The translations under genes and the position numbers were made by a program. 64,000 nt of DNA from Gaertneriomyces semiglobifer. Its lineage: Eukaryota > Chytridiomycota > Chytridiomycetes > Spizellomycetales > Spizellomycetaceae. Below, in pieces: positions 1-64,000 of the stretch. Location of the stretch: contig JAHLKF010000001.1 of assembly GCA_025558075.1 (NCBI GenBank), positions 434,001 through 498,000 on the forward strand. Direction: 5' to 3'. The stretch's first letter is position 1. Every line of letters begins with the position of its first letter. The notes beneath the pieces are model-generated. The model had not been told where the DNA came from, did not search any database, and saw only the letters and a list, made by a program, of their open reading frames with translations.

Positions 1-23
1 ATCTGACGCTAAAGTGTTCCTAG

Positions 24-859
24 ACAAATGCAAGTGCCGAAGGGTTCTTGGAGTCCCCTCAAGCAACAGAGAGATTTGCGTTCAAGGATGAGGAGAATTA
101 TGCCGAGCTTCGAAGCCTGGACAGTATAGACGCCAACCGGGATATCGCATTTCAGCCTTTTCCGGATTCAGCGCGGGAAGTGCTCGGAAAAGAATTGAAC
201 GTCGCGGATGTGGAGATCAAGCCTGGTATGCAAGAATTGACTGCTAGCATTATGCGCGCGAAGGTATCTGTACGTGCCGTGACCAACTCCCATTTGTAGA
301 TGGTCAACCATATCTGCCGGAAATCAAATATAGAAGAGTCCTCAACGCGGCTTTCGGTCCCGGTGGTTGGGGCATGATTCCTCGCACTCCACACACTCTA
401 GCCCATAAGACACTCTCTCGGGAGTACGCGCTGTATGCGCTAGGCCGGTATGTTTCGTCTGCAAGAGGTTCTCAACAGCTGCACGGCAACGATTTGCCTA
501 CGGCATCAGAGGGCGTAAAATCAAACGCTTTAATGAGATGCTGTAAGGATTTGGGTATAGCGAGTGAGCTATGGGATCCGATCTGGGTGGATAGGTTTCG
601 AAAGGAGTATTGTTGTGAGGTTTGGGTGACCTACCGAAATGACAGGAAACGAGTCTGGCGGCGAATGGATCGCACTTTGGAATGGCCGTATAAGGAAGAA
701 GGAGTTGTAGAGAGAGAACAGGTGACCCAAGTGAACAGCAGCACTGCTGCGAGTCCTGGTCCCGGTGCTCCGCAGAGATGGACACGGCAGAGTGCCCCAT
801 CCAATACCAGCACGTCGAGGTATGGTAGCGCAACTTCCGCTAAAAAGTGGAGTCGGTAG
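24..859 (+). CDS. MGM101: Mitochondrial genome maintenance protein Mgm101 (5'-truncated)
   Basis: This is the Rad52-like single-strand DNA annealing protein needed for mitochondrial DNA maintenance. Two exons are visible: 24-225 and 300-859. The first bases of the window are the end of an intron (acceptor tag at 21-23), so the true start lies upstream. Splicing 226-299 (gtatgc...ttgtag) joins ...IKP to DGQPYLPEIKYRR in frame, which matches the family core. The diagnostic blocks FGPGGWG, SREYALYALGRYVS, EGVKSNALMRCCKDLGIASE and WDPIWV follow. The conserved core ends near EWPYKEE; the last ~50 residues are a low-complexity Ser/Thr/Pro tail, which could be a div­ergent tail or an unrecognised last intron. 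The core identification is firm; the C-terminal boundary is not. Confidence 0.9.
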
Positions 860-923
860 TGTAGCATTGTGAGATTATCGCGACCTATTTCAGCTAGAAC
901 GGCGGCAACTGTAAGCCAATCTC

Positions 924-1964
924 CTATAGCAAGTCTACATGCTCTCTCGTCACAATCTCCTTTTGTTTACACTGCTCCAACTGCATGGCTACCCAATTTG
1001 AATCCGTTAGCAAACTGAGATCCTCAGATGTTCCACGTTGGATTTCCCAAGGTTTTGGTTTCGGAAGTTTCTACAGACCGCGTTTCTCAGAATTCAGAGT
1101 GGGATACTCCACAAAACGCATTGGCAGCTTTCAAGTAACGTACCGCGCGAACATCTGAGTATGGTGCTTCACGATTGGTGAACTCTCGTACAAGTTTAGA
1201 TGTGCCAAATTGATGATATAGTCTCGTGTCATGAATTCGAAAGAGAACCTGATCAACTCTCAGAAAGAATCGTAGTAGCACCAAGAAGCAACTTGGCATG
1301 ACCCTCTAAGGGAGCATAAATCAGCCACGGGTGTGCAACAGCGTGAAAGATAGACTGACGTACAATTCTCAACGTCAAGAGAGCAGTACCGTTGTCCGCC
1401 AACTCGTCCTCAAATAGCACCACCTCATCCCAGAACAATATTTGTTCCCGTGTCTTGAGTCTATCGTAATCGACTTCACCGCCCTCTTTCCACTCAGGCC
1501 CTTCGCTATCACCCTTGTATTCTGTGCTGTATGTCCAATCAAATGGCTTGATCGTGGAGTATTTTTCAGTCTTCTCCGTCCAATGATGGGCATGAGATAC
1601 TTGAATTGACGGCGTCGAAGCATTGACTAGTTTGAGAGCAGATACAGCCGAAAAGGAAACCTTTAGTGGCGGCCGCGATAGTGTGAGGGTGTTGTTACCG
1701 AAGAGCATCTCCGGCAGCGGTATGGGCAGGATCTCCGATGCTCTGGTAAGTAGGCAGTGGTTCGGTCAAAGCTGAGTATATGCATAACTTTCATAGCCCT
1801 AAGAGCCGATGAGCCAAGAACCAGCGGGTATTGGACACTCACGCATCGAGCTCGGCCGAGTTCAAGATTGGTGCTTTCCGAGTTGTGATCGTCCATCCAT
1901 GCACTTCAATTCCCTTCGACCCTCCCTCGGATATGAGGCGATGTTCTGGGACCGTCTCTGCCAT
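924..1964 (-). CDS. TIP41: TIP41-like protein (PP2A/TOR pathway regulator)
   Basis: Tip41 (TIPRL in animals) binds type 2A phosphatase catalytic subunits and acts in TOR signalling. Four exons read 1964-1843, 1742-1364, 1305-1144 and 1070-924, giving 269 residues, close to human TIPRL (about 272). Family blocks appear in order: HGWTITTRKAPIL, LPIPLPEMLFGNN, IKPFDWTYSTEYKG, KTREQILFWDEVVLFEDELADNG (split here for length), FFLRVDQVLFRIHDTRLYH and LVREFTNRE. All four junctions have gt...ag and keep frame. The last exon (LPKPKPWEIQRG...) was found only by splicing 1143-1071. The gene is convergent with MGM101, about 65 bp between stops, and divergent from DNMT2. Confidence 0.9.
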
Positions 1965-2541
1965 CCTTTTTGCATTCACCAGCAATGCCTTCGTCCGCAA
2001 CTCATCACAACTTGTTCTGCGTTGGGCCTTTCAAAGTCTCAACTCGAGCAACACGTGTGGCCTTATCGATATCTGGAAGTAACCACGAACTCGGCGCAAG
2101 AAATGGCAACGACGAGGTGCATCAAAACAGGTTCGTAGAATCGAGCAAGCACTCGAAGCACTCGGCAGCAGATACAAGGCGTGAGAAGAAGAGCGGTTCC
2201 CATTGTCACCGCTATTATGGAGTGACTCTTGGTCGAGGGCATTCCCTCTCGGCAGCGGATTCAGCTGAGGCGAGCAGATCTGTGCAGCCCTGAAATGCCT
2301 GAAATGTATATATGCAGATCATAATACCATCTGTCATGGTTGTCACTGCGTCGCTAATGCTTCTGTCTTGATCTTGAATTGACAGGTTGCATCTGCCGTC
2401 AATTGCCGCACATCGTCCTTGTTCGCGATGGCCAGTCAGGCCCACTCATCTCCGAGGAGTTCGTTAAACATCGCGGATTTTTCGCGAAAACAACCTTTTG
2501 GTTTGCATGCAGCGTAGACTGAACGCTACAAGATCCCAGCG
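1965..2541. other. Intergenic region between divergent TIP41 and DNMT2
   Basis: This stretch should hold both promoters. Short overlapping reading frames exist on both strands but none shows protein-like composition, splice support or a recognisable family. I see no repeat, RNA gene or clear TATA element. Confidence 0.5.
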
Positions 2542-3953
2542 ATGACTGACGTAGTAAGGGCTCTGGAATTCTTTTCGGGTATCGGTGGCTTGCATTATGG
2601 CTTGGAGTTTGCGGATCCTACAGCACAGGTCGTAGCAGCCTTCGATATTAATGAGCACGCTGACAAGTGGTATGCGTGCTGGCTCTTATTACAATTTATG
2701 ATGATACTGATTCTGAAACAAATGTTAGCTATCTAAAGAACTTTCAAATTGTTCCGGTGAAAACCGGAGTCCAATCTCTGACTGTTCAGAAGCTCGTGAA
2801 ATACAATGCCAATTGCTGGTTGATGTCACCTCCATGCCAGCCCTACACGCAAGGCGGAAAAAGCTTGGATGACAAAGATCCTAGGGCAGAAGGGTTACTC
2901 TCGCTCATTGATTTAATTGGCAAGCTACCTGAGGATAAGGTGCCCCTCTGGGTTTTTGTGGAAAATGTTCCTGGCTTCGAGGTTTGAAGTGTTGAAGTGC
3001 CATACCCGCCTGGCATAGACAAACGGTCTAACCATTATCTATTGCGACAGGTATCCAATAGTAGAACGTTGCTTGTGAATAAACTCGATGAACTAGGCTT
3101 TCGTATCTCCGAGTTCTTGGTCAGTCCAACACAACTAGGCGTGTCCAACGAGAGGCGACGATACTATCTTTGTGTGAGTAGACGCCACTCTGGCCACATC
3201 GAGGGAAGATAGAACTCAAATGCTACGTCTTTCCTAGGCATCACGAAGTGGCGCTAAATTACAGGAGGGCTTAAGATACATTGACCACGCCGAAATTTAC
3301 GACTCCCCGTTCTCACCGTCATTATTTGAGTCTGACAAGACACCACCACCCGCTCCGCGCCCCATCGCCGACTACTTGGAACAGCTGTCAGAAGAGGAAG
3401 AACAGGCCTATCTTGTTCCGCACGAGTTCATACTAAAACGGCACCAGTTTCGATTCGGTAAGCACTGTGAGCGCGATCACCAAACCTTTCCACAAAAGAA
3501 TAACCCCAGCCGTCAGACATTGTCAAACCGACCGACCGTAAATGCTCATGCTTTACGAAAGCGTATGGTAGTCATCATCTGATCGGTAGCGGTTCCATGT
3601 TGCAAACCAAACGGTTTGAGGTGTGTAGTCAATGTCTGTGCCACGCCACTATTATTCAATCATTGACCTCTAGCATCCTTCAGAAACAATACGATTTCAA
3701 TGACCCAACGACTTTACTAGATCTGGGGCTTCGCTTTTTCACCCCTCTGGAAGTTGCGCGCTTCCATTGTTTTCCGGTCACAGGGGAGCGCGAGTTGCAC
3801 TCTCATCTCGATAACATGCAAAACGCGGAGATCAGGCATCAGCTCGTCTTTCCAGATGATCTGACAATTATACAAAAATGGCGGCTTCTAGGCAACTCGC
3901 TTAACGTGAGGGTTGTGGGAACGCTAATGCGAGATATTCTATTTAGAAAGTAG
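2542..3953 (+). CDS. TRDMT1: tRNA (cytosine-5) methyltransferase Dnmt2
   Basis: Dnmt2 methylates cytosine 38 in the anticodon loop of tRNA-Asp and some other tRNAs using S-adenosylmethionine. Six exons (2542-2669, 2729-2981, 3051-3173, 3238-3457, 3517-3620, 3684-3953) give 365 residues against about 391 in human. The SAM motif I is FFSGIGGLHYGLE. The catalytic loop MSPPCQPYTQGG puts the cysteine at residue 79, the same number as in human Dnmt2. Motif VI is ENVPGFE, and the Dnmt2-specific block is KCSCFTKAYG. The end is RLLGNSLNVRVVG. The last intron has two possible acceptors (after 3673 or 3683); 3683 is chosen for frame with donor 3621. No chromatin-targeting domain is present, so a DNA methyltransferase role is unlikely. 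Confidence 0.93.
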
Positions 3954-4147
3954 TGCATTGCATGACTAGTACTAATGCTGTTCCACGGCAACTCAAACAT
4001 TCTGATACGTAACTACAGATAATCTGCGCTAGCCCATCTGCGGATCTAAAAAAGTATCAGCTCATCCGCGCGACCCTGTGTCTCCCCTAATGCAACATAT
4101 CAGAAAGAGATTATTGTAGAAATGCCACAGTAATATACGGCATTGAG

Positions 4148-5614
4148 CTAAGATTGCTGGCAGTTGATGACGACTTCTGCATGTGGCACGTCGCAGACCA
4201 AGCTACCCTCAACGACGTTACCTGCAATTCCCTGACTATACACAAAGCCATCTTCTGAACCAGCTATGATCGTATGCGAATTTGCTGTCGATTCATTGGA
4301 CGCGGTGGATACGAATGAATCCGGATCGTTGACCATAAAGCGTATCGAAAACGGAGAGGTTTCAATAGTGGGAGGTCGTTCGTAATTGAGGCGCTGCAAG
4401 AATTGTAGCTTCATGCCAACTTCAATATCCTTTATTGTGTCAAGGGCAAGAGTTCCCTTAGAAGGGTCGCCTCCGCTAACACGGTAGACCGCCGACATCT
4501 GGTGACAAGGGGCAATTAGGCCTTTGCCTGTATTCATATCACGCAGAACCACTTACATCTCCTGAAAATACTCTTGCGTAAAGCTGACGTTCCGCGGCAA
4601 CGCCTGCTGCCATTGACTTCCCATTCAACTGAGCCAAAAGTTCTTTTGTAGCGTTGGCACCTGCAATATCCAGAACAACATTGCCGCGACAGCTGTACAC
4701 TTGTTAATCCTCGGTAGAATGTGCCTGTTACACAATATGCTTCACCTGGTAATCTCTAGGGGTTCGCCGACTGGCCTCAAGGCCGGGTGCATAACTTCGG
4801 CCGCGCTGAACTGCATGCCAGTGAAAGCTGCACCGATCAAACCACCCGATAATACCCGCTCGTTATAAAAGAGAGTGTGGGGTCGACCGGTCAAAAATGG
4901 TGTTTGTGCGCCAATAAGACCAACCTAAGGATGAGATAAGCACTGATTCCTGCATATGAGCCGACTTGTAAAGCAAATCCTTACTTTGGGAACACTCGGG
5001 AAAGCGTCACCCAAAGCGTCAATGAATTGATGGGGTTCCCGGTCGGAAAATGTCAGTAGCAAGCTGGGCAGTACTGTTTCCTGAGCCAGCTTTTGCAATG
5101 CATCCGGAATGAGTGCTTTTCCACCACCTTGGCTGATAGTTCGGAATTGGTTGAGATCAAACTCCTCCGCTTGTCCAGCAGTGCGTCTGAATTCGGGCCA
5201 GCGGCCAACAGCCTTCTGACGAACTCGTCGTATGGCACTCTCCTCCACCACGAATGGCAAACATTGTACATTTTGGTCAAAAAGGGTGATGCTCATGCCT
5301 TCTGTGTTGTCAATGGAATGTACAACGGTTCCCAATAGCGTCTCAACCCCCAGATGCTTGCGCAAGGCAGCTGGTACTGTGTCTATACGCTCAGCATACT
5401 GAGAGGTGACAAGGAATATACATAGCGGCGATCCATTAAGCGGTGCTTGACTCTTGCGAAGACTGACGAGGCACTGATCTATCGCCGTTGAGATTCCTGG
5501 GGCGGTGGACGTAGCGGTCGTCCATATGCTACAATGATTCCGCGGACGCTGGATAGGATATCGAACCTTCAACAACGGACGTGATGCCTTGCGGAATGCA
5601 TCTGGCCGAAACAT
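4148..5614 (-). CDS. FIST-domain protein, possibly mitochondrial
   Basis: Four exons (5614-4985, 4924-4746, 4692-4557, 4498-4148) give about 431 residues. The N-terminal half (SIWTTATSTAPGISTAIDQCL onward) resembles the FIST N domain and the C-terminal half (VYRVSGGDPSKGTLALD, GFVYSQGIAGNVVEG) the FIST C domain; FIST modules are sensory or F-box-associated in other organisms (FBXO22-like). No F-box is visible. I chose the ATG at 5614 because it starts MFRPDAFRKASRPLLKVRYP, a basic, acid-poor stretch like a mitochondrial presequence. The open frame continues upstream to an acceptor-like cataacag near 5700, so an upstream exon is possible. Splice frames all agree. The biochemical function is unknown. 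Confidence 0.7.
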
Positions 5615-6579
5615 GATTCCGAGAGGTTCAGTCGGGAAAAATACGCGCGTGTGCGTCGTCCTTCTCAAAGCTCCTTTTGACAACGACGAAGCGACGACTA
5701 CATCGTGAGACTGTTATGGAAGGCTCTGCAAAGGTTAAAGCACTTAGACGTCACGGCCAGTATCTACGAATCCATTAGGAAGCACATGAAGAACTATGAA
5801 CCCTCCAGTAGGCTGTGTACTAGGCCTAGGTGTCTCAGATGCTTGTACAGCAAAGCTGTCCTCGACAATGACGGCTATGTTTTGGCTTGATTTGATGATC
5901 AAACAACGGCATCACGAAGTAGAAGTAACATTTCTTCGAATGGGTGTTCCTGAAATTTCTGCATGTGCGAACAACTTTCTGTTGATCGGTAGTTCACTTC
6001 CTGTCAGCCATTCCCCACTCAGGTCGGCTGTAACTTGTAGACAAGTTTGGAGAGCTGTAGTGCCGCTCAGTCATCTTTATCTTGAACGTTAGCATCATGC
6101 ATCGCTGGAACTATAGCATATCTGAAGTGTCATTGTGGAGTTCATTTCAGCTTACACTTGTTATCCGCCTTTCCTCACCACAAGCGAGAGTGGCAGGAAT
6201 CGAACATGCCTTTCCCTCTCTCATCTACTAGCACAGAGTCAGCCCAGGTACTCAACGAAGCATATGCGCGTTGATGTGTCTTGGCCTTATACCCAAATCT
6301 TAACATGGTTGAGACTCATCACGAACGAGCACTGCAGGACTGTAGAACCGTACTACGTCTTTGGAATCTTGACTGTTTATGAGACAAACTAAAGGAGGTT
6401 TGCTGGCCACCAGTGCCCAAAAAGCAGTGGGAAAGTTTCCCACACTGTAGGAACTTGTGATTTAACTGAGTAAGACAGTAAACAATACACCAATGTGAAC
6501 ATGTTGTGATCAAATCAAGGCCTTCGGTACATATGAAAAATGCAACACTGATATGCTAAACTGCTCCAAGAATGAAATC
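5615..6579. other. Intergenic region, no supported gene
   Basis: Between the FIST gene start and the 3' end of the AT-hook gene, both on the minus strand. Several reading frames of 60-100 codons exist but lack coding character or family signal. An isolated tRNA T-arm-like sequence near 6190-6210 has no acceptor stem partner. A short upstream exon of the FIST gene could lie near 5700-5800. Confidence 0.4.
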
Positions 6580-7859
6580 TTACTTCTTGCTCAGGACATT
6601 GCCGTAATACACACTTAATTGGTGAGGGGTTTTGCCGAAATGAGTATTGAACTCCTCTGCAACCTTCTTCCAGTTTCCAGGGTACTCGACAACCAAATTG
6701 CGGAGCAAATTCTTTCGGTCGTCAGTCCAAGGCACGCCGGACGAACGCTAAGTATGGGGAATAAGGATCGTGATCTAGAATGCATGGTGAAGCAATTGCA
6801 ACGCACCTGAGCAGATTTCTCTCCTGCATTCTTCGCACTCTTGGCACGCGGTTTTCTAGGGGCTTTTTTGTTGTCACTTCCAGTGTCATTTTCGCCCTTC
6901 AAATTCTCAATCGTGTCATGATCAACCTCATCAGCCGCGGATGTGTCGGCGGGGACCTTCTGCCGTGGCCTCTTAACGCCGGTTGTCTTCCCGGAGCGGG
7001 CTTTCGATTGGTTTTCAGCAGGTGGCGGGTCTTCCACGTCGCTCTCGAGGTCGGTCACGGCTTGAGGTTTGACCGACGAGGTGGGTTCCACATCTGTACC
7101 ATCCACGGCGCTAGGTTCGTCAAGCGCCTCTACGAGGGAGTCCGTATCCTCGTCCTCAAAGGGGCACTCGACTTTTGTTGTGGATGTATTCTCTGGAGTA
7201 GGTAGCGTTCGCTTCCGGCCGCGTGCTCTCGGCGCAGACTTGGGGGCACCTTCATCTGGCGCAGATGCATTTTTTTTTGGGCGACCTCTTGCCTTCTTTG
7301 TAGGCGGAAGCGACTCAAGGCCCGTGCTCTCATGATCTACGGCGGTGTCCTTAGCATGATCGTCTTTCACGTCGTCAACCGCGATTGCTCCAGAGGTGCT
7401 CACATCCTCTTCCACATCGTCAACCGTAATGGCGGCGGCCTTGGCTTGACCACGACCCCGCCGACCACTTGCTCCAGAATTAGCTATATCCTTGCTTTGG
7501 GATGTCCCTTTCTTGGCTCCACGTCCACGGCCAGCAGTGTTGGTCGCTTTGCGTTTATTTGTCGTCGCTTTTGGGACCGCGTTCGTGTCATGTTGGCTTT
7601 CTTCACACTGTTCACCGGGAGTCACGGCTGCGTGCGAAGCCGATTGAACGGTATCGATGCCGTCACCATCTTGACTTTCCGTTTGGTTGACTCCTTTAAA
7701 CTTGGCAAGCTGTTTCAAGACGTTGGCTGACTCGTCAGCCTCGAGTGTGGAATAACTGTCGAGAAGTTTTTGAAGGCTAAGATCATCAGGATCTTCGGTG
7801 TCCAGATCCATGCGACCTGTGGGAGCTTCAGCTTCAAGGGTAATATCTCGGGCCACCAT
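6580..7859 (-). CDS. AT-hook protein with C-terminal SANT/Myb domain
   Basis: Two exons, 7859-6807 and 6747-6580, give about 406 residues. The first exon is acidic and Ser/Thr-rich with several basic AT-hook-like cores (GRGRGAKKG, GRRGRGQAK, KKARGRPKKN, RARGRKR), which bind the minor groove of AT-rich DNA. Splicing 6806-6748 switches frame and yields a compact C-terminal SANT/Myb-like unit beginning VPWTDDRKNLLRNLV with spaced tryptophans (WTDD, NWKKVAEEF). The ATG at 7859 sits in a good context (aacATGg). A nuclear DNA- or chromatin-binding role is inferred from these motifs; I cannot name an orthologue. Confidence 0.75.
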
Positions 7860-8185
7860 GTTACGTTTTACAAGTGATACGTGCAATGCTTAACACTGTT
7901 ATCCGAAACCACCAGTGGGCGCATCTGCTGTGATCGGGCAGTCGGCAGGAGTTATATATTCATCAAAGAATGAGCAGTAACTATCGGAAACTCTCGCGCA
8001 AAGCCCAGAAGGGTATCCATCAGCCGGCCCGTCCCTCATAGCGGCAAGCTTCCTTGTGCACTTACTTCGGGAAGCCCCATAAAAGACGTAGGGGTGCAGT
8101 ATATAAATATAACTTGATTTAAAACCCAGGGAATATCCGCGTGCGAAACCGCGATCGTTACGCGTAAACAAGCGTCTGAGCTGTT
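7860..8185. other. Intergenic region upstream of the AT-hook gene
   Basis: Holds the promoter of the AT-hook/SANT gene and the 3' flank of the alkaline phosphatase gene. No additional gene, repeat or RNA is apparent. Confidence 0.4.
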
Positions 8186-10017
8186 CTACGTGCTATCGTG
8201 ATAGTGACTAATCTGATTTCTGGCTTTTCCCACGCTTCCCCGAATTTCTACTTCATCCATGGTCATCTCTTTCCTGAGCTTTTTACCAAGCTTCTCAATA
8301 TTCGTTTGAACACCCAATGTCTCAATCAAAAACTGGCCGATATCGGTGTTCTCGTGGTTACCTCTCAGTTTCTCACTACGGTAACCATAGGCATATAGGT
8401 TAACATCTACTGCGGAGTGCCCATGAGTCGTCCAACCAATGTGTGCCCGAGGCGATACAATGTCCGAAAGCTTTGAGAGCGTCAGGGCAGGAGACTTGGC
8501 CGTGGCAACACCGTCTACCTCCTCTTCTGACGCATCCGTAACATTTAAAATGACTGGAATGACGTGTTTTTCAACATAGTCGCGCTTCTTCGACGGCGAA
8601 CCGCCGCTCCAATTAGCAAGCTCCAGCGCAAGTCTACAGCAGAACAGGGTCAGCGACCTAATAACGTCAAGCTGCATTCATGATTTAGCTTACACTTCTA
8701 AACTCCGTTGAACGCCAGCAAGCACAGCAGGCTTCCAAAGGTATGCAGGATACTTGGTCGGGTCGTTCTGTCTACCAATGCTAAGGCCGCCGGTTTCATG
8801 GTCGCTGACGCTAATCACAACAGTCTGCGGATTACGGTCGACGAAGCTTTTCACGGCCTTTATAGCTTCGTTGTAAGCCAAAGTTTCTCTGGCATGTGTC
8901 GCAGGATCGTTGTTGTGAGCAGCCATGTCGATTCTGGACCCTTCGACCATCAAAAAGAAGCCAGGTTTGTCATTCTTCTTTGAAGAATGCGAGAGTATAT
9001 CAAGCGCCTTTTGTGTCATCTCGGCAAGTGATGGTTGCACTTTCGGGTTGCGGTCAATTTCAAAATCCATGTGATCAGGAGCGAACAAGTTGATGAGAGG
9101 TAACTTGGCATGAGATGGCTCTAGGTTGTCAAAGTCATCGCGGATGTCAGGCGTAAGGACAGCATATCCATTGCCTCTTGCCACAGAGAAAGCATCAATA
9201 TTGTCGGAGCGGCAGGAGGTTGCTGAGGCATTGGGTTGGAACTGACAACTGCCTCCTCCAAACAAGAGGTCCGTTGTCAACCCTAACGGGGTCTGACCGA
9301 TTTCCTGCAAGGCAATCGCATTTTCGGAGGCACGCGAAGCAACATGCGCTGCAAAACAGGCTGGAGTGGCTATGATGTGCAAGTGTCAGCACCAGCCGCG
9401 TAGCTCAAAGATGGACAAGTGGAAACCCCTTACCATGAGTTATCCTGGATGTAACCACCATGCCAGTCAAGTACCCTGCATCTTTAGCGGCTTCCAAAAC
9501 CGTCGCACACGGCTTCTTATCGACATCAACAGCAATTGCGCCGTTGTATGTTTTGATGCCGCATGCGAACGCCGTGGCACCAGCCGCGGAATCAGTGATG
9601 AGACTATCGGCACTTCGAGTGCGCGAAGCACCAACTACAGAGGTACATGCACGTTTAATTTCAGTCAATTATACTATGCATCAATTCGCTTGACATACCT
9701 AGCAACGTGTCTAGCTCCAGCATTCCCTTAGCTCCACCTATACCTTCAAGGTAATCAAGGAAGTTCCTGGCCATGGTCACGCCTGCTGGTCCAAGTCCGT
9801 CGCTGACCATCAGAATGACATTCCGCTTTCCACCAAATGGATCATCACTGTTCCATAGACTGATCACTGCTGCCAGTGTAAGAGTACTCAGGAGTATGAC
9901 TGCTCCGGCAAAAATTCCTGTGATGATGAGCTTGTAGCGCCTGCTGTTTCGCGTAACAAATGGATCTCTTAGAGGCCCGGCGGGGAGCGGAGGTCCCGCA
10001 GGCTGAGGGTCGGTCAT
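8186..10017 (-). CDS. PHO8: Vacuolar-type membrane alkaline phosphatase (Pho8-like)
   Basis: A metal-dependent phosphomonoesterase of the alkaline phosphatase superfamily. Four exons (10017-9699, 9634-9434, 9369-8694, 8633-8186) give 547 residues. A short Pro-rich cytosolic tail is followed by a single membrane anchor (LIITGIFAGAVILLSTLTLA, about residues 30-50), as in yeast Pho8, a type II vacuolar protein. Active-site blocks: ILMVSDGLGP (metal ligand Asp), ITDSAAGATAFACG with the phosphorylated serine, MVEGSRIDMAAHNND, VSDHETGG and TTHGHSAVD with metal-binding histidines. All splice junctions keep phase. The gene looks intact and functional. Vacuolar location is inferred from the N-terminal anchor and family. 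Confidence 0.93.
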
Positions 10018-10315
10018 TGCTTGTAATGGGTCGATGAAAACCTTGAGTGGAGAACGTCTTCAAATCCGACAATGGCCACAATATACAAACTCGCCTGGGT
10101 GTGGATAGTTTCTCTACAACTAGGTTCTATCTACTAGCCACAGAGTTACAGTGTTAAGAGAGCAGCAATGCAGATTCGTTCCACCCTGCGTTTACTTGAA
10201 TTGAGGTCTAGTTCGATGGGGTAAGTGATGTCTTCAACGTTTATGGCAATCCAAGAGCCCCGCCACGACAGACACGCGTAGGAACTCAATTCAAACCAGA
10301 ACAGACAACTTGCGA

Positions 10316-10870
10316 ATGATGAACCATCGATATATCAAAATGTTGTTTACGGAGCATGTGGATATATGCCGCAGATCTATGTTGCATAGGCTCGTGGTGT
10401 CTCGTTGTCGGAGGATGATGATGTCTTCAACGACGTTTGCCAAAGTACCAGAACCCATTCCCGGTCCTCCCAAAGGCCCGCAACCTCCGGCCCCTGAAGA
10501 CGACGAATGGCTTCCAAAACCACCTGTCTCTTCATATCAACCTGTGCGGCCTGACGCTCCTGATGAGCTGCCGACGCCCCCACCTCCAGATAGGAATCCG
10601 CGCAATACTCCGCCAAATCAGTACGATTGGGCGCCCGGTCAACCGGATCGTCCGGAGACACCGCCGGTAGAAGTGATACCTCCAGCTGGTCGATCTCCAT
10701 TGGAAGAAATGCCAACTCCCGATGAAGATGAATGGGAAGGTAAACAACCCGTAACCATATCAGAATCGCCGGCGGAAACGCATGGAGAGGCATGGGTGAG
10801 CTGGCCTCAGGTCGGCACGATGAGGAATGCGTCGTTCACTCGCAGTTCTGCGTGGGCAGGAAGATTATGA
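10316..10870 (+). CDS. Small proline-rich hypothetical protein
   Basis: A single-exon frame of about 184 codons from the first ATG. An internal ATG at 10379 gives a shorter product with a basic start. The middle is Pro/Asp/Glu-rich with two imperfect acidic repeats, EDDEWLPKPPV and DEDEWEGKQPV, and runs such as PTPPPPDRNP. It lies between the divergent alkaline phosphatase promoter and the 3' end of ThrRS, with which it is convergent. The opposite strand also has a long frame, so coding on this strand is judged by the repeats and acidic/proline composition only. No family recognised. Confidence 0.45.
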   Translation: MMNHRYIKMLFTEHVDICRRSMLHRLVVSRCRRMMMSSTTFAKVPEPIPGPPKGPQPPAPEDDEWLPKPPVSSYQPVRPDAPDELPTPPPPDRNPRNTPPNQYDWAPGQPDRPETPPVEVIPPAGRSPLEEMPTPDEDEWEGKQPVTISESPAETHGEAWVSWPQVGTMRNASFTRSSAWAGRL

Positions 10871-10939
10871 GGGGTAACAAAATGTAATGTATTTCGTTCT
10901 AAGGGACCAGCATGTACAAAGCATGGATGACTGTTCGGC

Positions 10940-13448
10940 TCAAATGATTTGATTCAGAGTCTTGGTCTGCACTAGCTCTAACAGCTTTTCAGCAACCTCA
11001 TCCAACTTTCTCATTTCTCCTTTGGTGGTCTTGCTGTCGAAGTCGTTCCGGTTTCGGCAGTTCACACTTCGTGCCTGCACTTCTTCCTCTCCTACCACAA
11101 AGATGAAGTTCCAGCGCGCGTTTCTGCCCATCGCCACCTTTTTGCCGAAGGTAAATTCGCTCAGATCAGCTTCGGCATTAATGCCCTTAGCATACAAGAA
11201 CTGTTGAACTTCCATGGCATAGTCGTTGTATTTGGGGGCAACCGGGATGACAAGCACTTGCCGTGGAGACAACCAGAAAGGCCAGTTACCACCAAAGTTC
11301 TCTGTCAAGATGGCGATGAACCGCTCCAAAGACCCCAAAATCGCCCGGTGGATCATCACGGGCCGTTCATACGTCATGTCCTTGGATCGGTATTGTAATT
11401 CAAATCTTTGCGGAAGCTGGAAATCCAACTGAATCGTAGCGCACTGATGTCTGCGACGAAGCGCGTCGGTCATAACAATGTCAATCTTCGGTCCATAGAA
11501 GGCTCCATCTCCAGGGTTCAGTTCCCATTTTTTTCCAAACTTGTTAAGTGCTTCCTCCAGAAGTTTCTCTGCTTTGTCCCACGTTTCTACATCACCAAGG
11601 AACTTTTCTGGGCGAGTAGACAGCTTCAAAGAGAATTCAAAGCCGAATATCCCGTAAATATGTTGAAGGAAATCAAGACAGCTGTCCATTTCGGCGCCAA
11701 GCTGATGAGGGGAGGTTCATTAGTTTCCATAAATACGCCCACGAGTTAGTGAGAATTCGACTTACTTGGTCAAGGCGGCAGAAAATGTGGGCATCATCTT
11801 GTTGAAAGCGGCGCACACGAGTAAGACCGGACAACGCCCCGGATGCCTCATTCCTGTGCAACACCCCAAAATCCGCCAGCCGAAGAGGCAATTCGCGGTG
11901 GGATCGTTCACGATGCTTGAACATCAAGCAATGGCCGGGGCAATTCATGGGTTTCAAGGCCCACTGTTCCTTTTCGACATCCAAAACAAACATATCTTCG
12001 GAATAATTAGCCCAGTGTCCGCTGGTTTCCCACAGTTTGGTGTTATACATGTTGGGGGTCATAACCTCATGGAAGCCGCGCTTCCGGTACTCTTCCTTTT
12101 GCATATCCATTAGCGTATTGTAGATCCTTGCTCCAGCAGGAAGGAAGAAGCAACTGCCAGGGCTCAGATCACTGAAGAAAAACAGTTCTTGTTGTTGTCC
12201 GATTTTGCGGTGGTCCCGTTTTGCGGCGTCTTCAAGGAACTGCAAGTGCTTCTTCATCTGCTTGTTATCCGGGAAGGAGATACCATAGACACGTTGAAGC
12301 GAATCATTGTTCGCGTCGCCAAGGAAGTATGAGGATGAGTTCTTAGTGACAGCGAACGCCTTAATCTTTCCGGTGTTGGGAATATGAGGACCAAGACACA
12401 GATCGATCAGAGGACCACATCGGTACACGGTGGTGGAGGTTCCATCCGGAACTTTGTCGCGGATGAAGTGCTGCTTGTACTTGTTATGTTTGAACATCTC
12501 CAAAAGGCTCTCTTTTGTCATTACTAAACGTTCGAAAGGCTGCTTTTCAGAGATGGCGCGCTTTGCTAGAGTTTCCAAAGCAGGATAATCAGACGCAATA
12601 ACCGCCTTCTCCATGCCCATTTCGTAGTAGAAGCCATCATCTAGCGGTGGACCCAAGCAAAGGTGGCACCCGTAGTGAAGCTCACATGCTTCACCCAGAA
12701 CGTGGGCAGAAGAATGCCAGAAGACCTTTCTCCCTTCATCATCTTCGAACGTCAACAATTCCAGTTTACAAGACTTTTCCAATGGCCGTGGAAGATCCCA
12801 CAACGCCCCATCCACTTTAGCGATCACAACTTTCTCTGATAAAGACTTGCTAATGCCTTTGGCCAGGTCTAGCGGGGAAGTCTCCCATGACTTTCCTTGG
12901 AGCACCTTTCCGTCTGGAAGGGTGACCTCAATGTCCTCTCGCGGCATGCCTGTAAGAATGGACCATCAGCTGATTGAACTCCCGAGTTCTTGGCCGCATT
13001 CGGTACGCACTTGCTACTTTCTCGTCATACTCTTTCTTCAATCTATTGAACATATCAATACGATATTGAATGTACTCTGGCTGTGGATCAAGCTGGACAG
13101 GTTCCTATATGTCAGTGCACCGCTTGGGATGTATAAACGAATTGTCATTATCACCTCTAAAGCCTCAGTGCTAGGCTTGACCTTTTTCGCCTTGGACTTC
13201 ACAGAAAGGTCCTTGACCTTCTGCGCGACGTCTTCTACATTGTTATCAGCCATTGTGGATCTTGTCTGCGATGCGAACGAACGAGACTGTCTTGTGGAAG
13301 GGGTTAAGTTGTTGGTGTGGTGGAGCAGCGACGATCTGAATTTTATTTCCCAGTTCCCAAGCAACAACACAGCGATTCTGTCAACTCGCGCCGATGATCT
13401 TGAAGGCAGAGGCAGAACTCGTAGTGCGGAGAGGCCTCTGCAAAACAT
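10940..13448 (-). CDS. THS1: Threonyl-tRNA synthetase, possibly dual-targeted
   Basis: Charges tRNA-Thr. Four exons: (13448 or 13253)-13155, 13104-13011, 12949-11766 and 11701-10940. From the internal ATG at 13253 ([13 protein letters not shown]) the enzyme has 712 residues, like cytosolic ThrRS. The TGS domain starts [14 protein letters not shown]. The editing domain has [11 protein letters not shown], the class II core has [20 protein letters not shown] and [10 protein letters not shown], motif 3 is [13 protein letters not shown], and the anticodon-binding domain ends the protein. An in-frame ATG at 13448 adds 65 residues rich in Arg and Ser and poor in acids ([20 protein letters not shown]...), like a mitochondrial presequence. 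The feature start covers this longer form. Enzyme identity is firm; the extension's use is inference. Confidence 0.95.
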
Positions 13449-14177
13449 GAGCTAGACGGGGTAGAGAGCAGCTTTGGCCGGGAGGTCAGTGGTGGACGGG
13501 TGCATCTGAAAGATGTGTCTGTCTGGAAATTATTCACGAAAAAAAGTTTACCCACAAACAAGATCTTTTGGGGAATTCAGAATCTATCTAGCAGTTAGAA
13601 TAGGAGCTAGAAACGGATGGGGAATGCACAAAATGTCAATTCCGGTTTGCTTCGAGTTATAACCTAGGCGTTGGGCACCCGTTCAACGGAACAGGTCAAG
13701 TTCGATCAGGAGTATCCTGGCCGGGAACGTCCCAGGCGATTCTTACTCCGAGTCCATCTACGGGTCCATCAATCTGGCAGCGCATGCTTCTGAAAGCAGC
13801 TCATATCTGCCGCTGCATGGATGCACCATGGCGAACTCTGCGATCTCTCCAAAAGCAATGAGGAGCTGGCAAAAGGCGACCCACTGTATATCTTAACACT
13901 GCTGCCCCTCAAGGGCCAAGGTAGGGAGCTCCTCCCATAGCGAATGAACCCATCCGACAATCCAGACAGCCAAATCGAGCCCAGCTCAACCATGTTCTTC
14001 CTTTGTCGCTGCCTTTTGCCAGGCGCTCCTTCACGCCGGCGTCGTGCGACGATTCATGACTGTGCCGCCAGTAAATTTCATGTAAATTTCACCTCGATTC
14101 CGCTTGGTTGTCAAGTTGAGACTTTTGATTTTGAGCATTGTGAACGAGCGATCAACTCCGGCAAGCAAAGGACAAGG
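13449..14177. other. Intergenic region between ThrRS and Pet123-like gene
   Basis: Divergent promoter space. The frame of the downstream mitoribosomal gene stays open back to 13944, but that part reads as low-quality sequence and is not taken as coding. No RNA gene or repeat seen. Confidence 0.4.
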
Positions 14178-15080
14178 ATGCAAGGAGTGGGGAGAGTATC
14201 AATGAAGGCGTGCAGGCTGGTGGCTGCCGCCGGGCGTGTGCGTTGTGCGAGATCGTACGCCAACGAAGCATCTACTCGCAAAGTGTCACCAACCACAAAG
14301 ATTGATGTATCAAAGGCTGCTTCCGCTCTCCCACAGAGCCCACACAAAGCATTTGCCAGCGAGCTTAGAAAGCGTCGGAAGCAGTACGCTTTGGAATCAC
14401 AAAAAGTGGCGGAAAAGCAAAGAGAAAAGGAAGCCCGCCGAAAGATGGAGGAGGAGGAGCGTAGGCGTGAGTTGGATGTGAAGATCAAAGAATTCAAAAA
14501 GGAACGTGCTGCTTCATTGGGTGATGGTCTCACCGGATCTGCAAGCGAATCGGCACATCCTGCTTCCAAGGCTCTGGGCGCTGCGTCGCAGGAACAAGAG
14601 GATCCGTTCATCACAAGTCGCCGCAACATGTGGAGGCAGATGACGTTAGAACGTCGTCAGAAGCGCTACAACAACCATCTCCAAGCGCTCTCGTCACAAT
14701 CTGAACACCGCCTTACATCTCTGCTGCACCTATACCACTCTGCTTCTAGCTTTGTTACCTATGAAAATCTCGATGCAAAACTTGACCAGCTCCAACAGTT
14801 CATGGCTTCGTCCGATGATCATGACTTGGATACTGCGAAGAAACAGCTAATAATACAAAGGACGGCAGCCCTTCAGGAAGCGATCACTGGAAGCATTCTT
14901 GTTCAGAACTCAATGGGCTACATGGCACACCCCGGCTTGGATGATATTAAACAGTTTAAGTACAATCAGAAGAATACCGAAAACACCGAAGCAGAGGTGG
15001 CGTATGACACGGAACGGGCGAGACTATTGGCAGAGAAAAGGGATGCATTACGAAACGCACAAGACAAGCTGGAAGTCTAG
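14178..15080 (+). CDS. Mitochondrial small-subunit ribosomal protein, Pet123/mS26-like
   Basis: Single exon, about 300 residues from the ATG at 14178 (a second ATG at 14202 is also possible). The start MKACRLVAAAGRVRCARSYA looks like a mitochondrial presequence. A long basic/acidic coiled coil follows (RKRRKQYALESQKVAEKQRE, RRKMEEEERRRELDVKIKEF). The C-terminal half carries the order RYNNHLQAL...LTSLLHLYHSASSFVTYENL and KQLIIQRTAALQEAITGSIL, which aligns by eye with yeast Pet123 (LLNLYHVANEFIVTES; TTLQTQINNAIMGSL). Convergent with the carrier gene. The assignment rests on memory of Pet123, so moderate confidence. Confidence 0.7.
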   Translation: MQGVGRVSMKACRLVAAAGRVRCARSYANEASTRKVSPTTKIDVSKAASALPQSPHKAFASELRKRRKQYALESQKVAEKQREKEARRKMEEEERRRELDVKIKEFKKERAASLGDGLTGSASESAHPASKALGAASQEQEDPFITSRRNMWRQMTLERRQKRYNNHLQALSSQSEHRLTSLLHLYHSASSFVTYENLDAKLDQLQQFMASSDDHDLDTAKKQLIIQRTAALQEAITGSILVQNSMGYMAHPGLDDIKQFKYNQKNTENTEAEVAYDTERARLLAEKRDALRNAQDKLEV

Positions 15081-15166
15081 AGTTTTAGGTGTTACATTCA
15101 TGTAGATGGTCTGACGCAGAATGAAGTGATCGTAACAGTATTTCCTTTACGGAAAGTCCTCCGTGT

Positions 15167-16521
15167 TCAGTCAATTCCCAATCTCACTTTCATCCACTCG
15201 TATACAAAAAAGCTGACTGCGCTCATCGGCATCACTTTCATATACCCAATGCTCAGTCCGACAAAGAGCCCTGATAACCCCTTTCGTTTCCAGATCGTCA
15301 TCGCCGTCTGCCAAGTTGTCCGTCTAAGTGTATTTCCTTCTTTCACTACTCCAGCGACTTGCATATTGCGTCGAATCACTTCCAAAGGGTACGCGGTTGT
15401 TTGCGCAATCGCTCCAGACAGCGCGCCGCAAGTCAGGTATGCCCACCACGTCAGTTCATGGCCATTTTTCTGTAACGTATACTTTCCGAGCGTCGTTTTT
15501 GCAAGCGTTTTTAGGCGCTCATACACCAAGAAACTCACCCTGTGTTGAACAGTGAGTCAAAGTGGAATCGTCCTGTTGACCAAAAACCCATAAAACTCAC
15601 CCAGCGTACGGAATAATTCCATAAAGAGTAGGCATGAATCCCCGATAAAAGTTTGTTACGCCCATTAGTGGTCGCAAGGACGGCGGTGGGTTTTTCCACC
15701 ATGGGTTCTGTTCGTTGTATACCATGCGCACGACGGACCTGAGCTTCACGGGCTCGAGACTGGTTGATCCACGTACTTCGAACGCCAGCCGCACTCGAAG
15801 TAAGTCCAGAGGGTATGAGAAAAACACAGATGTACAACCTTTAAGAGATGGTTTGAGGAGTCGTTCTGGCTTCAAATATCAGAGGAGTCCGACACGTACC
15901 AGCGACTGATCCGTTGATGAAGTTACGAAAGGCAGTTTGGGACTCTTTCGTTGGTGTTATTCGATGTTTGATTTGTTCGTAGACCATGAACTTGATGGCG
16001 GCATAAGGAAAAATTCTGAGTAATGTAGCAGAGTGGCCTTGGAACAATCCGCGGACGCCGTATGCTCGATGGATATCCCCTGCTGCTCGGAAAACCCCAA
16101 AAAATGTGCCTGAAAAAGTACCATTATTAGCATAAGTGCTTGCACATATTCCTCAAAGTAGATCGCTCGCACCAGAATATTTCTCAAAATGGGGATTATT
16201 TGTTTGAAACAATATCTTTACTCGGTCCAGGGGCGCCACGGCTGTTTTCGCCGCGCACCCAGCCACACCACCAGCAAATAAACTTCGCCATATGTATTCA
16301 AAGCTTTGTTTATCTCTGTATCGCTTTCTCCCTAGATGGGTGGGAGTTTGCGTGGCTGCAGCAGTTCCAAGCGCGGTCGCAATGGTGGTGCCTGTAGCGG
16401 GTGATGACGCTGGTCCGGGCGTTAATGGGGAGTTCGTGGATGGAAGTGTGCTCGAAGAGCCTTGAACTTCGGGTATTGTAAACGTTGGACAAACGTCGGT
16501 TGACGGTTGAGTGGTGCGCAT
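15167..16521 (-). CDS. LEU5: Mitochondrial carrier, Leu5/SLC25A42-type (CoA transport)
   Basis: A SLC25-family inner-membrane carrier. Four exons (16521-16173, 16109-15900, 15838-15601, 15539-15167) give 389 residues, with a ~75-residue Ser/Thr/Pro-rich N-terminal extension. All three signature repeats are present: [27 protein letters not shown] and [15 protein letters not shown], each followed by the [25 protein letters not shown] second half. The first repeat block [21 protein letters not shown] is typical of yeast Leu5 and animal SLC25A16/A42, which move coenzyme A or its precursor into mitochondria. Substrate is inferred from the subfamily. Junction phases (1, 1, 2) all agree. Confidence 0.88.
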
Positions 16522-17389
16522 TTTACCAGACACTGCAGTTACCCCAAAATTGTCATCCAGACCCAGAAGTTTGATGGATCAAGGAGCAGGGGATGCAAGC
16601 AAAGGGCAACTACTAGCTCGCTATGGCCCCCTTCTTCCTGATCCGCCTCGAGAGTGCAATGTACTGCAGATCCAAAATGCCCGTATCGCAACGGGATGCA
16701 ACGGGGACCTTTGTCGTGTGAGAAAGGCAGTCATGAAATTTACTGCATTTTATTTTAATTAACCGTGAATTATTTCGGTCAGTTACACCGGCAACTGCAC
16801 AAGAGGCCCCCACAATCATCATAGCCGTCTACACCGGTCGGATGCCATATTCAACAGCTCAAGTTCGTCGGATGCAACGAGAGTGTTTCCATCAGTCTTG
16901 TGAGCATAAATGAACAGTACTAGACTGCCAAGATTTCCAGCGTAGGCTAAGCTAGTTGGCGAAGATGCAGGGTCGCTCAGGACCTGCTACAGGCAGGCCC
17001 CTAGTGGGAAGTAGTTGAACAGTTACCTCTTACTTTACTTGGCTCCCCAAATTGCTACTGAATTCGTCTATATGCCCCAAACCAAACTTACCACTTCTAC
17101 ATCCATTGCTTGGCCTGCACACCATATGTAAGCAGTTACCAACAGGTGTTGGCGGAACAAACCTATTTCGTGCGTCCGCCTAATGGCAATGAATCTAACA
17201 GAAACAGCTCAACAACCTCAGTGAGTTATAGCCCAGAGTTCTATGTGGTTTTTGTGTTGTTATTCGTGAGCGGTTTTGACTTTTGAGGAATTAAGACCAG
17301 GGATAGTTGTGGCGCATTGATGAGCGGCGCCACATTTTGGACATCTGTTAAAGCTTCGAATTCTTGGTCTCTCAGGAAACACTACAAAA
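16522..17389. other. Divergent promoter region, carrier and TFIIE-alpha
   Basis: No reading frame of note on either strand, no repeat and no RNA gene recognised. It separates two divergently transcribed genes and is one of the longest non-coding stretches in the window. Confidence 0.5.
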
Positions 17390-17418
17390 ATGACTTCCAA
17401 AGTCGCACCAGCTAGTCA

Positions 17419-17449
<31 letters not shown>

Positions 17450-18682
17450 CCGCCAACTGCTAAAGAGTCGAGTGCTGCCAAGCACCTTCTTGTCAAGCTT
17501 GTCGCTCTGGTTGCTAGAGCTTATTATGAGCCGAAGCATGTCATCGTCTTCGATCTGCTCTCCTCCTTTAACTCGTGAGTACATGCGAGTTTCATTAAAC
17601 CAACAACCAGGAAGGCGGTGATTCATGAAATGGCTTATTGTAGCTGCAAGGACGACTTCCTGGCTCGATGTCTTCGAATCCAGACTAAGGAACTTCACAA
17701 AATATGTGGAACATTGAAATTACAAGGACTGATCAAAGTAGAAACTCGTCCAGAACCAGTAGGCCCTCCTATCGAGGGCAAGCCTCAGAGAAAGGTCAAC
17801 AAGAGTTACTACTATATTGACTACAAGCAGTTTGTCGATGTTGTCAAGTGGAAAATTTATAAAATTGGAAAGATGATAGAGAAAGAGGTTCAGATGGTGA
17901 GCAGGACACAACCGCCGATGCGCACACAAAAGAGTATGCTTATCATAGGACTGAATGGTAGCAAATGGCGAACATGCCATACATCTGTCCAACCTGCCAG
18001 AAGTCGTATTCCGCCCTCGATTTTCTTTCACTGGCAAAGTCTCCCTCCATGCTACCCTTGTGCGAGATCTGTTCAACGCCACTCGTGGAGGGCCGTTCTC
18101 GAGATTCTACTTCCCAAATGAGTGAGAAGTATACCAAGTTTATGACTGAAAGCCTTCCGCTCGTCAACATATTAAAGGAGGTGGACAAGTACAAGATTCC
18201 GGAATGGGTCAGTGATGCTGGTCAAAATCTGGAGAGTACGAATATCAAGGGAGAAGGAGAGCTCAAGTATAGTACCGAAAAGGGTGCGGAGCGGATGAAC
18301 ATCATCGTGGAGGTTGAAGGGGCCAATGGAGAGGACGAAGATGAAGAGTTTGAGGACGTCGGCGCCACCGATCGTGAGTACTGGTTGGGTATATCTTTGA
18401 TACGACCCGAAAGCTAACCTTCTCTATGTAGCGATGGCGCAATACTACGCGAATTTGCAGGCACAACTCGGGGCGACACAACCTGATGATTCTTCTTTAT
18501 CTACAGGCGAAGGCGACGGCTCACCTACAAGCGACGCTCCTCATAAACGAAAGCGTGGAGACTCTGACTTGTCTGACTCCAAGCGCCCGAAGGTTGAAGA
18601 ACCGGCTGTTACGCTTGGGGATCCTGTTGTCCAAGTATTGGATGATGATGAGTTTGACGACGAGGAATTTGAGGAGATATGA
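17390..18682 (+). CDS. TFA1: Transcription initiation factor TFIIE, alpha subunit
   Basis: TFIIE-alpha recruits and regulates TFIIH at RNA polymerase II promoters. Four exons (17390-17574, 17644-17896, 17962-18373, 18432-18682) give 366 residues. Order: an N-terminal glutamine run, a winged-helix TFE domain (LARCLRIQTKELHKICGTL, YYYIDYKQFVDVVKWK), a zinc ribbon with CPTC and CEIC pairs, then PMAQYYANLQAQLG and an acidic C-terminal tail (DDDEFDDEEFEEI). Length is shorter than the yeast protein (about 480) because the acidic middle is short. Splice frames agree throughout, with the zinc-ribbon exon starting QMANMPYICPTC. Confidence 0.93.
17417..17443 (+). repeat. CAG trinucleotide run in TFIIE-alpha exon 1
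   Basis: One CAA followed by eight CAG codons, encoding nine glutamines at about residue 10 of TFIIE-alpha. A short, nearly pure CAG microsatellite, likely to vary in length between strains. Confidence 0.9.
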
Positions 18683-18894
18683 GTCTTTGTCGCCCCGCGC
18701 AGGGCTCCTTTTAGTTAGAATGCTTATATATACGGTGCGACTTTGCTAGTTACATCTCTAAAGAAGAGGTAGACTATTTTCGGGGACGTATCCCCCGCAG
18801 ATGTGTACGATGGATCATGTACTGTGTATCGAAGGTGTTGGATAGCAATGCCTTGAATGTGGATGGCCACTATTTTGAAATACTAAGTACGAAA

Positions 18895-19970
18895 TTATCC
18901 CATATGAAATGGTCCATTCTGTGCGTCTGCGTCCGCCCCACTCCAGAGTAACTTCTCCGACCGGTGGCCTGCCATCGTCGCCCCATCCGAATCCATTTCA
19001 AGAGGCATATACCCCTGAGTACCAGTGAGCGGGTACTCAAAACCTTCGATTGGCCGATTTGAAATGACATCATCCGCATCGGCAATGTCATTACGCTGAG
19101 ATATCTGGTCCATGATTTCATCCACTGGTGCGTCCGTTTCTGTAAAGGAACGCCCTAGCGTTAGGACTTCATTGATGGATTTGCGTCGTGCTTGTCGTAT
19201 TTCCTCTTGAAGCTCAGGGGAAGCCATATCCTGTGTACGCGCAATGTTTATCTTGCTGCTGCTGCTAAACATGGCCATTCTCGAACTATACCTCTGGTGA
19301 CATATTGGCAAATTCCGTAGGGCTGATTTCGTTGCCAAGCACCCTCTCTCTCAATAAAGGATTCCGCTTATCTTTTAGGTTGAAAATGGCCGACCGAACA
19401 GCTTCTTTGTAGTCGTTTTCCGAACCTTGACATCGCGCGTATAATGCTGGTAAAAAATCATCGAGTCAGCTGGCAATCAATGCAACGTGAGAGCGGACAG
19501 ATTCACTTGCCTTCTTCTATCTGTGGGGCTTTCTGTGTGGCGGCCGATGCGGTTTCTGTATGCAGCCGTTTTAATGGAATTGTTCACATTGGATGTCTGC
19601 CGTGGCTTCCCATCAACAAATCACGTACCTTGCTCTTGGCCTTGGAGGGCTTTTGATATTGCATTCCGAAATCGATCTCTCATGGGAACACCGCTACTGG
19701 AAATAGAATTGTTTGCAGACATGTCGAACCACTTGAACAATGCCGGAGAAAGCTTGTGCCGGTAGCGGAGCTGAATTGACTCTTTAAAGACTTTGAAAAA
19801 GAGATGCCAGCCAGTTCAGATGTGGCTTGCTCAAAGATATATCCATGGAGGAGTTCTTCAGGACAGGGGTGTTCATGTTGAACTTTCGACGTGAGCCATG
19901 ACTGGACCTTGACGTGTTCGAGGCTGCGGAGCTGCTTATGTAAGTCGTGTGTTATCCATATTCGGACGTG
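18895..19970 (-). CDS. TFIIS central-domain protein (5' end unresolved, apparent frameshift)
   Basis: Reliable exons: (up to ~19795)-19629, 19555-19511, 19446-19292, 19230-18895. Together they give a TFIIS-type central domain: VPMRDRFRNAISKAL, APQIEEALYARC, KEAVRSAIFNLKDKRNPLLRERVL, NMSPEDMASPELQEEIRQARR. In TFIIS and in Bye1/PHF3-type proteins this domain binds RNA polymerase II. There is no C-terminal zinc ribbon, so it is not a cleavage-active TFIIS; the end (SEKLLWSGADADAQNGPFHMG) is short. The 45-nt exon is joined to the next by a GC-AG intron. Upstream, an open frame from 19970 (RIWITHDLHKQLRSLEHVKV) is out of frame by one base at a run of five T at 19800-19796. The start codon was not found. 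Confidence 0.6.
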
Positions 19971-20292
19971 CTATATCGATAATACCTTTTAATCGCGTTC
20001 GGCTCTGTCCAAAACGTCCATCAAGGGAGGCAATTCTCCTCTCGGCAGGGCGTGACAGAGACTGCGAGGGATCCTATTCCTCAGAACGAGAAGAGATATT
20101 GGGCAAGCGGAGGTGGGCCAACAAGATTGGTATATGGACTTCCTCAGCTCAAGTGCTTAGCGCGTGCGCCGGCTGCTCTGTGGAGTTGAGTTGGTGATTC
20201 AAAAACCGGGAGGGTAAGTCGTAAATATCGGTTTTTGAAATGCAAAGGCGAGTAGACACTCTCTAAACAGCTTAACAGATTCCACTATAGCA
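19971..20292. other. Divergent region before dynein, may hold the missing first exon(s)
   Basis: Lies between the unresolved 5' part of the TFIIS-domain gene and the dynein start. Short open minus-strand pieces bounded by splice-like signals occur (for example after gaggaatag near 20070), but none joins in frame with confidence. Confidence 0.3.
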
Positions 20293-23200
20293 ATGGAAGA
20301 ACCAAAAGAGGACGGCGCTCAGACACCACCGGATACCCAAGTTGCGGATCCGCGTCAGTTGCTCAAGCATTTGGAAAGCCTGATCTCAGTAGTACTTGAC
20401 GCGGACGCGGCCGATACGACTATCCAGTTGTCATCAAACGAAGGAGCGGTAGAGAAAGCTACGAAGTTCTGCGGTGACCCGCAAATCCAGGTTTTATATG
20501 TGGTAAAAGAACGGGAGGATACGACAGATAAGGACGAAGATGGTGCGTATCTTTGAACTCTTGGGCAAAGGGAGACTCACAAATTAATGTATTCCTTCGT
20601 AGGGGAGTCTTTATGTACTATTACCGTCCAGTTGGAGATGACGTTCAGTTCTCGTTTAGTTGCTTCGCTAGCTGTGATTAAACGATATCCAACGGTAGAA
20701 GCCACAAAGGCATTGCAACAACAACTACAAGTCATCAATCTTCCGGGGCCTGGCGATGGAGCAAACCCGTATGAGGCACTGCACTCTTACATCCATAATG
20801 CAGTGTCACCCTTCTTTGAGGCATTTGCTGCTGCGAAGGCGTCCGCCGCAGCCTCTGATCGCATGGGCCGTGAGGATAAGGACTTCAAAACCGGCGTACC
20901 TGTTGCAAAAAAGAAGATAGCAGAACTTGAGTTGTCTCTATTACAGTTGCAGCAGAATGTGGACATTCCCGAGGTGATTCTACAATTCAACCCACTGGTG
21001 CTCAGAGCTGTCGAAACATGCAGAGCGCATAACAGGCGTATTACAGTGGATGCAATCGGTGACATCGCAAATGATTCCGCTTTCCTGAATAAGCTCCAGT
21101 CGGACATGAACGGCTGGAAAAAGGAAATTCAACGAGTTACGAAGCTGTCACGAGATCCGAGTACAGGGACCGCTCTCCAAGAAATTAACTTTTGGACCAA
21201 TTTAGAAAAGGAGTTGGACGCGATCGAAAAGAAGCTAAAGAGTGAGGAAGTGGTTCTCACCTTGGATATTTTGAAGCACGCCAAGCGCTTCCATGCTACT
21301 GTAAGCTTCCTAGCTGATACAGGATTGAAAGATGCCATGGAGAAAGCTCAGAAGTACAATATCCTGATGAATCAGTTTCCGCTCAATGACTTGCTTTCTG
21401 CCACCGATCTGGCGGGCATCAATAGCGCTCTAAGTGCCATTTTCGGGCACTTAACGAAAAAGCTCAAGCTTTCGCCATACCCCATCCGCCGTGCATTACC
21501 ATTTGTGGAGAGCATATCACGCGACGTAAACGAGCAACTTGTCCGGATTTTGGGTCGCCGACGACTGATGTACATGAACTACGACGAGTTCGAAAAGGCG
21601 ATGAGTGGCTGCGAGGACGTATTTCGTACGTGGGATGACCAAGTCAAAGAGTTTACCAATGTTGCAAGAGATGTCACCCGCAAGCGCTCGGAGCCGTTTC
21701 TGCCCATCAAAATCAATCCTGTGCATAAAGACCTGCAGGATTGGATCAAATTTCTCAGAAATTTCCGCCGTCAACATGAGCAATTGTATGAAACCATCGT
21801 GAAGGTCATGCGTGCCGAAAAAGTGGGGCACATAGGAGGCACTTCTTCTGGTTCGAGGACAGTAAGCTTGTCGGACACCAACGCGCTTGAAGACATCCGT
21901 CAGGCGTACGATGCTGTGAAAAATGTCGACGTTCTCGATGTCAGCCCGGAGGGACGGGAATCTTGGGTTGCCGGAGAGAGTCTTTACAACGAAAAAGTAT
22001 CACATGTTGAGAATCAAATTATCGCACGGCTCCGTGACCGTCTAGGGACTGCGAAGAATGCAAACGAAATGTTCCGTGTATTTTCCAAGTTCAACGCACT
22101 TTTCGTACGGCCAAAAATCCGCGGTGCCATTCAAGAGTATCAGGCACAATTAATCGAGAGCGTGAAAGAAGACATCCGCCGCTTGCAGGACAAGTTCCGA
22201 ATCCAATACCGAAATTCAGAGGCGTTCATCTTCAGTAGCGCTCGTGACGTACCGCCGGTTGCAGGTGCTATTACATGGGCACGCCAGATTGAACACCAGC
22301 TCGGATTGTACATGAAACGAGTAGAGGATGTTTTAGGGACGGATTGGGGTTTGCACGCTGAAGGCCAGAAACTTCAGATTGAAAGCAGCTCCTTTAAAAA
22401 GAAATTAGAAACACGTCCCATGTTTGACGCTTGGGTTGCCGACATAATGAAGAAGGATTTAGCCGTTAGCGGCCGGATCTTTGACATCAATCGACGGCGG
22501 GCAAGAGGCAATATTCTGCAGCTGAGCATTAATTTCGACGGCCAGACTATTACCCTCTTCAAGGAGGTGCGTAACTTGGTGACCCTGAACTTCCCGGTTC
22601 CTCACAGTATCTCGAGCGTCGCCAAAGATGCCAAAAGGGTATATCCATTTGCCGTATCACTTACCGAAACGGTGAGAACGTACACAAACGCCCTCGCCAA
22701 GCTCGACGAACAGCCTGATGTAGGCCCTTTAGTGGCTGGTTATCATCGCGATGTGCAAAAGCAGGTCTCTAGAGGCATACAGCTTCGATGGGACTATTTT
22801 GCGAACAACGCTTTGGACGTACGTAGCGACAATCGGCATGTTGTTTTTGTTCGGGATTTCGCGACGGTGGTCAGTAACTTTCAAGACAAAGTCAACTCTG
22901 CTATCGCCGTGAGCAGCGACATTACGAATAACATAGGGGAGCTTAGCTCATGTGCTTTCGACCGAGATGTTTTCGACGGTATCTTAAAGAAGATTCAGAG
23001 TGCGATTGATCGCTTGAATCTGGAAGGATATGCGAATCTCAACACGTGGACCACCAGCGTCCATGCTCGCATAGAGGCGACATTCATACTGCGGCTGGAA
23101 GGGGCGATAAAATCATGGACCACCGAGTTTTTGCACGAACCAGACGAAGGCGGACATGTCGATAATAAACGCCGTAGGCTGCTTAAAAGCGGTATGGGCT

Positions 23201-26200
23201 CTGTACGCTCCATGGCTTCACTTGCTACAACTGCAATGGAGCAAAAACCCGGGTTTGAACAGATTGTTCATGAGATCACTTTGAAAAACCAGGTGATGTT
23301 TTTGAATCCGCCGATTGAGGAGGCGCGTAAGGTGTGGTACGGCAGGCTCCATCGATGGCTTGGGAACATCTGTTCCCTGCGCCCAATTCAGAGCTCGAGC
23401 TACGAAATGAATATGGCACGCCAGGCTCCGGCGTCGAAGAAAAACTATGCCAGCTTGTTGGGCAAAGTTCGCGACTCTTTAGCCGTGTGTTATGCCACTG
23501 TTGAGAACAGAATCGACGAAGTTCAGAAGTATATGGCGCTTTGGTTGCAGTACCAATCATTATGGGACCTAGAGTCACACTTTGTGTATGAGCATCTTGG
23601 AAATGACCTTAAACTTTGGCAACAACTGGTCCTCGAAATCAAAAAGGCGCGCTCAACTTTTGACAACTCGGAAACAGAGAAATCATTCGGGCCTATAATC
23701 GTTGACTACGAGCAAGTACAATCCAAAGTTAACGCTAAGTACGACCAATGGCAAAGGGAGATAGTGAATCGATTTGGGGCCAACTTGGGTAGCGCCATGC
23801 GTACATTTCACGCCCACATCGCGAAGCAACGGAATGAACTGGAACAGTATTATAATGAGAGCGCTTCCACAGGGGAAACCGTCAGTTTCATTACTTTTGT
23901 CCAAGGGTTGAAACGAAATGTCCCGCAATGGTCAGATCAAGTGCAAGCGTTTAGGAGCAGCCAAAAAGTCCTTGAGCGCCAACGTTACCAATTCCCCAAT
24001 GATTGGCTATACGTGGATAACGTAGAAGGCGAATGGGGAGCGTTTGCAGACATATTGGGGAGAAAGGACAAGGCTATCCAAGATCAAATTGCTCCTCTTC
24101 AGGCAAAAATTATTGCGGAGGACAAGGCAGTGGAACAGAAGATGAAAGATTTAGTCGCGGAGTGGGAGAAAAAGAAACCGCTCAAAGGAGACATCAAGCC
24201 TTCCGACGCTCTTGGGTTACTGAACATTTTTGAGGGAAGACTAACGCGTCTGAAAGACGACTATGAACAAATCCGCAGTGCAAAGGACATACTGGCACTT
24301 GACCGCGGAGGAGACAGTAAGCTGCATTCTGTGTTGGAAGAGCTGCGCGATCTGAAAGGAGTGTGGGGTGCACTCTCCCAATTATGGGCTGAAATTGATG
24401 AAATTCGGGATATTCTTTGGAGCGTTGCAGTACCGCGCAAGATACGACAGTCGTTAGACCAATTGCTTGCTCGTACGAAAGAAATGCCCTCTCGGATGCG
24501 CCAGTACGCCGCCTTCGACTTTGCGCAAGACATGCTAAAGTCATATCTGAAAGTCAACACATTGGTCGGAGAATTAAAATCTGAAGCTATGCGCGAGAGA
24601 CATTGGAAGCAGCTTTTCAAGCACTTGAGGCTCGAAGGAAAGATTACCTTTATGGAGTTGACAGTTGGCCAGCTGTGGGATACTGATCTCACAAAAAATG
24701 AACCTATCATTAAAGACATCTCGACCGTTGCGCAGGGTGAGATGGCCCTCGAAGCGTTTTTGAGACAGCTCAAAGAGACTTGGTCTGCCTTTTCACTGGA
24801 GCTAGTTGTGTACCAGAACAAGTGTCGCTTAATCAGGGGATGGGATGATCTCTTTACTAAATGTTCGGAGAACATCAACTCCTTGTCAGCCATGAAACAC
24901 TCTCCGTACTTCAAAGTTTTTGAGGAAGAGGCACTCGCTTGGGAAGATAAACTCAATCGAATCCATGCGCTGTTCGACATATGGATAGATGTGCAGAGGC
25001 AGTGGGTCTACTTGGAGGGAATTTTTTCTGCAAGTGCCGACATCAAGCACCTGCTCCCCGTGGAAACGTCACGATTTCACAGCATCAATGCTGAGTTCAT
25101 GTCTTTGATGAAGAAGGTTTATAAGTCACCGTTAGTGCTCGACATTCTCGGTATCGCAGGAATACAGAAATCGATGGAACGACTTGCCGATTTACTATCT
25201 AAAGTTCAGCGCGCGCTCGGTGACTACCTTGAACGCGAGCGCTCATCGTTTCCACGGTTTTATTTCGTCGGAGATGAAGACCTTCTCGACCTCATTGGTA
25301 ATGGTAAGGATATTGGCAAGGTTCAAAAACACTTGAGAAAGATGTTTGCTGGCATTGCTAGTGTGCTACTCAACGAGGATGGTAGTGCGATCGTTGGATT
25401 CTCGTCGCGAGAAAGGGAGTCCGTGGATCTTAAACGTCCGATCTTGCTTAAGGACAATTCACACGTAAACGCGTGGCTTGGTGCCCTAGAGAATGAAATG
25501 CGGGCTACCCTTGCTTCCCTCCTTTCCGATGCCATTTCTGAGATCAGCGGCCTGCACGAAGGCAGCGCGTTTGAGCCGGCGAAGTTCTCCGAATGGATGA
25601 ATAAGTACCCGGATCAGCTAATCATTCTGTCGATGCAAGTTCTGTGGACCCAATCCGTCGAGAAAGCTTTGAGTGGCGGGAAGAAACTAGCCACTGTCCA
25701 AGGGGTCATAGAGAACGGTCTAGAGATCCTTGCGAGCTTGGTTTTGCAAAAGCTGCCCACAGTTAGACGCAAGAAATGCGAACATCTCATTACTGAACTC
25801 GTTCATCAGAGAGATGTGATCCGCAATCTCATTCGCGCTCACACACAGTCAGTGGATGATTTCCAATGGTTATACCACATGCGGTACTACTTTCGAGCAG
25901 TAGCTGATCCCGCAGAGTGTCTCACAATTGCAATGGCGGATGCCACGTTCATATACGGATTCGAGTACCTAGGAGTGGCAGACCGACTGGTGCAAACGCC
26001 CCTCACAGATCGCTGTTACTTGACTCTCACACAAGCCCTGCATTCTCGCCTGGGTGGAAGCCCCTTCGGACCCGCTGGGACTGGTAAAACAGAGAGTGTT
26101 AAAGCACTAGGCGCCCAACTTGGACGATTCGTACTCGTATTCTGTTGTGACGAAAATTTCGACTTCCAAGCCATGGGACGCATTTTCATAGGACTATGCC

Positions 26201-29200
26201 GTGTGGGCGCTTGGGGCTGTTTCGACGAATTCAATCGTCTGGAAGAACGTATCCTTTCTGCCGTTTCTCAGCAAATTCAGACAATCCAGCTTGGGTTGAA
26301 GCGAGATGCGGAAATCGAGCTAGTAAACAAACAATTCAAAGTTAATCGCGATACTGGTATTTTCATAACGATGAACCCTGGTTATGCCGGGCGGTCAAAC
26401 CTACCCGATAATTTGAAGAAGTTGTTCAGGAGTGTAGCGATGACGAAACCTGACAAGGAATTAATCGCTCAGGTTATGCTCTACTCGCAAGGGTTCCGGA
26501 CTGCCGAAGAGCTTGCCTCGAAAGTCGTGCCTCTGTTTGTGTTGTGTAACGAGCAGTTATCACCACAAGATCATTATGATTTCGGCCTTCGCTCTTTGAA
26601 AAGTGTTCTGACAAGTGCTGGTAATCTGAAACGAGAAGAGCTACAAATGAGTGGGGCCAGCACAGGAGGCCACGGTGACTCTCTTTTTGAACAGAAACTG
26701 CTGATTCGTAGTATCCGAGAGACAGTGATGCCAAAATTGGTATCGGATGACATTAAGCTTCTCCAAGGATTGCTGGACGATGTCTTTCCTGGTGTGCATT
26801 ATGTCCCAGTTGATTTGAAAGTTTTGAAAGAAGCATTGAAGGCTGTTTGTCTGGAAAGAAGGCTGGTTGCTGATGGCCCTTGGTTGGACAAGGTGATTCA
26901 GTTGTATCAAATTCAGGAAATTCATCACGGGCTCATGATGGTCGGTCCCTCGGGCTCCGGAAAAAGTATGGCACATCGCGTTCTGCTGGAGGCGCTGCAT
27001 AGAGTGGAAGGTATTGAAGGCCTATCCTACGTTATCGATCCTAAAGCGATGTCGAAGGAAATTCTGTATGGCCATATGGATCCGACAACGCGCGAATGGA
27101 CAGACGGACTGTTCACACATATCATGAGAAAGATTGTAGATAATGTCCGTGGTGAAGCTACAAAACGGCATTGGATTATATTCGATGGTGACGTGGACCC
27201 CGAGTGGGTGGAAAACCTTAACTCCGTCTTGGACGACAACAAGCTTTTGACCTTACCAAATGGGGAGCGGTTGAGCCTACCGCCTAACGTACGAATCATG
27301 TTCGAAGTCGAGGATCTGAAACAGGCTACTCTAGCAACCGTTAGTCGCTGTGGAATGGTGTGGTTTAGTGAAGAAACGGTTGGAGTCGAGCTCTTGGTGC
27401 ACAATTACTTAGAGACATTACGTACTGTCATCCTGAGCGACATTGACGAATATCCCGCCTTCGCTGACAAAGGAGCTGTGGTCGACCCATCGGCGACGGA
27501 ATCGCCTGTAGTTGAGGCACAACGCATGATTGCTGAGATTCTGGCACCCCACCTTAAGGCAGGTGGCTCGGTGATGCGAGCGCTTGATTTTGCAGCGTCG
27601 CTAGAGCATATCATGGACTTTACGCGGATTCAAGCTTTGAGTTCCTTTTTCACCCTCCTGAACAGTACAGTGAGGATTGCTTTGCAGTATAACGACGCAC
27701 ATCCTGATTTTCCATTGAGTTTGTCTCAGTTGGAGACGTATGTTAGCAAACGCATGTGCCTCGCTATTGTCTGGAGTTTTGCCGGGAGTTCCCGCTTGGA
27801 AACCCGAAGAAAACTTGGGCAATTCTTGCATGGTAGCCTCGCCATTGACTTCCCCCCTGACGATCGATCCGTAATTGATTTCGATGTGGATGTGGCTACT
27901 GGGGCCTGGGTTGACTGGGTGGCTAGGGTACCAACGGTCGAAATAGAGACGCACAATGTCGGGGCAGCGGACGTTGTAATTCCTACTTTAGACACACTTC
28001 GCCATGAAGAAGTTCTGTATTCATGGTTATCGGAACATAGGCCACTGGTTCTGTGTGGACCTCCTGGTTCCGGCAAAACCATGACCTTGTTCTCAGCGCT
28101 TCGAAAATTACCGGGTATGGAGGTTGTGGGGCTGAACTTTTCCAGTGCGACCACTCCGGATTTGATTTTACGGACACTGGAGCAATACTGTGAGTACCGG
28201 AAAACTCCTCATGGAATCATACTCTCACCGCGAACTACTGGTCCGTGGCTGGTTCTATTTTGTGACGAGATCAACCTGCCAGCACGTGATAAGTATGGTA
28301 CACAGAGAGTAATTTCGTTTATCCGTCAGCTTGTGGAGTACGGAGGATTCTGGAGAAGCTCCGACAAGGCTTGGGTCCACCTCGAGCGCATTCAATTTGT
28401 GGGGGCGTGTAATCCGCCAACGGATCCTGGTCGCGTCCCGTTATCTCACCGATTCCTGCGTCATGCGCCAGTCATCATGGTCGATTACCCTGGGGAGAAC
28501 TCATTACTTCAGATATACAACACATTCGCCCGAGCTATGCTTAAAGTTGTCCCATCCTTGCGTGGTTATGCTGAGCCGTTGACGGCAGCCATGGTAGAAT
28601 TCTATCGCGCGTCTCAATCCAGGTTCACGCCGGATATACAGGCTCATTACGTCTATTCCCCTCGAGAACTCACTCGGTGGATGCGCGGTATTTTTGAAGC
28701 AATCAAGCCCGTGGAAGACTTACCTCTAGAAGGGCTTGTTCGAATCTGGGCACATGAAGCTCTACGGCTTTTCCAGGACCGTTTGGTGACGCCCGACGAG
28801 CGACAGTGGACTGACACAATGCTTGATTCTGTCGCGCTGAAACACTTCCCCGGTATTGATCCTCGTGCGTCCCTTGCACGCCCCATCCTATTTTCGAACT
28901 GGCTGTCCAAGCACTATACATCCGTTCAACAGAAGGAGCTCCGTGAGTACGTGAGAGCACGCCTGAAAGATTTCTATGAAGAGGAGCTTGATGTACCATT
29001 GGTTCTCTTTAACGATGTGCTGGAGCATGTCCTACGTATTGACCGGGTGTACAGGCAGATGCAAGGTCACTTACTATTAATCGGTGTCAGTGGGTCCGGG
29101 AAAACGACCCTCTCGCGTTTTGTTGCTTGGATGAACGGGTTGGCCGTGTTTCAAATTGAAGTTCACAATAAGTACTCCGCAGCAGACTTTGACGAAGATT

Positions 29201-32200
29201 TGCGGACTGTGCTCAGAAGAGCAGGTTGTAAAGGAGAGAAAATCTGCTTTATTATGGACGAGTCTAATGTCTTAGATTCCGGCTTTCTGGAAAAGATGAA
29301 TACCTTACTCGCGAACGCTGAGATTCCGGGGTTATTTGAAGGGGACGACTATTTGGCCCTAATGAGTGCATGTAAGGAGTCCGCACAACGAAACGGGCTA
29401 ATGTTAGACACTCCGGAGGAACTACATAAGTGGTTCACGACGCAGGTCATGGCCAATTTGCATGTGGTATTTACGATGAACCCACCAGCGGGAGGGCTGG
29501 CTTCTCGCGCGGCGACATCACCGGCGCTCTTCAACCGTTGCGTACTTGACTGGTTTGGTGACTGGTCTGACCAGGCATTATTCCAAGTCGGGAAAGAATT
29601 TACGCACGCGCTTGATCTCGACAAACCCAGCTACCATGCTCCTGTAGATTTTCCCATGGCCTACCAGGAGCTTAGCCTACCTCCTTTATATAGAGACGCT
29701 GTCGTCAACGCATTCGTCTATGTTCACAAGTCTTTGCAGGAGGCAAACCAAAAGCTTTTCCGACGGGAAGGCAAGCATTTCCATATAACTCCACGACATT
29801 ACTTGGATTTCATTAACCATTACGTAAATCTGTTCCGTGAAAAGCGTGAGGATCTTGAAGATCGACAACGGCATCTGAACGTCGGTTTAGAAAAGTTGGA
29901 AGAAACGGTGTTGAAGGTTGAAGAATTGCGAAAGAGTCTCGCTGTTAAACGTGCCGAGTTAGAGGCGAAAACGTCGGAGGCCAACGAAAAGCTAGGAAAG
30001 ATGTTAAGGGATCAGAAAGAAGCAGAAGCGCAACAACGGTCATCTCTCGAGATCCAGGAAGATATTGCGCGTCAGGATCGTGAGATTGCTGAGAGAGCGG
30101 AAGTCGTCAAGCATGATCTTGCCGAAGCGGAACCGGCTGTAGCTGAGGCGCAGAATAGTGTCAGTAGTATCAAGAAGCAGCATCTTCAAGAAGTAAGAAC
30201 GATGGGTAACCCCCCAGAAATGGTGAAACTGGCAATGGAATCTGTTTGTATTCTATTGGGTCACAAGGTGGACACGTGGAAAACCGTTCAGACCATCATC
30301 AGGCGGGACGACTTCATCCCGAGCATCATCAATTACGACACCGAAAAAATGAGTGCGCGTGTTCGAGATGAAGTCGAGCGGACGTACCTCAGTAACCCAA
30401 AATACAACTTTGAAGCTGTAAACCGCGCTAGTCAAGCATGTGGGCCGCTTGTACAATGGGTCATTGCGCAAGTTAAGTACGCCTCGATTTTGGAGCGGGT
30501 CGGTCCTCTTCGGGAGGAAGTAAAGCAATTGGAGGAAAGCGCCCGAGTTACCAAGCGCAAGGGTGACGCTATTCAGCAGATGGTCAAAGATTTGGAGAAC
30601 AGTATTGCCCGATACAAGGAAGAATATGCTGTTCTCATCAGTCAGACCCAGGCGCTCAAGTCGGAAATGGAAAATGTGCAGATTAAGGTCGAGCGCAGTC
30701 TGCGTTTGCTGGAAAACCTGTCTTCTGAGAAAGAACGATGGGAATCTGGAAGTCAATCCTTCGAGTCCCAAATGGCTACAGTGGTGGGCGATGTTCTTCT
30801 TTCCTCGGCATTCTTGGCGTACGCGGGTTACTTCGGCCAAATGGATCGAGAGATGCTGATGCGGAAGTGGGCAGCGCACTTGAGCAGTGCTTCCATCCAA
30901 TTTAGACGCGAGTTGTCCGTCCCAGATTATCTGTCCATCGCCGATGAGCGGCTCGCCTGGCAAGCAAATTCCTTGCCGTCGGACAGGTTATGCACAGAAA
31001 ATGCAATAGTCCTGAAGCGCTTCAATAGATATCCCCTTCTCATCGACCCAGCCGGACAAGCGACGGCGTTCTTATTGAGCGAATATAAACACCGCAAGTT
31101 GATGGTCACTAGCTTCCTGGACGATTCGTTCATCAAGGTTCTTGAAAGTGCTCTTCGGTTCGGCAACCCGCTTCTCGTCCAAGACGTCGAGTACATGGAT
31201 CCAATCCTCAACCCTGTTCTGAATAAAGAAGTAAGACGGGCTGGAGGACGCGTTCTGATACGCTTGGGCGGACAGGACATCGACTTTTCGCCTTCTTTCA
31301 CCTTGTTTTTGTCGACTCGGGATCCGTCAATGTCCTTTTCTCCGGACTTATCCAGCCGCGTAACTTTCGTCAATTTCACGATTACTCGCGAGAGCCTACA
31401 GAGTCAGTGTTTGCACAAAGTACTGAGGGCTGAGCGACCGGACACCGACAGCAAACGAACGGATTTGCTAAAATTGCAGGGAGAATTCCAATTACGCCTC
31501 CGTCACCTAGAGCATTCCCTGTTGCAAGCGCTGAACTCTTCTAAAGGGAATATTTTAGATGATGATACGGTAATTGCTACTTTGGAAACACTGAAACAGG
31601 AGGCCGCGGAAATCACCCGGAAAGTGGAAGAGACGGATTTGATCATGCAAGAGGTGGAAAGTGTAACAGCACTATACACACCCTTGGCGCAAGCGTGTAG
31701 TGCAATATTTTTCGTATTGGAGCAACTGAACGTCATCAACCGCTTTTATCAATTTTCTCTGGCGTTCTTCCTCGACATATTTCATTGCGTCTTGCACAAG
31801 AATCCGAGTCTCAACCAGCTGCGGGACCCCACACAACGTTTGGAAATTTTGGAGAGTGACATCTTCCACGTCACTTTCCGTCGTACCTCGCGTGCTCTCA
31901 TTCACGACGATCAAATCACCCTAGCGGTGATGTTAGCGCATATCAAAACTCGGGGAAGCTCCAACGGTGTCAGTGATCGGGAACTCCGGTTCCTTGTAGG
32001 AGACAATGGGATCACATCGTCTGAAAAGTTGGCACTAATGTCAAGCAAAATATCCCATTTGTTCGGAGACGATGTGAGTCGCAAAATTGCTGAATGCGCC
32101 CAAGTTCCAGCGTTCAGTGGGCTCGCAACCCACATGGAAACCAATCCAGAAGTGTGGAGCACCTTCAGGTCGGCGATTACACCAGAGTTGCAGGTACCTC

Positions 32201-34404
32201 AGTGGAACGACGGTACTGACCGGGGTAAGTTCTTTTTCATAGAGGAGGCTCCTTCTTGCACCCATGAACTGCGCTGATGGTTCATTTTGCCCCTTCCCTC
32301 AGTCTCCTCGGCCTTCCGAAACCTAATTGTTCTGAAATGCCTCCGACCAGACCGTGTTGTGCCGGCAATGAGCATTTTCATTCAATCGGTCTTTGGAGAA
32401 ACCTTCCTCAGCAATACAGACGTGGACCTCAAAGCCATCACGATGGAAGAAATCACGGAACCGATTCCCATTGTGTTCTGCTCTGTACCAGGAACGGATG
32501 CCAGTTACAGAGTGGAGAACCTTGCAACCGAGACTTCGTCTCGAATGACTTCTGTGGCGATGGGTTCGGCCGAAGGGTTTACTTTAGCAGAGACCGCTAT
32601 CAACAGCGCTGTGAAGAACGGGACCTGGGTTTTGCTGAAAAATGTTCATCTGGCTCCCTCCTGGTTGAGCCAACTTGAGAAACGATTGAACGGCTTGAAG
32701 ACAAATCCGAGCTTCCGCTTATTCCTTACAATGGAGCTGAACCCCAAAGTTCCTGTGAATTTGCTTCGTGCCTCTAGAATTCTCATGTTTGAGCCATTGC
32801 CGGGGCTGAAAGCGAACGTTAATCAGTCATTGACGTCGATTCCTATTTCGCGACTCAAGCCTCCAAGTGAACGTGTGCGGTTATACTTCCTGCTGGCCTG
32901 GCTTCATGCTGTTGTTCAGGAGCGCCTTCGATATGTTCCCTTGGGTTGGTCCAAACTGTACGAGTTCAATGACTCTGATCAAGACATGGCCTTCAATGTG
33001 ATCGATACCTGGATGGATAAGGTTTCGCAAGGACGGGCCAACATCCCACCGGAGCGCATACCCTGGGAAGCGTTGCGTATTCTGTTGAAACAGACAGTGT
33101 ATGGAGGGAAAATTGACAACCACTTTGATCAGAAAGTCCTGGACAGCTTTGTAGATCGTCTGTTCACTCCTCAAAGCTATGAGCTCAATCATCCGTTAGT
33201 AAATGAAGCTGACGGCATCCCTGGTGTCCCCATGCCCGATGGGATTCGCCTAGATCAGTTTGTGCAGTGGATAAACCGTATGCCCGACCAGCAGCCTCCC
33301 ACGTGGTTGGGCCTGCCTAACAATGCGGAAGTTTTGAGAATGACACTGAGTGGTACGTTCCTGTGCGGTGAGCGTTTTCCTGTATGCCAGGATTAACACA
33401 TGCTTCTAGGAAGTGCTATTTTGAAAAACGTGAAGAAGCTACGTAGTGCAACGGACGAGGACGAAGTTGACGTTGCCTCTGCTGATTTCGGGCGGGACCA
33501 TACATCAACTCGGCCGGTTTGGATGAAGACGCTACACACCATAGTGTCAACCTGGCTGAAGATTTTGCCTCCAACCATAACTTGCATGCCCACTGGAAGC
33601 AAAGATGTCCGTGACTCTCTGCGTCAATTCTTCGAACGCGAACACAAACTGGGACGCGAACTACTGAGCATCATTCGCAGCGATTTAACCGATCTGCAGG
33701 GGATGTGCGAAGGAACACAGAAGTGTACCAATCACCTTCGAGCGCTCTCTGATGCCCTCACGAACGGCTCTATGCCTGCAGATTGGTTGCGCTATAAAGT
33801 ACCTGGTACCATTCTGCCGAATGAGTGGGTTGCTGACTTCGTCAAACGTTTGGAACAACTCCAAAAAATTGCCACATCCCAGACCCAGGTACTGCCCACA
33901 ATATGGTTGGGAGGTCTGTTTATGCCTGAGGCGTTCGTAAGCGCCACGAGGCAGGCGGCCGCACACGTGCGAGATTGTTCCTTGGAAGAATTGGAGTTGG
34001 AAGTGTCCGTTCTCCCCAGCGGTCGGACAGATGGAGCTGAAACCGTCGGTTTTCCACTGTCAGGTAAGGATCCTACAGGCATCGGTTGCGCTTGGGTGTG
34101 CCCACCTAATTTCGCCTCCTCAGGTCTTCGTTTGGAAGGTGCCACTTGGACGGACACTGGACTCATGTTCACTACTGAAGCATCACCACTTCTTTCAACG
34201 CCTATTCCCATAAGCCTGAAATGGATTGACCGGAAGGAGGCGGCTTCCAGAACAGTTCCTGGAACGCATCAGGTTACACTGCCTGTATACCTAAACGATG
34301 ACCGGCAGGATCTTTTGTTCACTGCACCGCTAATGGTTAAGGACGCTACGGATACCCTGAAACTTATTCAACGATCTGTAGCCATCGTTGCTAGCTCTCT
34401 GTAA
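20293..34404 (+). CDS. DYN1: Cytoplasmic dynein 1 heavy chain
   Basis: The minus-end-directed microtubule motor subunit. Five exons (20293-20542, 20603-32224, 32303-33352, 33410-34063, 34124-34404) give about 4,618 residues, near human DYNC1H1 (about 4,646). P-loops lie at about residues 1906 (GPAGTGKTES, AAA1), 2198 (GPSGSGKSMA, AAA2), 2569 (GPPGSGKTMT, AAA3) and 2911 (GVSGSGKTTL, AAA4); the AAA1 Walker B is CFDEFNR. The stalk coiled coil flanks a microtubule-binding domain around 30150-30500 (GNPPEMVKLAMESVCILLG, NPKYNFEAVNRASQACGP). The tail and the C-terminal domain (RLEGATWTDTGLMF) are complete. The stalk sequence is of cytoplasmic, not axonemal, type. The last intron (60 nt) has no stop and is in frame, so retention would add 20 residues. 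Confidence 0.97.
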
Positions 34405-35121
34405 ATTTATCATAATAATGGCTAGTAGAGTGTTATGTATTTCTTGTCGGCAGATAGATGTGTGACTTTTTGCTGGAAGCTGGTCCAGTTATATAACCTG
34501 CCAGTCTGTCCAGGTTTCATGTCAAAAGCGTTATGGCACCTCTGGTGGCAAATATTCATACCGAAGAGTAGTATCGAACGTGTTCACAATACAGAGGACT
34601 TCGCATGCGATTTCACATTCCACAAGAGCCTTCCTCAATCCCTGCCTGCATCTGTGATAATTTGAAGAAGGTGCTAGCTCCGACGGAATTGGCGTTATTT
34701 GAACTGGACAGAATACGTGAGCTGAGTAAGGACGGGCATGCGCTGATAAAACAGGATACCACAATATCCACTGAGAGCGATATTAAAGAACGGCGTCCCA
34801 GGGAACTCTGATATTAAAAATCTTATAATTCAGCTGGTGTCCACACCACAACTGGCATCATCGTCGGCGGAGGGTGTGATTCAGTCGCATTTCCGGTGAA
34901 TGGTTTAGCAGCCGAGCCATTAGATCTGCTGTGAGGCTTCCATTGTAGTAAGCGGGAAGAGTGGTAGTCAGACTTTCTATCGGCAGACGTAGTGGCGACC
35001 ATAGAGACCATTCAGTATTGCGTTGGCTGGAGTCGTCCAAATGCTTTTATACTCTCGTTTGCCTCCAAACCCGAGTTCGACAAATACTCAGATGAAAGCC
35101 GAGAGCGAGCGGAATATTCTC
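34405..35121. other. Region between convergent dynein and RBM25-like genes
   Basis: Contains both 3' flanks. Weak reading frames exist: 34605-34811 (+), whose last ~45 codons look protein-like (LAPTELALFELDRIRELSKD), and 34823-35011 (-). Neither has a family match or splice support, so neither is called. Confidence 0.4.
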
Positions 35122-37194
35122 TTAACCAAGTCCTTGGAACCTGGCTTCGGTCTCATAAATGAGCATTCGCCAGAGCATGATTACAAACGATTCCGCATCC
35201 TCGTCAAGCGCCTAAATCCAATATCGCTCGGTTTAGGCCCAACCGAATGGCATATTTCGCTAACGTATCTTACCGGTTGTAGTTCTTCTAGAAGCTGTTG
35301 TGCGGAAGTCCGCTTCTCAACGAAGCTGATAACAAAATCCACAAGGTCAGGTTCTTCGGCACCCATGTACTCGGTCACTTTTTTGTTAATCCATGGACGT
35401 AGTTTGTTGCTTGTAATGGACTAGAAACCACGGTACAATTAGCAATGTGGTGCTCAATGACGACCTTGTGGGCGAACGTACATCATCCAGAACATCCCAC
35501 TTAATAGACCATTTCCACAAGCCCTCCTTGTCTGTCGGGATAATGCCGATAAGATCTTGAATTGCCTGAGTTCTCTCCTCTTTGGTCATGATTCTCGTTA
35601 CGACGACCTCCTGCGGTTTAGCGCTTTCCTCCGTTTCTTCTGATGCCGATTCCGTGATTTCCATTCGAGACAGCTCGCGTTCCTCTTCCGCTCGGTCCAT
35701 CTGATCGTAGTCGATCTCTTTCCGGCGATTTCGGTAGGATCTCGCAAGGTAAGCGCGCTTGTCTTCATCCGTTAAGTGCTGATCCTCATCCCATTCGGCC
35801 AACTTTTGCTTTAATTCTTGCTCTCGCTCCGCTAAATGTCGCGCGTCATCTTCCTTGCCTAATAGCGTGTCCTGCAGCCATTGGATTCTCTTCTTCTCTT
35901 CGTACTCAAACCGTTTCTGGCGCTAAACAAAAATATTAAATATCGTAGGACAATATGATATGGTGATGTCAGCCACCTTACCTCTAGAAACGCCAGCTGT
36001 GCTTCCTCCTGCCGCCGCTTCTGTCTAAGTTCTTCCTCATCCTCATCAGCGTCTTCCACGCCACGAGAAGAGGCACGCCGTTCTGTGAAATAGGCAGGAA
36101 AATTACCATGCGGAACAGGGCTTTCGCCATATCTCATAGGTCTAGCTCTATCGTCTTTACGCCGACCCGCTTGTTCGCGGTAATCCCGCGCGCGCTCTTC
36201 TGCTTCTTTCTTCTCACGGTCTTTTGCTGCAGACCGCTCTCGGAACATTTGAATTTCTCGAGAAATCACCTCACGTTGTTCTGGAGGCATATCAGCCGGA
36301 AGGTCATCCATGTCATCCTTTGCAGAAGAAGGTGTGGGAGAGCCAGGCCGTATGATTGCCGCGTCTGCTACCGCTGATGATATTAACGAGTCAACATCCA
36401 CTTCGGTTCCATTTTCCCTGAGACGTCTCACCAAGGAGCTGACCTCCTCGTATGTTTCTTTATCTCTTATCTCGTCGCTTCCCTATAAGGCCGAGCAATG
36501 CATTGAGTTGCTTGAATATGGTAACGTAGCGTACGACAACCTACATTCGCACGAGTTGATCGATAATGCTCTAAATGCTTTCGTGCAGTTTCATCAACAT
36601 TGAGCTATTACAGTAGCAACATGATTCAGTAAGTTGTGAAATAACAGCTAATGCGCTGCAAGGTTTGGGCAAACCTTTAACTTTTTGGGCGGGCCTCCAG
36701 AAGGACTAGGCAACTCAACCCCATCCATGAAGCGGCCCTCCCCATTGAGTACCCGAAGCGCCCGAGATACAGCTTCGGCATTTTCGTACACGCAAAAACC
36801 GAATGCCTTCGGTTTGCCTGAGGGATCTGTCATCCGCTTCCAGCTTCGTATAGGGCCGCATATTCGCAAGATACGTTCGATCCAGGTATCGCTTACTCCG
36901 TCAGCAATAGAGCCCACAAAGATTGTTGTCAGCTTGTCGGCCGCACTTGGCAGCATTCGAGCTGCAGATGTAGAACGGTCGTCTGGGGGCCTCATCGATT
37001 GGTTTGACATTGCTCGCGGGGGTGCAGGTAACGACCTGGCCCCGTCCATCGGTCCATGATGGCCGCCATATTGCGAAGGTTGATAAGGAGCTGTTTAAGA
37101 TCCGCGGGGCCAACGATTCGTTAATTGCAAGCAGGCCAAAATCGTCCCACGGATATTGCGGGCACTTACGATATCGCTGCCTGTATGGATCCAT
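35122..37194 (-). CDS. RNA-binding splicing factor, RBM25/Snu71-like
   Basis: Seven exons (37194-37170, 37090-36675, 36604-36545, 36482-35982, 35922-35482, 35420-35274, 35211-35122) give about 559 residues. Domain order is that of RBM25: a short Pro/Tyr-rich start (MDPYRQRYPPYQPSQ), an RRM (TTIFVGSIADGVSD, KAFGFCVYENAEAVSRAL), a charged R/E/D-rich middle (RDREKKEAEERARDYRE-like), and a C-terminal PWI domain (KLRPWINKKVTEYMG, LVDFVISFVEKR, ALDEDAESFVIMLWRMLIYE). RBM25/Snu71 proteins act with U1 snRNP in 5' splice site choice. Every junction keeps phase, including a 25-nt first coding exon and a 60-nt third exon. Confidence 0.9.
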
Positions 37195-37490
37195 TATCAC
37201 TCAGCTTCTGTCCTTGCCCTTTGCTCTGTCGACAGCCTCGCTCCTTGTCCCCTAATGGCCTACCCTCAATCCGTGATCGACTTCTTAGTAGCGTCTCCTT
37301 TTCGTCGGTGATCTGCAAAGAAAGTGGATCTGAACAAGTTGTCTTTGGCCAGCCAGGAACCCTAAACCCAACACAGTGTCATCGACCTACGCGTAATAAC
37401 AGGAACACCCAACTTATCTGAAGATCACCGCTAAAGAACTACGTTGTGGTGAGAAACTCACAATAGAAACCCGCATTGCCGACCAACAAA

Positions 37491-39398
37491 ATGGAGGCAA
37501 TTCCCGTCCACGAGTTGCGGAGGCTTTTGGCTGATTTTTCTCATGTGAAAGTGTCTGCAAGCGACATCGACGGGCAAACGAGGTAAGCCATGTCAAAAGG
37601 AACACCTGTTTGCCACCAGTATTATCGTCCTCATAAAGTGTTTCCTACAATCCAGAGGCAAGGTTATGTCTAAGGATAAGTTTCTCAAAGCTGTAGAAGA
37701 GGGATTCGGTAGGGCCGCGTGCCTGCAATCACTCACCGTGTTGACACTTGGTTAACTCTATGGGTCCTGACTGTCAGGCTTTTGTAGCGTTCTGTTTACT
37801 TGGGATATGCTTGATAAGGCATATGATCCAAAATGTGGCAGTGTGAACTTGGGCGAAAGTTTGTTGACGTGATTTGTGTGTGGCCTATGATTACTGCTGA
37901 ACGCACGGCATTCAAGGTGGCTTTTCCGATATCATGGCGTTCATCGATACTTCAACCTTTCGGAAGATACCTTGGGAAAACAATATGCCACACTTTCTAC
38001 TAGACCTTGCAGATCCTAAGACACGCGACGCGTTCCCCTTATGCCCCAGAAGTTTGCTCAAACGCGCAATCCGGGAATGTACCGACTTGGGCTTTCGCGC
38101 CATGTGTGGGATGGAGTTTGAATTCTATAACATGCGAGGTAGGAGCCGTTAGCAGTTGACGGTCGACTTTAAGCCGACACTGACAACTGCCTCCTCAGAG
38201 ACACCCGAGTCTCTTGCGCAAAAAGGTGGCTCCGGCTTGGTACCTTTAACTCCGGGAATGTTTGGATACTCGTTTACCCGTCCGGCGCTAAATCGGGCGT
38301 ACTTTAATGACATTCTTGAACAATGCTTCAAGTATGGTATCCCAATAGAGGGATTTCACACAGAAACAGGTACGGTGACGTACTTCCAATTGGCACATTA
38401 CGCTGTTTGTGACACACCGCTTACTATTTAGGACCCGGCGTCTTTGAAGCTGGTGAGTGTATGGCCTAGCAACAGAAACGACACTGGATGGCCAACCATT
38501 ATTGGTTAGCTCTTCATTACACGGACGCGCTACAGGCCGCCGACAGGGCTCACTTGTTCAAGAACGCTGCAAAGCAGATCGCTCTAGAACATGGAGTCAT
38601 GGCCTGCTTCATGGCCAAACCCTGGAATGACCTTCCCGGTTGCTCTGGGCATTTGCACTTCAGTCTTCTCGACAATGATACGTCAAAGAATGCATTCGCG
38701 TCAGAAGATGAGTCCAAGACGGGAGTCGATTCACCCGATGCGCTCAGTTCGAATATGAAGAGCTTCATAGCCGGGCTCTTGTACGCTTTACCGAGCATCA
38801 TGCCATTCCTTGCGCCAACGGTGAACAGCTACAAGCGATTGGTTGAAAACTACTGGGCTGTAAGTGGCATGCGCGCGCGCCTCGCGCACGCTCACACTGA
38901 TTCTCCGTCATCTACTAGCCAATCACGGTTTCTTATGGTTTTGAAAATCGTACAACGGCTATCCGCATTATTAGTCCCCCGACATGTCCTCCTAGCGCGA
39001 CCCGCCTGGAAATGCGCGTCCCAGGCGCCGACGCCAATCCGTACCTCGCCATCGCAGCTTGTCTTGCCGCAGGCGCTTATGGTATCCGCAAGAAGTTGGA
39101 GCTGAATATACCTCCAGTTAGAGGAGATGTTGGAACTGGGGGAAGCAGCAAAGGCGAACGGCTAGCGCGCACGTTGAAAGAGGCTACGGATAAAATGATG
39201 GCTGCAGGAAGCCCAGCACGAGAAATTCTAGGTGACGCTTTCATAGATCACTTTGGGATGACTCGCTTGCACGAGTGGAAGCTGTGGGAAGCTAGCGTTA
39301 CAGATTGGGAGGTAGCAGCTAGTGTCGGGGCGTCGTTTTGTCCAGACTCAGTGCTTACGTCTGATTCTTAGGTCAAGCGGTACATGGAGACGGTATAG
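37491..39398 (+). CDS. Glutamine synthetase family protein (GSI-like)
   Basis: Nine coding exons (37491-37582, 37656-37708, 37778-37840, 37917-38138, 38199-38369, 38432-38452, 38510-38859, 38919-39311, 39372-39398) give 463 residues. Family blocks in order: DIDGQTRGKVMSKDKF, a catalytic GMEFEFYNM acidic block, ETGPGVFEAALHYTDALQAAD, MAKPWNDLPGCSGHLHFSL, NRTTAIRI and GADANPYLAIAACLAAG. This layout is of the prokaryote-like type I group that includes lengsin, FluG C-termini and gamma-glutamyl-amine synthetases, not the usual eukaryotic GSII. Substrate is therefore uncertain. Exon 6 is only 21 nt. The last exon encodes nine codons ending VKRYMETV. Confidence 0.85.
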
Positions 39399-39652
39399 AC
39401 ATGAATGGCATTGTGAATAGTCGTGAGTATGCAGGTAGAAAAGGTAGCTTCGGACAGGTTGAGTGTCATTGTAGCGATCCAGCCACATTTTACTACCAGA
39501 GTTTTGGGTGCGGCTCGCCAACACAATATTACTTGCGTTTGCAAGCGATGTAGTCGAATAATAATGATGAACATAATAATGGTCTATATAAATCGGGTGC
39601 CCGCTACATGTCGATTTTCACCATCCCAGATACAACCGCTCCAATGCACGCC

Positions 39653-40207
39653 CTACGCCTTTGTAGCAGATTCCATTTCATAATCCCACCCAGTCAAAGG
39701 AGGAGTTTCGGTAGGTACTCGTAGGCGCTTGGGAAAAGTGACAACTTCGTTTTGATCACTTCCAGTTTTTGCTGCCTCAAACAGTCTCCTATCAGTCCTC
39801 TCCAATTCCTCCATGGCATTTCGCATGCTTTCGTACATTCCCCTCAACTCCGCAACCTTTGCTACCGCTTCCTTTTGTTTTAACAATGCCCATGCACGTT
39901 CTATGGCATCGTTTTGGACTGCTTGTGTGTCGTTCGGAGCCGTCGCTGCGGGAGATGCCACGGATTTTGGGGTTGGTGGAGGGACAGTGCGAGCAGGGGT
40001 TGTCGGTACGTCTTTTGAATAGAGCATCTCCCGAATCAACTGATAACGTTTATCGGCCGCAACCGCATCCCGAACTTTCTTGGAAGCGGTGGTTGAGTTA
40101 TGGCGAATGGTGATTGTGGAGGAACGCACGGCAATGGATTGGCAAGCACTTTGGCTGCTAACCAGCACCGCACGTTGAGTGCATGATCCAGCTATTCTTC
40201 TAAACAT
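39653..40207 (-). CDS. Mitochondrial large-subunit ribosomal protein mL40
   Basis: Single exon, 184 residues. An Arg/Ser-rich, acid-free N-terminus (MFRRIAGSCTQRAVLVSSQS) looks like a mitochondrial presequence. The body has AWALLKQKEAVAKVAELRG, YESMRNAMEEL, and the C-terminal block FPKRLRVPTETPPLTGWDYE, which resembles mL40/Mrpl28 (R-x-PTxTPP-x-x-GW). The assignment is from recalled family pattern. Confidence 0.75.
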   Translation of the reverse strand: MFRRIAGSCTQRAVLVSSQSACQSIAVRSSTITIRHNSTTASKKVRDAVAADKRYQLIREMLYSKDVPTTPARTVPPPTPKSVASPAATAPNDTQAVQNDAIERAWALLKQKEAVAKVAELRGMYESMRNAMEELERTDRRLFEAAKTGSDQNEVVTFPKRLRVPTETPPLTGWDYEMESATKA

Positions 40208-40310
40208 CTTCTATGTTCAGTATTCCCGTGCGTCAGGTTGCCGGTGCTGAAGATGCTTTGTCGCTTTGGTTGCCCAAATGTTTTGGCTTCGGCTGTTTCG
40301 CTCGAAACCT

Positions 40311-40376
40311 TGGTCACCTGACACACGTGGTTATAGTCACTTGATGGTCACCTGACCCCTGGAAGGGCTATATAAG
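40311..40376. promoter_or_regulatory. Promoter motifs upstream of mL40: 12-bp direct repeat and TATA-like site
   Basis: TGGTCACCTGAC occurs twice, at 40311-40322 and 40345-40356, with an E-box-like acacgtgg between. A TATA-like tatataag (read tatata on both strands) lies at about 40369-40376. This sits 100-170 bp before the mL40 start on the minus strand. Regulatory function is inference. Confidence 0.4.
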
Positions 40377-40469
40377 CGCGAACTTTGGGAATCTGAAAAC
40401 GGTGGTGGACAACAAACTATATCTATTCGTTTAAGGCATTCGCTGTCACATCTAAGATAACTACTACGT

Positions 40470-42808
40470 TCACGCATTGAGTTCATCCGTTCGTACACTT
40501 TCTCTAGATGCCTTCGTCGAGTTCGGACGAGATACCTTTTTTTCGGAGATGTCGCTATCCTTTGCCTTTGGCAGAGGCGGAAGTTGGGACTGAACGGGAC
40601 CATTTGATTTCTCGGTATGGTATTCGTCAATCTGCAAGAGTCGCCTTCCGTTAGCGATGTCACCCGTGTGCAATAAGTCGGACTTCCTGGCCCACGTACC
40701 TTTTCTAACAGCTCTACACCATACCCAGGAGTGTAATAACGAACGATTTCCTCCGGATAGCAATCATTGATTGTGCGAATATATTCGCCCATCTTCGTAC
40801 CAAACAAGCTCCCTTCAATTCCTGTTGAGGGCTTGAACTCTTCATCTCCTTCATCCTGCTTGGCCTCCTTGTCGCTCTCATCCTCCCCGCCCTTATTACG
40901 GTACTTTATCGCAATCTCCTGTACTCTTCCCAGTCCACCTTCTACCACAAAAGCACGACGTGCACCGACATCGTGAGGCAATATCTTGCTGTACTGGAGC
41001 AATACGTATTTCAAGATTGGCTGCGGGGTAGAGAGCTGCAGTAACGGCGACAAGTGGTGTGGAGACAGAGTGTGCGATAACAACGTTCGGAGTGAGCGTG
41101 AGAGTTTCGTTTGTAAGTCAGGCGATTGGGAGGTTGTAGCACTGTAAAGTTGTAGAAGCTTGAGCAGAACGCCGTGGTCGTTGACGGCTTTGGCGTGGTC
41201 GGGACTGTGACGACCAATTTGTGAAAGGGACCAAGCTGTTGCGGCCTGAGCAGAGAAATGGTTCAGTATTTAAGGGAGCAGGAAGCGATGAGTATTCACG
41301 TCATCTACCACCTTGAGACTCTCTCCTTCCTTGGTGTTATTCTGCATCACCGAGTCCAGTACCTCCACAAGAGCTGGCACACCCTTAGCAACTATCACAG
41401 CCAAGGCGCATGATTCCGACCATGCCGAAATGTATCCCAAACACAAAATTCCAGGAAGCGCGGCAGTGATGTTCGCTGTGCCTGCATTGGGCTGAGTGAA
41501 AGTGTGGAGGTAGGCGATAAGCGGTGGGAGTGTCGTAGTGGATATGAGCAGCTGCGACAGCTGTACCAGATTGTGTTAAAATCATCTGGTAACACGATAG
41601 GCAAGGGAAAAAGTATCACCTCAACACTATGTTTGGCCACTTCGCAGCATACTCCAGCAGCGGCCTTCCGCACTCCCGCGTCAACGTCCGTAAGACAGCC
41701 GATCACACCGCCACCTACACAAGTGAACAACATCAAAATCCACTTCATTAACGGAAATGGCCCTTGACGGCCCTTCATCAATGTTGGCAAACTTACCACC
41801 CTCTCCAAAGCCGCCTCCCTCCACGACTCCTTCAGCACCATCCACGCTCCATTTGGCGACTCCTGCTAAAGCATTCAAGGCTACTTTCTTCAATTTTCTG
41901 TCGATTCCGCTCGCATCCAAAAGCCCGACAAGAATCTCGACGGCGCCGCTTTCCAACACAGCTTGTGCCAGATCGGTATGATGTTTTGCAATGTCGCTAA
42001 GAGCGGATGCAGAGATGCGCTTCAACGGCAGGTGCGGTTCGCGAAGTGCTAGCACCAACAGAGGTATAACTCCGGCTTCGACCACGGTTTTGGCAAGATC
42101 TATTCAGGAAAGAAGACATTGAGCTAAGTTTGCAGTTTTCATGTCTGTTGTAGCACATAGCGATTCGCGTGTCATATTCCACCGTCTACCAATTTCTGCG
42201 TGTAAGGCAGGATATGGCGGATGAGCTTACCTGTATTATGGCGAGCAATGTAGCCCAGTGCCCAAGCAGCGCCTTCCCTGACGCCGGGGTCAAACTCCTC
42301 CAGGCAGCTGAGCAAGGGGGGTAGTGCGCCAGCCGAAACTACCGCTTGGGCCAAAGTTGCCGAATGCCGGGCAATGGAGCGCAAGATGAATGTAAACGAT
42401 TTCTTCGTGTACCTCTACAGGATGCAAGGTTTAGTTGCTGTCACCTCAGACCACAGCATAGCATCACGGCATGGTGTCAGCACGAGAGCGACAGTGCACA
42501 ATACTCACGTTGCCTTCCTCAGAATGACTTATTCCCCATACTACACCCTGCACCATTCCGGCATCTACGCATTCCCGACTAACATCTTCGCTTTTATCAC
42601 ACATTCTACCGACAGCCAAACTCGCCGATTGTTGAATCGCAGGAACATTGTCGGTCAGTAAGGGACGAAGGAGGGTCAAAACTCCTGAACTGTAGAGTTG
42701 CGGGATGTTGGAGTCACGAGTAGCGAGATCTGCAATTGATTGGGCGAAGAGGAGACGTTGGCGGTTGTATGTTTGCAGAAGATGCGGGAGGGGTGTTGTG
42801 GTCGACAT
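40470..42808 (-). CDS. SPAG6: Axonemal central-pair armadillo protein SPAG6/PF16
   Basis: PF16/SPAG6 stabilises the C1 microtubule of the flagellar central pair. Seven exons (42808-42509, 42414-42231, 42099-41797, 41714-41620, 41560-41312, 41245-40700, 40631-40470) give 612 residues. Armadillo repeats run through most of it: IQQSASLAVGRMCD, CLEEFDPGVREGAAWALGYIARHN, KRISASALSDIAKHHTDLAQ, KAAAGVCCEVAKHSVE, AATAWSLSQIGRHSPDHAKAV. The SPAG6-specific end is ILPHDVGARRAFVVEGGL and INDCYPEEIVRYYTPGYG. Compared with SPAG6 (about 510 residues) it has a charged ~35-residue insertion before that end and an extra ~55-residue acidic/basic tail. It indicates a flagellate stage. Confidence 0.95.
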
Positions 42809-43150
42809 TGCTGCACAGTAGTCCGTAACTTCCCGTGAAACAAGTAAATACTCGCCCCTAAGAGCGTCCTAGACCTGACTCTTCAACACTCCAATGGCGC
42901 TCCCTCTTGAAACTCAGTTCTCTCCCTCCGTTGCGTGCTCTCTTGACGGAAAATGTTGCATTCGCACTTCGTGCCATCTTAAGATAGTATTTTGATACTA
43001 TTTGTCGGAGACAAACCGCGGCGCGGAGTTTTATTACGCTAGCATTAGCTAAGTTTACTTATTGATATCAAAAGAACACGGTCAAAGTCGCTCTTGACGA
43101 ACGACCAGCCGTCTATTCGTTACAGTCCTTCGCATTTTCGATAGTTTGAG
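42809..43150. other. Intergenic region upstream of SPAG6
   Basis: SPAG6 promoter side, AT-rich in its second half. No gene, repeat or RNA recognised. Confidence 0.4.
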
Positions 43151-43348
43151 TCAGTTAGTGTAGGCAAAAGCATCAAAGTATTTGACGGGAGTAGGTGTTT
43201 TCGGCGTAAAGACGAAAGGACATGTTGGAAATACTACTGGTACACAATACCGCAATGATGCAAGTGAGGCGATGCAGATATATGCCACTACGGAAACGGA
43301 CATGATTAGCAATTCGGATTCGTTATTCGAAGCGGAATTTGACGCCAT
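43151..43348 (-). CDS. Possible 65-residue single-pass membrane microprotein
   Basis: The ATG at 43348 has an excellent context (caacaATGGC). The product has a polar start, one hydrophobic segment (LIMSVSVVAYICIASLASL) and a short Pro/Thr-rich tail. Intron-free, no family recognised. A minus-strand frame at 43663-43382 (MATQEVENTPALSL...) could be unrelated or an upstream exon, but no splice joins the two in frame. Confidence 0.35.
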   Translation of the reverse strand: MASNSASNNESELLIMSVSVVAYICIASLASLRYCVPVVFPTCPFVFTPKTPTPVKYFDAFAYTN

Positions 43349-44581
43349 TGTTGTTGTCCCAGTGGGTATGGTTCGTGATGGTCACTGTCGCGACGTCGAA
43401 TCATCGAGGGAGAACAAATGAGCCCGCAGAAGGGTTAAGTAAAACTCGCACCTAATTACACTCAACATCCCACGCCAAGGCATAGAAGAAGAGCTCCCTC
43501 TCAGGAGTTCACGGTTTCTCAACGAACCAGACAACTTTACCTTCCCGGGGGCCTCCCGGAAGAGCTGGATATTCCTCTGTTTTCTATTACCGACACTAAT
43601 AAGGCTTAGGGCCGGTGTATTTTCAACCTCTTGCGTCGCCATATCGCCCGCAATCACTCTCATTCGGTAGGATCAAATCCTGCACAAAAAGCGACCCACT
43701 TTGGACGCACCAAAGAGGACAACGGACACTACATGGCTTCAATCTAGTGGGCATCAATTGTTTGGAGAGGATCGATTACGGTGAACTTTGCTGGCTTCTG
43801 TCTCGTCGAGGTTTTCTGGCAGCACAAACGCGTTTTGCTCAGATTTACAGATCACAGCAGATTGGACTTTGCGGGAATAGCAACTTATTATACACAAAGA
43901 TAGTGGCCTGCGTTTTCAATTCTGACCTTTCTTCTATGTTTTGGTTATCACAAAGGTTTGTTTGACATCCCCATGTCACAATATATTGGCAGGGCAAACT
44001 GACTCATGCCAGGAAGCAGTGGCCCTCCCTAGTTCTGGAGTGATTGCGTTTTCTCCCCTAACGCATGGACAACTAAAGCGAAGGCAGCTTGATATGAGGC
44101 CAGTAGATCACCCGCTTTTCTGGGGCCTGGGGTTGAACGAACGAGACCAGGGCGCGCTGTGTACGTAGGGGGACGGTAACCCAGGCAGCCACAGGCTCAA
44201 GATCAATACGAGTAGGCGTGTTACCGCTGCCCGTGGTGCACTCCTGCTGCTACCTCGCTCTGCAAAAAACCCCGTTTGATCGTCTCCTGGACCCAGTAGC
44301 GCCCCTGTTGAGAATCATGCCTTTCCCACGCCTGTCCATGCACTCATGCATGTTGTCGCAAATCTTTACGCAGCTGATTCGTCAATTGCTCCTCGGGGAG
44401 GCCTTGGATAAGTGCGTCCATGCTGTTGATGTCACTTTCGGCGTCTACGATGGCTCTGGGAACACCGGGGAGGTTTCGCAATCGCAATCATAAAGACACT
44501 GCTGCACAAGAAGTTGCTTCGCGAAAATCTCAGAGCTACAAACATCCTTGTGAAGAACTCGACGTTGATTACATTGAAATA
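43349..44581. other. Long region without a supported gene
   Basis: About 1.2 kb. Only fragmentary frames on both strands; no splice-linked protein, tandem repeat or structured RNA found by eye. It precedes the 3' end of an intronless minus-strand gene. Confidence 0.4.
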
Positions 44582-45778
44582 TTAACTCCACTGTTCAGCG
44601 GCATCCATGCCAGATTCGCAATCCGTGGACGTATCGTGATTGTCCTGATACCCGTCTTCCTCCGGTGACGTTATCACCATTTTCAACAGTTCCCGGCTAA
44701 TACCTGATTTGCCGAAGATCCCAAATTTTCGTAATGTCTTGTCCTTCTTTGCCATGTTGTTGTAAAACTGCCAGTAAAATACATAGACAATTTTGCTGAG
44801 ACCTGCTGGCATAATCAACTTTTGAATGGCTTTTTTAAAGTTGTGAATGGCTTGATATCGGGAAATTTCGTCTTTGGCATCATAGTAAATCTGTGGATTC
44901 GGAATGTTCTTCTTAAACCGCGGATAATAATACTCCCCTATCATGAATCCTTTCGTATAACCTTCAAGTCGTTCAATCACTTCCTTGATGTTGTTGGCTA
45001 TGGTCTGTGAGGAACAGATGAAATCGTCTTTCGTTTTTATCGCGCTATAGCACGAATAAGATATGTAGTTCAACGTGATTCCTAGCCCCATCAGCGCCGG
45101 ATAGACTTTCGTTAGCATTGGGGCATCGTTACCAATCCAGTTGAACTCGCTGTAGTGGTATATATTCTCAGCACCGCCTTTTCTGACCTCATCCACAACT
45201 TCCTGCCTGCACTTCAACCAGCTAATCATGCGTGCGATTTTGTGCGGATCTCCTTTTCGCGGGTTCCCTTCCGCTTCCACCATTCCGTCCCCTTCCCAAT
45301 GTCCAATGAAAAACTTCTTCTTCTTGTCCAACTTCAGCAGTGCCTCACACAACTCCTCAATCGCCTTTTTCTCACCGTCGAGGCACATGCATGGGTCATT
45401 TTTGCACTTCAAATGATTTGTCACAGGCTGGACCCAAAACACGTAGTCCGTGAAATTCTTCATTTCAAATAGACTTTTGTACGGCTCGGATGTGACCAGT
45501 TCAGCAAGGCTGAGTTTGTGGACCAAATCGTCTTTCTTATGAACTTTGCCGCAATTCGCTTGGAGACACTGGATACCGTAATAGTACCCATAATTGTTTC
45601 CCAGATAAAACTTGATCGTTTTTGCTTCCTTGTCCGCCAGCGCCTCTGCTGCAAACGTCAGTCGATCCAACCCTTTCTCTACTAAGAGGTTTTCGGCCTC
45701 GGGGTCATCTATTCCGAATACTTGAACTCCGTACTTGATATCCAATTCTTCTCGTGATGTGGGAGTTTCCGTAGCCAT
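44582..45778 (-). CDS. Intronless TIM-barrel-like hypothetical protein
   Basis: One uninterrupted frame of 398 codons, starting MATETPTSREELDIKYGVQV with a clean ATG. No signal peptide, membrane segment or targeting sequence. Aromatic-acidic patches such as FFIGHWEGDGMVE, IYHYSEFNWIGND, NYISYSCYSA, GEYYYPRF and YVFYWQFYNN are arranged like the strand ends of a glycosidase-type barrel. A cysteine-rich loop (LKCKNDPCMCLDGEKK) is present. I do not recognise a named family; resemblance to bacterial proteins with an HWEGDW motif is a vague memory. It is unusual here for being intronless at this length. Confidence 0.75.
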   Translation of the reverse strand: MATETPTSREELDIKYGVQVFGIDDPEAENLLVEKGLDRLTFAAEALADKEAKTIKFYLGNNYGYYYGIQCLQANCGKVHKKDDLVHKLSLAELVTSEPYKSLFEMKNFTDYVFWVQPVTNHLKCKNDPCMCLDGEKKAIEELCEALLKLDKKKKFFIGHWEGDGMVEAEGNPRKGDPHKIARMISWLKCRQEVVDEVRKGGAENIYHYSEFNWIGNDAPMLTKVYPALMGLGITLNYISYSCYSAIKTKDDFICSSQTIANNIKEVIERLEGYTKGFMIGEYYYPRFKKNIPNPQIYYDAKDEISRYQAIHNFKKAIQKLIMPAGLSKIVYVFYWQFYNNMAKKDKTLRKFGIFGKSGISRELLKMVITSPEEDGYQDNHDTSTDCESGMDAAEQWS

Positions 45779-45885
45779 AATTATAATGTCAGCGCTAACC
45801 TCAGAATTTTGTATGATCGACTCGTGTTCCTCACACTTGTATTTATATCATTGCGTTCTCAAAGGATCATTCATCACGCGTCACC

Positions 45886-46146
45886 ATGAACCTTGCACCT
45901 GAACAAAGGACGCCCAACCTTTCATCCATATGGCCCCGTTGTCTGCCACGGCGCCCTCCGGTTCCATGCCGTTCCCATTTGCCTCCGTTCCAGCGAAAGC
46001 CCGCGAGAAAACCTCCGTCATTAGTGAAATGGGTGACCATCAAGCGGAACAGCATGCTCGCGTTAGTGTGGCTATTGATAAGCACTTCCTCCATCATAAG
46101 CGTTGTTTACTATCGAAAACGATACGGGGAACCAATATTATTATGA
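45886..46146 (+). CDS. Possible small membrane protein, 86 residues
   Basis: Starts at an ATG in good context (tcaccATGa). The first 55 residues are Arg/Pro-rich with no Asp and one Glu; a C-terminal hydrophobic segment (MLALVWLLISTSSIISVVYY) ends with RKRYGEPILL. The stop is 26 bp from the convergent stop of the CS/Sel1 gene. The layout suits a small mitochondrial or tail-anchored protein, but no family was recognised. Confidence 0.35.
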   Translation: MNLAPEQRTPNLSSIWPRCLPRRPPVPCRSHLPPFQRKPARKPPSLVKWVTIKRNSMLALVWLLISTSSIISVVYYRKRYGEPILL

Positions 46147-46172
46147 TAAATAAAGTGCGCTCTGAAAACAAT

Positions 46173-47549
46173 CTATCTTCTCCGCATCCACATCATTGTA
46201 GCAATACCCACAGCGCCAACAATAGCGACTCCTGCCAGTACTATCTGCATCGAGCTAGCATCCATTGTGTCGCTTCTCCTTCTTCGGCGTTTAGTTGCCT
46301 TCGCACGCGTGATGCCTTCTCCGGACACAGGACGTTCGGCGTAATTCAGGTCAGAGAGGGCTGCAGGGACATCTTCGCCAGCGAAAATGCCCTCCCCAGT
46401 GAGCACTTTACGCACCATGGATTGCACGTCCACACTGTTTTCGGCGGCGATCCCAGTGGCATTGCGCACTTCACGCTCCATCTCAATCAGTTGTGTTATC
46501 TGGTCTTCGTTCAAGAGATCCAAAGGAGGGGGATATGCCAACCCAGAATCGCTCATTTTTGCCTCACGAAATAGGTCGACAGCCTTGGCAGCATCTTGGT
46601 GAATACCAAAGCCGTGCAAATAATGCAATCCGAGGGACCAAGTTGATTGCGGATGGCGCAACTCATGCGCGGCTTTAAAATGCTCAAGTGCGGAGGCAAG
46701 GTGATCCAGATAACCGGCAGAATGAAGGTTAGAATGAAGGACGGCCATGCGATGGTGAGCCATCGCTAGTAACGGATGCTCTGACTGTCCAAAGTGTGCA
46801 AGTAACGCGGGGATTCTGGCGAGATAGTGAATTGCTTGCTCCGTTGCTTCGTACGATGGTTGGATATCATCTGCATTGGTAGCTATTGGAGCAAGCTGGT
46901 CGGCTACCAAAAAACATGCCTCAGCTGAGCCAGCTTGGGCTGCCCTTTCGTGGTATTCCAATGCTTTCTTCAGATCTCGTTCTACGGGAATTTCTGGATG
47001 CGCTTCTTTTCCAATAGTATACCATGCCCCAAGCTTAAGCGATGCCGGGATTGAACCGCGACTAGATGCAGAGGCAAAGTACGGCAGAGCCCGCGTGGCA
47101 TTGCGGAGACGACCCAGAAGCCACGATGCAAGCAGATATAGGGAATGCGGATCCAAATCGTCCAGTGGTGCGTCTTTCGGAATGGGCGCGCCAACAATGC
47201 GGCCAGATGAAAACAAGACAGGAAAGGTAACCGAGGATCCGAACAGATCCGGGACCTTTTTGAGCGTTATGGAAAGGATGTGGTTTTGTACGGTGTGCGA
47301 TGATTCGGCAGCGTTAATGGGTTGGAAAAAGTGTCCTTCGAGAACCGTTCGAGATCCTATTCTAACCAGAGCACTTTGGTCTTGCAACCCAAGATCTACT
47401 TCGTCCGCGGATTCCGTTGGTAGCAACGGGATGGTTACGGTGAGGATATCATCGTTCTGCTCTACTTTGTATGCGTCCCCATCAAGAAACGAGGTTGGCG
47501 GTGACACGGCGCCGTTTGGCCATTCTTCATTCGCCGTGGTTCCCATCAT
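46173..47549 (-). CDS. Tail-anchored protein with CS (p23-like) domain and Sel1-type repeats
   Basis: Single exon, 458 residues (a second ATG directly follows the first). Residues about 25-120 look like a CS/p23 fold (YKVEQNDDILTVTIPLLP, VRIGSRTVLEGHFFQ, ILSITLKKV), a co-chaperone-type domain. The middle holds helical TPR/Sel1-like repeats (ALEYHERAAQAGSAEACFL, ALEHFKAAHELRHPQSTWSL, GLHYLHGFGIHQDAAKAVDL). A basic KRRRRR stretch precedes a C-terminal membrane segment (IVLAGVAIVGAVGIATMMWM) ending RRR, the pattern of a tail anchor. A membrane-bound chaperone adaptor is a reasonable inference; no named orthologue. Confidence 0.75.
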   Translation of the reverse strand: MMGTTANEEWPNGAVSPPTSFLDGDAYKVEQNDDILTVTIPLLPTESADEVDLGLQDQSALVRIGSRTVLEGHFFQPINAAESSHTVQNHILSITLKKVPDLFGSSVTFPVLFSSGRIVGAPIPKDAPLDDLDPHSLYLLASWLLGRLRNATRALPYFASASSRGSIPASLKLGAWYTIGKEAHPEIPVERDLKKALEYHERAAQAGSAEACFLVADQLAPIATNADDIQPSYEATEQAIHYLARIPALLAHFGQSEHPLLAMAHHRMAVLHSNLHSAGYLDHLASALEHFKAAHELRHPQSTWSLGLHYLHGFGIHQDAAKAVDLFREAKMSDSGLAYPPPLDLLNEDQITQLIEMEREVRNATGIAAENSVDVQSMVRKVLTGEGIFAGEDVPAALSDLNYAERPVSGEGITRAKATKRRRRRSDTMDASSMQIVLAGVAIVGAVGIATMMWMRRR

Positions 47550-48682
47550 CTCTGTCGTCCTTATGTTCCGTCCACCGATACGTTCGTGCTCTCGCTGGTA
47601 ACTCTGTTAAATCGAAAAAGACTGTTATTAAACTTGTTGACACATTGAAACTGATCACATGATCTCGGTTACATTTATCACGTGTACTTAATGAGCACGT
47701 GATATTATTGACAGTGGGAAAATGTTGAAAGTAACTGCTCAGTTACGCGATCCGATACAGCCGTGGGGGATGTTGGAGTTTGTATTGCAACTGCGACATG
47801 GCCTCATGGAAAAAATAAAACTGGGGCTCATGCAAGTCAGGCCAAGCCCGCAGGTCCGCTTTTCCGGGGGTCGACCGACGTCAAGTTTGGCAGCTACGTT
47901 CGATCACCAACATGTAGCTGCTAAACTTGGTGTCGATCGGTCTATCATTTAGACGTACCTTGACGAACTGTCAGGGAAGGCGGGAGGTCATCCGGTTGCG
48001 GGAAGAGCCCCGTCGGGTAAAAAAGGCAGAGATATCCTGGTGGGAGGAACTAGCTGCGCAAGATCACGACGCCCGTGACGTGCGCAATTATGGCTGACTT
48101 CTCAAACGCTTCAGATGAGCGTACTCCCGGAGGGACCATGCCCGCGCAAAGACGCAAATAGATGTCCCCGGGTGCAAAACGGTTAAATGGAATGAGCAGG
48201 TGGACAGCACTTGGGTGCAAGCGGTTGCAAGGGGACATTCAATGTGTAATATGTATATGTAGTACATTCAGAAGATGCTATAGATGACAGACATTACATT
48301 TGAATACCAACGAAGTTAAACATAATAGACTTGCACGGCCGCTTATTGTGACCGAACAATTGTAAACCGAACATGCATTCAATCACACCTTGGCGCGATG
48401 TGTAGTTTCCCATTAAATTGTTGGGAGAAACTGGATTTTATCAAAAGCTGCATGCTGGACAATACTATAAACAAGTGCTATATAAAACCCAGTAGCCATG
48501 AAGGATACAATTGTGTGCATTGGCAAGGCAGTTTATTACATGATATACGACAATCAGAGCACCTTTTTCTCTGGCTCCGTAAAAGCAGCGATGCAAGTCA
48601 CACTGATCAAGTGGCAATGAAACAATCCGGCAAGCGTATTACAATTGTTTATCGTCTCACGTACATGTGCAGTACCAGTTCA
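47550..48682. other. Intergenic region, 1.1 kb
   Basis: Between the CS/Sel1 gene start and the 3' end of the ILK-like gene. It contains the CACGTG inverted repeat listed separately. A 76-codon plus-strand frame (47722-47952) has no family signal and is not called. Confidence 0.4.
47676..47704. promoter_or_regulatory. Inverted repeat with two CACGTG cores
   Basis: TATCACGTG at 47676-47684 and its exact reverse complement CACGTGATA at 47696-47704 are separated by 11 nt. CACGTG is the E-box bound by bHLH factors (Cbf1/Pho4-like). It lies about 130 bp upstream of the minus-strand CS/Sel1 gene start. Two palindromic sites at this spacing suggest a regulatory element; function is inference. Confidence 0.5.
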
Positions 48683-50334
48683 CTACGCGTTCCACCGCTC
48701 ATCCAGTAAGGTTCTCACAACTTTATCAGCAGCAGGCCGGCCCGCGGGACTCTGCATCCAACACGCAGTCATCAAAAATGCCAAGTGTGTTGGAACCCAT
48801 TCGGGTATCTTTGGTCGTAACCCTTCCAACGCCACCTTCATTCCGATGACTGTAGCATTCATTAATTCGTATGGATATGCTCGTGTGACCACTTCATGCA
48901 GGAAAATGCCATATGCATAGATGTCCGCTGCAGTGAGAAACTTGATCATGTTCTCCTTTTGGTTTGAAGCAGTGCTGATGTTTTCGAGCGAAGAATGGGA
49001 GGTGGAAAGCGGTGGTGGGAGAAACGCAGAGCTCTCCCCACGGAGAATTTCCGGTGCTAGCCATTCGACGTCGTAAAGGTATTTGTTGGTAGGGAGACGC
49101 GGTGTGAAGCCTGGAGGGAGGGACGACATGTGGTGATGGAAGCCGTAGTCTGTAAGCTTCACGGTACCGTCTGGTGCGAGCTGTGTACGACGTATCATGA
49201 GTTTGTGATAACGTATTCGCCAAAAAGGCAAAGGTTCTACTCACTAGGACATTTCCACTCTTCAAGCCCCCATGAGGTACACCCTTCTCATGTAGATATT
49301 GCAGCCCTTTCGCAACGCCAATACACATTTCCATGGCCATTGCCTGGGTCATTTCACACGCGGGATCATGCAAGAACGCATAGGCACTTCCGTGTTCCAC
49401 CCATGCGGTGACAACGCCAGTTCCAATATCAGCTGCGCTGAATGCCAGAATCGGGTGTAAAGCGGCGTTCACACCAACTTTGCGTAATTCATTGACGCAC
49501 TCCCGAAACGCTTCTCTTTGCTCCTCGGCTGCAACAACTGGAGTCAACTTGACAACGACCGTGTAATTGTTCCACTTGCCCATGCGTGAAACCGTTGGGG
49601 GATGAGACGCGGTGGGTAGGGAGTGCGTTATGTAGCGTGTAGTAGGTAGGATGTCATCGGTGAGCTGAACAGCTCTGGGAGAGATTTCAAAATCAACCCC
49701 GGCACGGGTGAGGAAGCGAGCTTTGGCTTCCTCCTTTGCTTGTTGAAAGGTTCGTGCGGGTGCTAACAGTGGCGTCAATGACGCCGTAACCTCTATTACA
49801 TGAAATGTGGCGAATGAGTTACGAGCTGGCAAACGCAAGAAAGAACAGACGGTGGAACCTACCTCCAAGTATGGCAGCGATCTCTCCACCTGGTGCTTTG
49901 TCCACGGGCATTCGGCCATACTTATTCTTGACAGCAGCATATGCACCCGCTTCTTTAAAGAGGATATTCACAATTTCAGTCCATCTGAAGAACACGGCGT
50001 AATGCAAAGGGGCATTGCCGTGGTCATTCGCCTTGTTGGCATCCGCGCCGGCCTTGACGAGTGCACGCACTACCTCGACATAACCTTTCCGGGCTGCCAG
50101 AGAGAGAGGCGTGTCACCCGCAACATTAATTGCATTAATGATTTCTGCAGCATTGGGTTGAGCGAGAATGTAGTCCACTACGGCTTGGTGATTCGCATGC
50201 GCTGCATGATGCAAGAGCGTCCAATCGTGGGTATCTCTGGAAAGTATGCCAGCGTCGACAGTCTCTGGATCTTCTAAGAGGCTTTTGAGGTCATCAAGGG
50301 AGGATGCTGCCGCAGTGAAAAGCGACACAACCAT
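48683..50334 (-). CDS. ILK: Integrin-linked-kinase-like ankyrin pseudokinase
   Basis: Three exons (50334-49863, 49792-49245, 49180-48683) give 505 residues; human ILK has 452. N-terminal ankyrin repeats include DWTLLHHAAHANHQAVVDYI, GDTPLSLAARKGYVEVVRAL, NDHGNAPLHYAVFFRW and NKYGRMPVDKAPG. The last two align by eye with ILK NEHGNVPLHYACFWG and NKYGEMPVDKA. The kinase-like domain has a beta3 lysine (K239 in TVVVKLT), but the HRD site reads HGG (331-333), so the catalytic aspartate is missing. DYG stands at 351-353 and APE at 382-384. IGMKVALEGLRPKIPEWV near the end matches ILK IGMKVALEGLRPTIPPGI almost exactly. A scaffolding pseudokinase is inferred. No transmembrane segment. Confidence 0.88.
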
Positions 50335-51201
50335 CGTCTCGGATTATGCAGCTGCTCGGTAAAACGTCTGAGGTTCAGTTCGCATCATCCGGTTGCAAAC
50401 CAGATCTTCGGAGACGACGCAGCAGATTCTATGGCTAGCTCACATATCTGAGTTTGATTCTGCCTGCAGCGTATTATGTAGTAGATTCTACTTTTAGGCA
50501 CTGACCAGTGCAAGTACGTGCAAAAACGCGAGAGCAACCTGCAGACGTGAGGGCATATTTCAACGGATCAAACGCATGCAACGCTTTCTTTAGGAGGAAG
50601 AATTGGACAGGAGAATGGTTGTCGGTAGAAGGGTAGCAAAGTAGGCCTTAAACGACAGGCACGTTGGGACTTTGTCGATACACCCAGTTGCTTCCGGTTC
50701 CTCAGCATCGCATCAAATATTTGAAGCAAGTCTGCTTGCCGGAACAGTGTAAGAATATCCAGTGACGAGGACTTTCTAGTTAGCGATCGGGTGTTTGTTG
50801 GTTGAACGGATTCACCGAACGCCTGTGATGCTCTACCGGAAGGTCATGACTGAAGCTTTCGGAAACTCCAACTTTCCAGTTCGGTTCCACTATGTTTGAA
50901 ATGTTGCGGATAGTAGTCCACCCTCAATGCTTGTTTACCACTATGTTTTAGCGTACCGGATCGTTTACATTCTTCGATTGGGGTTGTCCGTTTCTTGCGC
51001 GCGACTCGCTTGGAATGCAGCTTTATATGTGAAATCGGCCACGAGTAGAGACCAGGTTTGTGCACATGCAGAAGTGTTTCTTCTCAGGCAGGAGAAACTC
51101 GCAATTGGGAGGAAACGAATTCTCTAGTGGAGCCCACAGAGGTACTGCATAGTTCTCGTAAATAATAAAGCAAACACAAAGATATGTCCCTCCTGAGTCC
51201 C
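50335..51201. other. Intergenic region, no supported gene
   Basis: Between the ILK-like gene start and the 3' end of the metalloprotease gene, both on the minus strand. Frames here are short and uncharacteristic; no repeat or RNA seen. Confidence 0.4.
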
Positions 51202-53921
51202 TCACTTCTTGGCTACTTTGATAAGCGGCTTACCGCCCTCCTCTGCACTCTGTAACTGTCCAGAACTCCAATACTTTTTCAACCGCACCGGGTATGTCAG
51301 CGGTTTGGACTTCCACAGTCTGACTCCCAGCCAGGTTAACGCGATGCCTAGCAGGACCAGAACAATCGCCGCAAAGATAAGCATTGGCTCGGTTGCCACT
51401 TCGTCCTGACTCTCCGTCGTGGCCGTTAAGAAATCTGAGTGAATAAAGAAATGAGAAAATGAGCTGCCCTCCGACCGCCGCTCAAGAGGGTGGTACCTGG
51501 TTTAACATCCTGATGTGAAATTTCCAACAGCCCCTGAGTGCCTTCAAGGTGGTCGGTATACTGGTGATCGTCATGTTCGAGGGCTTGGCTCTCTTCAACG
51601 ATGCATTTTCCCAAACTCTCGTCCTGGCCACAGACGCCCATCACACCTGCATTGCTGACACAAGCTGTTCCAGGTGATAGAGGCTTGAGAGGGCACTCAT
51701 CCGGATCTTGCGCAGACGGATCACAATGACTTTCGCTGGTGCATGGCGTCGCGTTTCTGCAAATGCGTTGGTGGTCCATTAACTTTCCGAATGGGTCACA
51801 GCATGGCTTTCGTCTGTTGTACGCGTTATCAAGGTTGGCTCTTGTCATAGAAGTCAGACGCCATGATAGCCTACCGGTCGCACACTCCGCTTCTCGTGTC
51901 CTTTTGGCATTCACCGTTCAAACATACTTGGGACTGGTCCCCAAATTCTCCACACAGAATCCCGTCGGATCGTTGAAAGAGCTGGCCAGTCTTATCTTTC
52001 AAAACGAAGCATCCGCGCTCGGGTGTATAACAGGAAAGCCTGCACATGAACTCCGGAGCCACCTCGAAACTAATTGTGCGTTTATCAGTACTTAATACGT
52101 ACTTCGCATAGGGAAGGAACATACGGGCACTCGGTATAGTTACGGCCTGGGAAGAGCATCTCACACTCATCCGGAGCTGTTGTACGCTGTACTGTCAATC
52201 ATTTTCCCACAGAAACGCATCAGACGATGAGCTTACCGTCGTAGCGTGTCCAAAGTTGCTCATCCTCTTCTGCGGTCTTTACCACATGTTATGAGCGCAA
52301 AGGGATCGCAAGTAAGTGACCTCAACCTTACCTTCATATTTGAGTGGTCTTGTTCTGTCAAGCAAGTGAGCTCGCCGCTCAGGACTTCCTCAATTGAAAA
52401 TTTGGAACACGGAGAAAAGGTTCTGGAGTGATGGGAATTGGTTGCGGACGGGTGCATTATATAAGGCTAGGGAGATGCGCATGAAAGGTCAATAGCCACG
52501 ATATTACATCATAAGTTCATTTAGGTAACCATACCTTGGTCGGTGTACAGTCTCCCGGATTGCCAGGAGGCACGGGATGGCTACCGTCTATGAACATGGG
52601 TTAACCATACCACAATTGCGGAAGCTATTAGTTTCATTTTCTCACCATGATCACTAGCAATGGCACAGCATGTCAGCAACCATTGAGTGAAGAGTTCGGA
52701 ACGCAGACGTCACTTACGAGCCCATTCCATGCCCAAGTTCATGAGCAACTGTCGACACGAACGTCGCACGGGAAACAATGGTGCTCCCAAAAAGCGGTGT
52801 CGATAGGCCGGTGTTATATCCCTGCGCAGAGCAGAGCCCACCATAGCGTTGTGAACGCGCGGTCTACGTTGCATACGAATCAAATGTCAGCTGATGGAAA
52901 AGCATCAAGTGAAATAAAGGAAAGGAATACTCACATATGCTATACCCAATGTAGGTTGGAAGTTCTGAAACGTCATCAAGTGGACGAGACATGCCGGTCC
53001 AAGATTAGGTAGATTGTTCTCTCGAACCACAGTAGACAGCTGATTCAGGAGTTGCACTGGGTCATTGGTCGGATGTCCTAGTCCGGTTGGGTCGGTGGGT
53101 GTACGTGCTACATACAAGTAACTGAAAAACTGTGCATGAGAACGCAAGACTAACGAAGTATCTGGAATATAAACTTACCTCAGGGGTGTCCCGATACCAA
53201 ACTCACTTCGAAAAATCGCGTCCACATCATTGACAATGGATGCAATGACCGTCTCAGTATCATCTCCAAAGACATTGTAGAATGTATAATCAGCAACGAC
53301 CGCAATCGGGCACTCCTTGCCTTTCGCCGTTCCGCGCCTGCCCAGTCCAGGGTCGTTCATATCCAGTGGACCGGGAATCAGCGGTTCAAACGGGTTATAT
53401 GAAACAATCTCCGGCGCATGTAGAGCCAAACATGATTCTTCGGGAAACTGATCAATGATTTCGTCATCGCGGTAAGTAATGGTTCTTCGAACCATCCGAC
53501 CTTCAGCATCCACATCTTGGACAACCTCGAAGTGGAGCGTTGTGGGTGTGCCGTCATCTGTTTGTCTATAGGTAATATGTCCTTCATACAGATCCTCTGC
53601 TAGACGAGCAAGGCTCACTTTGGAATCCGGATCTCCACGGACATATCCTTTTAAAAGCTGGACGCCTTCGAGCTGCGACTCCTGTTCATTTCCCTTGGGA
53701 TTGGCGTGCCGAAAATGTTGATGAAACGCAGTTGTACTGTTGGTGACGTCAAGCGTCAGTACGGTCTCATCTGCTATGGAAAGGCTAAGGGGCCAGTGGT
53801 TTTCTAAACTGGTGGATGCGCTCCTTCTACTATGCTTGATCTCGCGGGTGGCCTTGTAATTTGTCAGAGCGTGTGAGATGTCGCGGGTGCGATATTGCGC
53901 AGGTCGCCGTGAAGAACGCAT
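51202..53921 (-). CDS. Membrane-anchored ADAM/ADAMTS-like zinc metalloprotease
   Basis: Eleven exons: 53921-53179, 53121-52935, 52863-52718, 52653-52646 (8 nt), 52587-52535, 52466-52332, 52269-52237, 52186-52103, 52062-51875, 51756-51497, 51434-51202; about 689 residues. A prodomain-like N-terminal part leads to a reprolysin catalytic domain with HELGHGMGSDHD (zinc ligands H351, H355, H361; catalytic E352) and the Met-turn PYIMHPSA, then FSPCS. The Cys-rich part reads DECEMLFPG and SDGILCGEFGDQSQVCLNGEC, as in ADAMTS disintegrin-like domains. Residues ~631-652 are a membrane anchor (LIFAAIVLVLLGIALTWLG) with a basic cytosolic tail. No signal peptide follows the only nearby ATG, so the 5' end may be incomplete. 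Confidence 0.85.
52646..52653 (-). other. 8-nt micro-exon of the metalloprotease gene
   Basis: TGATCATG is flanked by gt...ttgctag upstream (intron 52717-52654, 64 nt) and gtgaga...ttcatag downstream (intron 52645-52588, 58 nt). Inclusion gives GSDHDGSH in frame and completes the adamalysin zinc motif. Skipping would delete the third zinc-ligand histidine and shift the frame. Confidence 0.85.
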
Positions 53922-54091
53922 CCTTGAAAGCCTTTTTCGTCTCACAATATGACGATGGAGCTACGTCTGTGTGGTATGGAAGGTTTACTGCAGCCTCAAA
54001 AACCCTCAAAATCCTCAAAATCGTCGCGCGCGGATTAATACGCGTGAACTCCGCGGAGTAGCCCACACGCGTTTCGGGCCTTTCGGCATCT

Positions 54092-55316
54092 TTACGAGCA
54101 ACAACTTATTTGCAAATCAGCAGTAATCTCGGACAAGTCTACAATGAACTGTTGTATCTTGTCTAGTTGTACTAGTGTATCATTCGTTGGGTTTAGCCGA
54201 TTGTTCAAATGAACCTTGACGAGATTGAAGAGGTTATTCGTAGCCCTGAAATGAGTCGAGTTGAGTGTAAGTGGGAATGGTCAGGACGTGCGTTTTGCGC
54301 ACACTGGATGACATACATCTTGATTTGCCCAAGGAGTAGCGACTTCTGAGTTGCATTGTTCATTGTATGGTCACACTCTGCTTGCCATCTTGCACTATTC
54401 AGCTGTAACTCCTCCAGTTTGGTTTGAAGTCTGGCGATATCGTTGTTATAATTTAGTATCAAGTTGTTCTTTTCCTGTATGCCAACGGTGAGCTGAAAAC
54501 ACGAGAACATTGAAGAACGATGCATCCTAACCTCAGTCGCGTGCATAAACGCCAGGCGATCGCTCTCTGTCTTGTCCTGTGCTTCGCGGGCGCGCTGCAA
54601 AAGCTCCTGGTTGGTTGCGGCTAATGTATCATAACGAGCCAGGATGTCTTTCGTTTCGCCAAACTCTTCGACTGATTCCAGCACCGATTCCATATACCTC
54701 TGATAGGCAAGGTCTGTGCGAAATTAGTAACATGCAACTAATAGTTCGAAGTATAGAAGTACTCACTGATATCCACCGCCCGAGATTGTTTATCGTTCTT
54801 GAGAGATAGCCGGCCTATAGCCTCACGTAGCTGTTGAATTTCAATCTCCTTTTGCTCTCGTGTTTTGCGTTCGTCCAACGACTTCTTAAGTGCGCGTGTG
54901 CGTTTTGCATCGTTCTCCTGTAAAAACCACAAAAGGTAAACTTCCACCTCACTAACTTGCGAGAATGACTGTTTAACCTTGAGAAACTTGTCGAATTTGG
55001 CTAAAGACTCTTTGAGCTGAGCTTCCTTTCTCGCAAGCTCTTCTCGTCGTTGCACCAGCGACTCAATTTTCATGGCAAACTCCTCCTTTTGCTGATTCAG
55101 CCCATTCTCGACTTCCAGCATCTCACGACGCTTCTCTAAGAGTTTGGTTGCTGGCGTGAGGTCATGGGCTTCCTGCTCTGGAACTTTCCTAGAAAAGAAA
55201 GCTTAATCTATTAATCTTTTGGTGTTTTTTGCTCCAAGGTTTTGGACTTACATGAGAAGCTTCTTCTCCATGTTCATCCGGAAGTACTCCTCCACGTTGC
55301 TCATATTCGAAGCCAT
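54092..55316 (-). CDS. Flagellar coiled-coil protein, CCDC42/CFAP73 family
   Basis: Six exons (55316-55252, 55188-54978, 54917-54767, 54713-54532, 54492-54317, 54245-54092) give 312 residues, matching CCDC42 (about 316). Almost all coiled coil. Family blocks: LLEKRREMLEVENGLNQQKE, KFDKFLKENDAKRTRAL, ILARYDTLAATNQELLQR, ILNYNNDIARLQTKLEEL, KSLLLGQIKMATNNLFNLV and LVQLDKIQQFIVDLSEIT. CFAP73 (MIA2 in Chlamydomonas) is part of the axonemal modifier-of-inner-arms complex; CCDC42 acts in sperm flagella. I cannot separate the two paralogues by eye. The fourth intron (54531-54493) is only 39 nt, in frame and stop-free, so retention would insert 13 residues. Confidence 0.9.
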
Positions 55317-55474
55317 CGTTGCTTGATCTTCCAGTCTCGGTCAGATCTTTCTTAACCAGACGACAGGCTACAATTTGTTGAGGTCGGACTATCACATCTG
55401 GGTCAAAGACGAGCTATTTATAATTTGGACGCTGTTCTCCCCTCATCAAAGCACTGGGATTGTCCACCATCGCC

Positions 55475-55699
55475 ATGCTAGAGTTCGCACTCCCGAAGCG
55501 TACCATCCTCCCACTTGTTCTCCTGTCGGTTCTCCTTGCTACCACGCTATACGTATCAACCATCGGTTCATTCAATCCTCTCAGAAAGCACCGCAAAGGG
55601 AAAACTGGCAAAGGAAAAGGACCAATCAAAAGAAAGAGTCGTGGGCCTTTGTTAGGCATGGGCAGCCGTAAAAAGGGCGGACGACGAAAAAGAACCTAA
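55475..55699 (+). CDS. Possible small basic signal-anchor protein, 74 residues
   Basis: ATG in good context (atcgccATGc). A hydrophobic segment near the N-terminus (TILPLVLLSVLLATTLYVST) is followed by a very basic Gly/Lys/Arg-rich tail (KHRKGKTGKGKGPIKRKSRG, RKKGGRRKRT). Divergent from the CCDC42-type gene with about 160 bp between starts. No family recognised; could be a small secreted or membrane protein, or chance. Confidence 0.45.
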   Translation: MLEFALPKRTILPLVLLSVLLATTLYVSTIGSFNPLRKHRKGKTGKGKGPIKRKSRGPLLGMGSRKKGGRRKRT

Positions 55700-56047
55700 C
55701 CAGCAGGCAACCCTCTGGTTCTTAGAGGAAGATCCGAAAGTGGATCGTTCCTGCAACATAGACACTAATACGTTTACAAGGAAGTACACAAGGAACCGTC
55801 GCTCTTCTCAAAGAAGATCGGACCACAGAATTGGCGACGCTTATGATAGGCAAGTAGAACGGTATGTTGTTTCTCAAGGAGAACAGGCCATGGCCAATTG
55901 CGGATCTATACCAAGCTCACTCGCCTACGAATCTGCATTAAGAACGCATGTAATATAGCAATATCAACAAGTAGAAACTAGCACCACAATAGACTAAAGC
56001 AAAACGGAACCTATCCTATCTAACCACATTATCAAATCATCAACAGT
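55700..56047. other. Short intergenic region before the Tps2-like stop
   Basis: Contains 3' flanks of convergent genes. A 72-codon plus-strand frame (55740-55958) lacks an ATG and family signal and is not called. Confidence 0.4.
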
Positions 56048-59000
56048 TCAGGAAGCCTCTGGCCTAGTGCCGAGGCCACCTTTCCTGCAATCTGCTTCGT
56101 TCAACAGTTCCAATAGTGCTAGAACCTCGTTCGGACCAGACACTGACCATTTAGCTGCACTACACTTTTTGCCCACGGTTGCCGTAATAATGATCCTTCG
56201 CCGCCTTGTGGTGATGGGATGGTGTATCGTTGAAGAAGCCGGTGGGGTAGTGTGTAGTGGACGTTGGAGCAATGAAGAAATCATTGGAGTGGTGGACGCG
56301 GCGTTCGATGTGAGCGGAAACGACCTTGGACGAAGCGAAAAGTACTCGTCCGAAACGGAAAGGGGCGTTCCGGATATGGAAGAAGACGTAGACGTTGGTG
56401 AGGTAACTCCATCCGCAAAGTGGTCTTCATCAGGTGTTGGAGTATGTGGATATTCACTTTCATCTTCACCCAAGCTCATCACGCTCATACTCAATCCCAA
56501 TAGTTCGGTGCTCGGGCTTCCAGCGGTTGTATCATACGTGCTCTGAGATCCGGTATCGTGACGATGTTGATGTAGTTCTAGCCGCCTTAGATACTCAAAC
56601 ATATATTCATCTGCACGATCATCCCCGACACTGAAAATAAAGTCTACGCGTTCCCTGGTCGGTTCGCTGCTTGGAATGGTGCTTGCGGCCGGGATCCCGG
56701 GAGGGATGGCCTCTGACGCACCTTCTGTATATCCATCCAAACCGGACGTAAGAGAACGGTGCTTGGTCAGCATTCTTGTTTCGGGAGCGCTGATACCTAA
56801 TCCATCAGTGCCGGATGCACTGATTACTGAGGCAACGGAGTAAGATCGCTTTGTGTGCCTCCCGCTCTTATTTTTGGCGAACCTCCCTTGATGATAGTCC
56901 AGCACCCTTCTCACCACGACACCTTTATTGACATTGCGCGGCAGCACCTCAATGCTCCTTTTTTTGGCAAGCGTATGAATGGCATAACTGCTGCTGAGTG
57001 CTTGTTCGATATGATTTTGACACTCTGCGGCCTGCCAGCTTCCAAATGCCATGTCCGCATATCCATAGTGCCAAACCATGCCGATCTCCTTTTGCTCAAT
57101 GTAACTGCCTGGTGTTCGGTCCTGGTAGTATTCAAATATTTCAAGCACACGTTCCCGCCACGACAGATCCAAGTCCGGAAGTAAGGTCTCCCACGTGGAT
57201 CGATTAGCGTATTTAAGGAAGCATCCGTTTTCGGCGCAGATTCCCACATTAGGCATATTTTCGAACGGAGCAAGTTCGGACTTTAATCTTCCAGACATAA
57301 TGTATACAATATTCTTCGGGTTCGTGGTAAGCTGTTGTAAAATGCGAATGACGTGCGATTCGGGAATTCGTGTGGATAACAGTTTGGTCGAGGAGTGTTT
57401 GTTGAAGTTAGTAAGTGTACCGTCGTGGTCCAGAAGGAATAGTCGCTTGCGGGATTGGATGTACTCAGATACAACCATATTGGATGGTAACGGTGGGATT
57501 GTGGTCGACAGTGTGCGTTCCATATCCTCATGAGCCTTGATGAGTTCAGTGACGAAGGTCTCAACGTACGCCTGCGCCGTGTTGCCGATGATATGAGAAT
57601 ACAGCTCGTTCCATCGGTAAGCTTTCTCCTCCTCAGTCATAGTAATTGCTTCGTGAATTGTGTCGGCAACCTCAGGAACGTCCCACGGGTTGATTCTCAA
57701 GGCCGCACCGAAACTTCCATAAGTGCCCGCAAATTCTGAGATTATTAAAGGGCCACGGTTAGCTTCCTGGCATACGACGTACTCATGACTCGTAAGGTTC
57801 ATTCCATCTCTCAGACTCGTGATCAGACACGCATCAGCGACAGACAAAATAGCAAGGTAATGGCTGTAGCTAATGTCTTGATAGAGATAGATAACCGGAG
57901 AATACTCAATGGTGCCAAAGCGCGAGTTGATGCGAGCAACTACGTCCGAAACGCGCGTTTCACTCTCGTTGGCTTCAGTCGTGCTAAGCGCCACTTGAAT
58001 CAGCACCACTTTGCCCTGCCATTCGGGATGCTCTTTCAGGAACCTCTCATACGCCAGCATCTTTTGCCGTACTCCTTTGACGTAGTCGTTCTTGTCCCGG
58101 CCGACAAGTACTTTCATGCCGGCATACTTTTCACGCAAAGATGCTACAATTTCCGCCACTTCTGGGTTGCGCCGCTTTTCATCTAAAGCTTCAAGATGAA
58201 TGCCGATCGGAATTGGCATGACAGCGACCAATCGATCCTCAAGTTGAACTCCTCTTGGTGTGGATTCGACAGCCAAAAGCCTGGTACACGTCATCAAAAA
58301 ATGTCTCATAAAGGAGTATGTCTGAAATCCGATCATGTCCGCTCCGAGCATTCCGCGCAGTATATCTTTCCGCACATGCAAGCACCGGAAGATTTCTGAA
58401 CTGGGAAAGGGGATATGTAAAAAGAATCCAATTGTGGCATTGGGAACAAGCTCACGTAGCAGGGCAGGGACAAGCATTAAATGGTAATCGTTGATCCACA
58501 CGGCGTCACCCGGCTGATATTGTCGGGCAATCGCTTCCGCAAATTTACGATTCACAGCTAGATACATATCCCAAGCCTTCTTGTCGTAAGCCTGCCCGCT
58601 TGGATAGTCCGGTAATTGATAGTGGAAAGGCTTCCAAAGGACCTGTTTGCAGAACTGGTTGTAGTGGCCTTCGAGTTCCTCATCGGTGACAAATACTGGT
58701 ACACAGCCGTACTCTTCAAGCATTTTACGATCAACATTAGACTTCGTGGTATCACTCCATTCTTTGGTGCTTACGCCTAGCATGCCAAACCAAATAGGCT
58801 TCCCAATGCGACCAACTGATGCTTTGACTGCATTTTGCAAGCCAATATTTCCGAGATTCGATGGCTCTACATGCCACCATAATGGATCAGGCCGCAATCC
58901 TCTGCTATCGCTTTGTCTCCTCTGTCTCTTGAATTCTGTTGCACCAACACTTCGCCTGCGTTGCAGTGTATCGCTTGATGAAGGCAACGAAGCGTCTACC

Positions 59001-59244
59001 ACGATGGTGTATGGAGAAAATAAACTTGCGATGAGCGTGCGGGTTTGCGTTAGAGCCGGGTTCGGAAGATCGGTAGCAGCGACGGTTCGTTGAGAAGCCG
59101 GACTGGAGGCTTCGTCTTGAGAGAGATCGTCCTCATCTTCCACTGCGGTATCGCGGGTTAGCAGCCATTCACATACTTTTCCATCTTTAATCAGAAGAAC
59201 CACTCACTGAAGAAGACGGGTTGCGTGTCAGCAGATGCAGGCAT
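56048..59244 (-). CDS. TPS2: Trehalose-6-phosphate phosphatase, Tps2-type (GT20 + TPP)
   Basis: Makes trehalose from trehalose-6-phosphate. Exons 59244-59208 and 59142-56048 give 1,043 residues; the intron was inferred because splicing supplies a true ATG (MPASADTQPVFF) and keeps frame. The GT20 domain has WINDYHLMLVPALLRE, GFFLHIPFPSSEIFR and SLRDGMNLTSHEY. It lacks the N-terminal SNRLP block, and GRDKNDYVKG replaces the usual GVDRLDYIKG, so synthase activity is probably lost, as in Tps2. The phosphatase domain is intact: DHDGTLT at ~584, YIMSGR, NKGVVVRRVLDY and FSVGDDRADEYMF near 850. About 120 Ser/Thr/Pro-rich residues separate GDDRADE from the final core strand (ITATVGKKCSAAKW). Confidence 0.92.
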
Positions 59245-59928
59245 TGTTGAATCACAATGTTTATGTATATGTGGTTCGAGGATTATATGGATAATGGTGC
59301 TACTGTGAAGGGGAACTGCGTTGTGCCAAAAGTGACGCGCGACAAACAGTTTATACTTTTTCCAATAGCGTCAAGTGAGGCTTCAGTTGAACTTGAAATC
59401 GCCGGGGTTTATTCGGAAAGGGCCTTTTGGACAGAGAGACAGTCATTTTGCAGTTAAATAAGTGCTTCTGCATGCATTGGGGACATAGGTCGAGGAGGTA
59501 CTACATTGTACAAAAATCTAGACGTACTAGTACCTACTTAAGACATGCTCATGGGTGAAGAATCGTGAAGATTGAAGCATGAGAAACACTCAGATTGCCG
59601 TTACCAAGTTGGCTAGCCCTCTGCTCCAGTTTCTGGTTGTTTTGGAAGGGCATATGCTACCGGCGAGCGTCTGATGCATGATGCAGCTCAATTTTTCTGT
59701 ACCTTGGTCCCGAGGCTTCAGTTCCCAGTAGAAGTGGATTCGGCAGCACTAGTACGATCACAGTAGCATAGTTCGCCACTACTTTTTGCAACAAAAGTGC
59801 ACCACTAGCCGACGATTTCTTTATTACGCTAAACTATCGCGTGTTGTATTCACTATTTACTTCAAAGCGTGCGGAACCAACGAGCAATTACGACGAATGC
59901 ATCGACGTTGTCCCGCAAGATCAACATC
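59245..59928. other. Intergenic region upstream of the Tps2-like gene
   Basis: Promoter side of the Tps2-like gene and 3' flank of the Mis14-like gene. No gene, repeat or RNA recognised. Confidence 0.4.
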
Positions 59929-60852
59929 TCACTTTCCTTCTGCTTCCAGAACTTTTAATAGCCCCGTCCTTGATCGTCGGGGGGTCAAATCCTCACCAAC
60001 TGTACCAGCACCCTGCGGTAAACCACGTCGTTTGGGTGTCGGAGGTGTAGGAAATGTACTTGACGATCCGCTATTCGTCTCGGCCATGAGTTCTGACAGC
60101 ACCGTCTCTGCCCGTTGAAGTCGCGAATAGAAACTCGGGATTTTCTGTGTGCGGACATATAAGTACCTAGATGTATCTATGTCAGCCGAATTGTATTCTC
60201 GTACCTCACTCAGCTCTTGGGGAGTTTCGAACACTTGTGCATACAGTTCCTGCAAATCGTTCATGTTCGGCCCCGCAGCAAGGTCTTCTTCCATTTCATC
60301 CTTTGCTTGTTCTGTCAGAATCCTTTCCGCCTCCCTGAGCATGCATTCGGATATGCGCCGCTGATCTTCACCAATGCCAGCACTAAATCGTTTTGGTACT
60401 TCTTTGCGGTACTCCGCCAACCGTGTGAGTAGTTCATCTCGTTGTTGCAGTGTGTGATCCAGTTGAGATGTCAAGGTTTCGTCAATTGGCTCGTACTCTG
60501 CAGAAACGCACATCATTAACAACCACATCGTTCGCTTCATTGGGCGAGTTCGAACGGTTCACGTGTGCATACCAACAACATCCTCGAAAGCCTGATAAAA
60601 GTCCATGCCGTTTATTGAAATATTGGGAGCGGCCATTTCCATGGTGTACTCTATCCACTCATCCAACGCCAAGCCCAACTTCATCGCATCCGTTTCGGCG
60701 ATCCCATCTTGTGCTGTTACTGTCTCTGTACATGCCGCCCTCAACTGTTCCTTGATGTGGATAATATCGCCTTTTTTTTCAGTTCGCACCTTCGGATGCT
60801 GGCTGCTGGAGCCTGATGTGCGCAACGAAGGTCGACCCTGTGCCGAAAGCAT
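59929..60852 (-). CDS. NSL1: Kinetochore protein Mis14/Nsl1-like (Mis12 complex)
   Basis: The Mis12 (MIND) complex links inner kinetochore chromatin to the Ndc80 complex. Two exons (60852-60573, 60497-59929) give about 282 residues. Splicing 60572-60498 joins AAPNISINGMDFYQAFEDVV to EYEPIDETLTSQLDH, like the family ITING...EPFDEEL pattern, followed by LLTRLAEYRKEVPKRF (the VAxLRRxxP element). The C-terminal part is a coiled coil ending in a Ser/Pro/Arg tail. A further intron-like segment (gtacgag...catctag) exists inside exon 2, but removing it breaks the frame. Assignment is by recalled pattern. Confidence 0.65.
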
Positions 60853-61070
60853 GATTGGTTATTTATATCTGCGCTTACCCTCAGGGTATGTCCTCGTCGT
60901 TTATGTTTCTGATCGAAGAATATGCGCCGGACGACAAGCGCGTCGAGTCGCCTCCAAAAGTAAGAATACGGAGCTACTTCCGCACAAACCGCCAACCTCC
61001 AAACCGCGGCAGTATCTTGTAGCCTCTATCGTCTTTTGTACGTCTCCGTAGTCTGGCACGGGTTGCCATA

Positions 61071-64000
61071 ATGACCGAACACTATAACATCGCCCTGCGC
61101 TTGTTGCGGAATTATCGATATTCGCTGTACCTTAAGCCTGAAGAAGGCTCGGTGTTTCGCGAAGTATGCAAGAGTGAGGAGTCTTGGAAGAAATATATGA
61201 CGGATCACAATGCCCTAAATGGCTGGAATATACCTGGTTTGTTTATTTTACCGAATCCTATATCGTGCGGTTCTGACTTGAAACCTGTCATTTTCTAGGT
61301 GTAAAACCAGAACTTCAAACTCCACATTTCCTCTACATTACCGCCTCTCGAATCCGTATAATGATTTTTGAGCAACTGATACCTCTATTATGCCCGGAAA
61401 CTCCTAGAGACGCTTGTTCGCATACTGTTGCCATTGGCTCGTTAGACTACTTGTCAGGCAATGCTGAATCGACAGGACCGTCATCGCGTAAAGGATCTCA
61501 ATCAACTGATGAAGATTTAGATACTCACCTAGTAGATAAAACTGCTGAGATGAATATGCAAGCCCAAAATGTGTATCAACGGCGAGATATACCTACGGAC
61601 GACGTTTACTGGACATACGATTATGAAGAAGATTTGGAAGAGTATCTCAAGTATTGCGGCGAAGACTCAGATGACGACGATGACTTCACTGAAGCACTCG
61701 AAGATCATAAATCGCATGATTTGCTGGCGAAAGCTGAAGTGCACTCAAGTCTGAAATATCTTTTTATGGTTGTGAACAAGAATGCTGATTCAAAGAGACG
61801 TGAGACAGTCAAAAGCTTGCTGGACGCGGTGCGCCCAGCGCGATCGAAATGGGCGAATGAAGAACGGCTAGGTCAGGAGCGTTTGTACGATGCCTTAGAG
61901 GTGGTTTTGACAGACTTGAAGAACAATACTCAGCACGCGGGGCCGTTCTTGAAGCCAGTAGATCTCAATATGTATCCCAGCTACACGACCGTCGTTGCAA
62001 AGCCGATGGACTTGGGAACCATGACCGAGAAGCTCAATAAGTTGGAGTATAACAGCAAGAAGGAGTTCGCAGATGATTTGTATTTGATATGGCAGAACTG
62101 CATGGCATTCAATTCATACCCTCCAGATAATCAGTGGCGCCGCCATGCGCAATATATGCGACGGAAAACAACTGATCTCCTCAAGAAGGTACCGGATATA
62201 ACGATCACGATAGTCAAAGCTGAGGTTCACGGAGAGGATGAGAACGAAGACGACGATGAAGGAGATGAAGTGAATGGAGACATGAATGGCCACGGGACCT
62301 CGGTTAATGGAATAGACGATGTACCAGAGCTATCTGAGGAAAGTGTTGATAGTGCCGAGGATGACTTGGCGGATGGATTGTTCCGAGAACCGAGCGTACT
62401 TACCGTTGATGAATCACCTGCACCGGCACAAATTCTCTCTCGTGATGTGGAACACGGCAGCTTACAAGAGCAGCGATGGAAAGAAACGGTTGGTCGAATA
62501 CGATGGGAGATGATACAGAAACGTAGAGAAAATCTTAAGCGCCCGTTTGCCGAACGTTCCGCAATACTCGCCACCGGTGCGTCATTGGCGTCTACCGTAG
62601 ACGAGGAACAAGAATACGCTAGGAGAAATAAAAGACGGCGCACACATGCGGAGACCAAGCAGTCGCTGGAAAATGACGAGGGCGACTACGAAGAGCAGTA
62701 CTTTCCTGAATGGAGGCGACACCCATGTGTCCCACGGGTGGAGCATCCGGAGCTTGTACTGGGAAAGCGGAAAGTGGATATTGCTGAGTTATTTGATTCC
62801 CCTGAGTTCGTACCTTTGTTCTGTTAGCTGATGCTGCCACCACTTCGCTAATTACTCGTGGTTCACAGAGACCTGGTGCGATTGCAGCCAAGCTTGTCAG
62901 ATTATCCAGAAGTGAACCTGAAAAGAAAGAAGGGTCTACTACATGCGCAAATAGATGAGAACATCAAGGAGTTGACAAAAGTCAAAGAAGTTCATGCCAA
63001 GATTCAGAATAAAGCCGTGAGTATATCATAGAGTGTGATCAGCCACGGGTTCATACTCATTGAAACAACGCTTAAAGGCTGGCCACTCGGAGGAAATTCC
63101 CTGGAAAGGGAGTAAGAAGGCCTACCACCCGCAAACGCGCGAGGAGGACCGCCCACCCCTTGTCGTCAACGAACAGGCGGCCAATGCGGTTGCCAAACAA
63201 ACGGTAGCCAAGCTATTGATGCACAGCGGGTTTGATAGTAAGTAGATATTCCACGTTCCACTTTTGGCATCAATAGCCTTACCCCGTACGTCCAGCCGCT
63301 TCAGATTCTGCGTTGTCCACCTTGACAGATACGTTTATGACACACTTCATGAACCTTGGCAAGACGATGCGGCTTTACCTCGACAAGCATTCCAGAGGAA
63401 TGTCTTCAGAGGAAATACTAATACATACTTTGCATGAAAACGGCATTGAAGAAGTTGGCAGTTTGGACAGTTACATCCGTCACGACGTCGAACGATACGG
63501 CGACAAGCTCTATGACCTTCGACGGAGACTCCAGGCTGGTTACCGAGATTTTTGCAGACGGACAGGTGGGGATGCCACGGAAGAGGAAGATATTGATATG
63601 GATGAGGCGGAGGATGGATTGATGAGCGGGAACTTCATGAATGACCTTGACCTAATTGGGCTTCGAGAGTTGGGAATTGAGGGAGTAACGAGTGTCCCTT
63701 GGGAACTTTGGGGCAAGAGATCGGACAAGCCCGTAAGAGCCAGAGTTAAGAAAAACCTTGCGAAGATTGAACGAGAAGACGAAAGCGCACAGGCTCCTGC
63801 ACCTCCTCCAATTGCTCATCAACAGCTTCCACCGTGGCGCGCAGTTGATCCCTCTTGTGTCATTGGCGTTCTGAAGCCGTTTTACATGCGAAAGGCTGCA
63901 ACAACCGGTTTCGAGGAGGACGATGCGCTAGGTCAAAAGACGCGAGCGAAAGCAATGGTTGCACTGGCAAAAGCTGGTAGGGCGAAACCATCGCAAGGCG
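61071..64000 (+). CDS. SPT7: SAGA subunit Spt7-like bromodomain protein (3'-truncated)
   Basis: Spt7 scaffolds the SAGA histone acetyltransferase. Exons: 61071-61236, 61299-~62820, ~62870-63016, 63078-63237, 63296 to beyond the window. The N-terminal region (YSLYLKPEEGSVFREV, TPHFLYITASRIRIMIFEQL) is followed by a bromodomain at about residues 245-345 (YPSYTTVVAKPMDLGTM, LIWQNCMAFNSYP), then acidic and basic stretches. Exon 5 opens a histone-fold-like region (ALSTLTDTFMTHFMNLGKTM, EEILIHTLHENGIEEVGSL). The exon 2/3 junction is not settled: the downstream frame (DLVRLQPSLSDYPEV) needs phase 1 or 2 and the donors available (gttctg, gttagc) are weak. Divergent from the Mis14-like gene by 218 bp. 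Confidence 0.88.

Follow-up and report, generated by a model that had tools for sequence, protein, structure and literature searches.

Does a gene that resembles animal integrin-linked kinase (ILK), encountered in a zoosporic fungus, represent a true orthologue of this protein, can its product still transfer phosphate, and what might it do apart from integrins? The gene is located in a stretch of 64,000 nucleotides (the window) that sits in a 1.96 Mb contig of the 20.9 Mb genome assembly of the chytrid Gaertneriomyces semiglobifer (order Spizellomycetales); this origin bears out the zoosporic host that an initial annotation, made from the DNA letters alone, had proposed. The same annotation had presented an ILK in a fungus as a surprise, and this surprise is smaller than claimed, given that the ILK-PINCH-parvin (IPP) proteins, ILK included, have been on record in integrin-less basal fungi since 2016 (PMC5042518). 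Calkins and Youssef (2016) report IPP proteins but no integrin for Orpinomyces, and a set of such parts that varies among basal fungi (PMC5042518). ILK in basal fungi is already in print there, and the G. semiglobifer gene is a further member. As in Orpinomyces sp. C1A and the other basal fungi described in that source, IPP and further scaffold proteins occur in G. semiglobifer, a zoosporic fungus, with no integrin found. The gene provides a distant comparison for the long dispute about whether ILK is a kinase or not, and for a role of the IPP proteins apart from integrins. Orpinomyces sp. C1A belongs to another lineage, and the text of PMC5042518 that was considered does not examine how the active site or the partner interfaces of ILK are built; a literature search by titles and abstract openings, with the main surveys outside it, likewise returned no such analysis for any fungal ILK.

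The ILK gene is read from the minus strand, with a start codon at window position 50334 and a stop at 48683, both ends being exact, and consists of three exons and two GT-AG introns (Table 1). Its joined product of 505 amino acids (about 450-500 are expected for the ILK family) is identical over its full length (100%) to a G. semiglobifer database protein that is labeled only as a 'kinase-like domain-containing protein' and is not named ILK. The ILK-type order of domains read by the initial annotation is confirmed by Pfam: N-terminal ankyrin repeats (1.7e-23), whose best stretches fall within residues 8-122 (about the first 125), are followed by a C-terminal kinase-like domain (5.5e-32) that starts at residue 230. 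With these scores, the resemblance to ILK is not a matter of chance. The landmarks quoted from the protein also lie where they had been placed (K239, HGG at residues 331-333, NDHGNAPLHYAVFF at 103-116, NKYGRMPVDKA at 137-147 and IGMKVALEGLRP at 452-463). An AlphaFold model of the protein was poor (mean pLDDT 57.8; residues 181-291 below 50) and was left unused.

Table 1. Features of the G. semiglobifer ILK gene, in window coordinates.
Feature	Position	Strand	Basis
Exon 1: ATG and ankyrin repeats, residues 1-157	49863..50334	-	Gene model; product equals database protein
Intron 1, 70 nt, GT-AG	49793..49862	-	Agrees with database protein
Exon 2: linker, N-lobe, catalytic loop as far as GNVL	49245..49792	-	Gene model, database protein
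Intron 2, 64 nt, GT-AG, directly after catalytic loop	49181..49244	-	Gene model, database protein
Exon 3: DYG motif, APE, C-lobe, stop codon	48683..49180	-	Gene model, database protein
Ankyrin signature NDHGNAPLHYAVFF, residues 103-116, PINCH-facing by alignment	49987..50028	-	Aligned to human H99, F109, W110 (W110 is F here); roles from PMC3871693
Beta-3 lysine K239	49548..49550	-	Sequence check
Catalytic loop HGGLKSGN, with Gly where the catalytic Asp would be; Lys and Asn retained	49251..49274	-	Sequence comparison
DYG (DFG equivalent), metal-binding Asp retained	49142..49150	-	Sequence comparison
IGMKVALEGLRP, residues 452-463, parvin-facing by alignment (human M402, K403)	48812..48847	-	Alignment; roles from PMC3871693
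Segment aligned to human ILK K423-I427, kindlin-2 site (F and A here)	48764..48778	-	Alignment; PMC13342944

Protein searches, with the best 120 of 300 matches considered in that with the 505-residue product, yielded six further chytrid proteins with the same ankyrin and kinase-like build. They stem from five other genera, namely Spizellomyces, Geranomyces (two proteins), Powellomyces, Thoreauomyces (represented by a partial entry) and Entophlyctis, a member of a different order, the Chytridiales. The existence of these proteins in other genera argues against animal contamination, and this explanation was rejected, given the short introns, the length of the contig and the fact that the closest full-length relatives listed are chytrid proteins. 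A search with residues 420-505 returned only the query itself among 20 candidates. Among the protein matches listed, none carried the name of an animal ILK; one of them, P0011, is animal-like. In one of the relatives, the ILK of Geranomyces michiganensis (P0123), the predicted C-terminus diverges from that of the other chytrids past alpha-G, perhaps as the result of a gene-model error.

For comparison with the animal protein we used a human ILK sequence that agrees with the PDB chains 3KMU and 3F6Q from almost one end to the other. Animal ILK resembles the chytrid proteins in carrying ankyrin repeats ahead of a kinase-like domain, in its PINCH- and parvin-facing segments and in the missing catalytic Asp. 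An 'almost residue for residue' match to animal ILK had been claimed; this holds for the quoted segments, with IGMKVALEGLRP of G. semiglobifer being identical to human ILK over its 12 residues, and fails for the protein as a whole, whose identity to human ILK amounts to 30.6% over 435 aligned positions (26-33% among the chytrids).

When the kinase-like domain of human ILK was searched against the G. semiglobifer genome, the ILK gene came first (exons at 54.2 and 25.4 bits; next gene 46.8), which supplies the reciprocal match that the initial annotation had named as a check. In a single-sequence search of the PDB, ILK was the top match (83.8 bits), ahead of a B-Raf fusion (76.7 bits), while the corresponding full-length search was swamped by designed ankyrin proteins. 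A profile built from the kinase-like domains of four of the seven chytrid proteins scored the plant kinase CTR1 (171.3 bits) above ILK (167.5 bits); both CTR1 and B-Raf, members of the TKL kinases, thus score in this domain much as ILK does. The kinase-domain phylogeny has a similarly divided outcome. In a tree of 27 kinase domains, the ILKs of animals and of chytrids come out together in a single clade (support 94/92, just under the strict threshold of the tool), and a topology that joins chytrid ILK with CTR1 is 10.6 log units worse and is not rejected (p-AU 0.08). This tree was calculated without P0123 (cut C-terminus), P0134, P0136, P0137, two of the three domains of P0125, and the partial kinases L058, L059, L062, L063, L064, L067 and L069 of the genome itself. 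Taken alone, the kinase domain would favor ILK without proving it.

Two motifs separate the ILKs from other proteins. The ankyrin signature HGNxx[LM]HYAxF[WF] and the alpha-G motif were each present in 8/8 ILKs and in 0/150 other proteins among the matches listed, both patterns having been composed once the ILK sequences had been inspected. Neither CTR1 nor B-Raf is known to have the ILK ankyrin signature. The crystal form of CTR1 (3ppz) has intact HRD and DFG motifs and is devoid of the alpha-G motif in the aligned stretch.

The partner proteins of ILK are encoded as well. A PINCH gene is present at C4:270868-272108 on the plus strand, with five LIM-type segments recognized by eye. Its LIM2-4 region together with the start of LIM5 scores 100 bits to PINCH versus 85 to paxillin, and LIM1 scores 46.7 to PINCH LIM1, no individual paxillin domain exceeding 34.7; when whole chains are compared for LIM1, a two-domain paxillin is ahead (51.2 versus 47.0) because its two LIM domains add up. 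The LIM1 segment CFVCHQC aligns with human CFVCAQC, and the actin-binding tail is, as judged by eye, loosely kept, with two hydrophobic positions retained and VRN in place of LKK. A parvin gene extends from C13:147114 to about 148297. Three collinear matches to human alpha-parvin at C13:147114-148057 (E 5e-6, 0.016 and 0.049, two of the three being weak singly) lead to joined exons with scores of 39.7-43.6 bits against six parvin sequences, the next match having an E-value of 0.6. With the Pfam CH model, 17 matches were obtained in the genome, none of them at the parvin gene, which the parvin query did find. The chytrid parvin segment FFVPL aligns with YFVPL of beta-parvin, and Phe307 of alpha-parvin, in the same stretch, occupies a pocket of ILK according to PMC8591738. 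Further candidates for a scaffold are a talin-like gene on C28 (FERM match), a vinculin gene at C1:1052916-1055567 and, by eye, paxillin-like genes on C17 and C2 and an alpha-actinin-like gene on C30. The search for partners that had been suggested was therefore successful for PINCH and parvin and left integrin unmatched: the models for integrin beta, integrin alpha and kindlin (PF00362, PF08441, PF18124) had 0 matches in the genome, and control genomes were equally unmatched. FERM matches were limited to the talin-like gene on C28, a MyTH4-FERM-type gene on C13 (by eye) and a weak third on C16, none of which was recognized as a kindlin. We provisionally regard integrin and kindlin as absent from this genome, and the joint presence of PINCH, parvin and ILK may represent the whole IPP scaffold. 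Since the kinase-domain evidence, the ankyrin signature and the partner genes point in the same direction when taken together, our clear preference, on the strength of these comparisons, is that the gene is a chytrid orthologue of ILK.

The active site of these proteins is eroded. The Asp of the HRD motif is lost in all seven chytrids (Asn in six, Gly in G. semiglobifer), with the Lys and Asn of the catalytic loop retained throughout (7/7). The Asp of the DFG motif persists in six and is Asn in P0123, and the beta-3 Lys is kept in three of the seven, the other four having Arg. The kinase-dead active site that had been deduced from HGG in place of HRD is supported by these data; the change from HRD to HGx, present in three of the seven including G. 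semiglobifer, is described as a frequent and recurrent one among pseudokinases (PMC4718504). Measured against an active ankyrin-TKL kinase, the G. semiglobifer protein has HGG for HRD and no Gly-rich loop visible by eye, with the Lys retained. In human ILK, ATP is reportedly held by N200, N202, the beta-3 lysine, D339 and K341 (PMC4718504). N200 and N202 are kept in none of the seven chytrids, in contrast to the animal protein, and the counterpart of K341 is, by motif, the Gly of DYG. What is shared with the human ATP site is the lysine in 3/7 chytrids and, if DYG is read as DVK, an Asp equivalent to D339 in 6/7, an equation that was made by motif, the automatic alignment having set D339 two columns off. 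The human catalytic region reads RHALNSRS and DVK, that of the chytrids Hx[NG]LKSxN and DYG (NYG in one), and human ILK has lost more active-site residues than the chytrid proteins. The catalytic Asp is missing in both lineages and its neighbors differ; one ancient loss is the simplest explanation, two separate losses, in animals and in chytrids, being possible. The loss of the catalytic Asp in seven chytrid ILKs, accompanied in four of them by that of the beta-3 Lys, argues for a scaffold role that predates the animals.

The conservation of the predicted surfaces is consistent with a scaffold role. Calculated with five of the seven chytrids, identity to human ILK averages 44% across ankyrin repeats 3-5 and 52% at alpha-G, as compared with 18-33% in six other regions; among the chytrids themselves, identity is 60-61% in the partner-facing regions versus 41-57% elsewhere, a modest margin. 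Judged by these alignments, the regions nearest to human ILK are the putative PINCH-facing ankyrins and the parvin-facing helix. In PMC3871693, the ILK variant H99D/F109A/W110A was designed to abolish PINCH binding (PINCH levels were not raised), and parvin binding is reportedly broken by M402A/K403A. H99 and F109 are kept in all seven chytrids and W110 in six, G. semiglobifer having F; M402 is kept in 6/7 and K403 is K or R in 6/7. N397, a parvin contact (PMC8591738), is replaced by A or S in 7/7. At the kindlin site the picture is a different one. Binding of kindlin-2 is strongly reduced by ILK K423D/I427E (PMC13342944). Unlike in animal ILK, I427 is found in none of the seven chytrids (Glu in two), and K423 is kept in four, P0123 being counted among the seven despite its unreliable C-terminus at these positions. 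G. semiglobifer has F and A there in place of the animal-type K423 and I427. R243 and R334 are kindlin contacts according to the title of a paper cited in PMC13342944; R243 is kept in 7/7 chytrids and R334 is present as K or R.

Other explanations can be weighed against this background. The gene could encode an independent ankyrin-TKL kinase of a plant or fungal type that came to resemble ILK by convergence and works outside any IPP complex. The marginal lead of CTR1 over ILK in the chytrid profile and the p-AU of 0.08 for a grouping of chytrid ILK with CTR1 are in its favor, and fungi do have ankyrin-TKL combinations, P0017 being an example. Convergence would have to account for ILK motifs in both domains, the reciprocal best match, the 94/92 grouping with animal ILK and the presence of genes for both PINCH and parvin, and we consider it unlikely.

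We attach still less probability to a true ILK that transfers phosphate by an unusual route through its lysine, the Asn of the catalytic loop and the Asp of DYG. K239, Asn338 and Asp351 are all retained in the G. semiglobifer protein, but the catalytic Asp has given way to Asn or Gly in 7/7 chytrids, the beta-3 Lys to Arg in 4/7 and the DYG Asp to Asn in one, the Gly-rich loop was not seen by eye, and the HGx found in three of the seven is a recurrent pseudokinase feature (PMC4718504). Equally hard to credit is an ILK relic devoid of IPP function that has been decaying slowly since integrin was lost. The unmatched integrin and kindlin models, silent in the control genomes too, and the replacement of W110 by F in G. 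semiglobifer would suit it, but the reading frame is open, homologues exist in five other genera (one partial, one with an odd C-terminus), the partner-facing regions are by the modest margin given above the best conserved among the chytrids, and PINCH and parvin are both retained.

The reading that we prefer, and hold to be probable, is that the chytrid ILK orthologue is a pseudokinase scaffold of a PINCH/parvin IPP complex on cortical actin, operating without integrin or kindlin. Its ankyrin repeats would hold LIM1 of PINCH and its kinase-like domain would hold parvin, thereby completing a complex that would bundle or anchor actin at the cell cortex, probably linked to it via paxillin, talin and vinculin, which are apparently encoded in the genome. 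Such a complex would dispense with phosphotransfer and, within the reach of the searches made here, with integrin and kindlin. In animals, actin is bundled by the tails of PINCH and parvin, ILK being the bridge, with no catalysis involved (PMC6203859), and direct bundling by the chytrid complex is plausible from the sequences. A Drosophila study consulted for a function of the IPP proteins that does not depend on integrin offered nothing of use. Zoospores of Batrachochytrium crawl by actin pseudopods, and it is the lack of specific adhesions that defines this mode (PMC5461030); those of Spizellomyces have an actin cortex that is followed by patches after encystment (PMC7213984). From this behavior, the IPP complex would be expected in the cortex of the zoospore or during encystment, and to serve the wall-less zoospore. 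We infer formation of the complex, its action on actin and this service from the comparisons above; a part in zoospore attachment or motility, as first proposed, may be envisaged on the same footing. Spizellomyces is genetically transformable (PMC7213984), and an integrin-less IPP complex is hence open to direct study in a crawling fungal zoospore. A wider reading, tentative and in our judgment somewhat more apt to fail than to hold, is that ILK was already a dead kinase before animals and fungi split and that the IPP core is by itself a scaffold for actin; the chytrids would have kept both partner interfaces as the ATP and kindlin sites drifted, and the zoospore IPP complex, free of integrin and kindlin, would have paxillin and talin, or else some membrane protein, as its anchor.

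Several other genes were noticed in the course of this work. Outside the window, L032 (G000:C6:782000-787000) apparently joins a calponin-homology segment and a Ser/Thr kinase domain in one frame (by eye). Upstream of ILK, the closest long gene (window 51200-53960, same minus strand) has the look of a metalloprotease of the ADAM/reprolysin type: HELGHGMGS, segments rich in Cys and a membrane helix at the C-terminus are recognized by eye, and Pfam Reprolysin_5 matches below its cut-off. Downstream, the nearest long reading frame (46173-47606, minus strand) combines a CS domain with a Sel1 repeat and, by eye, a C-terminal hydrophobic stretch. A dynein heavy chain gene occupies about 13.8 kb of the plus strand (20557-34404) in one frame, whose two in-frame stops can be placed in candidate introns with GT-AG borders (78 and 57 nt), alternatives to which exist. 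At 56048-59203 on the minus strand, a Glycosyltransferase 20 domain of the trehalose-phosphate synthase type and a trehalose phosphatase domain are encoded together in one frame.
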